From: Symbiodinium sp. CCMP2592
Taxonomy: Eukaryota > Sar > Dinophyceae > Suessiales > Symbiodiniaceae
Direction of reading: 5' to 3'
Assembly (NCBI GenBank): GCA_905221615.1
Contig: CAJNDT010000125.1
Span: forward strand, 186,001 to 250,000
Length of the DNA: 64,000 bases
Below are positions 1-64,000 of the stretch, in pieces. A model generated the notes under the pieces. That model did no database searches, had not been told where the DNA came from, and saw only the letters and a program-made list of their open reading frames with translations. Numbering within the stretch: the first letter of the stretch is position 1; each line of letters begins with the position of its first letter. The translations under genes and the position numbers were made by a program.

Positions 1-225
1 GTGCGACGCACGCGCCACTACAAAACACAAAAATCTCCTGCCACTGCGTTGCCGCGTCTTCCCCTCTCGCTCTCTCAAGTTTTCAAGCTGGCATCTCTCC
101 GGTCGAAACTCACAGGTTCACAGTTCGGGTTTTGAGGTTGAGGGCTGAAGCCCAGAGAGCATCCGCGCTCTGTGCCGCTCTGGGTGAAGGGTTTCGGCGC
201 TCACACTCGCACAATCCAGGCGAGG

Positions 226-316
226 CGGTACCTTATTTTGGGGTCCTTATTATAAGGATCCTATTATTTAGGGTACTATATTAGGGTCCCCTATTTTCGG
301 AAACTCCCATATGGTT
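226..316 (+). repeat. Dispersed repeat, copy 1 (GGTACCTTATTTTGGGGTCC)
   Basis: The segment starting GGTACCTTATTTTGGGGTCC and containing the palindrome-like TTATAAGGATCC recurs in inverted orientation at 34212-34320, next to the lectin gene, with most positions matching over about 90 bases. Both copies end with a CCCATATGG-type motif. It is noncoding and looks like a short interspersed repeat. Confidence 0.6.
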
Positions 317-481
317 CGGGTGCGAGGTTTGGGGTTACATGCTGACATCCTCAGCCCCAGCTGTGTCCAGAGCTTTCCCTGAGGCTCCAAAGCGAGCCCG
401 AGCCCGGCACGGCCGTTGATGGGCGGACTGCTGAGTGTGGGGACGTTTTTCCCGCCTGATCGGGGCTTCAAACAAGGTTTA

Positions 482-520
482 GGGGGTTTAGGGTTTAGGG
501 TTTAGGGTTTAGGGTTTAGG
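482..520 (+). repeat. Interstitial TTTAGGG telomere-type run
   Basis: Four to five consecutive TTTAGGG units. TTTAGGG is the telomere repeat type of dinoflagellates and plants. Similar short runs occur at 2610-2625, 2798-2811, 17816-17915 (degenerate, reverse strand), 42607-42637, 53043-53056, 53455-53520 and 53690-53720, so this is an interstitial family and not a chromosome end. Confidence 0.8.
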
Positions 521-2241
521 AAGGGGCTTCAAACAAGGCTACTTTTTTTTGAACCCAGGCTCTGTTCCATCATCAGCTGGGAATCGGCAGCTAACAAGGG
601 GCTACTAATGACTGGAACATGGTCTCGGGGCATACTCTTGCTGTTTATGATGATCGGGATACCACCTCTGATTGCTCGGACCTCTATACTCTATACGACA
701 CTTCCAGCCGGGCTCTGGCCCTTACGGTGACACCCCAGGCCTCCAGGCTTGCTAACTCTGAAAATCCGAAGACTGAAGACCTGAAGCCCTGAAGCTCCCC
801 GCAGAAAAGCCTCAACTGCTGCAACCCGGCAGCCCTCACGTGAAACCCGCGCGCCACAACGCCCGAAACCGGTCCTGCACCCTTGTATTCAGCCAACCTG
901 GACCCTTTCTCAAATTTCTGCCCGGAACCCTTGAAACCCTGAGCCAGGCCCCCCCCCCCCCCAAAAAAAAAAAAGGCACCTCGCGGCTGCTGCTGGACCT
1001 GGACTTTCCAAGTTCCAGACTTCATCATCGGAGAGCTCAAGTTGTAGAAGGGATGAATTTGTCTAGGGGCTCGCAATAATAACAACCGCAATGGCATGAT
1101 TGTGCCGATGGTGAACACCGGAACTGCAGCTTGCGCACCGCCCATTCTAAACGCCAAAAATCCTCCGAAAACCCTGGGACACGTCGCGGCCTCTGAATCT
1201 GTTCTTTGAATCGATACTGACATGCTTCCGGCGACAGGACAAAAAGCGCATGAACTGAATAAACAAGAAGAAGCAACGCATGATAGACCCCGAGACTCCT
1301 GAAGTCTCAATCCTTTTTAGCGCCCGCGAAACCAGTGTAGTACCAGTGCAAATGCGAAGCCCCAAAAACCCAAAGCCGACAATGAAACAACAAGCCCGAA
1401 CCCCTGAAGGCCTAAGCCCACTGATGCTTGACACACATTGCAAACCATGCAAACCGCGACACCCTGATGAACATGCCGCGGACCCTGAACCGAAACTGCC
1501 CAAAACCCCACTGTAACACTCCTAGGGGCCCAGATAGACCCACGTAACTCCAATCAAGCCCACCATCCCGGACACACCGTAGCCCTAATCCCAAGACCCT
1601 GCACCATGACCTTGTAAATCCAGCTTCCCCTGCAAAAAAAAATTGCATGCAGGCCCATAAACACCGAACAATCCCGTTTTGCCACTGGCTTTTTCAAGTC
1701 TAGCCATCTACGACCTGCAATCATCCTGACCGAGGCCGAACAATCCCTGAACCCCCAACCCCATACGTGAAACCACCCTCACCCGAAGAGCCCAACGAAA
1801 CCCCTCGGGACCCCAAGCCGTCCGCAGGCTCATGCCCAATGGGTCATTATCCCCCGGCTCGTCCTTTTTGAGGCTTTCCGGTTGATAGGAACTCAGGGTC
1901 AAGGAGAATGGCTTCAGGGAGTTCGGATTAAGTCGTCGAAGGGCTTCAGGTTTGAAGTTCAGAATTTGGGGTAGAGGTCTTGTCATTCAGGAATTGTTGT
2001 CTGGAGCTTGGTATTCCGGGCTCCTGCTCCTGACTTCTGCTTGCGGTGAACAGCAAGTGTAACTGGAAGTGTATGGGTCCGGAAGGTTTAGAAGCCTTCT
2101 GCCTCTTAAGGCCTCCGGAACTCCACATGCAAAACAAAAGAAACAACAGAGCATTGAAATACGGCATCATCTTCCCCCCTAGTCCAGGCTCCGAAGCTGT
2201 GGGGCTGCAGTGGTGGGGAGAGAGGCTTCAGTACACTTGGT

Positions 2242-2318
2242 ACACTTCTCGATTTGTGTGTGTCATCCTTGCGAAGGGGCCATGCTAATCTTCTCTGTGT
2301 CGTTCCAATTTTATCGGA
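2242..2318 (-). ncRNA. U6 snRNA-like sequence, probably a truncated pseudogene
   Basis: Read on the minus strand, the segment gives AAAATTGGAACGACACAGAG, then AAGATTAGCATGGCCCCT and GCAAGGATGACAC in the order and spacing of the U6 spliceosomal RNA core (the ACAGAG box and the AGC of the catalytic region are present). The 5' stem-loop is not recognisable upstream, and no T-run follows the 3' end, so a functional Pol III gene is unlikely. A retro-pseudogene, or a U6-derived part of a SINE, fits better. A more decayed relic of the same core lies at 30660-30710. Confidence 0.75.
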
Positions 2319-2609
2319 GATTTCAGGGTTTTCTTTTGGGCTGACTGTGTTTATGACAAGAATGTTAAGGTTCAGGCTTCCCAGAGACTCCAATATCCCT
2401 TAATTAAGGATTATACTTTAAATCACATCAGGGATCCTACTATAGTTTCGAATATATTCCTTAATTAAGGGATATAGAATCCCCCAAAGATCCAGGAACC
2501 CTAGGTATTCCTCAATTGAGTCTCTGGGTTCTAGGGTTTCGGCTCTCGGTTTGGGGCTTGGCGCTTGCGGCTGGGAATTGCGGATCTTGGGGACTTGCCC
2601 TATGGCATA

Positions 2610-2690
2610 GGGTTTAGGGTTTCGACGCTCACACTCGCACGAGGCAGGTAAGGCTCCACATAGTCCACAGTATCTCCACTACTCTAGCTC
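2610..2690 (+). repeat. Dispersed repeat with CGCTCACACTCGCAC core
   Basis: A TTTAGGG unit is followed by TTTCGACGCTCACACTCGCA and then AGGCTCCACATAGTCCACA. Nearly the same string occurs at 27240-27315, and shorter relatives at 190-225 and 42630-42675, all on the plus strand and all close to TTTAGGG or a similar motif. It codes for nothing I recognise. Confidence 0.7.
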
Positions 2691-3109
2691 GCAGCCAGCT
2701 TCCAGTACTCCAACCAAACAGATGGTTTAGGGGATTATGGGAAACTCTCGTTGGAAGAACAAGTGCCAGAGCTTGGTCAGTTTGCCAAAGTCAGGGTTTA
2801 GGGTTTAGGGAAATGCTCTTTCTCTGCGTCGTCCAGCAGGCTTCTTATCGTTCACTCCTGCACGCGTGGCACAGATAAAGCGGAGCCAAGGACGCTGCAC
2901 AGGAGCAGCAAGAGAGTTGAGTCTTCTCCGGCACGGAGGGAAATCTACCCTTCCTGACGCTTGTGAATCTAGACCTTTTGTATTCCTGTTTGTATCATTG
3001 CCTCTATTCGTGATGCATGTATGTACATATGTATCTGTTAAATGATTGTACAATATATGTATATACATGTTTTGAATACAAAAAACACATTGCGTCTGTG
3101 TGTGCGTAC

Positions 3110-3290
3110 GTATGTGTGCACGCACGCAGGCATGACTGCATAAATGGTGCAGCGCTGCTAGGCCCCCCCTCCCCCCCCCACCCCATGGTATACCCCCCTC
3201 CCCCCCTGTGGTTCCCTGTGGTGTGGGTTCCCCCCCTGCCCCTTGGTTGCGGTCGGCTGCGCCCCCGTCTATGACCGTAGGATGTGATAC
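3110..3290 (+). repeat. C-run repeat, inverted partner at 14560-14870
   Basis: A GTGTGCACGCACGCA-type stretch, then CATAAATGGTGC, then long C-runs around CCATGGTATACC, then CCCTGTGGTTCCC. The reverse complement of 14560-14870 has the same order: an alternating purine-pyrimidine stretch, TTTATGGTGCC, C-runs around CCATGGTATG, then GTGGTTCC. The two copies are noncoding and in opposite orientation. Confidence 0.5.
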
Positions 3291-4923
3291 AGGTCTATTG
3301 AACTCCGACCTGCCCTGAGCTCCAAAGCCAATGATGGTGATGAATATGATGGTGATGATGATGACGAAGATGGTGGTCATTATCCTCATCCGCACTCTCC
3401 TCCGGTCCCTTGCTCAAAAGTTGGAAATCTAACAACCCATGCCCTGAAGCATCCAGGAACCCCTGACTGCCTTCCTCTGTTTCTTGCCAATCTATACAGG
3501 GAAACTTGTGTGCGCAACGATGCTGCGTGTGCTTCTGTGCTACATACCGTATCTGTGTGGCAGCCCGTACCCCCCCTACCTCTCCCTTCCTGCCTTATTC
3601 ACTATGAATGGGGTCTTCACAAAGAAACCAATACAAAGAAAAACACAGAGAATCCTTGATGATTTATGTGATCTAGAGCGATATTGATAACCTATTGCTC
3701 CCGCAACGCTGCGCGATCTCGTTGTTCCAGCTTCTGGATGCAAGCTGTGAGCCCGCTAGAATCGCGCGCATTCTTATCTACCCCAGCTTCCAGCCGTAGG
3801 TCATGGCATAATCTTCACGAAGCCCAAGCACCGTTTTCCAGTACTTAAAACCCAAATATCACGAGATTCGCAGGGGTTGAGAACCCAAAGCCCAACCACC
3901 ACGATGTTTGCAAAATTGTTGGAACCCCGGAACCATGAACCTCACTTCCCAGCAAAATCCAATACTACGATCATACCGCAGCATACAGCGACTCGAGTTC
4001 ATAACGGCCGGGAACCAACTGCGCGCAACCTCGGTCATAAACTCCCAGCGTGCTATGCGGGCCAGCGTCACCCACAAGATCCGTACCAGAAATGTGAAAT
4101 CCCAGCCTAATTACCACAACCACTGGCGAGATGTCAACTGGAAGTGTCAAGAACGCCCTCTAGGCAGTATGGGGTAGCTTTGATACGGATAGTATCGGAT
4201 AGGCATGTTGCATCCGGACTGGCCATGTTGCGAGCCTTTGTCGCGGCACGACCCCCTTGGCCTCTGATAAGGCCAGTGCTTATGGCCTGCTGCTATATTG
4301 ATGGAAACCGTCCTTCCTCAAATCGCAAATTCACCCTGGAATTCCAAGCAAATAACTGGAAGACCATGCTACCTTTCCTCAAACCTACAAGCTGGCTGAC
4401 ACATTCACCTGAAGATCTGCAGTGCTTGCCTTCGCAGGCTTCTTGCTCGCTGTCTGCTTTCGAGACATAACCTCCCAAAGGAAGTCAATTGCGTATGCGT
4501 GCAGAGCAGCAGCAAGCCAAAGTCTATGGACATGCTAATAAGCTACAGATATGTGCGCTTGTGGCTTTTTCATTCATTCAGTTCGCAGCATCCGGTGCAT
4601 GGACGCTTGGCGACCGCAACTCGGGAAACAGGCATCAGACTTTGATACCCGGCTTGAGGCTGTACTATGTACATTTCCGATAGTTACAGAAAACGTGTGG
4701 ATACCCCGCCGCGTACGGCCAAGCAGATATCCAAAAGCTTAAAAGACTATTGCCTTCGTCACGAGTGACTAAGCAAGGCATTAGCAGTGATCACTCAACA
4801 AACGTAAAGCTGTAGAAAAGTTCGGCGCATGCATACAGGAGAAAGATTGTCGGCACAATGAGAATGTAGACTAAAGTCAACTCGATCACTGTGCTATGAT
4901 CCACTGTCGCTTCCCTGGCAGAT

Positions 4924-5760
4924 TCATGAATCACGGCATAGGCCAAACAGATAGCAGTTGGATATGGCATGCTGCATCTCTGCACTGCTGCATAAACGAA
5001 CTTCTCTGCCATCATCCGTAAGCATTGTCATCCATGTGGTATCGCCATTGGGAAGCTGCCGAAAGCCACTCAGAATGGAGCGGTAGTGACCTGCCCATGG
5101 GTGCATACCAGTATGCACCAGCACTGTGACAAGTCTGTATCGTTGCCATTGCACATGAAGGCCTTGGGCACGTTCAAAAATTGGCAGATCGATAGGCGCT
5201 CCAACCTCAAATGGAAATGGCATGAGATCTTTACGAGCTGGTCGTCTGGGATCTTTCTGAGCCCATCGCTTAAGTTGAAAGAAGAGCATCCTAGGGGCCT
5301 GGCAAAAAGCATAAGGAAAAGGTGGTTGCACATGCCAGTCGACGATGCTTGCCTGCAATCCTCGCGAATTCAGCTCCAGAGTGATTGGCTGCAGGGGATG
5401 ACCTGAATCAGCAACACAAACTGCCGGGCCAAATTGGTATCTGGATTGCCAAAGGCCTGCATAGGCTGATGGTCGAGCATATTCAAGCATAAAGCCCAAA
5501 AACTCCACAGCGTCCTGTTGTCGATCAAAGCGAGTGTGTAAAAAGGTCTGAAACTGTTGCAAGAGTGTGAGCCAGAATGGTATATCTTGCAAACAAGCAT
5601 TGCCAACCTGACGTAGGCGCTCCAGTGGATGTCGAAGTTGCCCATATGTATCAGCCTGTTCAAGTTGTCGCTCATGTACCATGCCATGCCAAAGGAACAT
5701 GTTAATGGTAGCATTTGCATAACAGAGATTGTGAGGATTGCGAAGGCGAAGTCTAAGCAT
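4924..5760 (-). CDS. Ubiquitin-specific protease (C19-type) ORF of the retrotransposon
   Basis: This predicted cysteine protease would remove ubiquitin from proteins. From the ATG at 5760 it has 278 residues, short for a USP but with every family box in order: the Cys box NPHNLCYANATINMF (nucleophile Cys13), the QQDAVEFL box (81-88), FQLKRW (161-166, the usual position of LKRF), the His box HTGMHPWAGHY (His225), an acidic TDDGREV segment (248-254) that could supply the third catalytic residue, and a closing YLFGLCR strand (270-276). The classical zinc-finger Cys pairs of larger USPs are not seen. It starts 32 bases after the stop of the preceding retrotransposon ORF and is in the same orientation. 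The function as a deubiquitinase is inferred from the boxes; whether it is made as a separate protein is unknown. Confidence 0.8.
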   Translation of the reverse strand: MLRLRLRNPHNLCYANATINMFLWHGMVHERQLEQADTYGQLRHPLERLRQVGNACLQDIPFWLTLLQQFQTFLHTRFDRQQDAVEFLGFMLEYARPSAYAGLWQSRYQFGPAVCVADSGHPLQPITLELNSRGLQASIVDWHVQPPFPYAFCQAPRMLFFQLKRWAQKDPRRPARKDLMPFPFEVGAPIDLPIFERAQGLHVQWQRYRLVTVLVHTGMHPWAGHYRSILSGFRQLPNGDTTWMTMLTDDGREVRLCSSAEMQHAISNCYLFGLCRDS

Positions 5761-5792
5761 GGGCCTCGAGCATCCCTGTTGCAAGCTCCACT

Positions 5793-7061
5793 CTAGGAGG
5801 TGGTGTCCTCCTTCTGTTCCGTCTGGTCCCCCTCTTTCGCGATCGGCACGGCTGGGTGCTTCGGTGGCATTTCGCGTGCCGGGCTGGGGCGATTCGATGG
5901 GGGCTTTCTGTAGTTCCGTCCGCGGCCCATTGGATGCTCCGTGGGCGGTGGGAATTGCTCGGCAAGCACCCGGGCTAGCGGCTGACGTTCCATCCTGGCT
6001 GGGCGGACTCGGAATTTCAACAGTTGGCTGCTGGCGTTGAAGCATAGCGAGCACAGAGCGCGGTGGCAGAGTAGGGACTTTGGGTCCCGCATCCCGATCG
6101 TCACCAGGAACGTGACCGGGGACTGGTGCTGCTCCACAAGCCGTCGCGTTGCATGGAAGCGAAGAAGGGCTCCCGGGGCTGTGATGGACGACTCCAAGGT
6201 AGCCAGAGCTGTCATCAGCTCCTTGTGATCCAGAGCCGGGGTTTGCGACTCTTCCAGCATCTGGCGTTCCTGATTCCATCGTAGATATGGTCACTCCATG
6301 CCCTGCCCGGCATCCTTCTGGCGAAGAAGCTTTAGCTTGGCCAGTTGCTCCAAGTCCTCCGGCTGCTCGAGGTTGGTGGTGATTTGCTTCGTCCATTGGC
6401 GAAGCAGGCCCAGGAACAGAACAAGCCTGAGAGAGGAGTCCACCTCCCCTTTCTCCTTCTTCTCCTTCCAGAGGACCGCCATCTTGAACATGAGGCCCAG
6501 CATGTTCACCATGTTGGAGTCTGCCTCGATCGTGGGCGGCTCGAAAGTAAAAAGAAAGTCGCGCTCTGTGCGAGCTTGTGAGAGCTCGTCTTCGTGCCGC
6601 AGGGCCATCCTCGCCAGGAGCCTCACATGCTCCTGGAGAGCTTCCACCATTTGGCGTAACTCCTTCACCTCGCTGTGGTGGTACCATTCGTCGTCCCACT
6701 CCTGTTGCTTCCAGCCCTGTCCTTGCCGGCGCTGCAGCTGCTGGTCCTTCCATCCCCTGGGGTTTTGCCAGGAGCTTGCTGGTGGGCTGGGGTTGTTCTG
6801 CTTGTCGTCTGCCGGTCCCTTGGTAGGTGACTGCCCTTGGCCCTGCCCCTTCCCCGCTGGCTTGGAAAACTTGGTGGGTCGGATCTGTTGATCCTCCGTT
6901 CTCTTCCCCAGAGTTGGGGCTGCAGGCATATCCACATCCTCCCGTGGACGGGGCTGCATTGTCGCCATAGCCTCGCCCAAGATGTCCCGCACTTCCTCCG
7001 CCGCTAGCTGTCCCCTGGTCATGGGGTCCTGTGGTCCAAAGGTCTCCTCCTGGTGGGCCAT
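5793..7061 (-). CDS. Coiled-coil accessory ORF3 of element 1, interrupted by one TGA
   Basis: In a different frame from the long open frame, an ATG at 7061 (context CCATAATGG) opens a convincing protein: an acidic N-terminus, a Gln/Gly/Lys-rich linker, then helices such as EVKELRQMVEALQEHVRLLA and a Leu-rich C-terminal half. A TGA at 6293-6291 stops it after QKDAGQGME. Directly after the TGA the same frame continues for 166 more codons with protein-like sequence (ALATLESSI, VTFLVTIG, then a basic Pro-rich tail) to a TAG at 5793. A TGG-to-TGA nonsense change or stop readthrough would explain this. No known domain is recognised. The frame of the upstream RT ORF reads Gly/Ser/Pro-rich low complexity over the same bases, which supports this frame as the real one. 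Confidence 0.6.
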
Positions 7062-10000
7062 TATGGGTTGATTCAGACCTGAGCTGTCGCAGGGCACGCC
7101 AGTAGTGTAACATAAGGCAGAGCTGATGCAGGATACGACATCTGTGTCGCCCACGGGGTGTCGCTCCACAGGCTTTGCAGGGCCGAGCGTGTCCTTCTGC
7201 GAGGGTCAAACTGTGAGCCATAGCATCGTCCCAGTACAGCATCAAATCTGGATGTATAGCTCGCACATGTAAAATCATGGAACTTGGTGCACGTGCTACC
7301 CATTGACCGCAAAGCACGCAATGATGCCGAAGAGTGTCTTTCATCGCACTGATGTTGAGAACGTCCTTCCACTGGTTAGTGGAAAGCAAGGCTTGCACTT
7401 CAGGTAGCTCAAAAGGAGCCAGGAGCGCGTTTTCTGTTGCACCTTCAGCAGTGAGCCCCGCAGCGAACTGCAAAGCAGGCTCGGGTTGGGGCCCCGCAGC
7501 GGACTGCAAAGCAGGCCTTTCACCCTTTGCGTCAGAATGCAACACAACACAGCTGGTAAGTATATGTACACGAAATTGATGCCAGGTAGAGAGCTTTGTG
7601 TTACAATGTCGACAAATAGGCATATTGTTGGTGCAATGGTCTTGTATGCGAAGTCCATGCAATCTTTTGGCGGGTCCAGCTGAGACTACCTGAAGTCTCC
7701 ATCCATGAGTCTTGGTGTGATGAGAGCGCATCCCTGGCAGCGTGTCAAAGTATTGTCCACAAGTAGGGCAGGCAAAGACTTGGGTAGCCGTGACTTCCTG
7801 AAGACCATGTCTCAAAGCTGCGAGGTGTTGCTTGAGTTCTTCTATTCGCTGTTGAAACTGTGCTACCGCCAGATCTTGGAGTTTGGTTAGGGTGCGAGTT
7901 CGATGTTTCAAGAGCTTCAGCAGGTAGTCTCCGGGTTGCATCAAGCCAAGTCGTTTGTACAGGGCCTCCGTAGGTTCCCGTGTGATATGCACCGGGCTAC
8001 GTGAAATAGCTCGAACGTGTTTGACCTCAAAGGTATGTAGTCTTCTCAGCCCAGCGGCGGTGAGGCCAACCGGCATGAGACCATATAAGGCCGCCGTTCG
8101 GACACACAGTGTGTAAAGCTGGAGGCGCTTACGAACAGAAAGATATCTACGAGCATGTAGAATTTTAATGAGCCGGCCTCTGGTATTACGAGCCACATCC
8201 AGTCTGTAATTCAGGGTGGTGTCCTCGAAACCGCCATAGGAGATACTGACACCAAGATAGGTCAGGCTATCCTTGATAGGTATGATCAATTGTTGATGCG
8301 GGGGGCCAAGCACAAGCCGTCGGGCATCTGGAGGTCCATGTACATGGGGTGCAAGAGTAGATTTGCCTAGCAGGCCTTTGACACCCAGGATGATACCAGA
8401 CTTCTGTGGATTCACCTGCATTCCAAATCGTTGATATACAGAAAAGATAACAGGTATGGCCTGCAGAGCTGAGCGAAGGTCTCCCAATGAATTCACTAGC
8501 CAGCTGGCATGTGTGTCATCAGCGTACAGTGTCAGATGTTGCGATACCCAGGTGTGGGACAATTCTTGACCTAGATGATCAGCTACATAGGCTGAGTACA
8601 CTACCCACAGCAAAGGAGCTAGTGTGCATCCTTGGCGTACTCCACGTCGCATGTTGATGTGACTGTGACGTCCACGATGATTAATGCTGTACTTGCAAAC
8701 TTCATGCAGGTCTATAATTGTCCGTGCCAATGTTTCGCTGGCGCCTGCCCAAATCAATGCCTGATATAGCCGTTCACGAGGTACTCGATCAAAAGCGGTT
8801 GAAAGATCGATTGCAAGTTGTATACCGCCAATGGCCACTTTCTGTTTGATTTGGGCCCGACGTGTATGCACAGTGGCCTGCTGCCCTTCATGCATAGAGC
8901 GGACTTGTCTGCAGTGGGCCGTCACTCGCGAAATAGCAGTGTCTGTGCTTTTACCAGGTACATATGCAAACAGAGGCAAAGCGGCTATGGTGGAGCTGAC
9001 TTCTTGTAAAAGTAATTGCTTCAGTACCTTAGCATAGGCCTTTGCGCCAGTATCTTGTAGTCCTAGAGGTCGGAGGTTTTCGGGTCGTTTCCCCGATTTG
9101 TGTGGCTTGGGGATGAGTGCCAGAGTACAGTCGGCCCACAAAGACGGCGTCTCAGCCCCATTCAGACAGGTCTCGGCCTGAGGAGCAGCAATCGTGGAGA
9201 TCATGTCCGAGCATGCACGTACCGCACTGGTAGGAGCGCTGCCCGGAGGTACTGCCTTGCCCATCTTGAGCGAGTCGAGGGCTTGCTGAAACATAAGCGG
9301 GCTGACCTCGTAGTGTGCTGAAGGTCGAGCTGCAGACAGTGTGCATCCAGTCTGTCGAGACAGAAACAGAGTCTCAAAATGTTCAACAATGGCCTGCTGC
9401 TCCTGTTGATAGGTGAGCATTTCGCCCTGTTTACCATGTATACGGACCTGGGCATGTCGGGTTTTGGGTGCCATTTGCCGAATAATGCGATGCAATAGGC
9501 CATGATCACCCCGCGCAACTGCAGTCTGGGCCTGTTCCAGGTAGTTCTCGAGGACGGCTTTGCGAGCTTCTCGGCCCCTTTTGCGAAGGGCCTTATAGGC
9601 TTTCTGAAATTCCTGGTGTCGTCGCCATGCTTGAAAGCATGCTCGAAAGGAGCCTGGTGGGTGGCCAGCCGATCTTTGCATTCGCCTCCGTGCTCTCCAC
9701 ATGTCCGCTACCGATGTTTGCACCTCCAACGTCTGCCAAGCCCGGAGCTGTGGTTGAGGAGGAGCTCGCGGAAAAAGCCTGCAAACCAGATCGAGTAGAA
9801 TATCGTTAATTTGTTGAAGGTCAGAGGTTTGTACCGCCGCAAGTTTGGACCTGAAAGCTTCTCGTAGGGCTTCATATTGCGGAGTGCGATCTCGGACGGC
9901 AGCCGTGAGAGCCAAGTTATCATAAGATCTTTTGGGCTGAGTGGACGGCCGTGGTGAGGCCCGTTGCCAGCCTGGATGTAGAGGGAGAGTGGCCTCAACC

Positions 10001-11328
10001 GGATGATGCTTGCCCCCTTGACGCCACGGACTGAGTGTGAAGCCTCGTTTGGGTAGAGCACGTCGAGCCACTGCATCTGCATGTCCCTGTCGGGTGATGA
10101 TAAAGTCAATGATGGACTGATGCCTAGGACCTGTAAAGGTAGGAAGCAGGCGACGTCGAGACCATGTGTTGAGTACAACCAGCTGGTTAGCTTCCAGGAT
10201 GGTGGTAAATTCTGCAGCATCCGAGTAGAGCTCAGCCCTGGACAATGAGCATCCGATGTGTCCCGCGACATAAATCGGGGTGCAGTTGAAGTCGCCCAGC
10301 AGAACCAGCATGTTTCGCCTGGCCAGTTGTTGTATAGTGGCATTTAGGCTGTCCCACAGACTGTGTCGTTTGGAGAGATTGTGTCCCGCTGAGTCTGGCT
10401 GATAAGCTTGTTGATAAAAGTTCACCACATCTATGTGATATTCGGGTCGTGCGAGGCGTACATGTAGCAAACGGCCTGGTTTGATCTCCTTGTGGTGAAT
10501 CTCCGCAGCACCCTGGAAGTCCTGTCGAACCAGCGTGGCTAGGCCCTGAAATCTAGAGGAAGGATCGACACTGGTTATGAAGGTCCAACCTGCCGAGGAC
10601 CAGTGTGAGGACTCTTTCCCCAGACCATGGTGGATTTCCTGCAGAGCTATGATATCATACGGTGCATTAGGAAGCCAGGCCATAAGGCAATCAAACGTTG
10701 TGGCGTCAAGACCACCAACATTCAGACTGAAAGTGCGAAGCCTGGAGCGCTGCCGCGTTGTAGGCGAGGACGTGGTCTTTGCAGAGGGCCTGGTGGGCTT
10801 TGGGTGTGGATCACTATGTTGGGGCGCACGAAGAGTTCGGCCTCGATAGACGGTTGTTCCATCCTGTGAGGAACGTGCTCGACGAAGCGCTCGGGCAAAA
10901 GCTCGTTTTCGAATTCGTTGCCTGCCTGAGCATGGCGCCGGAAAAGTAGTCGTGCAAGCGGTGCTCCCACCTAAAAGTTCACCCCGAAGGGCTCCAGAAA
11001 CCGGGCGGGAATCAGAATCAACCCTCGCATCTGTGCCGGCACATGCTGCTGGTATCCATGCTATCAACAGCAAAAGTAGAAGTGGTGTGCGTAAACATCG
11101 AATGCTTCCGGCACCCTGGGACTTGGGACCCAGGCGGCACTGCTTTGTAGGAGACGTGGGCGTAGTAGGAGAAGCTGCAGGTACTCTAAGAGTGCCACCG
11201 TACCGAATGTCCGAAAGGAGGTGGTAGAAGACCTGGCAAATGTAGTAGATGCACTGCATGTACCGGTAGAGGGCAGATATACAAATCAGCAGCGGCACCT
11301 GTTTTTCCCAGTTCCACCACGCATCCAT
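7062..11328 (-). CDS. Retrotransposon ORF2: endonuclease, reverse transcriptase, zinc fingers
   Basis: The enzyme nicks target DNA and copies the element RNA into the genome. ATG at 11328 lies 35 bases after the ORF1 stop. The N-terminus has two hydrophobic stretches (VPLLICISALY region and TPLLLLLLIAWIPAAC), which is odd for a nuclear enzyme. Then comes the APE-type endonuclease with FSLNVGGL, ALQEIHHG, LLGDFNCTP and SIIDFIITRQG; the usual SDH is replaced by KHHPV. The RT shows LAIDLSTAFDRVP (motif A), RRGVRQGCTLAPLL (motif B) and LTLYADDTHAS (motif C). The C-terminus carries C2H2/CCHC-type fingers (CPTCGQYF...HHTKTH, CRHC...HILTSC, CVLCGQW...HVRAIH, CKACG...HRC). No stop closes the frame near 7062; beyond it the believable protein switches to the ORF3 frame, so a frameshift, internal initiation or decay is possible. 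Confidence 0.9.
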
Positions 11329-11362
11329 GAGAAGCGAAGGCTTTGCACAGGAGGAGGTACAT

Positions 11363-12589
11363 TCAGTCTTTAGTGGCTGGTTCAAACCCGAGGCCATCAG
11401 CACTAGCAGGGGTGAGAGGGCTGAAACCATCTGAACTGCTATCTTCAGGGACTGTGGCTTTGGCTGCAGCAAGGTCGTCCTCCGGTCTAGAGGATGTGTC
11501 GAAGGGGTTCTCGTCGATCTCGTCGTCCTCCGCCGGGCATTCAGACTCCGAGTTTTCATGATCCTCGCGGGGAGCTGGTAGAGTGTTGGCGGCAGCATGC
11601 GTCCGTGTAGAGGCTGTCGTGGGTTTGGCTGGGCCCCTTTCCGCACGAAGCCGCCGGGCTTCTTCAGCCAGCTCTCGAATGGTGATCTCGTCGGAATCCA
11701 TAGAGTCCGTTCCGCTTGGGGGTGAGTCATCTGCAAGGGTTGCAGCATCATCAGCAGCATAGTGGACAGGCACCGGAGGAGGCGGACCACTAGGCGGTGC
11801 ATCAGGCGGAGAAGGTTCCGGCTGCAAATACCGTGGTCTATGCAGGAGCCGAGTCCTCGGACTTCTCGAACGAGGTGGCTCAGATTCACCTTCGTCCGGC
11901 CTTTTGGGCCCCGGCATTGGTAGCAGAGAAAGGTAATTATCTGCCAGAGTGGGGCTGCAGTCAAACAAGCTGTGCGAACAAGCGGCTGCAAGAAAAGTTG
12001 GATTCGGCTGCAGAGCAAAGCTTCAGACAGAAAAGTGCATAGCAGACCGGCAAGTCTCGCCAGGAGGGCCGGATCTGTACCAGGTGGTACTCGCAGGCTT
12101 CGAAGCATCAATCGTCGGGCCCCTTCTAAGGCTCGCAAGATATACTCCAACCTCAGAGGAGCACCTGAATTAATCCATGTTAGCAAGATCATCAATCTTT
12201 CCAATCTGTGCTGCGTACGCGCATTCAACCATGCAGTGGGCAAACTCTTCATTGAGAAAGTAGGTATTGGAAATAAGCCGAACACGTTGATTAGGTTGTA
12301 ACAGTGTCCAGCAATCCATCCAGATACTGAAAGGAGCTTCCCAAAGCCAGCTGCTTCCATACAGGTTTTGCAATGATTGCTTGGCTGAGGGCGGGAGCTC
12401 TCGCCACTTCTCACACAGCAGTTCCATAGCAAGGTCAGAAATACATTTATGCAGCAGATCTTGGTGCCTCCACCAGGCCGTTCTCGAAATCTTGTTGTGC
12501 CCTCGCGGCGGGCACAAATCCATAGCAGTAGCTGCAGCCATGGGGGCATGTGCCCAAGTCCCTGAACGAAAAGCAAAGCCGAACCCCAA
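11363..12589 (-). pseudogene. Retrotransposon ORF1 region (gag-like), frame-broken
   Basis: Two stretches in one frame look like protein. 12589-12170 carries a Trp-rich segment (WRELPPSAKQSLQNLYGSSW). 11968-11363 is an acidic Pro/Ser/Glu-rich region with DEITIRELAEEARRLRAERG. Between them (about 12170-11970) the best protein is in another frame (LRLEYILRALEGARRLMLRS), so at least two frameshifts separate the parts. Neither stretch starts with a supportable ATG. Position before the EN-RT ORF and composition suggest an ORF1 RNA-binding protein; no zinc knuckle or RRM was recognised. An alternative is that parts are noncoding 5' sequence. Confidence 0.5.
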
Positions 12590-12799
12590 ACACCAACCAC
12601 ACCGTCCGAGAAGCCAGCAATCTTACACCGGCCCTTGTCGCCGTCAGCTATCCTTTGGATGAGCCGAGATGCTTTGCGCTTGTGGCTGTTGGCATGGTCG
12701 TCAACCAGCTCCAACTGACCTCTGCGCTCCATGTGGTCAAAAAGTCTCAAACGTGGCAACTAATCCAATTACTAACAGACAGACCCTCAGACTGCACGT

Positions 12800-13376
12800 A
12801 CAAACATCATAATACAACGCCTGTGCAAGCACAGTTTTGGTGACATCGCCTTTGCCACTACACCAATCAAGCTGGACGCATCACAAACTTCAACTGCCAA
12901 ATCAAACTCACGGCAAGCTGCCTGCGCTTTGGCCGCGCGCCAAGCTGCAAGGTCTTGGGCCTTTTGCTGCGCTTTCTCTTTCGCCCTGCACTTTGCACTT
13001 CCGCTTGGGTTGCCTGCGCTCGGAAAATGGCTCCACCGGGATTCAAAGAACAGTATGGATTTCAACAGCGGTGTCCAACGCAATGGACGCGCATGCCTTG
13101 ATTCGTGGCTGCCCGAATGTCCGCTCTGAGTGCAGCAAAGGCCGCTGCCCGCATCTTGCTGTCTTGCCTGCGTTCTTGCAGCGAGCCATGGCGCGGGGGC
13201 GCAGCAACAAGACATGGATGTGTCACTTGTGCGATGGGCGTGTCCTCCACTGGCACCGCAGAGCTGACGCGTTTTCGATCTGACAACAGGAAGGTCTTCG
13301 CGTCCAGGAGTGCTTTGAACTCGTCTGCATCGCCGCCCTTGTCAGGGTGCATCTCGAGGGCTTTGGCCTTGTAAGC
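12800..13376 (-). CDS. J-domain protein, partial (exon with HPD motif)
   Basis: On the minus strand, after an AG at about 13377, the frame reads AYKAKALEMHPDKGGDADEF: helix II of a J domain with the HPD motif that stimulates Hsp70 ATPase, followed by a helix III-like ALLDAKTFLLSD. The frame runs on to about 13062. A Lys/Ala/Gln-rich stretch (KCRAKEKAQQKAQDLAAWRA) in a second frame near 12900-12990 may be a further exon. Helix I should lie in an upstream exon that I could not place. The gene sits just upstream of element 1 and is on the same strand as the other host genes. Confidence 0.5.
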
Positions 13377-13379
13377 CTT

Positions 13380-14897
13380 CGGATAGGGCAAGAGCCAGAG
13401 CTTACAACAAGGCTTCATTATTGCTACCGCTGCATACTGCAGAGTCAGCCTTCTCCACGTCGCATTTCGGAGCTCCGCATGGGACACCTGCAAACTCAGA
13501 AATAATGTGAAACTTGAGAGATTACTTGTTTGGGCTACCGCGCACAGTGCTGTTGCTTTCCATGTCCTGGGATCTGTGATTTGCAATGTTACTGTTAGAA
13601 CTTCCTGAAACCTTTGTTCAATACACCTTTTCTGCATTTTGGGTTTGCTGCCATCGTTGTTGGGTAGAACTGCCTCCATGCGGTGGGTAGACGGGCGAAG
13701 GGCATCCTCGTTCCACTCGGAGTGTGGCAGCCGAGTGGGCGCGTCACGCGTTTCCTTTCGATCCGACATACCCAGTCAGAGGCACGAAAGGCATCTTTTT
13801 TTAAATCGGAATGTGAAAAAGAAAATGGCGCTTGCGTGTCCCTTAGACCCGACACATCCAGTGCCTGTTGGATCTACTGCCGTCATGATTAAGAGCATAT
13901 CGGCATGCAAGGTTACGGCGCGAAAAGCAGCCCTCTTCCACTTGGAATGAGAGCGGGGATCGCCTTTTGCCTTTACCGATTCCTCTTCTGACAGCATTTG
14001 TGAAGGATCGCGTGATGCGACGCTCTGAACAGAAAACAGTGCGAAGCATACTTCTCACCCAACTGCTACGATGCCGGAAGTCATGCGGCGACGGTCCACG
14101 ATTATTCCTTCCCCTGCAAATCTTTACGCAAGAGGGTGGTAACAGCATGCTGCGATATGCAAAATGCATCGCAACAAGTTGGTTGCAACTCAAACGCAAT
14201 ACAAACCCAACCCACAGCCACTCCACAACTGTCCAGTTGCCCAAAACATGTGCATTCTGTGCTTGGAATGTGCAAGCGGAGGGGAGGGTTATCGATCCCG
14301 AATGAAAACCATTCAAACACGTGCTCAAGCTTACTTGTAGCGAACCCAACCGTAACTTGGCTTGGAATGACAACGGTCGATACAGTTTTCGCAAGAACAT
14401 CACAAGCCAAGCACGGTTTTCAACTAGATAAAGCACTGAACATGCGGTGCCGAAGCCCGGAGCAACATAAGAGCAAACGTACCACCAACAGCCACACTGG
14501 GACTAGCACATCAACATCATTGTGCGCAAAATTCTCATTTGTATTCGAAGAGAGGGGAAGGGAAGGCGCCCGGTGGTTCCCTGTGTGGATTATCCTTCCC
14601 CACCCCACCCCTGTGGTTCGCCGTCTTGTGGTTCCACTGTTGTGGATTTTCCCTCCCGCCCCTGCCGAGACGAGAGACGAGGCCTGGCTTGGGGGGGAGT
14701 TATGCGGACGACGTGTGACTGTTTGGTTTGATGGGACGAGACGCCTGGCTTCGGGGGGGGGGGGGGGGGGCATACCATGGGGGGTGGGGGGGGGGGGCCT
14801 GCGACGGGGCTACGCGGCACCATAAATGTGTATGTGCATGTAGTAAAGCGTGTATGCATGGGGCTGTAATGTATGTTTTTTGTACATCCTGTATGTA

Positions 14898-14936
<39 letters not shown>

Positions 14937-15057
14937 TGTCGTTTGCAGGAATCCTCCGACGGCAGATCATGCTCTCCAAGCCACGAGAAGCGCTAAATCC
15001 CGGACTCATCTATGGAGTTAGAAGGGCTTCCAGGCCATCTTGGCCTTGAGCGGTTCC
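13380..15057. other. Intergenic with inverted G-run repeat and (TA)n
   Basis: No gene recognised. A repeat with G-runs (14560-14870) is the inverted partner of 3110-3290. A (TA)n microsatellite occupies about 14897-14934. The open frames here are short and lack homology I can name. Confidence 0.5.
14560..14870 (-). repeat. G-run repeat, inverted partner of 3110-3290
   Basis: Contains CCCTGTGGTTCGCC, long G-runs around CATACCATGGGGGGTGGG and CGGCACCATAAATGTGTATG. In reverse complement this follows the order of the 3110-3290 copy. It is followed by (TA)n at 14897-14934. Confidence 0.5.
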
Positions 15058-17633
15058 TCAGACCCCGTTGCAGTGGACGCCTTCAGTTGCCTCAACAGCC
15101 TTCAAAAGCTTCTCGAAGGACAGGCGCCCATTCCTTGGAGTTATGCAGTCGTAGCACGTGACGAAGTTGTAGCGGCAGCCAAACATCTTGGTGAGTGAAC
15201 AGCTCTCGGAGGGCCCGCCTCACAATTCACAACTTAGACAAGCCTGGAAAGGTCTCCGAGTAACGATAGCCAACCGGCGCAAAAGACAGCACAGCTGGAG
15301 CTCTGCAATTCCGACCATCGTTTCATTTCGGAGTCATAGTTGCGGGAAGTGGCCCTTCAGCCTACTACAAGACCCATGTAAAGGTGGCTGAGTTGGAAGA
15401 AAGGAAAACAGTAAGACCTGAGGTCTTTAACAATGATTTAGGACTTCAAGTAATGTAGGAACCTGATTAAAAAAAACCCGGGGCCTGTATTAGGGCTCCT
15501 TGTATGAATCCTGCTATCTTGGGGGTTATGAGCCCAGGGTTTCTTAATCAGGTTCCTACTGGTGATGATAAATAAATCCTGCACTACCTTAAGGACCCTA
15601 AACTATGGGAATTATGGCATATTCCTTCTCATGGGTAATGCAGGATTTGTATCATCAACCGTACAGTAGCTTCTTCAGGAGAGTCTGTTCCAGCCTATCG
15701 GCATGATCTCCACGACTCGCTGGTGCAGCGCTTCGTTCAGCCAGCGCGCCGCATTCCACAAGCCGCCGCCGTGCGCTGCAATGATGGTGCTCGCCGCGCG
15801 TATCAGGAACACTTGGTCGAGGTAGGGAATGGTTCCCGTGTTCACGTATAGAATGGTAGCGTCTGTGTAACGCTTCGACAGTTCGGTTGCGAGCTCCAGG
15901 CCGTTTGCAACGCCACGATTCTTCCCACAGCTGTCGCCAAGCGAAGGAATCTTGTGGCAGTCCGGGGGTATGCGCGATATCCACAGGTAGAAGTTGCTTT
16001 GCCTTGCATCGATCTTGCAAACCTTCCCATTAAGGAGGTGCAAGGAGTGTTCTGCCGACAGTTTCCGCATGAAGTTACAGGCATCGCCATAGCGTTTCGG
16101 GTCGCGCCCCCATTCAGATTCGAAAAAAGGCAACGCTGCCTTGGTTCTGCTACGAACACGACCCGCTGGCAGTTTCACTAAGTTGCCCTCACTCTCGTCT
16201 AGTTGCTGTTAGCGTGGCCACTACCACTACAACCACCACGGCCATGAGAATGACTGCTGCTGTTTCCCATACAAAGCACAACTAAAGGGTATATCAAAAG
16301 CCGTAGCTGCAGCTAAGCAGCCATTTGGTGAGCTAGAAGTAAAGGTGACCGCCCTTCACAGAGACCCGGCTGGTTGAACCTTGTCCAGTGAGGCCCCGTC
16401 ATTCCAGCAGGCCCAGATACCAGGTACCTCACGAGCTGCACATACGGCTCCGCTTTCACTTTTAAGGAAGGAAAATCTGCAGAGTAGGAGGCAGTAACGA
16501 TCTCGGCGGACAGTGCCTGCCAGTCTTCGTAGAAATGGGGCAGACTTGCTTTCTGAGCCGAATATCTCGATCTGCCAAAGCCGTTGTAAAGAACCACTCT
16601 GGTCTCCTCTCTGCGGAAGGTCTTCGGCAAGATGTGCTGCACAATGAACAAGTTGTCCTGATCGGCCTGGCAATGGCCTGGGTTACCCGTGTTGCAGTCG
16701 CCTGTCGACATAAAGGTCAAACCTTCACGGGCTGCGGATTTATTTTGGACATTCCACTGCAGAGACGCTGAAATGTGGTCAAGTAAAGACACATTGCCAG
16801 GCAGGCTCTCAAGGATTGTAATTGGTTGGGTGAGCTGCTTCGCTCCAAGCTGACGTCGAACGTCCAGGTTTTGAAGAGGGTGTCGGGGAGACAATTGACT
16901 GAACAGCATTCTGCGGTTCACTTCTCTGCGCAAGTTGCACTGCGCAACCCAACTCAAGGTGCCAGTTGGAGATAGTAACTCCACAACATCCCGGAACTGG
17001 CAGACATAGACTTGTTGCTTGGTGAGGTGGCGAGCACAGGTGATGGTCGAAACTCCAGCGCCACAGATTTCGAGGCCATGTCCGCGAAGCTTCTGCTTCC
17101 ACTTGCTCATTCCCAGGTGTTCTTCCTCGCACTGTCGGAAAGGCGGCAGGGTCTGCGGGGTGAAGCGATATCGATCTGAAGCTGCCAGGGGCCGCCACTG
17201 CACGCCCAGCTGCGCCTGTCCTTCTCCGACGCTCGGCGCGCTCTCCCGAGAGCCCTGGACAGCTTGCGTTGTCGGCGCTGCGCGTGTCGTGGAGCCACGG
17301 ACCGCCGGCCCAGCGGAGGGGCGGAGACTGGTCGAAAGGGCGCTGGACGTGCTGGAGGTGAAGCTTCGCCCATCCGAATCCGCCAGCTGTGCGCCTTGGG
17401 TTGTGGAGCTCGGGGAACCAGGCCGGCCCTCCGTGGTGGACGGAAAGTCGCGGCTGGCTGATGTCGCTGGGTCCTTGCTTGTTGTGGAGATGGCTTCGGG
17501 AGATGCTTGTGAAGCAGGAAGCCCCGGAGGCGCGTGGGCCCCGTTGAAGTGCAGTCCCAGCCGGAGCTTCTGTCGAATGGACTGGCTGAACGCCGAGGTG
17601 AAGAGGTAGGCAGATATAAAAGCCTCGCTTTCT
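15058..17633 (-). CDS. GT61-like glycosyltransferase, gene copy 1 (three visible exons)
   Basis: Predicted to transfer sugars in the secretory pathway. Visible exons: 17633-16421, 16139-15695 and 15218-15058 (about 600 residues; the first exon with the start codon is not identified). Exon 1 begins with a possible membrane anchor (ISAYLFTSAFSQS), a Ser/Thr-rich stem, and the catalytic N-half with GDCNTGNPGHCQADQDNLFI and TRVVLYNGFGRSRYSA. Exon 2 holds ATILYVNTGTIPYLDQVFL and the signature STIIAAHGGGLWNAARWL, like the HGAGLTN region of GT61 (DUF563) proteins. Exon 3 (CSLTKMFGCRYNFVTC) ends at TGA 15060-15058. Phases agree: a phase-0 intron 16420-16140 (GT..AG) and a phase-1 intron 15694-15219 that begins with GC and contains a MITE. 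The neighbour at 18.8-21.1 kb is a tandem duplicate. The family call rests on the C-terminal half. Confidence 0.65.
15455..15559. mobile_element. 105-bp MITE, copy A, inside a GT61 intron
   Basis: The ends are perfect 15-bp inverted repeats: GTAGGAACCTGATTA at 15455-15469 and its reverse complement at 15545-15559. The interior is noncoding. An element of the same length and ends lies at 32430-32534. No convincing target-site duplication is visible. It lies in the GC-AG intron of GT61 copy 1. Confidence 0.8.
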
Positions 17634-18827
17634 CTTGAAATGCAGCATCAAAACTCTGGCTCTTGTACATACGCTGAACCCGAGCATGACGCTTCAATCG
17701 AAATCGGGAAGAGGCCGGTGTAACCTCTGGGCTCAGGAATCAAAGCCTCAAGGCTGTACCAGATAACGGTCGCGTCTGTACGAGTACAAGAGCATCCTTC
17801 TACCACGCACCCAAGCCCTGAACCCTCAACCCTGAACCCTAAACCCTGAGCCCTAAACCCAAACCCTGAACCCTGAACCCTAAACCCTGAACCCTGAACC
17901 CTGGACCCTAAGCCAAAAGCATCCCGCAGACCTTCGGACGGCGAGTTGGACCAAGAGGCCATCGCCGGCAGCAGCAAGCTGGCAGCGATCTTCTTGGCCC
18001 AGCCATCAGCCATGCCAGCAATTCGAGCGCGCGGGTTTCGGTTTCTTGGGGTTAGTGTAAAGGATCAGGAGTTTAGGGGTTAGCCTAAACTTTAGGGCTC
18101 AGCGGGTTAAGTTTATGGCCGGGGGAACAAAAGCAAATCGGAGGCAATTTTGGAGCTTACCGGAAGCGCAAAAAGCTTGAGCTTGGGCCCGGAGTCATTA
18201 CCGAGGCGAGGAAGCAGGGGTTCCAGGATCCAACCCGGGCTATAAGGTCGTTTTGGGTCGCCGGGAGTTGCCAAACGCAGACTTGCTGGTTGTCGAAACC
18301 CCATAGTATAGACTAATATAGGGGCCCTATTAATTCCCTATACTATTTGAAGAGTTCCTTATTACAGCTATCGCATACGAAACCCCAAAGCCCTGTTCTA
18401 TTCTGGTTATTAAGACCCCTATGCCTTTATTAAACACATGATTTCTCACCGTCCTTCTTTTCTGGAATCCCAAGACCCGGTTCCAATTTTTCAAGATCTC
18501 CGTACTGCAGCCTTTGAAGAATAAGTTAAGACTAAAGACTACATGATGAGAAAAAGACTGCGGGAGCATTGGGCCATCATACTTGGAACGGAAGCTTTCG
18601 CCAGAAAGGGAGGTGGGTTTTGGGATCCATGCTGGGCTTCGATGAGTGCCACCTCTGTCCCGTTGTATTTTTTTAGGGTTTCCCCCAATGCCTTTTCCTT
18701 GGCTGGCACCGGCTGTCGGCGCACAAGTCAATGAACCTTCGAGCGAAGGCATCAAGCAACATGCGAGCATGCTCTTGCCTCACTTCCGAATGTGCACGGC
18801 ATCCTGCATGAAGGGACGGGGCAAAGA
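17634..18827. other. Intergenic between the GT61 copies, with degenerate telomere-type array
   Basis: 17816-17915 is a run of CCCTGAACCCTAAACCCTGAA variants, that is, a degenerate TTTAGGG array read from the other strand. The rest shows no gene that I recognise, though a short first exon of GT61 copy 1 should lie here. Confidence 0.5.
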
Positions 18828-21114
18828 TCAAAACCCCTGGCATGTGCTGACGTCCACAGTCTCCAGCGCCTTAACGAATTCCTCAAACTTCAGCTCTCCA
18901 TTCTGCTTGTTTTTGCAAGCGTGGCACTTGACCCAGCTGTATCGACCGCCGAAAAGCTTTGCGAGAGAACAGGTCTCGCCTGGAGAACCTGGCAAAGCAG
19001 AACCCTGAAGGGTTTGATTAGGGGCCTTTTGGGGTCAAGAGTTTTGGCTGCTTGGACAACAAGTTCGACAACTTCGACCTATCGGCACGATCTCCACGAC
19101 TCGCTGGTGCAGCGCTTCGTTCAGCCAGCGCGCCGCATTCCACAAGCCGCCGCCGTGCGCTGCAATGATGGTGCTCGCCGCCCGTATCAGGAACACTTGG
19201 TCGAGGTAGGGAATGATTCCCGCGTTGACGTAAAGAATGGTAGTTGCAGTATAACGCGTCGACAATTCGGTTGCAAGCTCCAGGCCGTTCGAGACGCCAC
19301 GATTTTGGCGCTTCCTGCATTTGCTGGTCAAATGGGCCGGCCCGTGGCAGTCCTGATCGACCCGTGAAATCCACAGGTAGAAGTTGCTGTGCCTTGCGTC
19401 GATCTTGCAAACCTCTCCGTTCAGGAGGTGCAAGGAGTATTCAGCAGAGAGCTTCTGCAAGAACTTGCAGGCATCACCATATCGATCCGGGTTGCTCGCC
19501 CATTTCGACTCGAAGAAGGGCAACGCAGCCTTAACTGCTTCCAGGGACTCGACACACGAACGGCGCAAGCTGCGCCCTACAGAGCAGTGTCGGTTCAATT
19601 TCAACAGTTGGAAAAACCATGGTACTCGTCATAAGAGTCGTCATAACAAACCTACAGACACGAAAGAAAGGAGACCCTGCAGCACCCCGCACACCAAGCG
19701 TAAACTCGCCACCAGGCCGCCATCTGATGCGCAAGGAGCAAAGGAGACCGGCCGATGCAAGAGCTACCTTTCAAGCTGGTCCAGTGAGGCCCCGTCATTC
19801 CTAGGTCATGGTTGGGATAGGATTAAAAACTTGAACTTCTATTCCTTATTGGGTTTAAGTACCTGTTGAAATGTACAATGCTACCCAACTATGACAAGAT
19901 TCCAGCAGGCCCAGATACCAGGTACCTCACGAGCTGCACATACGGCTTCGCTTTCACTTTCAAGGAAGGAAACTCTGCAGAGTAGGAGGCGGTAACGATC
20001 TCGGCGGACAGTGCCTGCCAGTCTTCGTAGAAATGGGGCAGATGTTCCATCGCAGCCGAATATCTTGACCTGCCAAAGCCGTTGTAAAGAACCACTCTGG
20101 TCTCCTCTCTGCTGAAGGTCTTCGGCAAGATGTGCTGCACGATGAACAAGTTGTCCTGATCGGCCTGGCAATGGCCCGGGTTGCCCGTGTTGCAGTCGCC
20201 GGAAGATAGGAAGGTCACCCCTTCGCGAGCAGGCTCTTTCTTCTCTTGGGCAGTTAACTTCAAAGATGCCAGGACATGGTCAGAAAAGTCGACATTAGCA
20301 GGGATGCTCTGCACGACTGTGATGGTTTTGCTGAGCTGCTTCGACCCAAGGTCTTTTCGAACATCGAGGAAATGCAGGAAATGGCTGCGATGCAAAGGCT
20401 GGAACAGGGAATAGAGATCCACATCTTTATGCAAAGCGCATTGGGCAATCCAGCGTAAGGTGCCATCTCCAGCAAGCACTTCCAAGACGTTGCTGAACTG
20501 GCACACATAGATCCTGGGTGATGCCAGTTCACGCGCACATATAATGCTTGAGACACCTCCGCTGCAGATTTTCAGGCCACGTTGGTCCAGCTTCTGCTTC
20601 CAGCGATTCATTCCTCGCTCTTCCTGTTCACATTTTCGGAAAGGCGGCAGGGTCTGCGGGGTGAAGCGATATCGATCTGAAGCTGCTAGGGGCCGCCACT
20701 GCGGGCCCAGCTGCGCCTGTCCTTCTCCGACGCTCGGCGCGCTCTCCGGAGAGCCCTGGACAGCTTGCGTTGTCGGCGCTGCGCGTGTTGTGGAGCCACG
20801 GACCGCCGGCCCAGCCGACGGGCGGAGACTGGTCGAGAGGGTGCTGGAGGCACCTGATGCTGCCAGCTGCAGACTGGTCCTTGCACCGAGGCTCAGCAGA
20901 CTCTCTGAGTGGACCTGCAGTGGTGTTGTGGCATCCTGCCGCGAAACAGACGTGCCACCGGTGCTGTTGGATGATATCCACGCGGCCTCTGTCACAGCGG
21001 GGAGCAGCCCTGGAGTTTCTCTCGGCGCTGTAAAGCTAAGTCCCAGCCGAATCTTCTGTCGAATGGATTGCCTCGATGTCGTGGCGAGGAAGTAAGCAAA
21101 GAGCGAAACCTCAT
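18828..21114 (-). CDS. GT61-like glycosyltransferase, gene copy 2 (tandem duplicate)
   Basis: Same three-exon plan as copy 1, offset by about 3.5 kb: 21114-19919, 19529-19079 and 18979-18828 (TGA at 18830). The N-terminus reads VSLFAYFLATTSRQSIRQKI, a possible signal anchor, then a Ser/Thr-rich stem. The catalytic parts are nearly identical to copy 1 (GDCNTGNPGHCQADQDNLFI; STIIAAHGGGLWNAARWL), while the start of the stem and the exon 2/3 junction differ. Intron 1 (19918-19530, phase 0, GT..AG) is about 108 bases longer than in copy 1 because of a MITE insertion. Intron 2 (19078-18980, phase 1) is 99 bases and GT..AG, where copy 1 has GC..AG. The first coding exon is not identified. Confidence 0.65.
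19801..19898. mobile_element. 98-bp MITE-like insertion in GT61 copy 2 intron 1
   Basis: Compared with copy 1, the intron sequence GGCCCCGTCATTC|CAGCAGGCCC is split by this segment in copy 2. The insert is flanked by ATTC on both sides (19797-19800 and 19899-19902), and its ends are inverted repeats (GTCATGGTTGGG against GTCATAGTTGGG, 11 of 12). The paralogue therefore serves as the empty site. It has no coding capacity. Confidence 0.8.
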
Positions 21115-24100
21115 CTGCTTCTTGCTAGCAACCTGAACTCAACGCCTTGCCACAAGATGCTTCCACATATCTACCCACTTGCGCCAGACAGCTTGTGGGG
21201 TGTAGAGCTTAAGGTGTTTGGCAACGACCATCCTAACGGATTATAGGACAAGAGGCCGTGGCTGTCGTCAGCAGAAAAGCCGCGATCCGTCTGGGTCGAT
21301 TCGTGAGCTGAATTTGGCCCAGCATTCCAACGAACAGTAGCTCAAGGCCGCCTAAACCCCCAAAACAGTGACCCGTAATCCGCATGGTAAGCCTTTTGCA
21401 AGCATAGCCTCTTTAGCCACCCTTATCGGAACCCCTAGCCTACGTAGTCAACCTTACAGGAATCCCGATAGCGTCAGCCTCAAAGCACTTGTTATAGCTG
21501 CCGTGATGGTACCCTTCAAATTTGTGGGGAATCTTTGTCCCCACACTGCCTCCGACCCCAGACCCTGTCGCGAGCCTCTCCGGCGCGGCGATGAACTGCA
21601 GATGGCCCAACCCCAAAAATCCCTCTACTGCACGGTTTAGGGTTGAGCAGGTTTGAGGGTTGAGGGCTGAGAATTTAGTAGGTTTGGACTCTCGGCTTAA
21701 GCGCTTGCTCTCGCAACTCGAAGTTTTTGGTTGGATCTGAAGCCCAAGTTCTCAACGGTAAGTAGTATCGTTGCCAATGCCACTCCTCGCCCACCGCCAT
21801 CAAAACGCCGACATTCGGGATATCATGTCCAGTCGCGGGCTTGAAGAAGAGATCCTACTTGAGGTTAGCTGCCTCTTGTCCAGTGCACAGAGCAGGGGCA
21901 GAGATCTTGCATGTTGAAGTTCAGCCTTAGGGCCGCGGTTCACTGGAGTTGACTGCCAGCTTGGAACTGTGAAACCTTAAGCCCCAAATCCCCAAACAAA
22001 AAACAAAACACACCCAAATCCCACACCCTAAACCCTAGACGCCAAACATCCAGTGTCTGCACTTGAACACACCACCCATGCAACCTGAACCTGTTTGCCC
22101 GACGGCTCGAACCCCACTCCCCATAAAACTGGACTCAAGTCCAGCCGGACCACACTCAGGATGCCTGAACACGGAGCATCGGTGAACATGCACCCTTGAA
22201 CCCACCCCCGGAGAGGTCTTCGGCTGGCTCGCCGTCGGAAGGCTCCTTCCCACGATGCGAATGTGCTGGACTTGCTTCACTGGGACAGGTCGTGTCCAAC
22301 CAGGACGTGGGATTTGGGAATCCGCTTTGCTTTCCGGGAAATATATACATATATATCCCCTGAAGTTTAAGGGGAAAAGTATGACGACTTGCCAACGCAG
22401 CGAAGTCTGGAAACATGCTTCCTGAAGCACCCTTCCCATCCAGAAAACAGAACTCAGCTTTAAGCAAAGCCCCGGAAACCTGGCTGGGGGTTTAATAGCC
22501 TGAGTCGGAGTTCTTCCTCCGGCACCCAAAGATCAGCATCTGAAGTTCGGCTCGAAACTCTCAAACTGCGACATGATATCTCACGCAGGGAGGAGTTCAC
22601 GTGAGGTCGAAACTGGGTAACGACAAGCGAGTTGAAAAAAGGCATGTGCCAGGTGCTCAGCATAAGACAGTGTCAATGGAAATGGACACGGATAAATATG
22701 TGGATATATACATATATATGTACCTCATGTATTTGACTCTATCTATATATTTACCGATTTCATCAAGGCCCTAACTTAAAAGACAATACACAAATTGCCA
22801 TACTGTTCTGTGTCGCTTGCAATTATTAGTGGGTGGAGGCCTCGCGTCAACCATTCAACCGGGGGACACGGAACTCAAAGCTGCGAAGTCCCTATGCAGT
22901 GGAAATAACGAGTAAAAGCAGCAGCAACAGCAGCAGCAGCAGCGGCAGCGACAGCAACAACAACTCCAGCAACGATAAGAGTACCAGCAACAACAAGAAG
23001 AAATAACATTGTTACCATCATATGTGGTTTTGTCTTGTACTTTGTTTACTGTCTATTGTGATCTACATTCTTTGATTCTCGGTATCAGCAAGTCTTGTCC
23101 TTGTTGGTGATACTGATACTGCTAGGAGCAAAAATGCCCGATCTCTCAAGCCTGGAGCACGCCCGAAAGCATCTGCTGGAGCAAGCCCCGGTTGGCGCCT
23201 TGGGTGACGAGCGGAATCTCTAGGCATGTCGGGCCCCTCCTGATAGAGACATTTGCTTCTGATCCGAGTGAGTCCACTGCATAACCATCAAGAAAGAGGA
23301 CTGCAAGCAGTCAGCAAGCTGCGTCAAGTCGGGTTCCGAACAGGTCACTGTGCCCTCGCCCTGCGCCTGTTTGCGTGAGCGTGGAGGCTTCGGGCCGTGC
23401 GAGAGAACTTCCTCTCCTACAAGTGCTCCTGCCTGTCCTGCTCCAGCGGCGGTGGTTACTCCTCTTCCTCCTCCTACTTCTACTACGACTTCTACCACTA
23501 CTACTGCTACTACTACCACCACCCCCACCACGACCACGACAACTACCACTGCCACTGCCACCGCCACTACCACTGCCCCTACTCCTACTCCTACTCCTAG
23601 TACTGCTGCTGCTACTACTACTTCTTATTCTGCTTCTACTCTTCCTCAACGACCCGAAATGCCACCAATGCCAGGGCCAGTTATCCAATTGTTGTTGACA
23701 GAGGTAACAACGACGACCGCCACGAGACCCGCCGGCACAAACCTGTCTGGGCCTCCGCGGGCGGAGCGGGCGTAGGCGGAGCTTGGGCCTCAGGCTGTCC
23801 AGCAGATACTCTTGCCACAAATCGAAAGATGTCTATCATTACGTGCCGCATGCTGCTCGCGGCGGTCTAGCTGCTAAGCCGACAATCATACTGCCTACTC
23901 CTCCTTGACTTCAAGGCTCTGAATGGCAGGCATTACTCCCTGCACGACACGTGCTACTGCATGGCCAGCTGCTTCGCCACTGCAAGTCTGTATTGGCACA
24001 ACATGTGAGAATGCGTACAGACATGTCGCACATGAAAACCACTCATGCTTCCTCGATGCCCAGCTTTTAGGCGGGGTGCTCCTCGCTGTGCACGCAAGTA

Positions 24101-24304
24101 GGAGTCGCAATTATCTGTCGTAGGCTGTTGCACAGCAGCTGGAAAGCAGGTAGGTTAAAGTTCAGTCAGTGGATCTTCTGACCCGACCGTGCCCATGAAA
24201 GCTTTCTTCAATGACACACTGACGTGTACGATGCAGCAAAGGCGGGCATTGTCACAATGCCAAAACTTAAAATATCTGTGCAAGTTCGCGAAATTTGTAA
24301 TTAG
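21115..24304. other. Intergenic, microsatellites
   Basis: No supportable gene. An AGC/ACA-rich microsatellite lies at about 22915-23005 and a CTA/CCA/ACC-rich one at about 23455-23640; the latter gives Thr- or Leu-rich open frames in several phases and is not evidence of coding. A 29-codon plus-strand ORF (23134-23223, MPDLSSLEHARKHLLEQAPV...) looks peptide-like but has no partner I can name. Confidence 0.5.
23455..23640. repeat. Imperfect CTA/ACC trinucleotide tract
   Basis: Imperfect CTACTACTAC and ACCACCACCA units with pyrimidine-rich interruptions. All frames are open and low-complexity (Thr-, Leu- or Ser/Arg-rich), so no protein is claimed. Confidence 0.8.
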
Positions 24305-24850
24305 TCAGTTTCTCAGACTGCGACGCCTCAGTTGGGTCACCAGCATAGTGGCCGCTGCCGTGGTGACCAGTAGTAAGACCACGCCGCGGCGTTCATTGAA
24401 AGCCCCGAAGCCAAAGCGCTGGGAAGCTGATGCCCACCACGAGCTCTCGAGCTGAAGATCAGCACAAAGCCAGGAAGCACAGGGAGTGTCTCCTGGCAGC
24501 TTCTCACCTGGCGCGAGGATGAAGAGGTCCCCAGCCCGCAGCTTCTCCCCGCTGGCACTCTTCAGGCACAGGTAAAAGGCCAGGCTCTCCGATTGGACCT
24601 CTGCCAAGGAGCCATGCTGCACGCGGAGCGTCGGAGATACTCCTGCCACCCTCTTCCCGCAAAAGGGCGAAGGTGCGGCCGCGGAGACACGCTGCCACAG
24701 ACGGTCGGCCAAGTAGGGGTCCTCCCTGACAAGCTTGCAATGGCCTCCCGCTCGATCCTGCTCTGCCGGGTTGAAGCCCAGTTGCTCTGCAGCCGAAAGC
24801 ACCGCCGCACACTCGGAGTCGGTCAAAGCCTTCACGAACTCCCACACCCC
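24305..24850 (-). CDS. Possible prolyl-hydroxylase-like fragment with C-terminal membrane segment
   Basis: The frame reads WEFVKALTDSECAAVLSAAE, then EDPYLADRLWQRV and GVSPTLRVQHG, like the N-terminal half of 2OG-Fe(II) prolyl-4-hydroxylase-type proteins, in which an EC-x-x-(I/V) helix is followed by a DPxLAxxLWxR segment. The expected HxD iron motif does not follow; instead the frame goes on to a GEKLRAGDLFILAPGEKL segment and ends with a membrane-spanning stretch GVVLLLVTTAAATMLVTQL plus Arg residues. Either an intron starts at QHG or the site is lost. No ATG at the start; upstream exons (about 24872-25111) are possible. It may belong to the PAM2 gene just upstream. Confidence 0.35.
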   Translation of the reverse strand, partial: GVWEFVKALTDSECAAVLSAAEQLGFNPAEQDRAGGHCKLVREDPYLADRLWQRVSAAAPSPFCGKRVAGVSPTLRVQHGSLAEVQSESLAFYLCLKSASGEKLRAGDLFILAPGEKLPGDTPCASWLCADLQLESSWWASASQRFGFGAFNERRGVVLLLVTTAAATMLVTQLRRRSLRN

Positions 24851-25109
24851 GGATTTCTTCCCGAGTTTGCCTCAGACGACTTTTCCGAGACACCCAAAAA
24901 GACTCTGAAACGCAAAAAAGCGGTCTGCGCACGCAGTCCGGGCCGGGTTGCCAACAGCTGCCGGTTGCGGAGCTGCCCCGCTGCCAAGCTTGTCGCGGCA
25001 AAGCTCGCTGAGCTCCTTGGCAGCCTTTGTGGGGCTCGCCTGGGCAGCGGACGGGGAGGTCAGGGGAACCCCGAAGACAAGGAGCGGGCGGCTGTTTACC
25101 AATGATAGC

Positions 25110-26060
25110 AAGGAACCCCAAAACAGTATTGGTCGTCATTTGAGCCCCTATAGTATCCCTTTTCGAAAAGTCTGTCCTCCGTGGCCTGCGGCTGTGGCTG
25201 GGAGCTGGAGCTCGCGCCTCCTGCCGCCACATCGGCGTCTCGGGTGACAGGCGAGCCGGGTCCACTGCCGGAGAGGAGTCCGGGGGTGACGGGACCTGCC
25301 TTGGCCGTGGGGGTAGGGGTGGCTGCGGCTGTTGGGCTGGACTTCGAGTTCTTGTTGCCCTTGGACTTCTTGGGCTTCATGGCCCCCGCATAGGCGGAGA
25401 CTCCGGGAATGAATTCCGCGGCGTCGGGCTTCATGGCCTTCGGCTCGCGCTGGGGCTTGTACGTTGTTGGGAACGTCATCGCGGACGCCGGGACGATCAC
25501 CGGAGGTGGGGGCGGCTGATAAGCCTGCCCAGTGCAAGCACAAGGATCAGGTTCACCAGGCTACAAGAGAATGGAAGCAACCAGAAAACGAGCAAAACTC
25601 AAGCTTACGGTCTTGCTTTGATCACATCGTGGCCTCAGGCCACACACCAGGCTTGAATTCTGCCGCATCCTCACGGAGCTTTGATTTGGGCTCCTGGTCG
25701 AGGGAAGATGCGAAGAACCGACAAGGCATCCCAAACTCCAAAGGCTGCCCGACACGTGGCCCCTTTGCATCTTTCGCAAGAAGCTGGAAGTGGGCAGGGC
25801 AGGGGGGACGGCAAACCGAAAGGCAGTCACACAGGGGACAGCTGGCCGGGCACGTGCTACGCACCAGATCGTACTACAACACATCGTTCGTGCGCTTCTT
25901 GGTTTCACATTGTCCTTCCAAGCCCTCTCACGACCTGAAACATCATATGGCACCCTGCGCCACCCAACATGCATCCGGAAGTTGCCTCGGCAGGCTTTGC
26001 CCACTGCTGGCCGGGGACGAACTCGGCGGCAGACTTGTTAAACTCCTTCCAGCAAACCCG
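25110..26060 (-). CDS. PAM2-motif protein, partial (three PAM2-like segments)
   Basis: Three minus-strand segments carry a PAM2-like motif, the short peptide that binds the MLLE domain of poly(A)-binding protein: FNKSAAEFVPG (about 26027-25995), SKLREDAAEFKPG (about 25690-25650) and AMKPDAAEFIPG (about 25440-25405). Each ends EFxPG. After the first two a plausible intron starts within the Gly codon (G|GC and G|GT), as if one exon had been repeated. The third continues into a Lys-rich and Ser/Thr/Pro-rich region (KPKKSKGNKNSK) that stays open to 25096. No start codon or complete exon set could be fixed. A role in mRNA metabolism is inferred only from PAM2. Confidence 0.5.
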
Positions 26061-27239
26061 GCCGTCAGTTTGAGGTTTCTGGGGTGTTCGGCAAAAAAAA
26101 GGAAGGTTTAAGCCGGGAAGACGGTAACCGGGGTCGTGGTCTCGAGGCTAACCCTGCGCGGTCTGCACAAAAGTCCAGGTGCCGACAGCTGCCTTCCGCC
26201 CATCTACATGTCTATCTTTATCTTCATCTCTATATCCTGATCTATATCTATATCTATGCTCATGTTTGAAAAACGTTAGATCGAAAATATGTACAAGTGT
26301 TCACATGGACTCAAACCCTGAACCCCGTCGACATTGCCTCAAGCCTTGCACTCTGTACTTTCAAGCTTTCAACCTCATCCGTCAACATCCGTCAACCGAA
26401 ATCGCCCATACCCCATAAAAGGATTTGTGGAAGGACCCCCACCCCAAACCCTGGACCCTTGCCCCGCCACCCCCCAGCAGGGAGCCTTGATAGCCGGAAC
26501 AAGGACTTGACAAGGGTCTAATGCGTCCTACTTCAGGAAGTATAGTACCCCTCCCCTACCCCATAGATGCCTCAAAGGAGCCCTTATAGAACCCTCTAGA
26601 TCTGTGAAGAGCCCTTGTAGAACCTTAATGAGCCTATCCCCCCATCCTACACCCTGAACTCCCTCGATCGGATCCTTCTTCCCGGCGCTGGGGGTCGTGG
26701 CCTCCTCCGACACGGGAACAGAAGGGATGGGCGCTTCAGGGCTTTTGAATCCAGGGGACCGGTGCTTTTAACGGCGCGGAGGTCTTCTTCAGGTTTGGGC
26801 GGTCGCTTTTGTTCAGGGCTTCGGGATTTGAGGTTGACGGCTGCTGGGGCTTTAGGGTTCAGATTTGGCGAACCTACTATGCAAGAGAACAGGCAACAGC
26901 CGAAAGAAACGTGAGGCAGCTGGCTCATGCTCTCACACTTGAACCAGCCAGGCGAGCTTCTCGGTTCCGAGTATGCTACCATCAGAAAGGAACGGAAAGA
27001 CTCCAACATGCCGTGCAAAGACGAAGGAACAGGATGCAAAATGCACCTCTCAACTCATCCGTCCTGCTGCTGCGTGCAGCCCTTGACTCCAAAGCCTTTT
27101 TCAACATGGGGAATGAACCCTAAACCCGAAGCCGCTGAGACAATCCCATGTTTAGAAAATTGGGGTTTCTGCCGCTCCCAACTCGCAGAATTCCAGGCCC
27201 GGCACGCGCCGCCAGGTCGGAGGGCTGAAAACTACAGGG

Positions 27240-27315
27240 ATTTAGGGTTTCGACGCTCACACTCGCACAAGGCAGGCAAGGCTCCACATAGTCCACAAGA
27301 TCTCCACTACTCAAG
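27240..27315 (+). repeat. Dispersed repeat with CGCTCACACTCGCAC core, second long copy
   Basis: Matches 2610-2690 almost base for base over about 70 bases: TTTAGGG, TTTCGACGCTCACACTCGCA, AGGCTCCACATAGTCCACA, then ATCTCCACTACTC. The flanks differ, so it is a dispersed copy. Confidence 0.75.
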
Positions 27316-29459
27316 TCACAATCCTTTTGGGTTGAAGGGCAGCCATCAAGGATGCCGTTTCTTACCACGGCGCCGGACAGGAAGCAGCCGGACTCATTGA
27401 GTTTTCCGAAGTTGTTAAGGTTCAGTTCTTCGGGCTTTCAGCCCCCGTTGAGTTTCCAAACCTGCCCATCCTAAACCCAACTTAAACCCCTAATAACTCT
27501 TCCACAATCATCACAAGTACCCAAAGCAAAGGAAACCTGCAACCGTCCTGCACCGAAGGACGCCGCTTCTTGCGGCCGTTATTCTCCTGTTCAGGGCTTA
27601 AGCTCCAGTTCGCCGCAGAGATTTAGAATATCCGGCGTAGTTCGTATGCCGATTTCTCGGCTTCCTGCACCACAAGGAAAGATGTTTGCCTGGGAAACCT
27701 TGCCAACATTCTTGCCTTAAGTCTGCTGCATCCCCCACAACCCAGACCCCGAAGATGCCCCACTGGTGTTTGCACAGCAAAGAACCATTTCGCAGAGTCG
27801 GCGTGCACCGTTTGGGATCCCTGAGTTCCTGTCTTGAAGCACCAGGCACCAGCCTTGGGCCTTCGGAGTCTTCAGGGGCCAGTCGTCGCGAGCCATCATT
27901 CAAGTCTTCGATGCTGGATTGATGCTCCACAGAAATCGATGCTCGAGACTAGATGTAAGCACTGCCTCAACGTGACTAAAGGAAATCTTAAAGAGACCGC
28001 TGCCAATTTATGCCACGAAGATCCCCGATGTGTTCAACCTTAAAACCTACCTGAATCTACCTCTCGTGGCGGAGTCCTTGGACTCTTTCATTGCATTGTA
28101 GGCATCCTCGTCGATGCCTGGGCAGCTTGGGAGGAGTCCCTTTTGCTCAAGCTTCGAAACTCTGAGCTGGGCTGAACTCCCAGTCTTCCTTGACTTGAAG
28201 CCAAGACTCTCCTCACCAAGAGGAGTGCCTCTAACCCTACCGGTAATCTAAAGACACGAGCGATCTCCAAATCAGAATCCCACGCACCCAGGCTAAAATG
28301 AAGACCAAGACGCCTCGGAGCAGGGTGTACACATAAGCACGCCAGTTCGTGACTTTCTTTCGCTGCACTCCTGCATCCCATCCACTCCCCCTCGGCTTGA
28401 CGAGGACGCCCTGAAGCCGCTAGGGTTGAGGTATTTTTTCAGAGTCCAGTACGTTAATGCTCGAAGCTACAAAGATCGACTGAAGCCCTGAAGTAGGGTC
28501 CTCCCCTGTGATCGCGACGGGAGAAGTCGCTCCTACCACTCGCCTTCTTTACTCTAGAAAACCAAGGTGCTCGCTTTCACGTCTTGCCGTCATTTTCCGC
28601 AATTTGTCTTCTAACAGGAACTCGCGCCGGGACTCTGATTTGACTCGCATAGCCGACAACGAGAAGAAGTTACAAAGTCATGGGATTCTCTGAGCAGAAT
28701 GCAAATCCTAACAACGCATCTGCAGACGAGAAAGATCCACTTAACTTCGAAGCCCGTTGAACGCCACCAGAAATATCAAGAATCCCCAACAAGGCCTAAA
28801 CCTAAACCCATCCTAAACCAGAGAAACTCCGGGAAATATTGAATCTCAAGCCAGGAGCCCAGTCCTTGAAGAGTGTTTTGCAGCACCTGGCACGCCTGCG
28901 ACGGGGGTCAAACCTAGCTTTAGAGCGCCCTTTGGGCCATGCTGTCAGAGCACAAACGAAGCCATGGTTCACCACGCAGTTTGATTCCAAGCTCTTTGCT
29001 TGAGGCCCTGCACTCTCCACGATGACGTCGCATACGGCACAGTCCAACTTCAATTCCACAAAATCCTGATCCATGCTCGTCGCAGCCCCTCCGGCCTCTG
29101 TGGCCCTGCCTTTCTCGTGCAGAACCTGGGCACTAGACCCTCACTATCGGGGTCCCGGTTGCCCTCATTGATTTCCGGAGTCAACACCGTGAATTTGTCG
29201 CGCCTGGGAAAGCCTCGTAGCGTTGCTCTTCTGGCTTCGGCTGTCAACAGCCATGTCGAAACACAACAACAATTGCCAGGAAAGTCTGCATCATTCTCAG
29301 CATCACGGCCGTCGTGATCATCGAAGCCGTAGCGGGCGCATTGTCAACGCAGTTGTCGCAGCAGCAGGAGAGGAGCAAAGCGCTCATAGAGCAGCAAGGA
29401 GAGTAACGTTGGTAGCAGTAGTTTGTTGTAGTTTTTGTCACCCACCTAGCACGGCTATG

Positions 29460-29950
29460 CCAGCTCCGCGGGGCTCTATGAAGTCGTAGTAGTAATAGTA
29501 GTAGTAGTAATAGTAGAAGCAGCAGCAGCAGCAGCAGTAGTAGCGCAGCAGTCGTCGTCGTCGTAGTAGTAGTAGTAACAGGCAGCGGCCGTGGCAGCAG
29601 TAGGAGTAGCAGTTGTAGTTGCAGCAGAAGTAGTAGCGGGAGCAGCAGCGGCAGTGACGGTAGAAGTAGTAGTACTGGCCTGCAGCAGTAGCAGCTAGTA
29701 GCAACAGTAGCAGTAGCAGCAGGAGCCGTAGCAGCAGTAGCAGTAGCAGTAGTACGAGCAGTAGCAGTAGCAGCAACAGTAGCCTCAGCAGTAGCACTAG
29801 CACTAGCAGTAGCAGCAGTAGTAGTAGTAGTAGTAGCAGCAGTCGTCGTCGTCGCCGTGGTAGTCATAGTAGCAGTAGCAGTAGCTGATGCAGTAGCAGT
29901 AGCAGTAGTAGCAGTGGTAGTAGTGGCGGTCGTAGCGGTAGTAGTAGCGC

Positions 29951-29997
<47 letters not shown>

Positions 29998-30185
29998 CTG
30001 GCACTGGCACTGGCACTGGTACTGGTGCTAGTACTAGTACTAGTACTAGTACCAGTACCAGTACTCGTGCTAGTACTTGTACTTGCACTAGTACTAGAAG
30101 CAGAAGTCGTAGTAGCAGCAGTAGTCGTCGTCGTGGTGGTGGTAGTGGCAGCAGCAGAAGTAGCAATAGTAGTGGCGCAGAGCTA
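29460..30185. repeat. About 700 bp of imperfect AGT/AGC trinucleotide repeats
   Basis: GTAGTAGTA and GCAGCAGCAG units with interruptions, then a TGGCACTGGCACTGGTACTA section near 30000-30080. Every frame on both strands is open and low-complexity (poly-Leu, poly-Val, poly-Thr/Ala), which explains the long open frames here; I do not call a protein. Confidence 0.9.
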
Positions 30186-30659
30186 CTGTTAGTCGTCGTG
30201 ATGGTGGTAGTGGCAATTGCAGTGCCAATTTTTGTCGGCGATGTCAAGCTTCGTGGTAGTAACATTAGACATAAGAGTAGGAGCAGTACGAGCTTCTCTA
30301 GCGGCATTACTCATACTATAATCTTCCAATCAGTAATGCTGCTAGTTGTTGTTGGGGTTAACCCTAGCACCCAGAAAGAGAGGAATCATGTCCGTTTGGG
30401 AAACAGTAGTAGAGAGAACCAGGTCCGACATGTGCACAGTTGGCTCGCCTCTAAGGCTTAGGGTTTCGTAAACTATGCTTGGTTGAACAGCCAGCCGGAC
30501 ACAACCTCTGCCTTCTGACCAACGCCAGCAAAGAATTCCTACACCCGTAGCAATGCCGACCCGAGCAGCATCAAGCAGAAGAATGGCCTGTGAGGCGCAA
30601 GCAGGTGGGGATTTGGACTGCTTCTAGTGTTACAGGGTCTTTGGGAATTCAGGGTCGAC

Positions 30660-30710
30660 TTGTGCATGTTGTACTTCGAAGGGGCGATGCTGATCTTCTC
30701 TGTGCTGTCG
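30660..30710 (-). pseudogene. Decayed U6 snRNA-like relic
   Basis: On the minus strand CACAGAGAAGATCAGCATCG followed by CCCCTTCG matches the core of the 2242-2318 U6-like sequence with two changes in the first 20 bases. The flanking U6 parts are gone. Confidence 0.55.
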
Positions 30711-30937
30711 GACCCCTTCTGTGCTACAAGATGATCCCCAATATGTCAATATGATGAACTGAAGATTGGGGCTCCAAATGCTCCAATCCCCCCCGGACCT
30801 TGGAGTCAAAGTCGCCAACCTGAACCGGGGTGTTCCGCAAGACCTTCCGAAGGTCAACTGAGAGCGCTTTGATACAAAACGGCAGAAGGAAGCTCATCAT
30901 GTTAAGTAACAACACTGAAGCAAACACTGGCACCGTC

Positions 30938-30990
30938 TACCACCACCACCACCACCACCACCACGACCACGACCTCGACCACTGCCACTA
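30938..30990 (+). repeat. (CAC)n microsatellite
   Basis: About eight CAC units followed by imperfect CGACCACGACC and CCACTGCCACTAC units. Confidence 0.85.
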
Positions 30991-32429
30991 CTACCCCTTC
31001 TTTCAGGAGTACGAACCGACCCAGATACCTGCGCAGTACTCCTAACAACAAAGCCTATCAAATCTTCAAGGACGTTCGGGCATTCGAGGATCTGAAGCAA
31101 CAGAGCTGGAGAAAATGATGCGCTACGCAGCAGACTGCATGAAATGCTACATTTAAGTACATTATACCGCCTTCTTCTGCTAGATTCAAGCATGTCATAG
31201 AAAATTCTATCTCTCTTGCAGCATCAGACGACAAAAGCTGGAATTCCATGTCCCAGTCCCGATGCAGCAGCCTGGACGATGCCACTCTTGTACGGCTTCT
31301 CCTTTGCATCGAACTCTTTTTGGGATTGCTTCCAACCAGGAATCCAAGTCGCAGATTGTGTTCGCATGGATCAACCGTTGAAGGCAATGGTTTCTGCTGT
31401 TGCTGTTGCTGTCACCCGCAAAGCGAGGAAGAACGTTTCGCCCCAACAGACAACTCTCTCCCGCTGCGCATGTGCTGTTGCTGTTGCTGCTGCTGTGTTG
31501 TTGTTGGGTCGCTAGTTTTTTTTGAAACTCCCGATTAACGTATGCTGTGCTTCCCCACTACGCCTGAGTACACACTTGCGTGCATCAGCTCAAGCAAGCA
31601 GGTTCTGTAAAAGGTCAATGTCTCTACTTCAACACAACCGCCCTTTTCCCGACCACCCTTCGACTGGACTCTCTGACAGACATTCCCAAAACACAGCAAT
31701 GACCTCAAAAAGTGTGAAAGACAACTTGGGAAGGAACTACTTGGGAAGGAACTGATTTTTGCAGCATTGCTCCTGAAATCCAAGACCTAGTGTGCCAAAT
31801 ATATCATGGAAGCCGGCTCCTCCATCCAATGTTACGGCTGCTGTGGTATTTCTATTATGGTAGGGACCTGAGACTTGTGTTCCAATGCAGCCCATCCACG
31901 GTCAGCGGTCCATCAAGCACATCGCTGCTTTTGGATTTGCCTTTCACCATACCTACCCTGGCGACGAGATGGCCCAAAAGGGTGCAACTCGTGTCTTGAG
32001 CCAGGCCTTCACTGTGGAAGCTGCGTGAGAACGTGGCACAGAACTAAAGCCCTAGAAGAGCCCCAGTCCTGCACCTGAAACCTCAAAAAGGGCTTGGCCT
32101 AGGCCGTGCCTGACCCTGAAGTACCCTTAAAACCTCAGCTCGATGAACACTTCATGAACATCACCAAACCCAGGATCTCTGCCAAGATCCCACACTCGCA
32201 TCTCGAACTTCTAGCTTCAGACCCTAAACCAATGCAAATGCCTCAACCAGGCGGATGCCGGGCACTCGGCTGCCTTTGGCGCAGCACCGCGGCCGCGGCC
32301 CTGTGGGCCTTGTGGACAAAAACAGCACAAAAGCGCGAGTACATAGGCTCGCACGCACATCCCGAAACTTCGCAAAGCCTTTCGGGTTTACCGGAACCCT
32401 AAACTAAACCCTCAACCCAGAACCCTGAT

Positions 32430-32534
32430 GTAGGAACCTGATTAAGAAACCTTGGGCCTTTATGAGGGTTCCTTCCATGAACCCTACTATTTTAGGGGAA
32501 GTATAAGCCCAGGGCTTCTAAATCAGGTTCCTAC
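32430..32534. mobile_element. 105-bp MITE, copy B
   Basis: Left end GTAGGAACCTGATTAAGAA, right end TTCTAAATCAGGTTCCTAC: near-perfect inverted repeats. Same length and ends as 15455-15559, with a diverged interior that keeps shared blocks (GGGCCT, AGCCCAGGG). No clear target-site duplication. Confidence 0.8.
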
Positions 32535-33260
32535 ATGAAACCCTACCAGAACCCTAAGACGCCCCAATCGGCCGAAGGCTCCCAGATGGCCTGCGCCTTT
32601 TGCTGCGGCCTTTGGGGCGGAGCCGCGCCTCGGAACACCGAGAACCCCCCCCCTTAGCGCTCATAGTTGGGGGCTTCTGGCTCTAGGAAGTGAAGACCAA
32701 AGAACCCATACTGAATTGAGAACTGTACTAGGAACCACAGTTTTCGGAAGCATCCTGATACGGCGGAAGATCTTGGTGTTTAAGCTTTTTTTTGAAATTG
32801 TAGGTTGTAGGTGACGGGACTTCAGAAGTGTGGGACTTGTGATCCTAGGGCTCCGATTCTTTGCAACTTCTGTGACTCAAAGGGTTTGCCGATTCTCCAT
32901 CAAGGGGCACGCCGTGCTTGCGATGCGCACACAGGGGTGACGGTGCTGGCTGTTCCCAGTTTCATGGTTCTACCAGCGCCCGAACAAACTGCTGCTGTTC
33001 TCCTGTTTCTGAATCCGTGCTGAGACAGGAGCTCTTTGATTCTCCTGTCGACACGCCTCGGGAATGTTCGGGAATGTCGCCACAGAGGCACCACCTGCTC
33101 TAAATGGGTTGCTTCTGCACGCTATTGGTGCTGCAACACATGCAGTATGTATCAATGCCTCAACTTAATAACTGCAGTGGTGAGCCTTGTCACCAGAATG
33201 TCTGTACAGGAAGACCATGGAAGACCCAAAATTGCTGCTCCCAGCAGCTGCCTGTAGGGA

Positions 33261-34145
33261 TCAAGGCAGCTGCATCTGGCATATCATATTGATGTTCATA
33301 CAGTGACCTTGAGATGCAACCCTGCTTCCCTGGCCCATGGGGTTGAACCCAAGAGAGCAGCCGCCCTGGCATGCAGAATAGAAGTGACATCCCTGAGGCC
33401 AGTCAGGGTAGCTCACCTCAGAGATGACATCTGCCCAGCCACCTCCCCAGTGGCATCCCTCTCCCGGACGGACTGCCTCAGCAGCCTCCACACAGTCGGC
33501 TGCAGTTGCACCCACAGGCTCGAAAGGAAACGTGCACGCCTTGTCCTCGTCGGGGAGCGCGTAGGCTCGAGACCCGGAAGGGCCCAAGGCGATTCTGACC
33601 CAGTCCTGGAGCTTGTCAGAAGATTGCTGGCAAGACCACAGTTGGATCTTTGCCCCATTGAATCCCTGGTTGCTGTCGATAACAAGGCACATCTGTGTGG
33701 GGGCGTTCCGCGCCTCGATCTGTCCGACATCATTGAAGTACCAGGTCTGGTGCTTGTTGCTGTCGCTGCATCTCCAAAGCTGAATCGTCGCTCCGTTCTC
33801 ATACTTGTCGCCGTCGATCACGACGCAGTAGTCTGAATTCTGATGCATCCTGATCCGTCCGGCGTCATCAAGGAAAAAGTTCTGGCCTCCGCTTCGCCAC
33901 TTTTGATCGCAACGCCAGAGCTGAACCTTGACACCGTTGCCGATGCGGTTTCCATCGCTGGAGAGGCAAAACGACAAGTCTGGCATCCATGCAAGGTGCA
34001 TCGAAGAAGAGTCTTTCGTCGCAGCACGTTTGGTCAGAAGCGTTGCATTAGTATCGCCGGCGAGACTCACGCTTCCCCTGAGCTGTGCCTCCTCAGCAAC
34101 TGCTGAGGCAAGTATGGCAAAACAGGCGAATGCCCATAAAGGCAT
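33261..34145 (-). CDS. Secreted QxW (ricin-B type) beta-trefoil lectin
   Basis: A 294-residue secreted carbohydrate-binding protein, predicted to bind glycans outside the cell or in the secretory pathway. ATG at 34145 opens a signal peptide (MPLWAFACFAILASAVAEEA). A single beta-trefoil follows with three repeats: LSFCLSSDGNRIGNGVKVQLW, YCVVIDGDKYENGATIQLW and MCLVIDSNQGFNGAKIQLW-type units, each with a C..D..G...QLW pattern and a closing QxW in the middle one (HQTW). The last third is Cys-rich (GEGCHWGGGW, GCHFYSACQGGC) and unrecognised. No toxin A-chain or other catalytic domain is present. The frame is intronless, and the open frame upstream of the ATG lies in a dispersed repeat, so the ATG is preferred. 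A GGGCTCAAG about 50 bases upstream recalls the 3' end of the spliced leader. Confidence 0.75.
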   Translation of the reverse strand: MPLWAFACFAILASAVAEEAQLRGSVSLAGDTNATLLTKRAATKDSSSMHLAWMPDLSFCLSSDGNRIGNGVKVQLWRCDQKWRSGGQNFFLDDAGRIRMHQNSDYCVVIDGDKYENGATIQLWRCSDSNKHQTWYFNDVGQIEARNAPTQMCLVIDSNQGFNGAKIQLWSCQQSSDKLQDWVRIALGPSGSRAYALPDEDKACTFPFEPVGATAADCVEAAEAVRPGEGCHWGGGWADVISEVSYPDWPQGCHFYSACQGGCSLGFNPMGQGSRVASQGHCMNINMICQMQLP

Positions 34146-34211
34146 TGTTCGGAAGCGCCGGGAATTGGCTGGGAGCGATGGTAGATCCCAGCACTTGAGC
34201 CCAGCAGGTTG

Positions 34212-34320
34212 CCCAAACCATAGTGCCCATATGGGGGATTCCATTCTGAAAGTAGGGGACCCTAACATAATACCCCAAATAGTCGGATCCTTATTATAAG
34301 GACCCCAAAATAAGGTACCT
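34212..34320 (-). repeat. Dispersed repeat, copy 2 (inverted relative to 226-316)
   Basis: In reverse complement it starts AGGTACCTTATTTTGGGGTC and keeps the TATAAGGATCC and GGGTCCCCTA blocks of the 226-316 copy. It lies just upstream of the lectin gene; a TTTCGGAAGCTCCCATAT motif follows at 34327-34344. Confidence 0.6.
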
Positions 34321-34599
34321 CCCAACTTTCGGAAGCTCCCATATTAACTATCGACAGCTAAGAGGCTGCATCTGAGCTGAACCTGGTGGCCTAAGACTGA
34401 CACCCCAAGCCTCCCCGGCAGCGAGCCTCACAACGGGGCTGGCGTTTGCACAAATTCTGATGCATATCTACACGTAAGTGTGCATGCACATGAAAAAAAC
34501 ATGTACACATGTAGTGTGATGAAATGTGAGGTTATGTCGTGCAAATAATTGGTTAGAGGGTATGCACAAGCAAATTACTGGTTCTGGTTAACAAATATT

Positions 34600-35150
34600 G
34601 AAAACACACACACACACACACACATCTACATATGCATCTACATATGGACATATAAATATGTAAACGCCTACATACGTACAGACACATAGACAGACAGGCA
34701 GACAGACCGACGGGAAGACGTACACATGCACATACACATCTGGACACGTATGCATATATATATATATATATGTATGTATGTATGTATATATATATATATA
34801 TACATACATACATACATATGTATCAAGCATACACACACACACACACATACGTAAATGCATAAAGCATGCGTACATACATGCATGAAAACATACATGCACG
34901 CATGCATGCTGCATGGAGAATTACAGACACGTACGTACACATACATGCACATACATGCTTATACACACATATACAGACATACACATACATTCACATACAT
35001 ATCCATGCATGTACATACGTATACATACATGAACATACATACACGTACATACACATACATATAGATACATGTACATGCACATCCATCCATCCATCCATCC
35101 ATCCATCCATCCATGCATGCATGCATGCATGCATGCATGCGTGTGTGCAC
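34600..35150. repeat. Compound microsatellite: (CA)n, (TA)n, (TACA)n, (CATC)n, (GCAT)n
   Basis: (AC)n at 34604-34623 and 34830-34845, (TA)n/(GTAT)n at 34753-34815, CATACATA units throughout, (CCAT)n at 35083-35114, (GCAT)n at 35114-35140. Long Cys/Tyr/His-rich open frames here are products of the repeat. Confidence 0.9.
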
Positions 35151-35276
35151 AAAAAAATTGCCTATTCAGTGATGTCGTTCCAACACCATGGCGAATTAGG
35201 CATGTATGTAATTACGTACATCTTGCTCAAGTAGAAAATGCTCACAGACAAAAAAGCCAGTGTGCAGTTTTCTCTC

Positions 35277-38261
35277 TCACACCCGGCTTCTCAGGCCCAA
35301 GACGATACCTGCGCAGAAAAGGAGGGCAACGAAGAGTCGCAGAGCCGGCGCGGTCTTCCCGGGACCGGAAACCTCTTTCGCGCCCGAGCCCGAGCCTAGG
35401 GCGGCCTCCAGCCTCGGAAAGCCTTGCGCCCGGAGCTGGCGCCAGTGCTCGTAGAGTTCGCGACCTCCTTCCGGAGCTCCCCGGCCCTCCCAACTCAGAA
35501 AGCGCGAAGTCTTCGGAGTGCACTCTCGGGTGAAGCGAAGGACGAGGATGACTCCCGTGGTCGCCCGGGTCAACGCAAAGCTGCGCTTCGCCGTGATACG
35601 CCAGCTCGCGCCGGCCTTCACTGCTCCCTGCGGCCCATGGCAGCAATTCAAAGCCTCGAGTAGCTTCGGCAGGACTCTCCGGCTTGCGAAAACCACCACT
35701 CTGCCACCGGGGCGAACCACACGAAAAATCTCCTGCAGCATCTGCTGGTAAAAAGCCACCAAGCTGCCGCTTATGCCAAATTGGCGATCCCAGGGTGGGG
35801 CGACCACGACCTTGTCGACAGAAGCACCCGGCAGCGGTGTTCCGCTAGGCTGCGTGGTGTTGGCCTGGTGTAGCACTACACTTTGCCTCGGGCTGTTGTG
35901 GCAGGGCGAGCAACACGAGGAAAAAACATTGAATCGGGAAAATGCCATTAGCCAGAGCTGTGGCAAGTTGCTCTAGCCATGCGAAATTGCGCCGGCATTG
36001 CTCAAGTTGAAGTGCATCCGCATCGCCTGCATGTCGCCACAGCACCCCTGAAAATTTTGCCCGAAGCGTTCAATCACATCAATCCTTGACAACGGAAAAC
36101 ATGGGAAAGCCGAATCCTGCTGAGTTGCAGCCAACGTAGTTCGCCCTGGGCCACCACACAGCTGCCTGCAGGGAAGCTGGGCAGGAGCGTCACACGCTCA
36201 CGAGACGTTGAGGTCGGAAAGACCGCACCCTGAAAGCCTTCAAGATCAAGTGCCCAGACCTGCCTCTGCAAGGATCGTGCCCTTCCCGCACATGGGATCT
36301 AAAACAGTTTCTCCCGGCTGCACATCCAAGCTTCTTGCAATGGCCCATGCTTCCACGTGGTGCATACCCTCAGGGTTCAGGGGCTGGGACGGGCGCTGCT
36401 CACACGATGCTGGGAGCATACAACACCAACAGCTCCTAGCTACGCGCCGAACAACTCCCGAAGACAGCTGGTAACTCGTGACCGTGCCTGGTGCGGGAAG
36501 CCTCCGCCAAGCTTGGCCTTTTTTTTTCGACGGGCGCAAGCGTTTCTAGTTGTTTCCTGCTGGTGCGGATGGGGTCACCATATGTTGCACCGGTATGGTA
36601 TAAGCATGCTAACAGGGCCTTCAGGCTTGATAGGCACTCTCTCGGTTCCAAGCAAAGGTTTGGTTGTGAGGCTTGCCGCCCTCGCACAAGGTCGTGCAAC
36701 TTTCTGGGGATTGGACATGCATGCATACACATACATGCTGGATGCATGTTCTTACATACGAATGTAGGTGCGCACGCATCCAGGCAGGCAGGCAGACTGG
36801 CAGGCGGCAGGCAGGCAGGCGGCAGGCCAGCAGGCAAGCAGGCAAGTTAGTAGGTCGCAGGCAGGTAGGCAAGTCGGCAAGTAGGCAGGTGAGCAATGGC
36901 GGGCAAGTAGGCAGGTAGGCAGGCAGGTAGGCAGGCAGGTAGGCAGGCAGGTAGGCAGGCAAGCAAGCAAGTAGGTAGGCAGGTAAGTAGGTGGGTGGGT
37001 AAATAGCGCGTATGTATGTATGTGTGCATGTTTCCTCTGCTTACTTACACCTGTTTCTATCCGGATCTTGTTGCTTCTACAATGCTGACAGTTTCTATAC
37101 AAGCACGCTCGGAATTCGCTCTAGTTGTTCCCTCGACGCCCTGGTATTTCGAGACGCTACGCTGGACTTCTCTCACCCTGTCCTTCTTTCAGCTCCGACC
37201 CTTCTCCCACGTCTTGTTCCGTGTTGCATCTGCTTCCTCCGTAATGACTTTAATGACCCTTATACAACTGAAAACGGAGAATTCATGAGAGTTCTGATGG
37301 CAGGCCGCCTTGCGCTGCTGCAGGAGGGGAACCTCGACTCGAAGTGTGCAGCCCTCCACGTGCAGGTGCAGCGCAAGGTCTGCCGAGCCTCGATATTCCC
37401 GGGCATGTCTTGGAGTTGAGATTCAAGAATATTGGGTTTTTTTTGTAAGCTTTGGGGCAGATGTCGTACGTAGGATTTCCGCGGTTCTGGGTTTTTTGCC
37501 CTCCATGTATCTCATTGTGCCATATGAGTAGGAATGGGAAGCCCGTTTTCGTTTCAGGAATCGTACAGGATTCCCGGCCTTGCATGAGGCTGCTGAGTTG
37601 GAGAAGCTTCAAGGACTGAACCAAATGAAAAAATTGGACGTTTAGTTGCCGGGCGCATCTGCAGGGCTCCGAGCTCAAGAAAGGCCGAGAGGCGACCCCG
37701 GCCACAAGGACGCCAGCCGAAACGGCGCTGCAGACAAAGTGCCAACTCGCGATGCAGCTCGTGGGCCACATCGGCAGTGACGAGCCGGGCAAGCTGGTGA
37801 AATTGCCGGCTCACCACGCAGCAGCTCCGAACCCGCGATGCGTTCAAAGCTCTCAGGTCTCTTTCCACGTCTTCCCAGTGGCCAAGGGAGTCCATGGCCT
37901 CTGCAAGCTGCCTTGCGGAGAATGCTGGCCGGTCCCCAGGCCGCCGCACCTCGACGGAGATGGCAATGCGCCGGACGCTTCGGACGTGTCGGACCTCAGA
38001 GAGGGCCTTCACGACGTCACGGCCGCCAGTGCCGACTGCATCGAAGTAAAAGCGTCCCTTTGCACACTGCACATGTCGCCCAACCACCTCTAGCTCTGCT
38101 CTTGCAATGCGATTCAGTGAAGCATTCTGCCCGTGGCAGGCTTGTGTTGCGCTGTATTCTGTGGACAGCGCGGGCGAAACGAAGAGGTGTAGCTGGCAGC
38201 GCAGAAGCTGAGCAGCAACGGCCAGACCAGCTGCATTCCACAGTCGATGTCTCAAGCGCAT
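35277..38261 (-). CDS. THUMPD2: THUMPD2-like RNA (guanine-N2) methyltransferase, five exons visible
   Basis: THUMPD2 methylates U6 snRNA in animals; the same role here is inference. Exons read on the minus strand: 38261-37697 (ATG at 38261; THUMP region with RFYFDAVGTGGRDVVK and LALCLQRRFGW), 37379-37309 (LALHLHVEGCTLRVEVPLL), 36398-36260 (HHVEAWAIARSL, then the SAM motif VLDPMCGKGTILAEA), 36047-about 35950 (AGDADALQLEQCRRNFAWL, the acidic SAM-binding loop) and about 35920-35277 (VVVAPPWDRQF, in the place of the catalytic NPPY/DxPFG motif, then IFRVVRPGGRVVVFASRR and a C-terminal hydrophobic segment). Phases join cleanly for the first three introns; the second starts with GC. Predicted length near 500 residues, as in THUMPD2. 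The third and last intron limits are less sure. The second and first introns hold GGCA-type microsatellites nearby. Confidence 0.75.
36776..37015. repeat. GGCA/GGTA tetranucleotide array in a THUMPD2-like intron
   Basis: GGCAGGCAGGCAG and AGGTAGGCAGG units repeated for about 240 bases between the exons at 37309 and 36398. It yields long Ala/Cys/Leu/Pro open frames on the minus strand that are not coding. Confidence 0.85.
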
Positions 38262-38374
38262 GAGATTGGGGATGCTGAGGCATGGTTGGAATTGCTGCTG
38301 GCCCAGGCTGAGGGAAGGAAGAAGACACGACGACACTGCAGCAATGAGACTAATAAGACGAAACCGTAGCAGCT

Positions 38375-38565
38375 GATAAGTAGGTAAGGAGGTAGGTTGG
38401 AGGTCGGCAGGTCGGTAGGGTACGGGTAGTCTGGTAGGGTAGGTCGGTATATAAGGTAAATCGCTAGCCGCTGGGTGTCCAGGTCGGTAGGCGGTGGGCA
38501 AGCAGCAGCCAGACGGCAGGAAGAGGTCGGTCGTCGGTCGGTCGGTAGCTAGATAGCTAACTAAT
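38375..38565. repeat. GGTAGGTCGGT-type array upstream of the THUMPD2-like gene
   Basis: Imperfect AGGTAGG, GGTCGGTAG and TAGCTAGATAGC units just 5' of the methyltransferase start. No gene is seen between this array and the XPF 3' end at 39481. Confidence 0.7.
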
Positions 38566-39480
38566 TAGGTTGGCTAAGTGCTAGTGCGGCAGCAGCGGTT
38601 CCATGCTTGTGGTGCCGATAGTGCTGGGCAGGTGGCTCCGAAGTAAAGCTTCGTGGAGTTGGTAGTGACAGCATGTCGTACTTGCGGGCTGCGGGAGTTT
38701 GTAAGCTTCTGTATTGCGGCCATCACGGGACGAACTAGTCCGATACCACCGATGACGAAACACTGTAACAACACAAGCTGAGGTGAGAACTACGCTCTTG
38801 CCTAAAAGCAGCAGCAGAATTTTTTCGTTGCTGCGCGACAAAGCAAAGACTGACAGACGTTAATGCACATCTCAGTAGTAGCAAGATGGAGTATGTCAAT
38901 GCTGCTGTCAACCACTGCAACGAAGAAAACGAAAAACGACAACTCAAGCCTGGCAAAGCTCAGGCGCAGACCCTGCGGCAAAAGCCCGAGCGAAGGTGGA
39001 TGCCATGGCCCAATCGGCAAGCAGACAAAAAGATGTTGGACGGACTTTGGGTCGGGGCGCAGTGCTCGCACTGTGGGGTTGTTGGACTGGGGAAAGCTCG
39101 GTAGAGCTTGAGGCGAAAGAATCGCCATATACTGACCCGGAAGCAGCCTCTGAAGCTTTTGTCTAGAGAATGGGGATGCTGGCTACACCGAACATGCCCA
39201 CACACTATGCTTTCTTTCTTCTTTGTTGTTCCCTTCGGGCTCCTCTACTGGATTTGGAACTCGAGAAGCATGAGCATCAGAAGAAGTTGTGATCATCTGC
39301 AACAATCAGGTTCAACCTAGTTCAGTAAACGCTGGGATCCGCTGATATTTTTCCGGTCTGTCCGGTGCCTATTGCCATCTCAGCTCGCTGCACGATGGCA
39401 TCCGGCGGCGCACTCGAGAAGAGTCTCGCCCATGGTTCCAGAATCCGGCCCCCTACACCCCTGCACACTCGCTCGAAGTT
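38566..39480. other. Spacer between the THUMPD2-like gene and the XPF 3' end
   Basis: No supportable gene. Short frames occur on both strands without recognisable motifs. It probably contains the XPF 3' UTR. Confidence 0.5.
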
Positions 39481-42400
39481 TCACACTTCTGGACTGTGTT
39501 CCTCTGCACACGTCGCCTCCCACTCCTCCCCGCTTGGATCCTCAATCGGCTCCTCTTCCTCCCGAGCCGGTGCTTGCTCTTCTTCCTCTCTCTCCGGCAC
39601 CTGCTCTTCGACACCTTGGTCCTGAGTGGGTGCTGGGGGGAGGCAGCTGGAGTGCAGGAAGGTGTTCAGCTGCTCGGCGTTGCTTTTTCCCATGACCTCC
39701 ACCAAGGCTTCCAAGGGAAGGTCGGCGATGCCTGCGAGGGTGCCAGCACGCCGAGCCAAGGAATGCATATTCCCAGGGGTCACCCCCGGAAGCTTCCGCA
39801 AGACCTCCAAAGCTGCGGTGTTCACCTGGACAGTCTTCACCTTGCCTGGGTTCTTGTCAGGGACGTTAATTTCAATTACCCTAATAGGGATCTATTACGG
39901 TTCCTGATTATGGTCACTTAAATCCCAACCCTTCAAGGAACCCTTATGGATCCCTTAAAGGAGCCCTAAACTATCCCCTAACCAGAGCCCAGTTGCCCTC
40001 ATCAGGCTCAGGGTCCTCGGCATCTATCGCGGCAGCTGCCTTGGAGTCGGGTTGATACCTTCCCTCCTTGGAGCTTCCGAAAATTGGGACGTAGGGGTAC
40101 CTTACGTTAGGGTTCCTTTAAAGGGATACTGCAAGAGTACCTCTAAGGGTTCCTTCAAAGGGATACTACAAGAGTACCTATAAGGATTCCTTTAAAGGGC
40201 TCTATAAGGGTTTTGGAAACCCTCTCCTTGAGCTTCAAGAAGATATCCGCCGTGAAGCGTGGAGAAGGGCTCCAGATGAGCTTCAGCTTGGGGAAGTGCA
40301 GTATGACCAGAGGAAGCTTGCCAGTTACGTCCTTGGTCCCAACTTCGATCTCACGACGCTGGATGTGGTAGGTGCTCTGGAGCATGAACCCCTTGGCTGG
40401 ATCAAACTCGACCAAAAGGAGTGGGTTGTCGTAGTGGTGGCAAAGGTTCTGCGCCTGTTGGTAGAGCCGGCCACTCTGCAGAGACTGAACCAAATCTGTC
40501 ACGGCCTTGCGTTCCACGCAGATGTCCCGCGAGAGCACATAGTCACCAACAGGGATGGTTACCTGAGAGGCCCTCAGCCCCAGGGCCCAAACCAGATTTT
40601 GAAAAAAAGCCTTTTGCTTCTTTTCGCCAGGTCACGGGCTCGACCACCAGGCCTCGAAGGTGCAGCATGAAGGGAAGCGTCGACCGAAACTCGCGCCTCA
40701 AGCCGCTCGGGTGGGAAAAAGCTCCCAAGTCTTAAAGAAATGCAAGACTTTCGAGGATCGCTGCCCTTCTCCCTGCAACGTCTTGGCAAGAAGCCTCATG
40801 CCTCAGCCCCTCTACAACCAGCAGCACAGAAGTCAGCCCGGGCGCATGTCTACGACCACACGGGGTTTCGTCATGCCTTGTAGGGCCCTCGAGCCCCCTC
40901 CACGTCGAGAGGACAATTCCGGGGCAAGCGCCTCTGTGGGAGGATCCACTCCTTGGCTGCATAAGGGCATGACTAAGATGTGGAAAAAAGCGAAAGAGCC
41001 CAGTATCACGATAGACGAGGCGTACAGCCCGATCCCGCCCCTGCTCAGCAGTTCTCCTCGTGTATCCGCAATTCCCACTTTTGTTGCCTGGCTTCTGAAG
41101 GTCAGGTGCTGCCGAGAACGGATCAGGGAATCCACCGCCTCGCTTTCCTGTCGTCAGGGTCTCGGGCTCGGAGCCCAAAAAAAAACATATTATTGCCTTT
41201 TATAAGTACATATATGTAAATAAAACAGCTGTATGGAAGGCCTACGCCGCTTGCTTGGATTCACCAGTGCGGCACATGATTACTGTAGCGACAGCCATGG
41301 CTTCAAGAAGAAAACAGGAGGAGAAAAGACGTCCCAACCTGCATCATACACTTTTCGAACCGGTACTTCTCGACAGACTCCTCGAAGACCATGAGGTACA
41401 CATGAAAAGCCACTGGCGCCTGCTGAGTTGGTGCAGTGTCTGAGCCCGTCTCTCTCTTGACGATGGAGGCCCCGTGACCTTGCCGTGCTGATGCACAGTA
41501 GACTTCCAAGGCCCGAATCGCATGGAGCGTGGGCTCGAAGACAATGACGGCATGAGGGCGCATCTCTGCCAAGCGCACCTCCAGCTGTCCTTCTGTGTCT
41601 TCTGCGGAGATTACGTCAATTCTCGGGTGACACATTCGCCCGTCTGGGAGCTGCCGAGCCTGAAGTGTGCTAGAGGGCCGTAGCTCCTCCAGCTCTTGGG
41701 CAACAGCCTCCGCCTCGCGAGCTAGCACCGCCAGCTCGCCGAATCTCAGCTCGTTCTGTGGAATGCCACTTGGGACATCCCGTCCCCTGGAGCGGTCGCT
41801 GCGGTCGCGCAGGTACCTGTCCAGACCATCCAGCAGAGTCGCCTCCGGGCCGCGGTGAAGCAAACTGGACAACTGACGCCGCGAGCGATCGTCCGGGGCG
41901 ATGATGAGAACTCGCGGCTCCACCACGTTTAAAGCTGCATCAGGCAGAGTGCGGGCTCGCTTGACCACGGGTTGCACCGTGATCTCAATGTCGCTGTCAT
42001 CCAAATCCAAACTGATCTGAGTGGCCATGTTCAGGGAGCCGAACTCGAAGCTCCCCACCTTTTGAGGCTTCGGGAGCTCCGGACCGGGCTCAGCTCTTTC
42101 GGCCACATCTTGCAATGTGCGGTCAACTGCCTCAAGGATCTTGGCCCACTTGGCGTGAGGTCGCACGTTCCACTGCAAGACCTGCCCTGAGCCGTCCAGG
42201 CTTGGACGAATCTCGTATACACATTGTTTAGCCAACCTGAGGCAAGACTGGGCGTCGTGGCTCTGCAACCAAACTGGAGCTCTGCCTGGGTTCCCAGCAT
42301 CTCCGGAAGTGCACAAATTCTCCAGCATGCGATGGAACTCCACAGCATCACTGCGCAAGAGTTCCGTCTGAAGCCTCCGCACTCCCTTCAAGTCACTGAC

Positions 42401-45400
42401 CAGCCGCCGGGCATGGGGGCCCAAGCTCAGCCAAACTGGATCTAAGACCTCGCAGAAGGAGCTACGCACATCAAATCCTGCTGAACTGGACTCAAGTGAA
42501 AACTAAACCCTAAACCTCGAAGCATGAAGACCCTGCCCAAAACCGGAAGCCTTAAGGAAACAACCCTAGATTCTAGACAACTTGAAACCCCTTCGGAAAC
42601 CCTGAAAGGGTTTAGGGTTTAGGGTTTAGGGTTTAGAGTTTCAGCACTCACACTCGGACAAGCCTTGGCGAGGTTCCCTGGTCCCACGACAGGCACATGT
42701 GGCCCAAGCCATCATACATTGACGACAGCAAACATTATCCGCGCTACGATCAACCTCAACCTGCATCCTGCAGCTATTCGCATCATCCTCAAACTGTGAA
42801 CTCATCAACACAGAAATCACGGCATCCTCAGTCCAGTTGGCCCCACTGGCAAAATGCCATACATGCAGCAACACATGCACACAAATTCCCAATCCATTCA
42901 TGCTCGTTGGACGCCCAAATGTCCAGACCGTTGCCACTTGCTGATGAGGGCTCGACAGCTTCATGCAGTTGCACATGCATTCAAATTCTCAAATTCCGTT
43001 CATGCGCGTTGTACGTCTAAGCGTCCAGACTGGTACGTTCCTCTGGTTGTAGGCTCGACAGCGATGCAAGGAAAAACGGCCCAGCATCGGCACTCCAGTC
43101 AGTAGACACCACAGGGCAGAGGCCCTTCACGCTGTATCGTATGCATCCAAATTCAATGCATCACCCAGATTGCTGCAGTCAGTTTGGTGTAAGCCGTGGT
43201 ATGCAGAAAGCATAGCCCAAATTCCATGCATGCACAACGAAGGCTCTGTGCTTCCAGACTCGCGTTCAGTGGAGCATGTATTCGGCTGCCAGACATACAT
43301 CAGTGCAGCATAACAGACTCCATCATCTCGGCCGGGCATCTCCCAAGAATACGTTTTGCGTCCGCGGTGTCAGCTATGGGACATACATCAGGGGCAGCAT
43401 AACCAGAACAGCCCATCATTGGTCTCTCCGTGGGGAATCCAAGGAGACACACAATAATGAGTGGCATCAAAGCAGTCCCAGTGGTCAGAGCAGTCGTCTA
43501 GTCGTCGCGCCAGGGGCCGAAACAGCATTTAGAGCGTGGCATCGTCTGCCATCACAAGCCAGCCAGGACCCAGAGGTGCGAGCAGAAAACTGGCAGTTGT
43601 GAGCCATGGCAGAAGCGCCGCGGGCTAGGGCTACCTAGACCCCGAATAGGGAGGGTTGGAGGAGAACCCACAACACGAACGAGAACGCGGGAATGACGGG
43701 GCCGGAAAGACCCTCCAAACCCCTGCTTTGGCGTGGTTCCCGGCAGCACTGCCCTGTTTGTGCCCGTCCCCCGATCGCGGTGGTGATGCGGAGCATGAAG
43801 ATCCTGTCAGGCTTCAGTGTGTTTGTAGGGCAACGGGAGTAGCAGTGGGCTCGCTTCTGGTTCGGCAACAATGCCACTCAGAAACGACAAGACGCTTGGC
43901 TTGGAGCTAAGGAACAGCAGGGCATATGACAGTGCAGGCATGTATTGACACTAGAGGGGAGGGTATGGCTATGTACGCTGCAACAAGACGCTGGGGCTAT
44001 GGTGTAACAAGACTCCATGACCTAGGGAGGAAGGGAGCGGGGGGGGGGGGGGGGGGAAAAGGGGGGAGAGGGCAAAGGGAGAGGGGTGGTTGTGGGTTTG
44101 TGTGGGGTCGTCCAAGAAGACACTCGAAGCGGCATTTCTTCTGCTTGGCTGTGGATGCTCGGTACTGTTGCAAAAGACGACCTATGATCATTCCCAAATT
44201 CGCAGGCTTAAATTCATATTCTTGAATTCAATGCAGGCATGCTGAAAATTCGATGCACCAAATTCGGGTCTTCACGACACTTGCAGTTTGCATGAAATTC
44301 AGGGGCCAGGCGCATGAAAAACATCGCTCTCGCCTCCTACTGTACGAGCATGCATCATCACAGTCGTCGGATGTGCTGCTGAGGGGCCATCGACACATGG
44401 AAAACAGGAACATAGAGGCCACAAAGAAGTAGCAAAACAGTGCAACATAGAAAGGATCTCCAGGCCCTCAAGAGCAGCGAGACATTTACAATACATGTGC
44501 TCCTAGCATCTGTGCAAGAACCGACCTCGGGATGAAAATGACCTTCCCATCCGGGAGCGTGATCGGGCACAAATATCCCTGCCCTTGGCGGCTCACCATT
44601 GGGAGGGACTCGTCCAGGTTCAGCATCGTGGGCCCTGGTCCACCCGCAGTCGCTGCCGCCGGAGCCGGAGGCGGTGGGGCGGCGGGTCCTGGTCCTGAAG
44701 CTGTGGCCGGGTCTGCAGTGGGAGAGCGTGCCGTTGGCTCCGCATTCATAGCTTCGATCTCCTTCTGAAGGACTTCCAGCTGTTCCTTGACCGCCTCAAG
44801 AAGCCCCCTCAGAAAATTGAGTTTATCTGGCAAGTGTTCGCTGTCCCCCTGAATTCTATCCAGGGATTGCTGAGCCCATCGCACTTGTCCACTGAGCTCC
44901 TTGATCTGCTTGCTCAAGGCGTAGGAGATGCCTGAGAGGTCTTTCTGGAGCTGCTCGAACCTCCCGTTCATGCCCGTGGAGAAACTCTCTTGGTTTCGTT
45001 GTAGCGGAGTGAGGAATCGTTGAAGGTCCGCATAGTCCTTCACCATCTTCTTGGCCACCGCATCCAAAGCTGTAGAGGTGTTGAGCTTGGCCTCCTCGAG
45101 GGCAGCCGAGATGGCACTGAGAGCATCTGTGATGCTTTTGTGTTCACTGCCCGCCAGTTTCGACCCAGCAGAGGAAAAGGCTTGCTTGAGGTCGTCCTTG
45201 GCACGCTGGATGGTTCTCTGAAGCTCCAGCTGGTGGCTTGCAAGGGTATTCCCCAAATTCGCGTGCATGGCATGGATTGTGTTGGCCACCTCGCCAACTT
45301 TCATGACTTTGTTCATGATGGCTTGCAGACGATTGCGGCCGTCCTCGAATCCATCATTGAGCATGCGAGTCAGGGAATCGTCCACGTCAAGCAGGCCCAT

Positions 45401-48400
45401 GGCCCGTTGAAGGGCGTCCGCGCCAGCACTGCGGGTGGCATAGCCTTCAGCATGAACCAGCGCTTGCAGTTGTTGCACGGCCCGGACCAAATCGTCCAAA
45501 CGTTGCTGGACCCCCGCACGTCGCATGCAGGGGAAAAGGGCCCACCCCCAGTAGTGGCCAAGGAAGAAGAGACCAGCCAACAAGGCTCCCATCAGACCCG
45601 TGAGGAGCATGCACCATACTCCGGTGAGATCCGGCCCATCCTCGCCTCCCTCGGGAAAGCGGTGTTGAGCCTGGTACAAGGCAACAGACATGGCGCCTCA
45701 GCACGGGAGTCTAGCTGTAGCCTTCAGTTTACTGGGCGCGTCAGCCAAAGGAGCTGCGCAAGCATGCGGCGTTAGAGCTGGCAGGAGGGGGATGCTTGAA
45801 GCAGCATGCGTCCTAGTATCTTTATGTGGCAGAAGCGGCTACCCAGAAGTACCCCAAAAGGCCCTCGTCACAAGCATCACGTCCAAGAACCCAAAGAAAA
45901 CCCTGAAAACCCTGCCCAAAGTACGCGCCTCGTCGATCATGTAATCGAGCCCAGCGGCCCCCAAGCAGCCAAGGCTCAGGCTAGAGACAGGAACAGGAAG
46001 CAGTGCTAGGACGGGCAGTGGATACCAAGTGTTGGGCAGAAAATGCTGGTCCCGAGGGTCAAAGGTATCACCTACATCGTCTTCCAAACATCGCATCATC
46101 CCCTATGCGCTGGCAAGCTCGCGGCGGCACATGCTTTTACTCGGCTGCACACGCACAACTGCAAATTCCAACATGCTACATGGCTACAAATTCGGAAATC
46201 AGTAAATTCAAGGAATTCTCCAGCAGGCGCGAAGAGTGCGTGTGAAGGCTACACCAAAAGAACGAAGACCCGAGCTAACAAGAACCAAAAGCAAACACAA
46301 CAAAGCACTCTCGTCCATTGCCTATGCTGAATTCGAATGTATCACAGCAGCTGCAGTTCAGTACCAGTAGGAACGGCAAGTCGGACGATGGGCAGCGCTG
46401 AAGACGAGGCACTCCCGTCCACATTCATCCCTTCGAGCGATTGTTGTATCTCGCGCAGAGCATCCAAGACATCGTGCAGCTGCCCTCGCACGTGGCCAAC
46501 ATGCTGTATTCCCGCGAGACCAGACACCCGAGAATGGAGTTCCTGAACAAGGGCATGAGTATTGTCCACTGCCCCCAGTCTGGATCGTAGTTGCAGGCCA
46601 TGGTACAGAGAGTCCAGGGCTTCACCATGTCTTCGTCGGAGTTCAGCAACGTCGCCCCGAGTCTGGTTCAGGAGGTCATGCATCTGTCTTTGCTCTCCAA
46701 GGAGCTGCAGCAAAACAGCTTCGTGGGCACGCATTGAATTCATACTCAGTCGGAACATGCAGTACACCGAGTACATCGCTGCCAAGCATAGCCCAAAGGC
46801 CACGGCGCAGGCCAGCTGGAAAATCATGGATGGTGACCAAACCTCTACAGCGGTCAGTATCAGAGCCTAGAGCTGCACAGAACTAGCGGATTACCCACTA
46901 CATGCAGAGGCAAAAACCCGTGAGGGAAATAAAAAGGAGCAGCCAGAGCACCCAAACTCCGAAACACCGAAATAAGAACAAAAAGAGCACAAAGATTACT
47001 CCGGATCGGAAATAACACAATCCCAGTAGTCGGGCTCTGGACTGGCTGCTCCCATGCACATGCTGATGACATCCGACTCCGTATCAGACGGTATCGGTAT
47101 CGTTGCTGGACAGGAATCCTCCAGGTCGATCGTCACAGGAGGGTGGTGTAACAAGGTGCCCCGCGGCCACACCAGTCTAGGCTCAAGCCTCAGTTGCCTC
47201 GTAACCGTGGCCCCCCAAATCTCGTGTCGAAAGCGATCCTCTTCGTGAGCAGTAGGAGGCCGAAAACCAAAAGAGCAGAGCCGGCAGTACAAATCGTCCG
47301 AGAGGTTGCACGTACTGGCAGCCGTGCTATAGGCCGACAACACAACCCGGTCTCCTGTCCAGGCACACGTAGCATGAGTAATTGGAAGGGAGTGGTGACG
47401 TCAATCTTGATCCCCCTCCGGAAGACACCACCACACAACATCCTTGTATCCCCCAAGTCATGAGCCAGCCACAGCTCGCCACCGCTGTAGCCCTGTGTCA
47501 GAGCCAGAAGGACCCCTGGGACCTCAGAGTTGTGGCAGTCCGTATGGGGCGGTGTCATGACATTGTCCAGCACTGTTATCGTGGTAAAAGCTGTATCCGG
47601 CGACCAGTGGCGGACAAGCCTCGTCATGAGTCTGGTGGTCAGCGGATACCTCCTACCAGAGGACCGCATCCCAGATCTGGCTCGTTGGAAGCTTCCAAAG
47701 GTCAGCACGTAGCCACCTTGTTTGCGAGTCCACTCCGCCTTGGGGATCAGCCGCAGGACGTCAAGGGCCTGAGTCTTGGTGACAAAATCCCCTGCTTCCA
47801 GCAACTGCAGAGCGCGGATCTCCGCGTCAAGGCGGGGGCGCTTGGGTGCCATTTCCGTCCCGTCCTGCCCCCCCCTGTGGGTGAGCGAGCACGGAAGTGA
47901 GGACCGGAAAGGATCCCACAGGCTACGCTTGTGCCAGAGGCTACATTGAGGTTGGGCTACAGCAACTGGGGTCGCAGCAACACCAGCAGCGCTGACCGCA
48001 ACTCCGAAAAGTACTGAGCCCTGTGGAAGTCGGCCGTGCGAAACAGAAAATCCCATCCCTCCGGAAGCACTGAAGGCTCAAATCCTAGTTGTACCGCCCA
48101 CCTGTTCGGTAGTCGCTTGGGTGTCAACGCCGTTCGTGACAGCAAATCCACCTCCTCTGAAACCCTATTGAACTTTGCAGAATCAGCATCTCTCGCATCC
48201 GCTGTACCTTCAAGGACGTGTTTCTGGAGGAGGTGAGGGGGAAGGACAACGCCCGCCTGTTGCAGAGGGCTGGTAACATCATGCAGCCGAAGGAGCTCGC
48301 AAAGAGCGAGCAGCACTGGCACGACTACCACCCCTCCGTCTCCAGTCGATTGAAGGCGTATGTGCAAAACCGTGGTATCATGTACTTTCACCTTGGCACG

Positions 48401-51400
48401 AAAACAGTAGACACATGCGACGAGACTGCCCGGCACATGCGTCACCCAGAAGGTGACCGCTGTTCTGTTATCAGCACGCCATGGTTTGAGATGGATTAGC
48501 CCGGAACGATACAGACCCTCCAGTGCATCACGTCGTCTGCGTAGAGCAGAGATTCCCTTATCTACCACGACAAGCTGGCGACCAGCTACATACTCCGTCG
48601 TCAGGGGATGGACAGGCGACGCATGCCAATAGTGCAGCCATCGCGGCAGCATAGCCAGCCAGGCCGTGCGGTCTGTTGCCTGCCATTCCCAATGAGGCAT
48701 CTCTCCTTGCATTTGCAATTGCTGATAAACCAAGCGAAACTTGTGAAAAGGCGTCTCCGAAAGCCAGGACGGCCGAAGCTGTCCCGTGGAGAGTCGGTGA
48801 CTCCCCATGGTCCTGAGCATGCGGCGTAAGGGCGTGTCCTCCGTGGACCGGGCAAGGTGACCGAAATAGGTCCAAATACGTGTCAACCAGGCCACCTGCC
48901 ACTGCGGTCCTCGAAAGCACTGGCAGTACACACTGAGTGCTCTACGACATCCTTGCACGTTTTCCAACCAAGTGCTGAAAGGATCTCTTCCGAAGCGAAA
49001 AACCCCCAGAAGCAAGGAATTCTTAAGCCCTTCTATGCTCTTCAGCGCGCGCACCGTAGGCCAAACGACCGAACTGCACCATTGCCATTTCGAGCTGATG
49101 TACGAGTCAAAGAGAACACTCTTAACCCTGTGCGGAGTCGAGGGCTTGTCCAAGATCTTCTTCATTGCAAAGAAAGAATTTGTCATCTTTCTGAGCGGGT
49201 GCATGAGGACCATGTCGGGGGCATTAGTGTGTGCAAGAGGTACCCCAAGGAACATCAAGCGGTCCTTGCCCTGCAGAGGGGTGCAAGAGCCCCGGAGCCA
49301 GACCCCCGGCGTCGATCCTTCAATATTAAGCACGCTGCACTTGGCAGGGTTGACAAAGAGCCCTACCGCCGCCAACGTGTCCGTCAGGTCCCTGAGTTTG
49401 ACCTGAAGTTCCCTAGCATCCATCGCAAAAAGCATGACATCATCAGCATATAGCAGGAAATGTGGGAGCTCTATTGCATCCGCCCAGCGGGGAAACTCGG
49501 TATTCCACCGAGCCTGGAGCCCCCGCAAATGGAAATCTATAGCTCGAGCGAAGAGATCAGCTGAATAGCTGCTGCCTTGCATGATCCCTTGGCGGACCTC
49601 GGTACGCCAAGTCTCAGTTCCCAAACTCATTAGCAAACGATTTTGGGAGCACAGACGCCATAGCAGGAGGATCTCGGGACAAACCTCACAGTGCATGAAG
49701 AAGTGCACGATCGAAGAATGGGAAAGACTGTCGAAAGCCGCCCTAATATCTAGCTTGGCCACATGTGCTTCCACCTGGTGCTTTCTGCGTAAGACTCCTA
49801 TTACTGTCTGCGCCGCGAGGATGCCGTCTACCGTCTGAGTTTTTCGTCTGCACCCCATTTGCCCACTTTGGTAGGGCGGGCATTTAGGCGCAACTCTCCC
49901 CATCAGTAGCCTGCCAAAGATCTTAGACAAGCACGGAGAGAGACAGATCGGGCGCAGGTCAGCAGGATTGGAGGGTTGGGGCGTTTTGGGCAGGAGCACT
50001 ACCTTGGCCTCGTACCAGTTCTCGGGAAGAGGCTGTTGCCCAAAGAGCAAACGATTCATGAAGCGGAGAAGCTTGCCCGTTTTGTCGCATCTATGATAGG
50101 TCCGGATTGCCTCATAGCACACTCCGTCCAGGCCAGCGCTTGTGCGTGGCTTGCATTTGGCGATGGCCAGGCCTAAGTCATCCTTAGTAAAGGGCTGCGG
50201 TCTAACGGAGGAATGTGTAGCAATCATCCGATGGATCGCCTCCTCGGTGGGAGGCGGGAGGAGGGAAGCGTATTTGCGGTCATAGAACTGCCGGAGTTCC
50301 AAGCTGGCCGCTTGTTGCCCCCCTCTTTGCTCAATGTAGCTGGTTTCAAACGAAGCATGCGCGGCACTCTTTCGGAGGTACGTGATAGCCTGCCTATCCC
50401 CTTCCCTGGCTCGCTGCAGAATGTTCAACTGGTGTTCGTGCCGATCGTTGGTTCGGCGTGCCCGTATTTCGGACAACATGCTCGCTCTCGTGTGAGGGTC
50501 CTGGCAGGCACGTCTGGTTGCAATAAGGGCCTTAAGGTCCGAAGAGTCCTGGTATCGAAGGGAAGGAACTCGCTCGGCTTTTAAACACAACTCAGACATG
50601 CGAGAGGGACCAAACTCCATGTCCGAGGCCGCATAGCTCTCCAGCTCCGGAATGCTGGGCAGCCACCGGCCACACCTGGTGGTGGGGCGTGTGCCTCTGT
50701 GGAGCAGCGGCATCGGGGTGCAAATTCTCAGAAAGACGGGGCAGTGGTCCGAGGGGAGCGCCAGTCGCATGTCATCCCGCTTGTGAGCATACGTGAGACT
50801 TCTAGGGACACGAGCCAGGACAGCGTCGATTTCGCTAGCAGCCCCACGGGCCGTCCAAGTGATGCCCACGGAACGATGCAACGAGAGGCTATGTTTCTGA
50901 AGCAGAGCCCTCAGAAGCCCCATTCCCGAAAAGGTGTCCGAGCTGGCATGAAGGTCCTGGTTGAAATCACCGCCGACGATGACCATGGCCTCGCCACCTG
51001 TATCCTGCAGTTGAGAATCCAGTAGCTCCAAGGTGTCCTTCCAAACCTCCTCTGCAGAAGATCGTGGTTTAGCTTCGGTGCTGACCCGTTTACTGTGGGG
51101 CAAATGCAAACATGCCAAATGAATTCGGTGATTCCGACATGCACCATGCAGGACAAGACCAACGGGAAGCCCCGACTTGTGTGTCGCATGGAATTCCAGT
51201 TCGGTTTTGACAAGAATAGCCTGGTTGAGGTGTGCTTCGGGCGCGCTGCAGTGATACATCTTGTAGGGTACAGACCCAAAACAAAAATCCGAGACCTGAA
51301 CCTCAGGAGTGGCCCCAGGACAAGCACCTAATTCCTGCACAAAAAGAAAGTCAGGGCATGGGACAGTCCCCTGCCACAGATCAGCAACCTCACGGAGACT

Positions 51401-54400
51401 TTTACCATGAAGATTCCAGGTACATGCTACGAATTCGGGTTTGAGGGGTCGCCCTCGTTTCCTGTTCCGGCCACCCTCCTAGGGGGATCCTGACGCCTCA
51501 ACCTCGAAGTGTGTATGCAAGACCTTGAGATCAATCCCCAAAGTTCGAGCGAGAAGGGGACCCGGGACCCACCATCCCGTTTCGTGGCCCCGTACATCAA
51601 GCAACAACAGAGCCCCATCATCCGGACGTTTCTGGTCCACGTGGGCAAGCACACTGACCCCATTAGCCCAGAACCTTCCACGCCAGTCAAACTCAAAGTC
51701 CCTGGGGGGCAAATGTTTGGCAACAAGAGCCTTGAGGGACACTATGGCTCGAATACGGGCTCTCTCCTCAGGACTACGGTTTCGCTTTGCCCAAAGTGCC
51801 CCCGTCCCTTGCCCTGGAAGGGAGCTTGGCTGAGCAACTGCTCGGAGGGCCTCAACACACATGCCTTGGACCTTACGTCGTTCTGCCATGGCATCCTGCA
51901 TGTACAGCAAGTCGACCCTACACGTGTTGGAACGCACCGAGCTGCAATGCATGGCCTGCAGGAGAGGGCCACACTCAGCTCTCGTGAACCAGTCTCTCAC
52001 TTCTTGTTCGATGTCCTCGCGTTTCGCATCCTTCCAACCGCCTAAAACAACCTGCCAATCATCATGCGCGGGATTCCCACGAGCCCCACGAGGTGAATGC
52101 GTCGGAGTGTATGCTGAGGTGACACTAGGAGACCTAGAGCGAAAATCCCTCATCTCCTGTTCCATAGCCGCCAAACGGAGCTCAAGAGCCGCAGTTCGTT
52201 CTAAGTGCGAATCCTGCCTCGACTCCAAAGACTGCACCTTATCTGCTACTCCCTGAATGGAATCTCTAGTGACCTGGATGGCCTGCATCTGCTCGTGTTG
52301 TCCTCGATGAAGCCGGTCGATGCCCGCCTGAAGTGAGGCTGCCCACGGCGGGGGGACATCATCACCAATGTCGTACTCCTGTGGCAGCGGGCGTTTGTTC
52401 TTGTCGGGGGGGACAGGCCCCCCCCCAAAAAGGGGAGGGGGTTGCAGCCCCACTGGCGGTCCTTTGGCGGCAGCGGGATCGAGGGTCGGAGGTCGTGCTT
52501 TCTTTTCGGGGCTTGTTTTAGGCGAGGACTTGGGGGCTCGGGTGGCTTGGTGTTTAGCAAGGAGATTAGCGGCCACCGCTGCTGCTTCAGCCTGCTTGGC
52601 TTCAGTTTCCGCCAGCCCCACCCCTCTCCCCGGTCCAGGATCACACGGCCCACCCACGGCATCCCCCAAGGCGGCCCGGAGCGCATCCTGGGCCGCTTCT
52701 TGCATAACCATGTCGGGCTGCTCGGCCCCCAGAAGAGCCCCTGAGCTAATTGGCGTCCCAGCGTCATCCAACCCCCCCCCCCCCCCTCCAGTTGTTCGGA
52801 ACGGTGCAGGTGGGGCAACAGGAGCGTACTTTCGTCCGACCCCGCCATCCCGACGAACGACGACACGACGAGAGGGACTGGTGGAGTAATGCACCCGGGA
52901 GGCCTCAGAACAGGACTACGAGGAGGAGGAGAGCTCAAGCCTGCCCGACGCGGCCCGGAAGGCGCGACCGCGCTCCAGGGGCACACACGCCAGCTGACGG
53001 CGGACTTGAGCCAAAATGGCTTGAGCCAAAATGGCTACGGAGGGTTTAGGGTTTAGACAACCCCTAGAGACCCCTTTTTTGGGAAACCCTGAAAGGCTCC
53101 GAAACCTCCCCAGCTGGGACCCAAGGGTCCTGCTGCAACTCGGCCTCAAAGGCCGGAGACACCGAGTCGCGCACCTGGCGAAGTGGCCCTAGGATTCTGT
53201 GTTATGTGGTATCTGTAGGTATCTGTAAGGCTTCATGAAGGCTTTTGAGGGCATCCATATACATGGGCTTCACAAGCGAAGGCTTGAAAAAAAGCCGAGT
53301 TCATGAAGAAGGGATTGACACGCATTTTCTGCGGTTTAAGCAGCCTTACTCGCTGCTTCAGGGTTGAAGGCTTCAAGAAAAGCTCCAGACGAGCTTTGCG
53401 GCAGGGCACGGAGCTTCAGGGCTCAAAACTTACAGCAAGGGTTCTAGGTTTCTAGGGGTTTAGGGGTTTTGGGTTTAGGGCTTTGGGGTTTTATAGGGTT
53501 TAGGGCTTAAGGGTTTAGGGGAACAATTCTACAAACAGCCTCCGGAGGCTTTACAGTTCAGAAGCTGGCACCTGCAAATGTCCCATGTCCAGGTTCGGAT
53601 CTTTCTGGAGCTCCGAAAGCCTGGGCTGAGCTCCGAATGGAGCGGAGGGCAAAGGCTTCGTCGGATTCGAAAACTTCCCAGGGCTTGAGGGTTTAGGGGT
53701 TTAGGGGTTTAGGGTTTAGGGTCTTTGGAGGGCATACAGCTGATGCTCCAAACTCCACCGGCGACCAGGAAAAAGACCTTCCGAAAAGGCCAAGGGGCGT
53801 GCTCTGCACGATGTTGAGGATGTGGCCCTGGATGTCTTTGACATCCTGCGGCAGCTCCAGCGTGATCTGGTGCACATCCTGCTCCCATTCCTCGTGCCGG
53901 AGGCATTCTTGCACATCCTTCCGGATTCCTTGTGTCATCCCAGTGTCACGGTCCCAAACGCTCCTTCTGATCTAGATACAATCATAGACCTCGCACAACT
54001 CACGAAGAACCGGGAAGAAGCAAAGAGTGCTTTGGGAGACCCGAGGCTCGGGGCCAAATTTCCAAGTCACTGACGAAGCATCGCTGCATCACTTTCTCCA
54101 GCTGGCCTTGCCCTCGCAGGAATCTATCCGGCATATCCGAGATGGCTCTGACAAAGCCCTTCTGGTTGCCCACCTTCAAGCTCTCATGCCGAACAGAACG
54201 CGTTGAGTCAAATAACGGTGTCTGGCAGTGTCTAGTCGGAAAGCGGTCCGCTTAGATGGGCTCGTGTCACATCGCTGATTGCATGTCTTGAACCAACACA
54301 ACATGAACCGAGAACAACTGGTCTTCAAGATGCAGCCTAGCCACCCGGAACAATCGCAGAACGAAGGCATCGGCTGACAGCTCGCCCACATCATGAGCAT

Positions 54401-54928
54401 GATTTACAAAAATCCCTTCGATGCTTTCCGGCCGCAATCGATCTCCAAGCAAGTCCGTCACAAGCAGCCGAGCATTCACAATGAATGCACCGCCCTGCGC
54501 AAGTGCAGCTTTACGCCCATCCACACCGAGGGAAGATCCAATGACGCACAATTTGCTGTGCAATCCTCGCTGCAGCATCTAATCCGCAAGGCGCATGTGC
54601 TGACATGCAACATCATGCGACCATGAGGACACACAGTATGCAACCTCCGAGCCTGTCCACTTTGGATCTTCTGATGCACGTTTGGCAAGGAGTTCCGATT
54701 CCTCCTTTTCACAACTGACTGGAAGAGCGATATCATGCAGGATGCAACACGTGAACAAGAAACTCAACTGCTGAGAACTGTTTTAGCCGGATGCATTTTT
54801 GCCGAAACTCCAGGTCGTCGATCCTGCGTGGTATTCAAGACGATGATGGGACGTTTCGCACGCTCTGCATCGAGCTGGGCTGCAGCTAACACTCTGCGCA
54901 ATGCTTCAAGCAGGATCTTCCTTTGCAT
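39481..54928 (-). CDS. ERCC4: XPF/ERCC4-type DNA repair endonuclease, at least 11 exons
   Basis: XPF pairs with ERCC1 and cuts damaged or branched DNA 5' of a lesion in nucleotide excision repair. Helicase-like N-half: about 54928-54815 (KRPIIVLNTT), about 54725-54655 (EKEESELLAKRA), about 54560-54345 (GGAFIVNARLLVTDLLGDRL; ADAFVLRLFR), 54173-54048 (GFVRAISD, VMQRCFVSDLEIWPR), 53917-53803 (VHQITLELPQDVKDIQGHIL) and 53174-53088 (FEAELQQDPWVPAGEVSEPF, least sure). After a 10.6 kb intron: about 42478-41355 (CEVLDPVWLSLGPHARRLV; VLIIAPDDRSRRQL; HVYLMVFEESVEKYRFE), 41147-40846 (VVVDM; may hold an intron), 40696-40636 (REFRSTLPFMLHLRGLVVEP), 40562-40221 (nuclease motif GDYVLSRDICVERKAVTDLV) and about 39860-39481 (helix-hairpin-helix NTAALEVLRKLPGVTPGN, acidic tail). 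The ERKxxxD residues are intact. Several introns start with GC (after 54048 and 40846). Confidence 0.85.
40110..40207 (+). repeat. 38-bp tandem repeat in an XPF intron
   Basis: About two and a half copies of a unit with GGTTCCTTTAAAGGGATACT and AAGAGTACCT, starting near 40110, 40148 and 40186. The unit contains the palindrome CCTTTAAAGG. It lies just after the exon that ends at 40221. Confidence 0.75.
42482..44485. other. Large XPF intron, 3' part
   Basis: No exon recognised. It contains a TTTAGGG run (42607-42637) followed by a TCAGCACTCACACTCGGACA relative of the dispersed CGCTCACACTCGCAC repeat, a tandem pair of about 100-base units (42882-43085), and G-runs at 44031-44073. The 3' end of element 2 must lie somewhere here or at its edge. 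Confidence 0.55.
42882..43085 (+). repeat. About 100-bp diverged tandem duplication
   Basis: Two units start CAAATTCCCAATCCATTCAT and CAAATTCTCAAATTCCGTTC and share TTCATGC.CGTTG.ACG, GTCCAGAC and GGCTCGACAGC blocks in order. Diverged, so old. Related CATGCA and CAAATTC words continue to about 43300. Confidence 0.6.
44486..45691 (-). CDS. Membrane-anchored coiled-coil protein (401 aa), element 2 accessory ORF
   Basis: ATG at 45691. A hydrophobic segment near residues 28-50 (MLLTGLMGALLAGLFFLGHY) precedes about 230 residues of heptad-like coiled coil (LDDLVRAVQQLQALV; QLELQRTIQRAKDDLKQAF; LRGLLEAVKEQLEVLQKEIE). A Pro/Ala/Gly-rich hinge follows, then a compact C-terminus with GYLCPITLPDGKVIFIPRSV. 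No enzyme motif is seen. The architecture suggests a membrane-tethered scaffold or virus-like assembly protein, but this is speculation. Codon use and strand match the neighbouring ORFs. It has no internal stop, in contrast to the dioxygenase ORF. Confidence 0.65.
   Translation of the reverse strand: MSVALYQAQHRFPEGGEDGPDLTGVWCMLLTGLMGALLAGLFFLGHYWGWALFPCMRRAGVQQRLDDLVRAVQQLQALVHAEGYATRSAGADALQRAMGLLDVDDSLTRMLNDGFEDGRNRLQAIMNKVMKVGEVANTIHAMHANLGNTLASHQLELQRTIQRAKDDLKQAFSSAGSKLAGSEHKSITDALSAISAALEEAKLNTSTALDAVAKKMVKDYADLQRFLTPLQRNQESFSTGMNGRFEQLQKDLSGISYALSKQIKELSGQVRWAQQSLDRIQGDSEHLPDKLNFLRGLLEAVKEQLEVLQKEIEAMNAEPTARSPTADPATASGPGPAAPPPPAPAAATAGGPGPTMLNLDESLPMVSRQGQGYLCPITLPDGKVIFIPRSVLAQMLGAHVL
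45839..46099 (-). CDS. Small hydrophobic ORF (86 aa), element 2
   Basis: Two ATGs in a row (46099, 46096). An acidic N-terminus (MMRCLEDDVGDTFDPRDQHF) is followed by hydrophobic stretches (PLPVLALLPVPVSSLSLGCL and GRVFRVFFGFLDVMLV), suggesting two membrane passes. It fills the gap between the two coiled-coil ORFs on the same strand. It could be a chance frame. Confidence 0.3.
   Translation of the reverse strand: MMRCLEDDVGDTFDPRDQHFLPNTWYPLPVLALLPVPVSSLSLGCLGAAGLDYMIDEARTLGRVFRVFFGFLDVMLVTRAFWGTSG
46342..46827 (-). CDS. Membrane-anchored coiled-coil protein (161 aa), element 2 accessory ORF
   Basis: ATG at 46827, an N-terminal membrane segment (FQLACAVAFGLCLAAMYSVY), then a coiled coil (AVLLQLLGEQRQMHDLLNQT; VAELRRRHGEALDSLYHGLQ) and a hydrophobic C-terminus (RLAVPTGTELQLL). 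It has the same plan as the 401-residue ORF downstream: anchor, coiled coil, short hydrophobic tail. The two may be related or work together, but I see no clear sequence identity. It starts 169 bases after the dioxygenase ORF stop. Confidence 0.6.
   Translation of the reverse strand: MIFQLACAVAFGLCLAAMYSVYCMFRLSMNSMRAHEAVLLQLLGEQRQMHDLLNQTRGDVAELRRRHGEALDSLYHGLQLRSRLGAVDNTHALVQELHSRVSGLAGIQHVGHVRGQLHDVLDALREIQQSLEGMNVDGSASSSALPIVRLAVPTGTELQLL
46996..47852 (-). pseudogene. 2OG-Fe(II) dioxygenase ORF of element 2, one frameshift
   Basis: Enzymes of this fold use iron, 2-oxoglutarate and oxygen to hydroxylate or demethylate substrates. ATG at 47852 (MAPKRPRLDAEIRALQLLEA). The double-stranded beta-helix is recognisable: ITVLDNVMTPPHTDCHNSEV with the iron-binding HxD (His103, Asp105), then QGYSGGELWLA and TTPFQLL. 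At about 47377 the protein moves to another frame, where it continues HATCAWTGDRVVLSAYS: the distal iron-binding His (47376-47374) and the 2OG-binding Arg are both there. A single missing base accounts for the shift. The second frame runs through GFRPPTAHEEDRFRHEIWGA to a stop at 46996. All catalytic residues are present across the two frames, so the loss may be recent, or a sequencing error or recoding. Confidence 0.75.
47957..51478 (-). CDS. Retrotransposon ORF2: endonuclease and reverse transcriptase (element 2)
   Basis: The protein nicks DNA and reverse transcribes the element RNA. The frame opens directly after the ORF1 TAG. The endonuclease reads FVACTWNLHGKSLREV, FLFVQELG, VIVGGDFNQDL, SEIDAVLARV and PSDHCPVFL, so all APE-type catalytic residues are present. 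The RT has PADLRPICLSPCLSKIF, VAKLDIRAAFDSLSH (motif A Asp), VRQGIMQGSSYSADLF (motif B) and FLLYADDVMLFA (motif C). The last 350 residues are the LINE thumb/C-terminal region without recognisable zinc fingers. No in-frame Met lies between the TAG and the first endonuclease motif, so independent initiation would lose the catalytic Asn. The frame is intact for 1173 codons. Confidence 0.92.
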   Translation of the reverse strand, partial: EGGRNRKRGRPLKPEFVACTWNLHGKSLREVADLWQGTVPCPDFLFVQELGACPGATPEVQVSDFCFGSVPYKMYHCSAPEAHLNQAILVKTELEFHATHKSGLPVGLVLHGACRNHRIHLACLHLPHSKRVSTEAKPRSSAEEVWKDTLELLDSQLQDTGGEAMVIVGGDFNQDLHASSDTFSGMGLLRALLQKHSLSLHRSVGITWTARGAASEIDAVLARVPRSLTYAHKRDDMRLALPSDHCPVFLRICTPMPLLHRGTRPTTRCGRWLPSIPELESYAASDMEFGPSRMSELCLKAERVPSLRYQDSSDLKALIATRRACQDPHTRASMLSEIRARRTNDRHEHQLNILQRAREGDRQAITYLRKSAAHASFETSYIEQRGGQQAASLELRQFYDRKYASLLPPPTEEAIHRMIATHSSVRPQPFTKDDLGLAIAKCKPRTSAGLDGVCYEAIRTYHRCDKTGKLLRFMNRLLFGQQPLPENWYEAKVVLLPKTPQPSNPADLRPICLSPCLSKIFGRLLMGRVAPKCPPYQSGQMGCRRKTQTVDGILAAQTVIGVLRRKHQVEAHVAKLDIRAAFDSLSHSSIVHFFMHCEVCPEILLLWRLCSQNRLLMSLGTETWRTEVRQGIMQGSSYSADLFARAIDFHLRGLQARWNTEFPRWADAIELPHFLLYADDVMLFAMDARELQVKLRDLTDTLAAVGLFVNPAKCSVLNIEGSTPGVWLRGSCTPLQGKDRLMFLGVPLAHTNAPDMVLMHPLRKMTNSFFAMKKILDKPSTPHRVKSVLFDSYISSKWQWCSSVVWPTVRALKSIEGLKNSLLLGVFRFGRDPFSTWLENVQGCRRALSVYCQCFRGPQWQVAWLTRIWTYFGHLARSTEDTPLRRMLRTMGSHRLSTGQLRPSWLSETPFHKFRLVYQQLQMQGEMPHWEWQATDRTAWLAMLPRWLHYWHASPVHPLTTEYVAGRQLVVVDKGISALRRRRDALEGLYRSGLIHLKPWRADNRTAVTFWVTHVPGSLVACVYCFRAKVKVHDTTVLHIRLQSTGDGGVVVVPVLLALCELLRLHDVTSPLQQAGVVLPPHLLQKHVLEGTADARDADSAKFNRVSEEVDLLSRTALTPKRLPNRWAVQLGFEPSVLPEGWDFLFRTADFHRAQYFSELRSALLVLLRPQLL
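51479..52894 (-). CDS. Retrotransposon ORF1 RNA-binding protein (element 2)
   Basis: Predicted RNA chaperone or packaging protein. The 471-codon frame is open from an in-frame stop just upstream (TAG near 52917), but its first ATG codons are internal (around PDMVMQEA), so the start is not settled. A Gly/Pro/Ala-rich N-third precedes a coiled coil (HEQMQAIQVTRDSIQGVADK; RTAALELRLAAMEQEMRDF), then an RRM-like fold typical of LINE ORF1 proteins (HDDWQVVLGGWKDAKREDIE; SNTCRVDLLYMQD) and a basic C-terminal domain. It ends in TAG at 51481-51479; ORF2 follows in the same frame with no gap. Confidence 0.8.
   Translation of the reverse strand: MHYSTSPSRRVVVRRDGGVGRKYAPVAPPAPFRTTGGGGGGLDDAGTPISSGALLGAEQPDMVMQEAAQDALRAALGDAVGGPCDPGPGRGVGLAETEAKQAEAAAVAANLLAKHQATRAPKSSPKTSPEKKARPPTLDPAAAKGPPVGLQPPPLFGGGPVPPDKNKRPLPQEYDIGDDVPPPWAASLQAGIDRLHRGQHEQMQAIQVTRDSIQGVADKVQSLESRQDSHLERTAALELRLAAMEQEMRDFRSRSPSVTSAYTPTHSPRGARGNPAHDDWQVVLGGWKDAKREDIEQEVRDWFTRAECGPLLQAMHCSSVRSNTCRVDLLYMQDAMAERRKVQGMCVEALRAVAQPSSLPGQGTGALWAKRNRSPEERARIRAIVSLKALVAKHLPPRDFEFDWRGRFWANGVSVLAHVDQKRPDDGALLLLDVRGHETGWWVPGPLLARTLGIDLKVLHTHFEVEASGSP
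53005..53041 (-). other. Tandem dinoflagellate spliced-leader relict at the 5' end of element 2
   Basis: On the minus strand 53041-53020 matches the 22-nt dinoflagellate spliced leader (DCCGTAGCCATTTTGGCTCAAG pattern, D = T; here CCGTAGCCATTTTGGCTCAA plus G). It is followed at once (53019-53005) by a second, 5'-shortened leader, CCATTTTGGCTCAAG. Stacked leaders of this type are the known mark of an mRNA that was trans-spliced, reverse transcribed into the genome, transcribed and trans-spliced again. About 110 bases farther on the strand lies the ORF1 frame, so the stack marks the 5' end of the element. Confidence 0.93.
53195..53800. other. XPF intron between exons near 53.80 and 53.17 kb, TTTAGGG-rich
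   Basis: TTTAGGG and TTTAGGGG variants at about 53455-53520 and 53688-53720 separated by GGCTTCA-rich sequence. No exon seen. Confidence 0.5.
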
Positions 54929-57900
54929 TCTTGAGGAGGATGGTTACTTAACAAGCTCTAGGGCGGAGCCACAAAAAATAACCTGCAAAAAGTCAAGAAC
55001 ATCCCAAGGCAACTAAATATCTGGACGCCAAGCCCATGCCCAAAGATGGCAAGAGAAGCAGGCGACCCAAGCCACTCAGCCACGGCAAGCTGTTGATACC
55101 CCAGCATCAACAGCTTGGCGAGTGAAGCATCCTAAGTTCCTAACGATTTACGTGGCATGACTGCGTCACAATTTTACCTATGCCTAAACCGCCGCTCATC
55201 AAGTTTCAGATTTGAAGCTAACAAAGTTACGTGTAGCAGGTATGTTGTGCGCAACAACCCGTAGCATCATCTCGCATTGTTGTGTCAGTCGTTTTGTGAA
55301 TGCATCGACACAACAAAAACGCCCTGTATGCACAGCGTTGGTCTTGAAATGATCCGACATGATACAACTACTCAGTAACCACGCATGAGCACTGGGGCTG
55401 CAGCGACAACATGCTGCGTCGCGATTCAAATTGTACTGAAAGCAACCATGCACAAAGAATGTTTTCGTAAAATACACGTGAAAGTAGTTAACATCATGCA
55501 TATTAGAATACACCCTGTTTGCAAAGATCATACAATACGTCGGAAGCGAAAACATGCTAGGTAAAAGTAATTGACAGGTCTGATATTGTTCGGCCTCGAA
55601 CCGGAAAAAAGGACGCAAACAAAAAAAAAGCTGTGTAATCTGCTCCTGTAATTTTGCCGAGTTCTGCGTGCGAGTATCCGGAACTGGTCAGGGTTGCATT
55701 TGCAAGTTTGTGACAAAATTTGTAAAATTCCGAGGATGTCCAACATTGTTTTTTGTTCGCGGCTTTTTGTGACTGCAGGACGTCCAACGTCCTGCCCATT
55801 CCCCAATATGGGTTTAATCTCGTTTTTTTCCGCGGCTCGTTTCCGCCTGCATGGTTGCTGTCCCACTGCGCTGTGGCGGGAGGCGAACTACTTACAGTAA
55901 CATACCAAGACCTACTGTCTCCGACCAGGGCCTGCAAGACTAGCTCGAGCACGATTACATGCTTATCACACTCGGTTTACAATGCAAGCCTTCCCAAAGA
56001 CGGCACAAGGATATACAAGGCTGTTGCATGTCTTTCGGGGCGGCCGCTGCAGCACAAGACCTGAATGGTTCACGCCGACTCAAGCTGTGCAATAGACAGC
56101 TGCTAACTTGTCAGTCGACTTGGTTAGGCCAGGGGCATGGGCATGGGCAAACAACCGTCGCGAGGGGTTTGGCTCTGCTAACCTAGATGGCCGGCGGTGG
56201 CACTAACGCCGCGAGTTGTCAACGACTGTTGCCTTGCTCCAATGTTTCCTGCCTTTGTTTTCTCTTCTTTAAAGGACTGTCCGCGACGTGGTGGTGAAGG
56301 GGTGAGCAGCAGTTGCGGCAGCAGCAGCAGCAGCAGCAGCAACAAAACGTTTTGTCCATTAACGTTGCAAGGTTGGATGTTTGTACAGAGCGTTTCGTTC
56401 CGGACGCGTGCCTCCACACGCACATTTTGCCGCATGATATTGTCAGGTACTGTCGGGTCTGCCCCGGGTCGGATGTTCGACCCCGAGCCCGAAGCAGGCC
56501 GTAAGTCTAATATCTGGGCCCTCGGGGGGTTATAACAGGGCTCAATTATTAGGCAATGCAAAGGCCAACGGGAGGTCTATGTTCGAGCATTTTGCGGCTC
56601 GGGCCTCCCGGACATCTCCCACCTCGCATCCAAGAGCCTGCCAAGAGACTGCAAACCCTTCTTCTTGCTTGCAATGTGGATTTCGGTGGTGCCATGAGCC
56701 TTCGCTTACCAATCCCGAAGAGAACTGGCGAAAGGAACAATCGTCGCATCCGTTTCGAGATTCCTATCTTCCATGGATTTCTACATTGGTTTTGGATCTA
56801 CAGGGTCTCGGGTTTCAAGGGTCTGGTGTATTTGCGAGTCCATGGATTCAAGAGTTTGATTTTTTTCTGTATGCTTTTTTGGTTTAGGCGCTTCAGTTTT
56901 TGTGCTTTTTGCGTTTTCTTGCTTTTGGTGATGTTTCTGGTTTATGTTTCTACGTATAAGGTTTCTTCTGCGTTTTTAGATGGTTTCTAGGTTTCTTCGT
57001 TTCCCGAAGCTTCAGGTTCAGGTGGCTGCATTTCTGGACATCTGGGTGTTTCGGGTTTGTGGGTTTCGGGTTCAAACACTGAATACACACGGTATCGCGA
57101 GCGCTGGCTTCGCTTCGTGAAGCACAGATGCTAGTCCTTTGCGAACCCTGCCCAACGCTTCACCGTGCCCTGTCTCGATTGCCAACTGTGAAAGCCGTGA
57201 AAAAAGTGCATCGTGGATGTATTTGACAATAACATCGCTTCCCCATCTTCCAAATATTCTATGCCCCTGGCTGCCATAAATTGTGCGCCCCGTTCAACGT
57301 AAACGACGTGAACGTCTGCTTGTGAAGCAGGCAGAGCCTGTGTGGTCCGAACCGCCACAAGTGATGCCAAAAGTCTGCAAAGGGGAGACCCCGCCGCCAC
57401 TACCTGGCGGAGCGATGCCCCGCCAGGTAGCCGCCACTAGCCGCCGAGGGATCTGCATCCGGACTCGGGTAGTCGCTGCGCTTGAACATGTAGTGTTTCT
57501 ACAGCTGCTGGAGCTTCGACGCGTGACGTCCGCGTTCAGGGTGGGGTCCAAGACTGATGACAACTTGAGCCTCCGAGCTCCGGGAGGCGACGTGCCAGTG
57601 CTTGGCCCGGGACCTGGTGCCGGCGAAGGCACAGGCGGGCCTGCAGCCCCGGTGCATCGGGCGGACTGCCCGGGTAGACTCCAAACGGGCCCGGGCGGCA
57701 ACATTCAGGAGGGCCCCGTGAACTTTGCGAGGAAATGCAGGAGGCTCTCCTTGGCCTTCGCCCATGTACAGCCACCGCAACGCCGCCGAATCCCGCCGCG
57801 GCCAGGCGAGCATGGACACCAGATCCATCCAGACCCCATCTTGTACGAGGGACCCGCTCTTCAGCATGGGCCGACCGGTGCAGATGGCACCGCCGTTTCA

Positions 57901-58341
57901 CCTTGATGGGGCAGGCGTCGGCGTGGGGTGCTGCACTCGGCCGGGCACAGCAGCTACCGCAGCAAAATCCGCAAACCCAGACGCAAAATCACAGGCTCGG
58001 GAAAAGCCACGGTACAACCAGTAGCCCGCCAGAGGCGAAGAACCACAGAGAGCCAACAGGAACGACCAAGTCCATTAGCAATCTCCACCCTGTTCCTGGA
58101 CTCACCTTCAAAACTCTGGTCGTTCCGAAGCGGTTGTGTTTCGTGCCCCAACCCGGGCGAGCGACCGGACAACGACGGCTGCTTTGGCACGCTAGAACCT
58201 CTAGACCGAGGACAACAGGTCGACACCGATTTTTTTTTCGGCGGACCATTTTGCAAGCATCCGAGCGCGGTCCCGGTGCAGCAAACTACTGGGCACAACC
58301 TGACGAGGGCAAAACCCCACCCCACCTAACCTAGCCGAAGC
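54929..58341. other. Upstream of XPF, no gene recognised
   Basis: The XPF promoter and 5' UTR should lie here but show no clear motif. A (CAG)n tract lies at about 56306-56342. A minus-strand frame ending at 57131 (ARGIEYLEDGEAMLLSNTST) and one at 57499-57867 (WMDLVSMLAWPRRDSAALRW) look exon-like but match nothing I know. Confidence 0.45.
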
Positions 58342-61123
58342 TTACGACAAGCGGAAAGCGAGTGGCGGCACCTCCGACGAGTCGGCGAGGACGTCACTCA
58401 GGAGAGGCGGCTCGCCGTCAAGGTTGGCAGTGTTGGTGATAGGAAGGGACAGCAAACTGGCTGCAAAGGGCCGCGCAGCGGCGACAGAGAGAAACCCGAA
58501 CCACCGTGCGACAAAGACTGCCACGCAGGCCGCCCGCTGCGAAGGGGCAGCGCTTCGCGATCGTGCCCTGGCAAGCAAACGGATGAACGTGGCCGCTTCT
58601 GCACTTCAGTGATCCCCAACCTCGAGGCCAAGGACAACGAGTCGGCACCGATGAGCACCAGCGAACTCAGGGTAAGTGCGTTCCTTGGCCTGGCGGGCTT
58701 CAGCCAAGGCAGCGCCTGCAGTGCTGCCACGACGGCGACGGGGCACACCGGCGGAAGTGAGTGGCGACACCATGCGACACCAACGTCGTGTCCACAGCAA
58801 GCTGGGAGTTACCCCACAACGGCAATCCATTGGCGATAACCTCAATGCGACGTTCGTCAAGTTTAGAGGCATCGAGTTTTTTTTTTTTTTTTTGTTGCGC
58901 GCACTTTTTGCGACAATCCGCGACGCGGTCCCAGTGCAGCAGGCCCAAATCCAAGGCGACGTCCTACGGCGTGAGGTCCAGGCTTGCAGGCACGGCAAGG
59001 CGCTGTCAAGGGCGCGGTGGCAGACGGCTGGCAAGGGGCGGGGTCTCGTCGAAGCGAGTCGAAGAGAGAACCTCGCTGAGCAGCGGCTGGTCGCCGTCGA
59101 CATTGGCAGTGCCGGCAAGGGAAAGACCAAGCAGACTGGCACCGAAGGCTCTGGCGGCAGAACAGGCAAGCAGGGCAGACCATCGGGAGGTGAAGGCTGC
59201 GATGGTTGCAGGTCGCAGCGGGCGAGGGACGGCGCGGGCCCGGCAGCGAGCGAGGAGGCGGACAAACTGGGCAGCCTCTGAGCTCCAGCGGCCTCCGACC
59301 TCGAGTGCGAGGACAACGAGCCTGCACCTTTGCGAGCGCAGGAGCTCGGGGTAGGTGCGTTCCTTGGACCTGCGGGCAAGGCGCAGGGCGGCGCCACGGT
59401 ACTGTCGCTGATGCCGGCGCGCAGCTCCACTGGCATCGAGAGGCGACACGAGGGTGGTGTCGACAGCAAGCTATGCTCCGCCCCAAAGCGGGAGTCCATT
59501 TGCGATGACTTCGATGCGGCGGTCATCGAGGCGCTCAGGGTGGATGTTGAGGTCCCGCACGAGGACATTGCTGGCAACTGTAGCCCCGGCCTCGCGGCAA
59601 ACACGGGCAGCAGCCCGCTCGAGCGGGAGGCCGCGGGACCGCAGGATGCCGGAGCGGGGGCAAGCAGCGCGGTGGTCACCGAGGGGGTCAACGGGGCGAC
59701 GGCAGCGACAGGCTGCAGCGTCGAGCGGCAAAGGCAAGAGCCGGCGGAGCAGCAAAGCACGGAAAACTGGCGAGTCGAAAGTGAGCTCCTGGCTGGAAGG
59801 CAAGGCAGTAAAAACCCTCGAAGCAAAAGGCCCCGACTGGGACTCGAGCAGGGCGAGGGAAGGAGGGTCAAGGACTGCGCGGAAGCGGCCAGCGAAGCTA
59901 TCGTCGATAGCACGGGAGGCAGGCCGCTGCCACCCTCGAGTGGTGTCGACAGGCTCGTCGGGGTCTGCGGGAGCAACGGGGGGATGCGGGGGCAGGTCGC
60001 CGAATCCAGGCGGTTGGAAGCCATTGTCGCGGAGAAGGCGGACCGCACCAGCAAGGGAGCTCAAACAGCGGGGGAGTGAGGGGGCAGACGCTGCATCATC
60101 AAGCAAGCGAGCAATGGCGTGGCAGGAGTCAGGCTCGCGAACGCGGAGTGCCCCGAACGAGTCAGCCCAGGATGCAAAGTATGCCGCAGGCGCGTGCTCA
60201 GCGGCACTGCGTAGTCCAAGGCCACCATGGCGCAAACACAAGTTTGCACGCGCGGCTGCGGATTGGGGAAGGGGGTCGGCGCCGTGGGCTTCGCCGGGAG
60301 CAACGTGGAGCAGCTGGGCTAGGCAGCTCAGGATGTTGTGGTCATGTGCCGCGGCAAACACAGCGGTGAGTGCAGGCGGGATCAGGCGAAGGCAGTAGTG
60401 CACGCGAGGTGACGCACAGAACAACAGCAGTAGCCACGAGACCTGCAGGTCATGGATGCCAGGGAGCAGCTGGAGGAGAGCACGGTGCTGCACTGAAAGG
60501 TGTTGGAGCTGCGCAGCGACGTACTCGTCCGTTCCAAGGGGGCTGCCGAGGACACGCAAACCACGGTCTTGCGGGGGAAGGGCTGGGTCACCAACCCAAT
60601 TGGTGCACCCGTCGGGAGGGGGCGGGAGATGGGGCGGGCGTACACCAGCAGAATTCCAAACACGGGTTTTGCCGGCATGGAGCCGAATGTGCAAGGACGT
60701 GAAGAGGTGGAGGTCACGGACAAGGACGTTGGTGGCAACTGCAGCGCCAACCTCACGGCAAACCCGAGCCGCTGCACGCTCGAGCGGAACGCCCAGTGCG
60801 CGAAGAAAACCAAACCGAGGACAGGCAGCGACGTGGTCACCCAAGACATCGAGCGGCCTCCGTCAACGGCATCGTGCACGTGCAAGAAGCAACGGGAGCC
60901 GCAAGCGACGAAGAAGTAGGACCCGAAAGACTGCAGAGTCAAGGACAAGCTCAGGCGCAGTGGGACGCACAGCGCACACCCGGGCGCCGAAAGGGCCGGC
61001 TTGAGAGTCAAGGAGTGCGAGCTCGGCAGGACCAACAGGGCGGCGATGCTCAGCAGCAGCTCGGCCGTCGAAAGCGCGAGCAGCGGGGCACTGGCAAGCG
61101 CCGTCGAAGCTGCTTGCTTCCAT
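58342..61123 (-). mobile_element. Tandem broken copies of a YLDD-type RT element, minus strand
   Basis: Three partial 3' regions follow head to tail. The first (61123-about 60710) has GDHVAACPRFGFLRALGVPL and ends at VRDL. It is joined directly to the post-YLDD part of a second copy (IRLHAGKTRVWNSAGVRPPH; LRHGGLGLRSAAEHA), which runs into GDHRAACPRSGILRSRGLPL, RRIEVIANGLPLWGGA and then KERTYPELLRSQRCRLVVLA plus LEVGGRWSSEA to 59006. A third (about 58980-58342) repeats RRIEVIANGLPLWGNSQLAV and RCRLVVLGLEVG. The conserved Cys/His block and the AVDTTLV...LEVGG block may be a zinc finger and a nuclease-like domain (inference). Frameshifts are frequent; no RT catalytic motif survives. A (T)16 run at about 58877-58892 lies inside. 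Confidence 0.7.
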
Positions 61124-61139
61124 CAGTATGCCCTAGGCA

Positions 61140-63190
61140 ACCGCGCCGGCTTGGGACGCGCTGGTGCATGCTGTGCAGGCTCGGTGCGCGCGTGACCCCA
61201 GCCTGACTGTTGTTTCCTTGGATGCGTCCGCCGCATACGACGGTATCAGCCGCCAGTCGATCCTGCAAGCGTTGCGGCCCCTTCCCGCTGCAGCCGCCCT
61301 GCTTCCGTTTGCTAAGCTTTGGTTGGGTCGCTCTTCATCCTTCATGTAGCAACCAGGCACCACTACGCGTCGCATCCGTCAGGCCGAAGGTGTCGAGCAA
61401 GGGGACCTCTTGAGCCCAGCGTTCTTCTGTTTGGGTTTGCAGCCGGCGCTCCACGACCTGCAGCGTGAGCTCCGTACTGACCTCGGGGAGTGTGTGCTGG
61501 CCTATCTCGATGATGTCACCATCCTTGCCTCGCCCCAGCGTGTGTTGCATTTGGTCCGTCGGTTTGAGCATCACCTCGCCCGTCATACCCACTTGCATCT
61601 CAACGTTGCCAAAACCGCAATCTGGAATGCAGCTGGCCTTGCTCCGGAGGGACTCTCTGAGTTCTCACCAGACGCCCGTGTTTGGTTCGGACCCGTCCTT
61701 GCGAGGTCTTGTGCTCCTCGGTACCCCCTTTGGCGAGCCAGGCTTTATCGCAAGGCACTTGCAGGCTCTCTCTGATCGGCATGAGGGCTTCCTCACGGCG
61801 TTGCCCCGACTCGGAGACACCCAGGTCTTGTACACAGCGGCGCCCCGCGCCCAGTTTGCACTCCGTACTCTCGCTCCCCGTTTGACGCGGGAATTTGCAC
61901 TTGCACACGATGCCCGCGTGCTCGCTGCCTTGGGCACGTTGTTACTTGCTGAGGAGTCCACCCTGCCGCCTGCCACAGCGCGTGTCACGCAACTCGCTCT
62001 CCGTGATGGTGGTCTCGGCCTTCGCAGTGCTGCCCTGCACGCGACGGTTGCGTTTTGGGCTTCCTCGGCTGATGCTGTTCCCGTCCTTCGTACGCGGGAC
62101 GCGCAGTTGGTTGACGCCTTGGTGCCTGCCCTTGATGCACGCAGGGTTGTTGAGTGGTCGCCGGTACAGGACCTCTTGCATGCTGCCGACGCTCTCGCCG
62201 AGGCTGGGTTTGCGGTCCCGCGGTGGGTTGACTAGCCCCAACATTCAAACGTGCGCGCGGGATGACAAAGCCCCGGGTGCCCGGGGGTCGATATCACGGT
62301 GTGTTTGGCTCGGCGTTCCGCGACCAAGGCTGCGCCGACGCGAGTCTTTTCTCTGACCTTTGTTTCGGCTTCGGGCGCGTCAATGTTGCCCCACGCAGGC
62401 CCAAGTGGCTCACGTGCCCTAACCGCTTTGCCCACGGCTCCGGAGTTCAGACTTTCGAGCTCTTGCACTCTTGCTTTCGCGTGCTGTTGCTCATAAAGTT
62501 GCGGCTACCCGTGCCTATCGGGCCCCGCCGATGCCGTTTCGGAGATGACCTCGACGCTCTCGAGCACCCTCGCGCAGCTTGCCCGACCGCCGGTGTGCTT
62601 GGCACGCGTGGGGCAGCGTTGGAGAGGGCCACCACTGTCTTCCTACGGGACCTGAATGTTGATGTGCCCTTGACTGACGGCCGCCGCATCGAGGCCTTAG
62701 CAAATACTTTAATTTTACCCTTTTGGCAGGGCCCGCAGGCGGCTGTCGACACCACTTTGCTGTCACCAGTCACGCGGGCGGGTAACGCGCAGCTGCACGC
62801 CGATCGTGTCGCAGGCACGGCACTTGAGCAACCGGCGAGACGCAAACGCCTGTGCACGTACCCTGAACTTGCAGTCGCTCGCGGTTGCAAGTTCGTTGTG
62901 CTGGGCCTCGGTGGGCGGCAGGTTTAGCCGAGAGGCTGCTGCCTTCTTGCGACAGCTGGCCAAAGCTCGCGCTCGTGAGTCGCCAGCGCGGTCACGCTCG
63001 GCCGTGCAACGTGCCGCGTTGCATTGTTGGACGGGCATGCTGGCGGTGGCGGCCCAGCGTGCGCTGGCCCACTCCTTGCTCGAGTTGCCACTGGCGGGAG
63101 CGGACGAGTGCGACGGCGCCGACCTGTTGGCGGATGCGTCCCCGCCGCGTAACTTACACCCTGCTGGAGGGCGGCGTGTTGGCGTCACGA
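61140..63190 (+). mobile_element. 5'-truncated copy of the same RT family, plus strand
   Basis: Starts inside the RT: LTVVSLDASAAYDGISRQSI (motif A), an in-frame TAG at 61347-61349 in SSSFM*QPGTTTRRI (probably a lost Trp), EGVEQGDLLSPAFF (motif B), VLAYLDDVTILAS (motif C), and HLHLNVAKTAIWNAAGLAPE. A frameshift near 61690 moves to LVLLGTPFGEPGFIARHLQA and RDGGLGLRSAALHA. Later frames carry the same C-terminal blocks as the minus-strand copies (GRRIEALANTLILPFWQGPQ; AAVDTTLLSP; CTYPELAVARGCKFVVLGL). It is therefore dead. It faces the minus-strand copies head-to-head with a junction near 61125-61140. Confidence 0.75.
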
Positions 63191-64000
63191 GTTGTAGGAG
63201 TCAAATAGGACCGCAACGGCAAACCATCGCTGATAACCTCTTTTCGACGCTCCTGGACACTCAACGACACTCACCATGTCTGGAAACACGTTTCTGGCAA
63301 CTCTAACTCCAGCCTCGTGGCAAAGCTAGGCCACCGCGCGACGTGGTCAACGGGAAAGCCGCGTAACGCCGCAAACAACGAAAGAGCAACACCCGGAGTC
63401 GAGGGCGAGCCCAGCAGCAATGGAACTGGCAGTGAATACCCGGCGCTCCGCAGCTGTGCGGCGGATGAAAACGCGAAAGAAAAGCAGAGTGTCGCCGTCC
63501 CTGGTGAACGGGATATCGGGGACAACTCCGTCAGTGGCGGAAGCCCAGTGGAAGCCGGTCCGTGTTGGGGAAAGTCCGTCCAACGGAGGACATCAACACT
63601 AGCCTCGGCTGGTGTTGAAAAATCGTGCGAGTGTTCTTTTTACGACCCTCACCGCCGCGTAACACGCTGGCCACAACTCTTTCGTGACATCCAATATAGC
63701 TTAATTAAGGAAACACAGCGTATTCGACACATGAAAAGGTTAATTAAGCAAGGTTTTATTTCTATTTAGAGAGTTTTTCCTGATTTAAATAGTTTTCGCG
63801 CAAAACAACTTAATTAAGGCATAACAACACCTAATTAAGGAATATAGTTGTTAATTAAGAAAACATCGTAAATAATGTCATTTTTTACCATGTACGCATG
63901 GTGAGACAGCTATTTAAGCAAGGTTTTGCATATATATATATATATATGTACTTGATGATGCATGATGATATATGATGTTGATGTTAAATTTATATGATCT
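63191..64000. other. AT-rich end of window with TTAATTAAG cluster
   Basis: Base composition falls sharply after about 63690. Five copies of TTAATTAAG or a near form lie at about 63700, 63739, 63808, 63830 and 63851, and AGCAAGGTTTT occurs twice (63746, 63917). (TA)n lies at 63930-63946. No gene seen. Confidence 0.55.

Follow-up and report, generated by a model that had tools for sequence, protein, structure and literature searches.

Proteases of the ubiquitin pathway recur across unrelated mobile elements. A preliminary description of a locus in Symbiodinium sp. CCMP2592 had placed a complete ubiquitin-specific protease (USP) ORF at 4924..5760, directly after retrotransposon ORFs. This raises the question whether the protease belongs to the retrotransposon or is a piece of host gene beside it, and what a LINE might use it for. 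All positions refer to the window, i.e., the whole 64,000-nt stretch of DNA that was analysed. The locus is a member of a real LINE lineage that bears a USP, together with a nested overlapping gene, and we infer a function for it. Retroelements with an accessory protease are a known kind, and the USP-bearing LINE is a variant within it. With the protease covalently tied to the reverse transcriptase (RT) and its catalytic residues kept over deep divergence, the need of a LINE for ubiquitin removal becomes testable.

Architecture of the element

On the minus strand a frame without stop codons runs from 12759 to 4927 and encodes, in this order, an endonuclease, an RT and the USP. The coordinates first given for the USP ORF hold on this strand, while the plus-strand frame there has several stops. 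The ORF does share the strand of the retrotransposon ORFs, as had been described, but it is not a separate ORF behind them: its frame is the RT's own.

The probable full non-LTR retrotransposon spans 4567..12674 (minus strand), ends in a TGAATGAATGAAAA tail and is flanked on both sides by a candidate target-site duplication. The 5' copy of this 13-bp repeat, AGCCACAAGCGCA on the minus strand, is found at 12675..12687, and the 3' copy at 4554..4566 abuts the A-rich tail. If both copies mark its ends, the element is full-length at 8.1 kb. In a control for length only, a 13-mer common to the 5' region and a random 800-bp piece occurred in 9 of 500 pieces. Since a repeat that long is not rare by chance, we call it a candidate duplication only, and its weight lies in its position beside the tail. 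No second copy of the element was detected in the window (tblastn, 1e-3); the relatives are known as proteins and the DNA as one copy. Viral contigs scanned with the USP contained no relative, and the same scan with a five-protein alignment gave 16 stretches that fit the pattern and 0 relatives. A scan of genome contigs, a set that may lack the window's own or very near genomes, returned one 25% RT match in a Microbacteriaceae bin and no other copy. The best match to a spliced-leader relic at the 5' end of the element covered 12 of 21 positions, and 358 of 3000 random pieces did at least as well; we make no claim from it.

Near the 5' end lies a candidate ORF1 (11363..11917, minus strand), acidic and of low complexity, with 184 aa from its ATG and in a frame different from that of RT-USP. 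The RT frame across it has 0 stops where 0.96 are expected (P=0.26), and the stop-avoidance test described below for the linker showed no effect here. We see no support for an RT protein that extends upstream into ORF1 and do not claim one, because such openness is expected by chance. Ahead of the endonuclease we observed a hydrophobic segment (11035..11082, minus strand) by eye in an alignment of the window with its relatives; in P0009, P0010 and P0012 a similarly placed hydrophobic stretch precedes a TDARV/ADARV/TDVRV motif. The stretch resembles a signal or membrane anchor, which is unusual for a LINE protein.

The APE-type endonuclease domain (Exo_endo_phos, PF03372, E=3.2e-11) occupies 10072..10728 (minus strand; residues 678-896 of the open frame). 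It is followed by the RT domain (RVT_1, PF00078, E=6.6e-17) at 8245..9111 (minus strand; residues 1217-1505), with a YADD motif at 8526. The best PDB match of the RT region is human LINE-1 ORF2p (E=2.7e-10), and the APE-like endonuclease and LINE-type RT in one frame identify the element as a LINE. After the RT, four zinc-finger-like motifs starting with CxxC were read in the sequence as an array at 7081..7770 (minus strand); the Pfam C2H2 matches between RT and USP are all below the cut-off.

The USP domain and its possible role

The USP domain (Peptidase C19, Pfam UCH) forms the C-terminal end of the polyprotein at 4924..5769 (minus strand, with the stop codon). The assignment draws on Pfam (33.2 bits against a cut-off of 23.9, E=5.2e-8), on relatives and on the fold of a predicted model. 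UCH is likewise above the curated cut-off in the long relatives P0009-P0012; NCBIfam gave no match for the USP. A protein starting at the ATG at 5760 is 278 residues long and includes Cys13 and His225, exactly as first described. The catalytic Cys codon (5722..5724), the oxyanion Asn five residues ahead of it (5739-5737), the catalytic His codon in a GHY box (5086..5088) and two Asp codons (DD, 5011..5016), all on the minus strand, are each conserved in 10 of 10 covering rows, the window being one of them, among 11 examined. Their canonical order is kept in all of these rows. His and both Asp are also found in P0005 and P0006, which alignment A3 leaves out (the Cys box is uncovered in P0005, and P0006 has unrelated sequence there). 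One Asp of the DD pair is likely the acidic member of the triad, which agrees with the earlier report of an intact acidic partner. The distant P0007 and P0008 deviate at some accessory positions of the USP. The predicted model matches solved USPs in fold and bears out the identification as a USP-type domain; the best mean pLDDT was 72.5 (71.5 to 47.0 for the other four models), and the top-row Foldseek TM-score of 0.51 is middling.

When long proteins were searched with the USP region, 4 matches were found among 361 candidates, and RVT_1 is present in 4 of the 4 listed. The endonuclease is above the cut-off in three of them and below it in P0011, a gene model from Symbiodinium sp. KB8. P0010 and P0011 are nearly alike (89-95% identical over three matched pieces and 67-72% over two gap-broken pieces), and the four relatives therefore stand for about three lineages. 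P0011 is a spliced model that switches frames; it is uninformative on the linker and was used only as a target. Identities to the window in P0009, P0010 and P0012, respectively, are 71, 52 and 40% for the endonuclease, 65, 53 and 43% for the RT, 67, 56 and 33% for the zinc fingers, 35, 32 and 28% for the linker, and 61, 45 and 37% for the USP. RT and USP thus occur together in about three lineages with USP identities down to 37%, and we concluded that the USP is an old and stable part of this LINE lineage. The preliminary description had assigned the USP to a LINE, with the reservation that a single-copy ORF never linked to an RT at other loci would be a host fragment; the linkage in the long relatives listed shows the opposite.

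The reading we consider probable is that of a dinoflagellate APE-endonuclease LINE whose RT polyprotein ends in a USP and carries a second protein nested over 1.27 kb, the USP most likely deubiquitinating in cis. The RT-USP frame would give a single polyprotein with the USP at its C-terminal end, and the 1.27 kb between zinc fingers and USP would give, in the +1 frame, a second protein with its own start and stop. The USP would then take ubiquitin off the element's own RNP, or off host proteins at the nicked target, in cis, and the RNP might in this way escape ubiquitin-driven turnover during target-primed reverse transcription. Deubiquitination in cis is the likeliest job for the USP since it is covalently joined to endonuclease and RT. 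The conserved residues and the predicted fold suggest a deubiquitinase that would be active and would accompany the RNP, and the present evidence fits RNP protection as well as action at the target site. A further-reaching version, which we put forward as tentative, would make deubiquitination a core step of retrotransposition in this dinoflagellate lineage: the RT frame would have been read through an older structural gene to gain the USP, and the 1.27 kb would encode both the linker and a nested ORF1p-like coiled-coil partner, maybe binding element RNA, both needed for mobility.

It seems rather unlikely that the USP acts on host chromatin or repair proteins at the insertion site and not on the element's own RNP. 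The presence of endonuclease and zinc fingers in the same protein is consistent with such a target, as are USP46 and USP12 as the best sequence matches among PDB USPs and the USP1-FANCD2 complexes among the fold matches. However, the fold is common to all USPs and for that reason names no substrate. A role in histone ubiquitination is weakened because dinoflagellate chromatin is mainly packed by non-histone proteins, according to the available text of PMC11071213.

Two frames over 1.27 kb

Between the zinc fingers and the USP, the RT frame continues without a stop as a linker (5770..7080, minus strand) overprinted on a nested ORF in the +1 frame (5793..7061, minus strand, 422 codons). The nested ORF has its own ATG (7061) and its own TAG stop (5795-5793), 24 bases ahead of the USP region. 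The model of its protein shows a helix at the N-terminus, a disordered region, an extended coiled coil and a conserved alpha/beta domain; it gave no clear match, and NCBIfam had nothing for the first piece of the ORF (6291-7169). In the window copy the ORF is interrupted by a premature TGA (6291..6293, minus strand) at a position where 18 of 20 relatives have a residue and 2 are uncovered. These relatives come from a search that scored only the 7995 candidates with the most words shared with the query; at least 20 new ones and P0003 were found at E<=0.001 (21 rows), some of them from Symbiodinium necroappetens, CCMP2456 and KB8. The column where the window protein starts holds MA[H/N/D] in seven of the 20, three of which begin with it, and most of the others start later or are partial. 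Five of 20 end at the alignment column of the window protein and the rest earlier or later; many of the relatives are partial gene models.

We examined whether both frames are kept by counting stop codons. The RT-USP frame over the nested ORF contains 0 stops compared with 9.2 expected when the synonymous codons of the nested ORF are shuffled, and 0 was reached in none of 20000 shuffles. Draws from EN-RT codon usage gave a mean of 22.5 stops and a minimum of 10 (5000 draws). The third frame over the same stretch has 11 stops against 12.2 expected (P=0.37). Within synonymous boxes the exact probability of an open linker is 10^-5.1, and within-box plus block-local permutation gave 7.0 to 9.3 expected stops with log10 P of -4.3 to -5.7. 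Chance openness was also tested with a base-context control. The avoidance is specific: third-position T was found at 0 of 107 stop-making sites as opposed to 14 of 117 others followed by A or G (Fisher P=1e-4), and at 25 of 197 sites followed by C or T. Part of the linker's deficit may be general, since four EN-RT control stretches showed a mild deficit too: in seven of eight tests the unused frame had a stop count lower than the shuffled mean (ratios of roughly 0.58 to 0.86; P=0.02 to 0.24, as opposed to 0.60 in the eighth test), the counts being 7 to 23 and never near 0. In the reverse test, with the linker fixed and its codons shuffled, the nested frame showed no significant excess of openness (1 stop, 2.2 expected, P=0.28); the third frame gave P=0.02. 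The case for the nested ORF rests on its conserved relatives.

The arrangement seems to recur in other members of the lineage. Codon-level dynamic programming on the RT-frame linkers of P0009, P0010 and P0012 places the nested protein in the +1 frame there too, with scores of 989-1999 compared with 798-834 for the best of 25 shuffled targets and 553-622 for the other frame. This suggests an overlap in 3 of 3 long relatives with a readable linker frame. The open linkers of these relatives are partly ascertained because the search returns open frames only, and the window shows no sign of having been chosen for its open linker. Conserved relatives of the nested protein and avoidance of stops in the other frame indicate selection on both frames, the reverse permutation being not significant. 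RT, linker and USP are probably translated as one protein, judging from the selection against stops, and the nested ORF, conserved in sequence, would be a second gene translated from the linker DNA.

A chain of frameshifts, in which a +1 shift takes ribosomes from the RT to the nested frame and a -1 shift takes them back to the USP, with the RT-frame linker left untranslated and open by accident, strikes us as quite improbable. In its favour, six gene models (P0003, P0011, P0026, P0027, P0029 and P0031) fuse the nested frame with the USP or linker frame; the nested frame continues upstream of the ATG in four models (P0018 and P0028-P0030), and the mild deficit in the control tests points the same way. 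Against it, the permutation tests make a fully open frame by accident improbable, and the nested ORF starts at an ATG of its own, where 7 of 20 relatives share MA[H/N/D] in one column, and in the window it also ends at a separate stop ahead of the USP. The fused models are probably intron guesses by the annotation, and perhaps these introns do not exist; judging from the nested gene, frames of elements of this type would be joined in this way by automatic annotation. The overlapping gene is a strong candidate for a long one outside viruses. In overlapping (overprinted) virus genes, two proteins are encoded in two frames of one DNA stretch (PMC8227390, available text), whereas here it is a cellular retrotransposon that carries the overlap, and one of the two ORFs lies entirely inside the RT-USP polyprotein frame.

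Remaining alternatives and related elements

Two further explanations of the protease can be dealt with briefly. The USP might be a maturation protease for the polyprotein at whose end it sits, as proteases of other retroelements do. USPs cut after ubiquitin, though, and the open frame contains no ubiquitin-like domain (Pfam, E<=1), so that polyprotein processing is very unlikely. That a host USP fragment adjoins the LINE by chance, as short annotated USP-only models such as P0001 might suggest, is refuted by the RT linkage in several lineages, by the RT's own frame and by the position within the candidate target-site duplications.

LINEs with other accessory enzymes are known. The Dualen/RandI LINEs carry an OTU-type cysteine protease and two endonucleases; like the window element they combine a LINE with a deubiquitinase-like protease, but of a different type. 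NeSL and Utopia are likewise non-LTR retrotransposons with a protease for ubiquitin-like modifiers, an Ulp1-like cysteine protease (PMC4640811, available text). It is N-terminal there with a restriction-like endonuclease at the C-terminus, whereas in the window element the USP is C-terminal and the APE-type endonuclease N-terminal, and Pfam detected no Ulp1 family in it at E<=1, only UCH and Exo_endo_phos instead. SymbioLINE-Dnmt elements, described in PMC5890265, are LINEs of dinoflagellates whose ORF1 encodes a DNA methyltransferase; they too are Symbiodinium LINEs that acquired a regulatory enzyme from the host and have retained it under selection. Their methyltransferase is encoded in a separate upstream ORF, in contrast to the fusion of USP and RT in the window element, where no methyltransferase was found in candidate ORF1 or the long frame (Pfam, E<=1). 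The main text of that paper contains no words starting with ubiquitin, protease or peptidase.

Among DNA transposons, Ginger1, Helitron and Mutator carry OTU or Ulp1 domains, and a Trichomonas vaginalis protein combines Transposase_11 with Peptidase C19, the family of the window USP (PMC2836005, available text). These elements have no reverse transcriptase, unlike the window element. The preliminary description was correct that OTU and Ulp1 proteases are known in other transposons (see also PMC4640811). It knew of no USP-type protease in a LINE, and we found no report of one, or of such a nested ORF, in the literature searched, which was available in part and did not extend to subscription journals or Repbase Reports. 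With the Trichomonas transposase, however, C19 has a precedent in a mobile element. The available text of PMC6338049 on accessory domains of retrotransposons deals mainly with helicases and names no USP.

Other features of the window

A second LINE lies at 47190-53040 (minus strand), with an ORF1-like ORF at 51479-52894 and an EN-RT ORF at 47957-51340 (RVT_1, E=3.9e-21); the latter has no USP match, and BLASTP (1e-3) detected no similarity to the first LINE. The 5' end of this second LINE carries an exact copy of what we take to be the spliced leader (53038-53020, minus strand) and, in tandem with it, a further incomplete copy; CCCTAAA repeats that are presumably telomere-like stand ahead of them. 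The exact leader, together with the Symbiodinium names attached to near proteins, marks the window as dinoflagellate DNA. The tandem leaders look as if a trans-spliced mRNA had been retroposed more than once. The ORF at 47190-48056 (minus strand) follows and slightly overlaps the RT of this LINE and contains an H-x-D motif; its Tet_JBP 2OG-Fe(II) dioxygenase match is below the cut-off (E=0.0065, 16.1 bits against 34.9), no PDB match was found at E<=1, and it may possibly be another element-borne enzyme. The ORFs at 19889-20995 and 16313-17203 (minus strand) are alike (common ...GDCNTGNPGHCQADQDNLFIVQHILPKTF...) and perhaps represent a local duplication; Pfam returned nothing for the former at E<=0.05. 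The ORF at 33261-34325 (minus strand), a ricin-type beta-trefoil lectin (E=7.7e-18), is probably a host gene.
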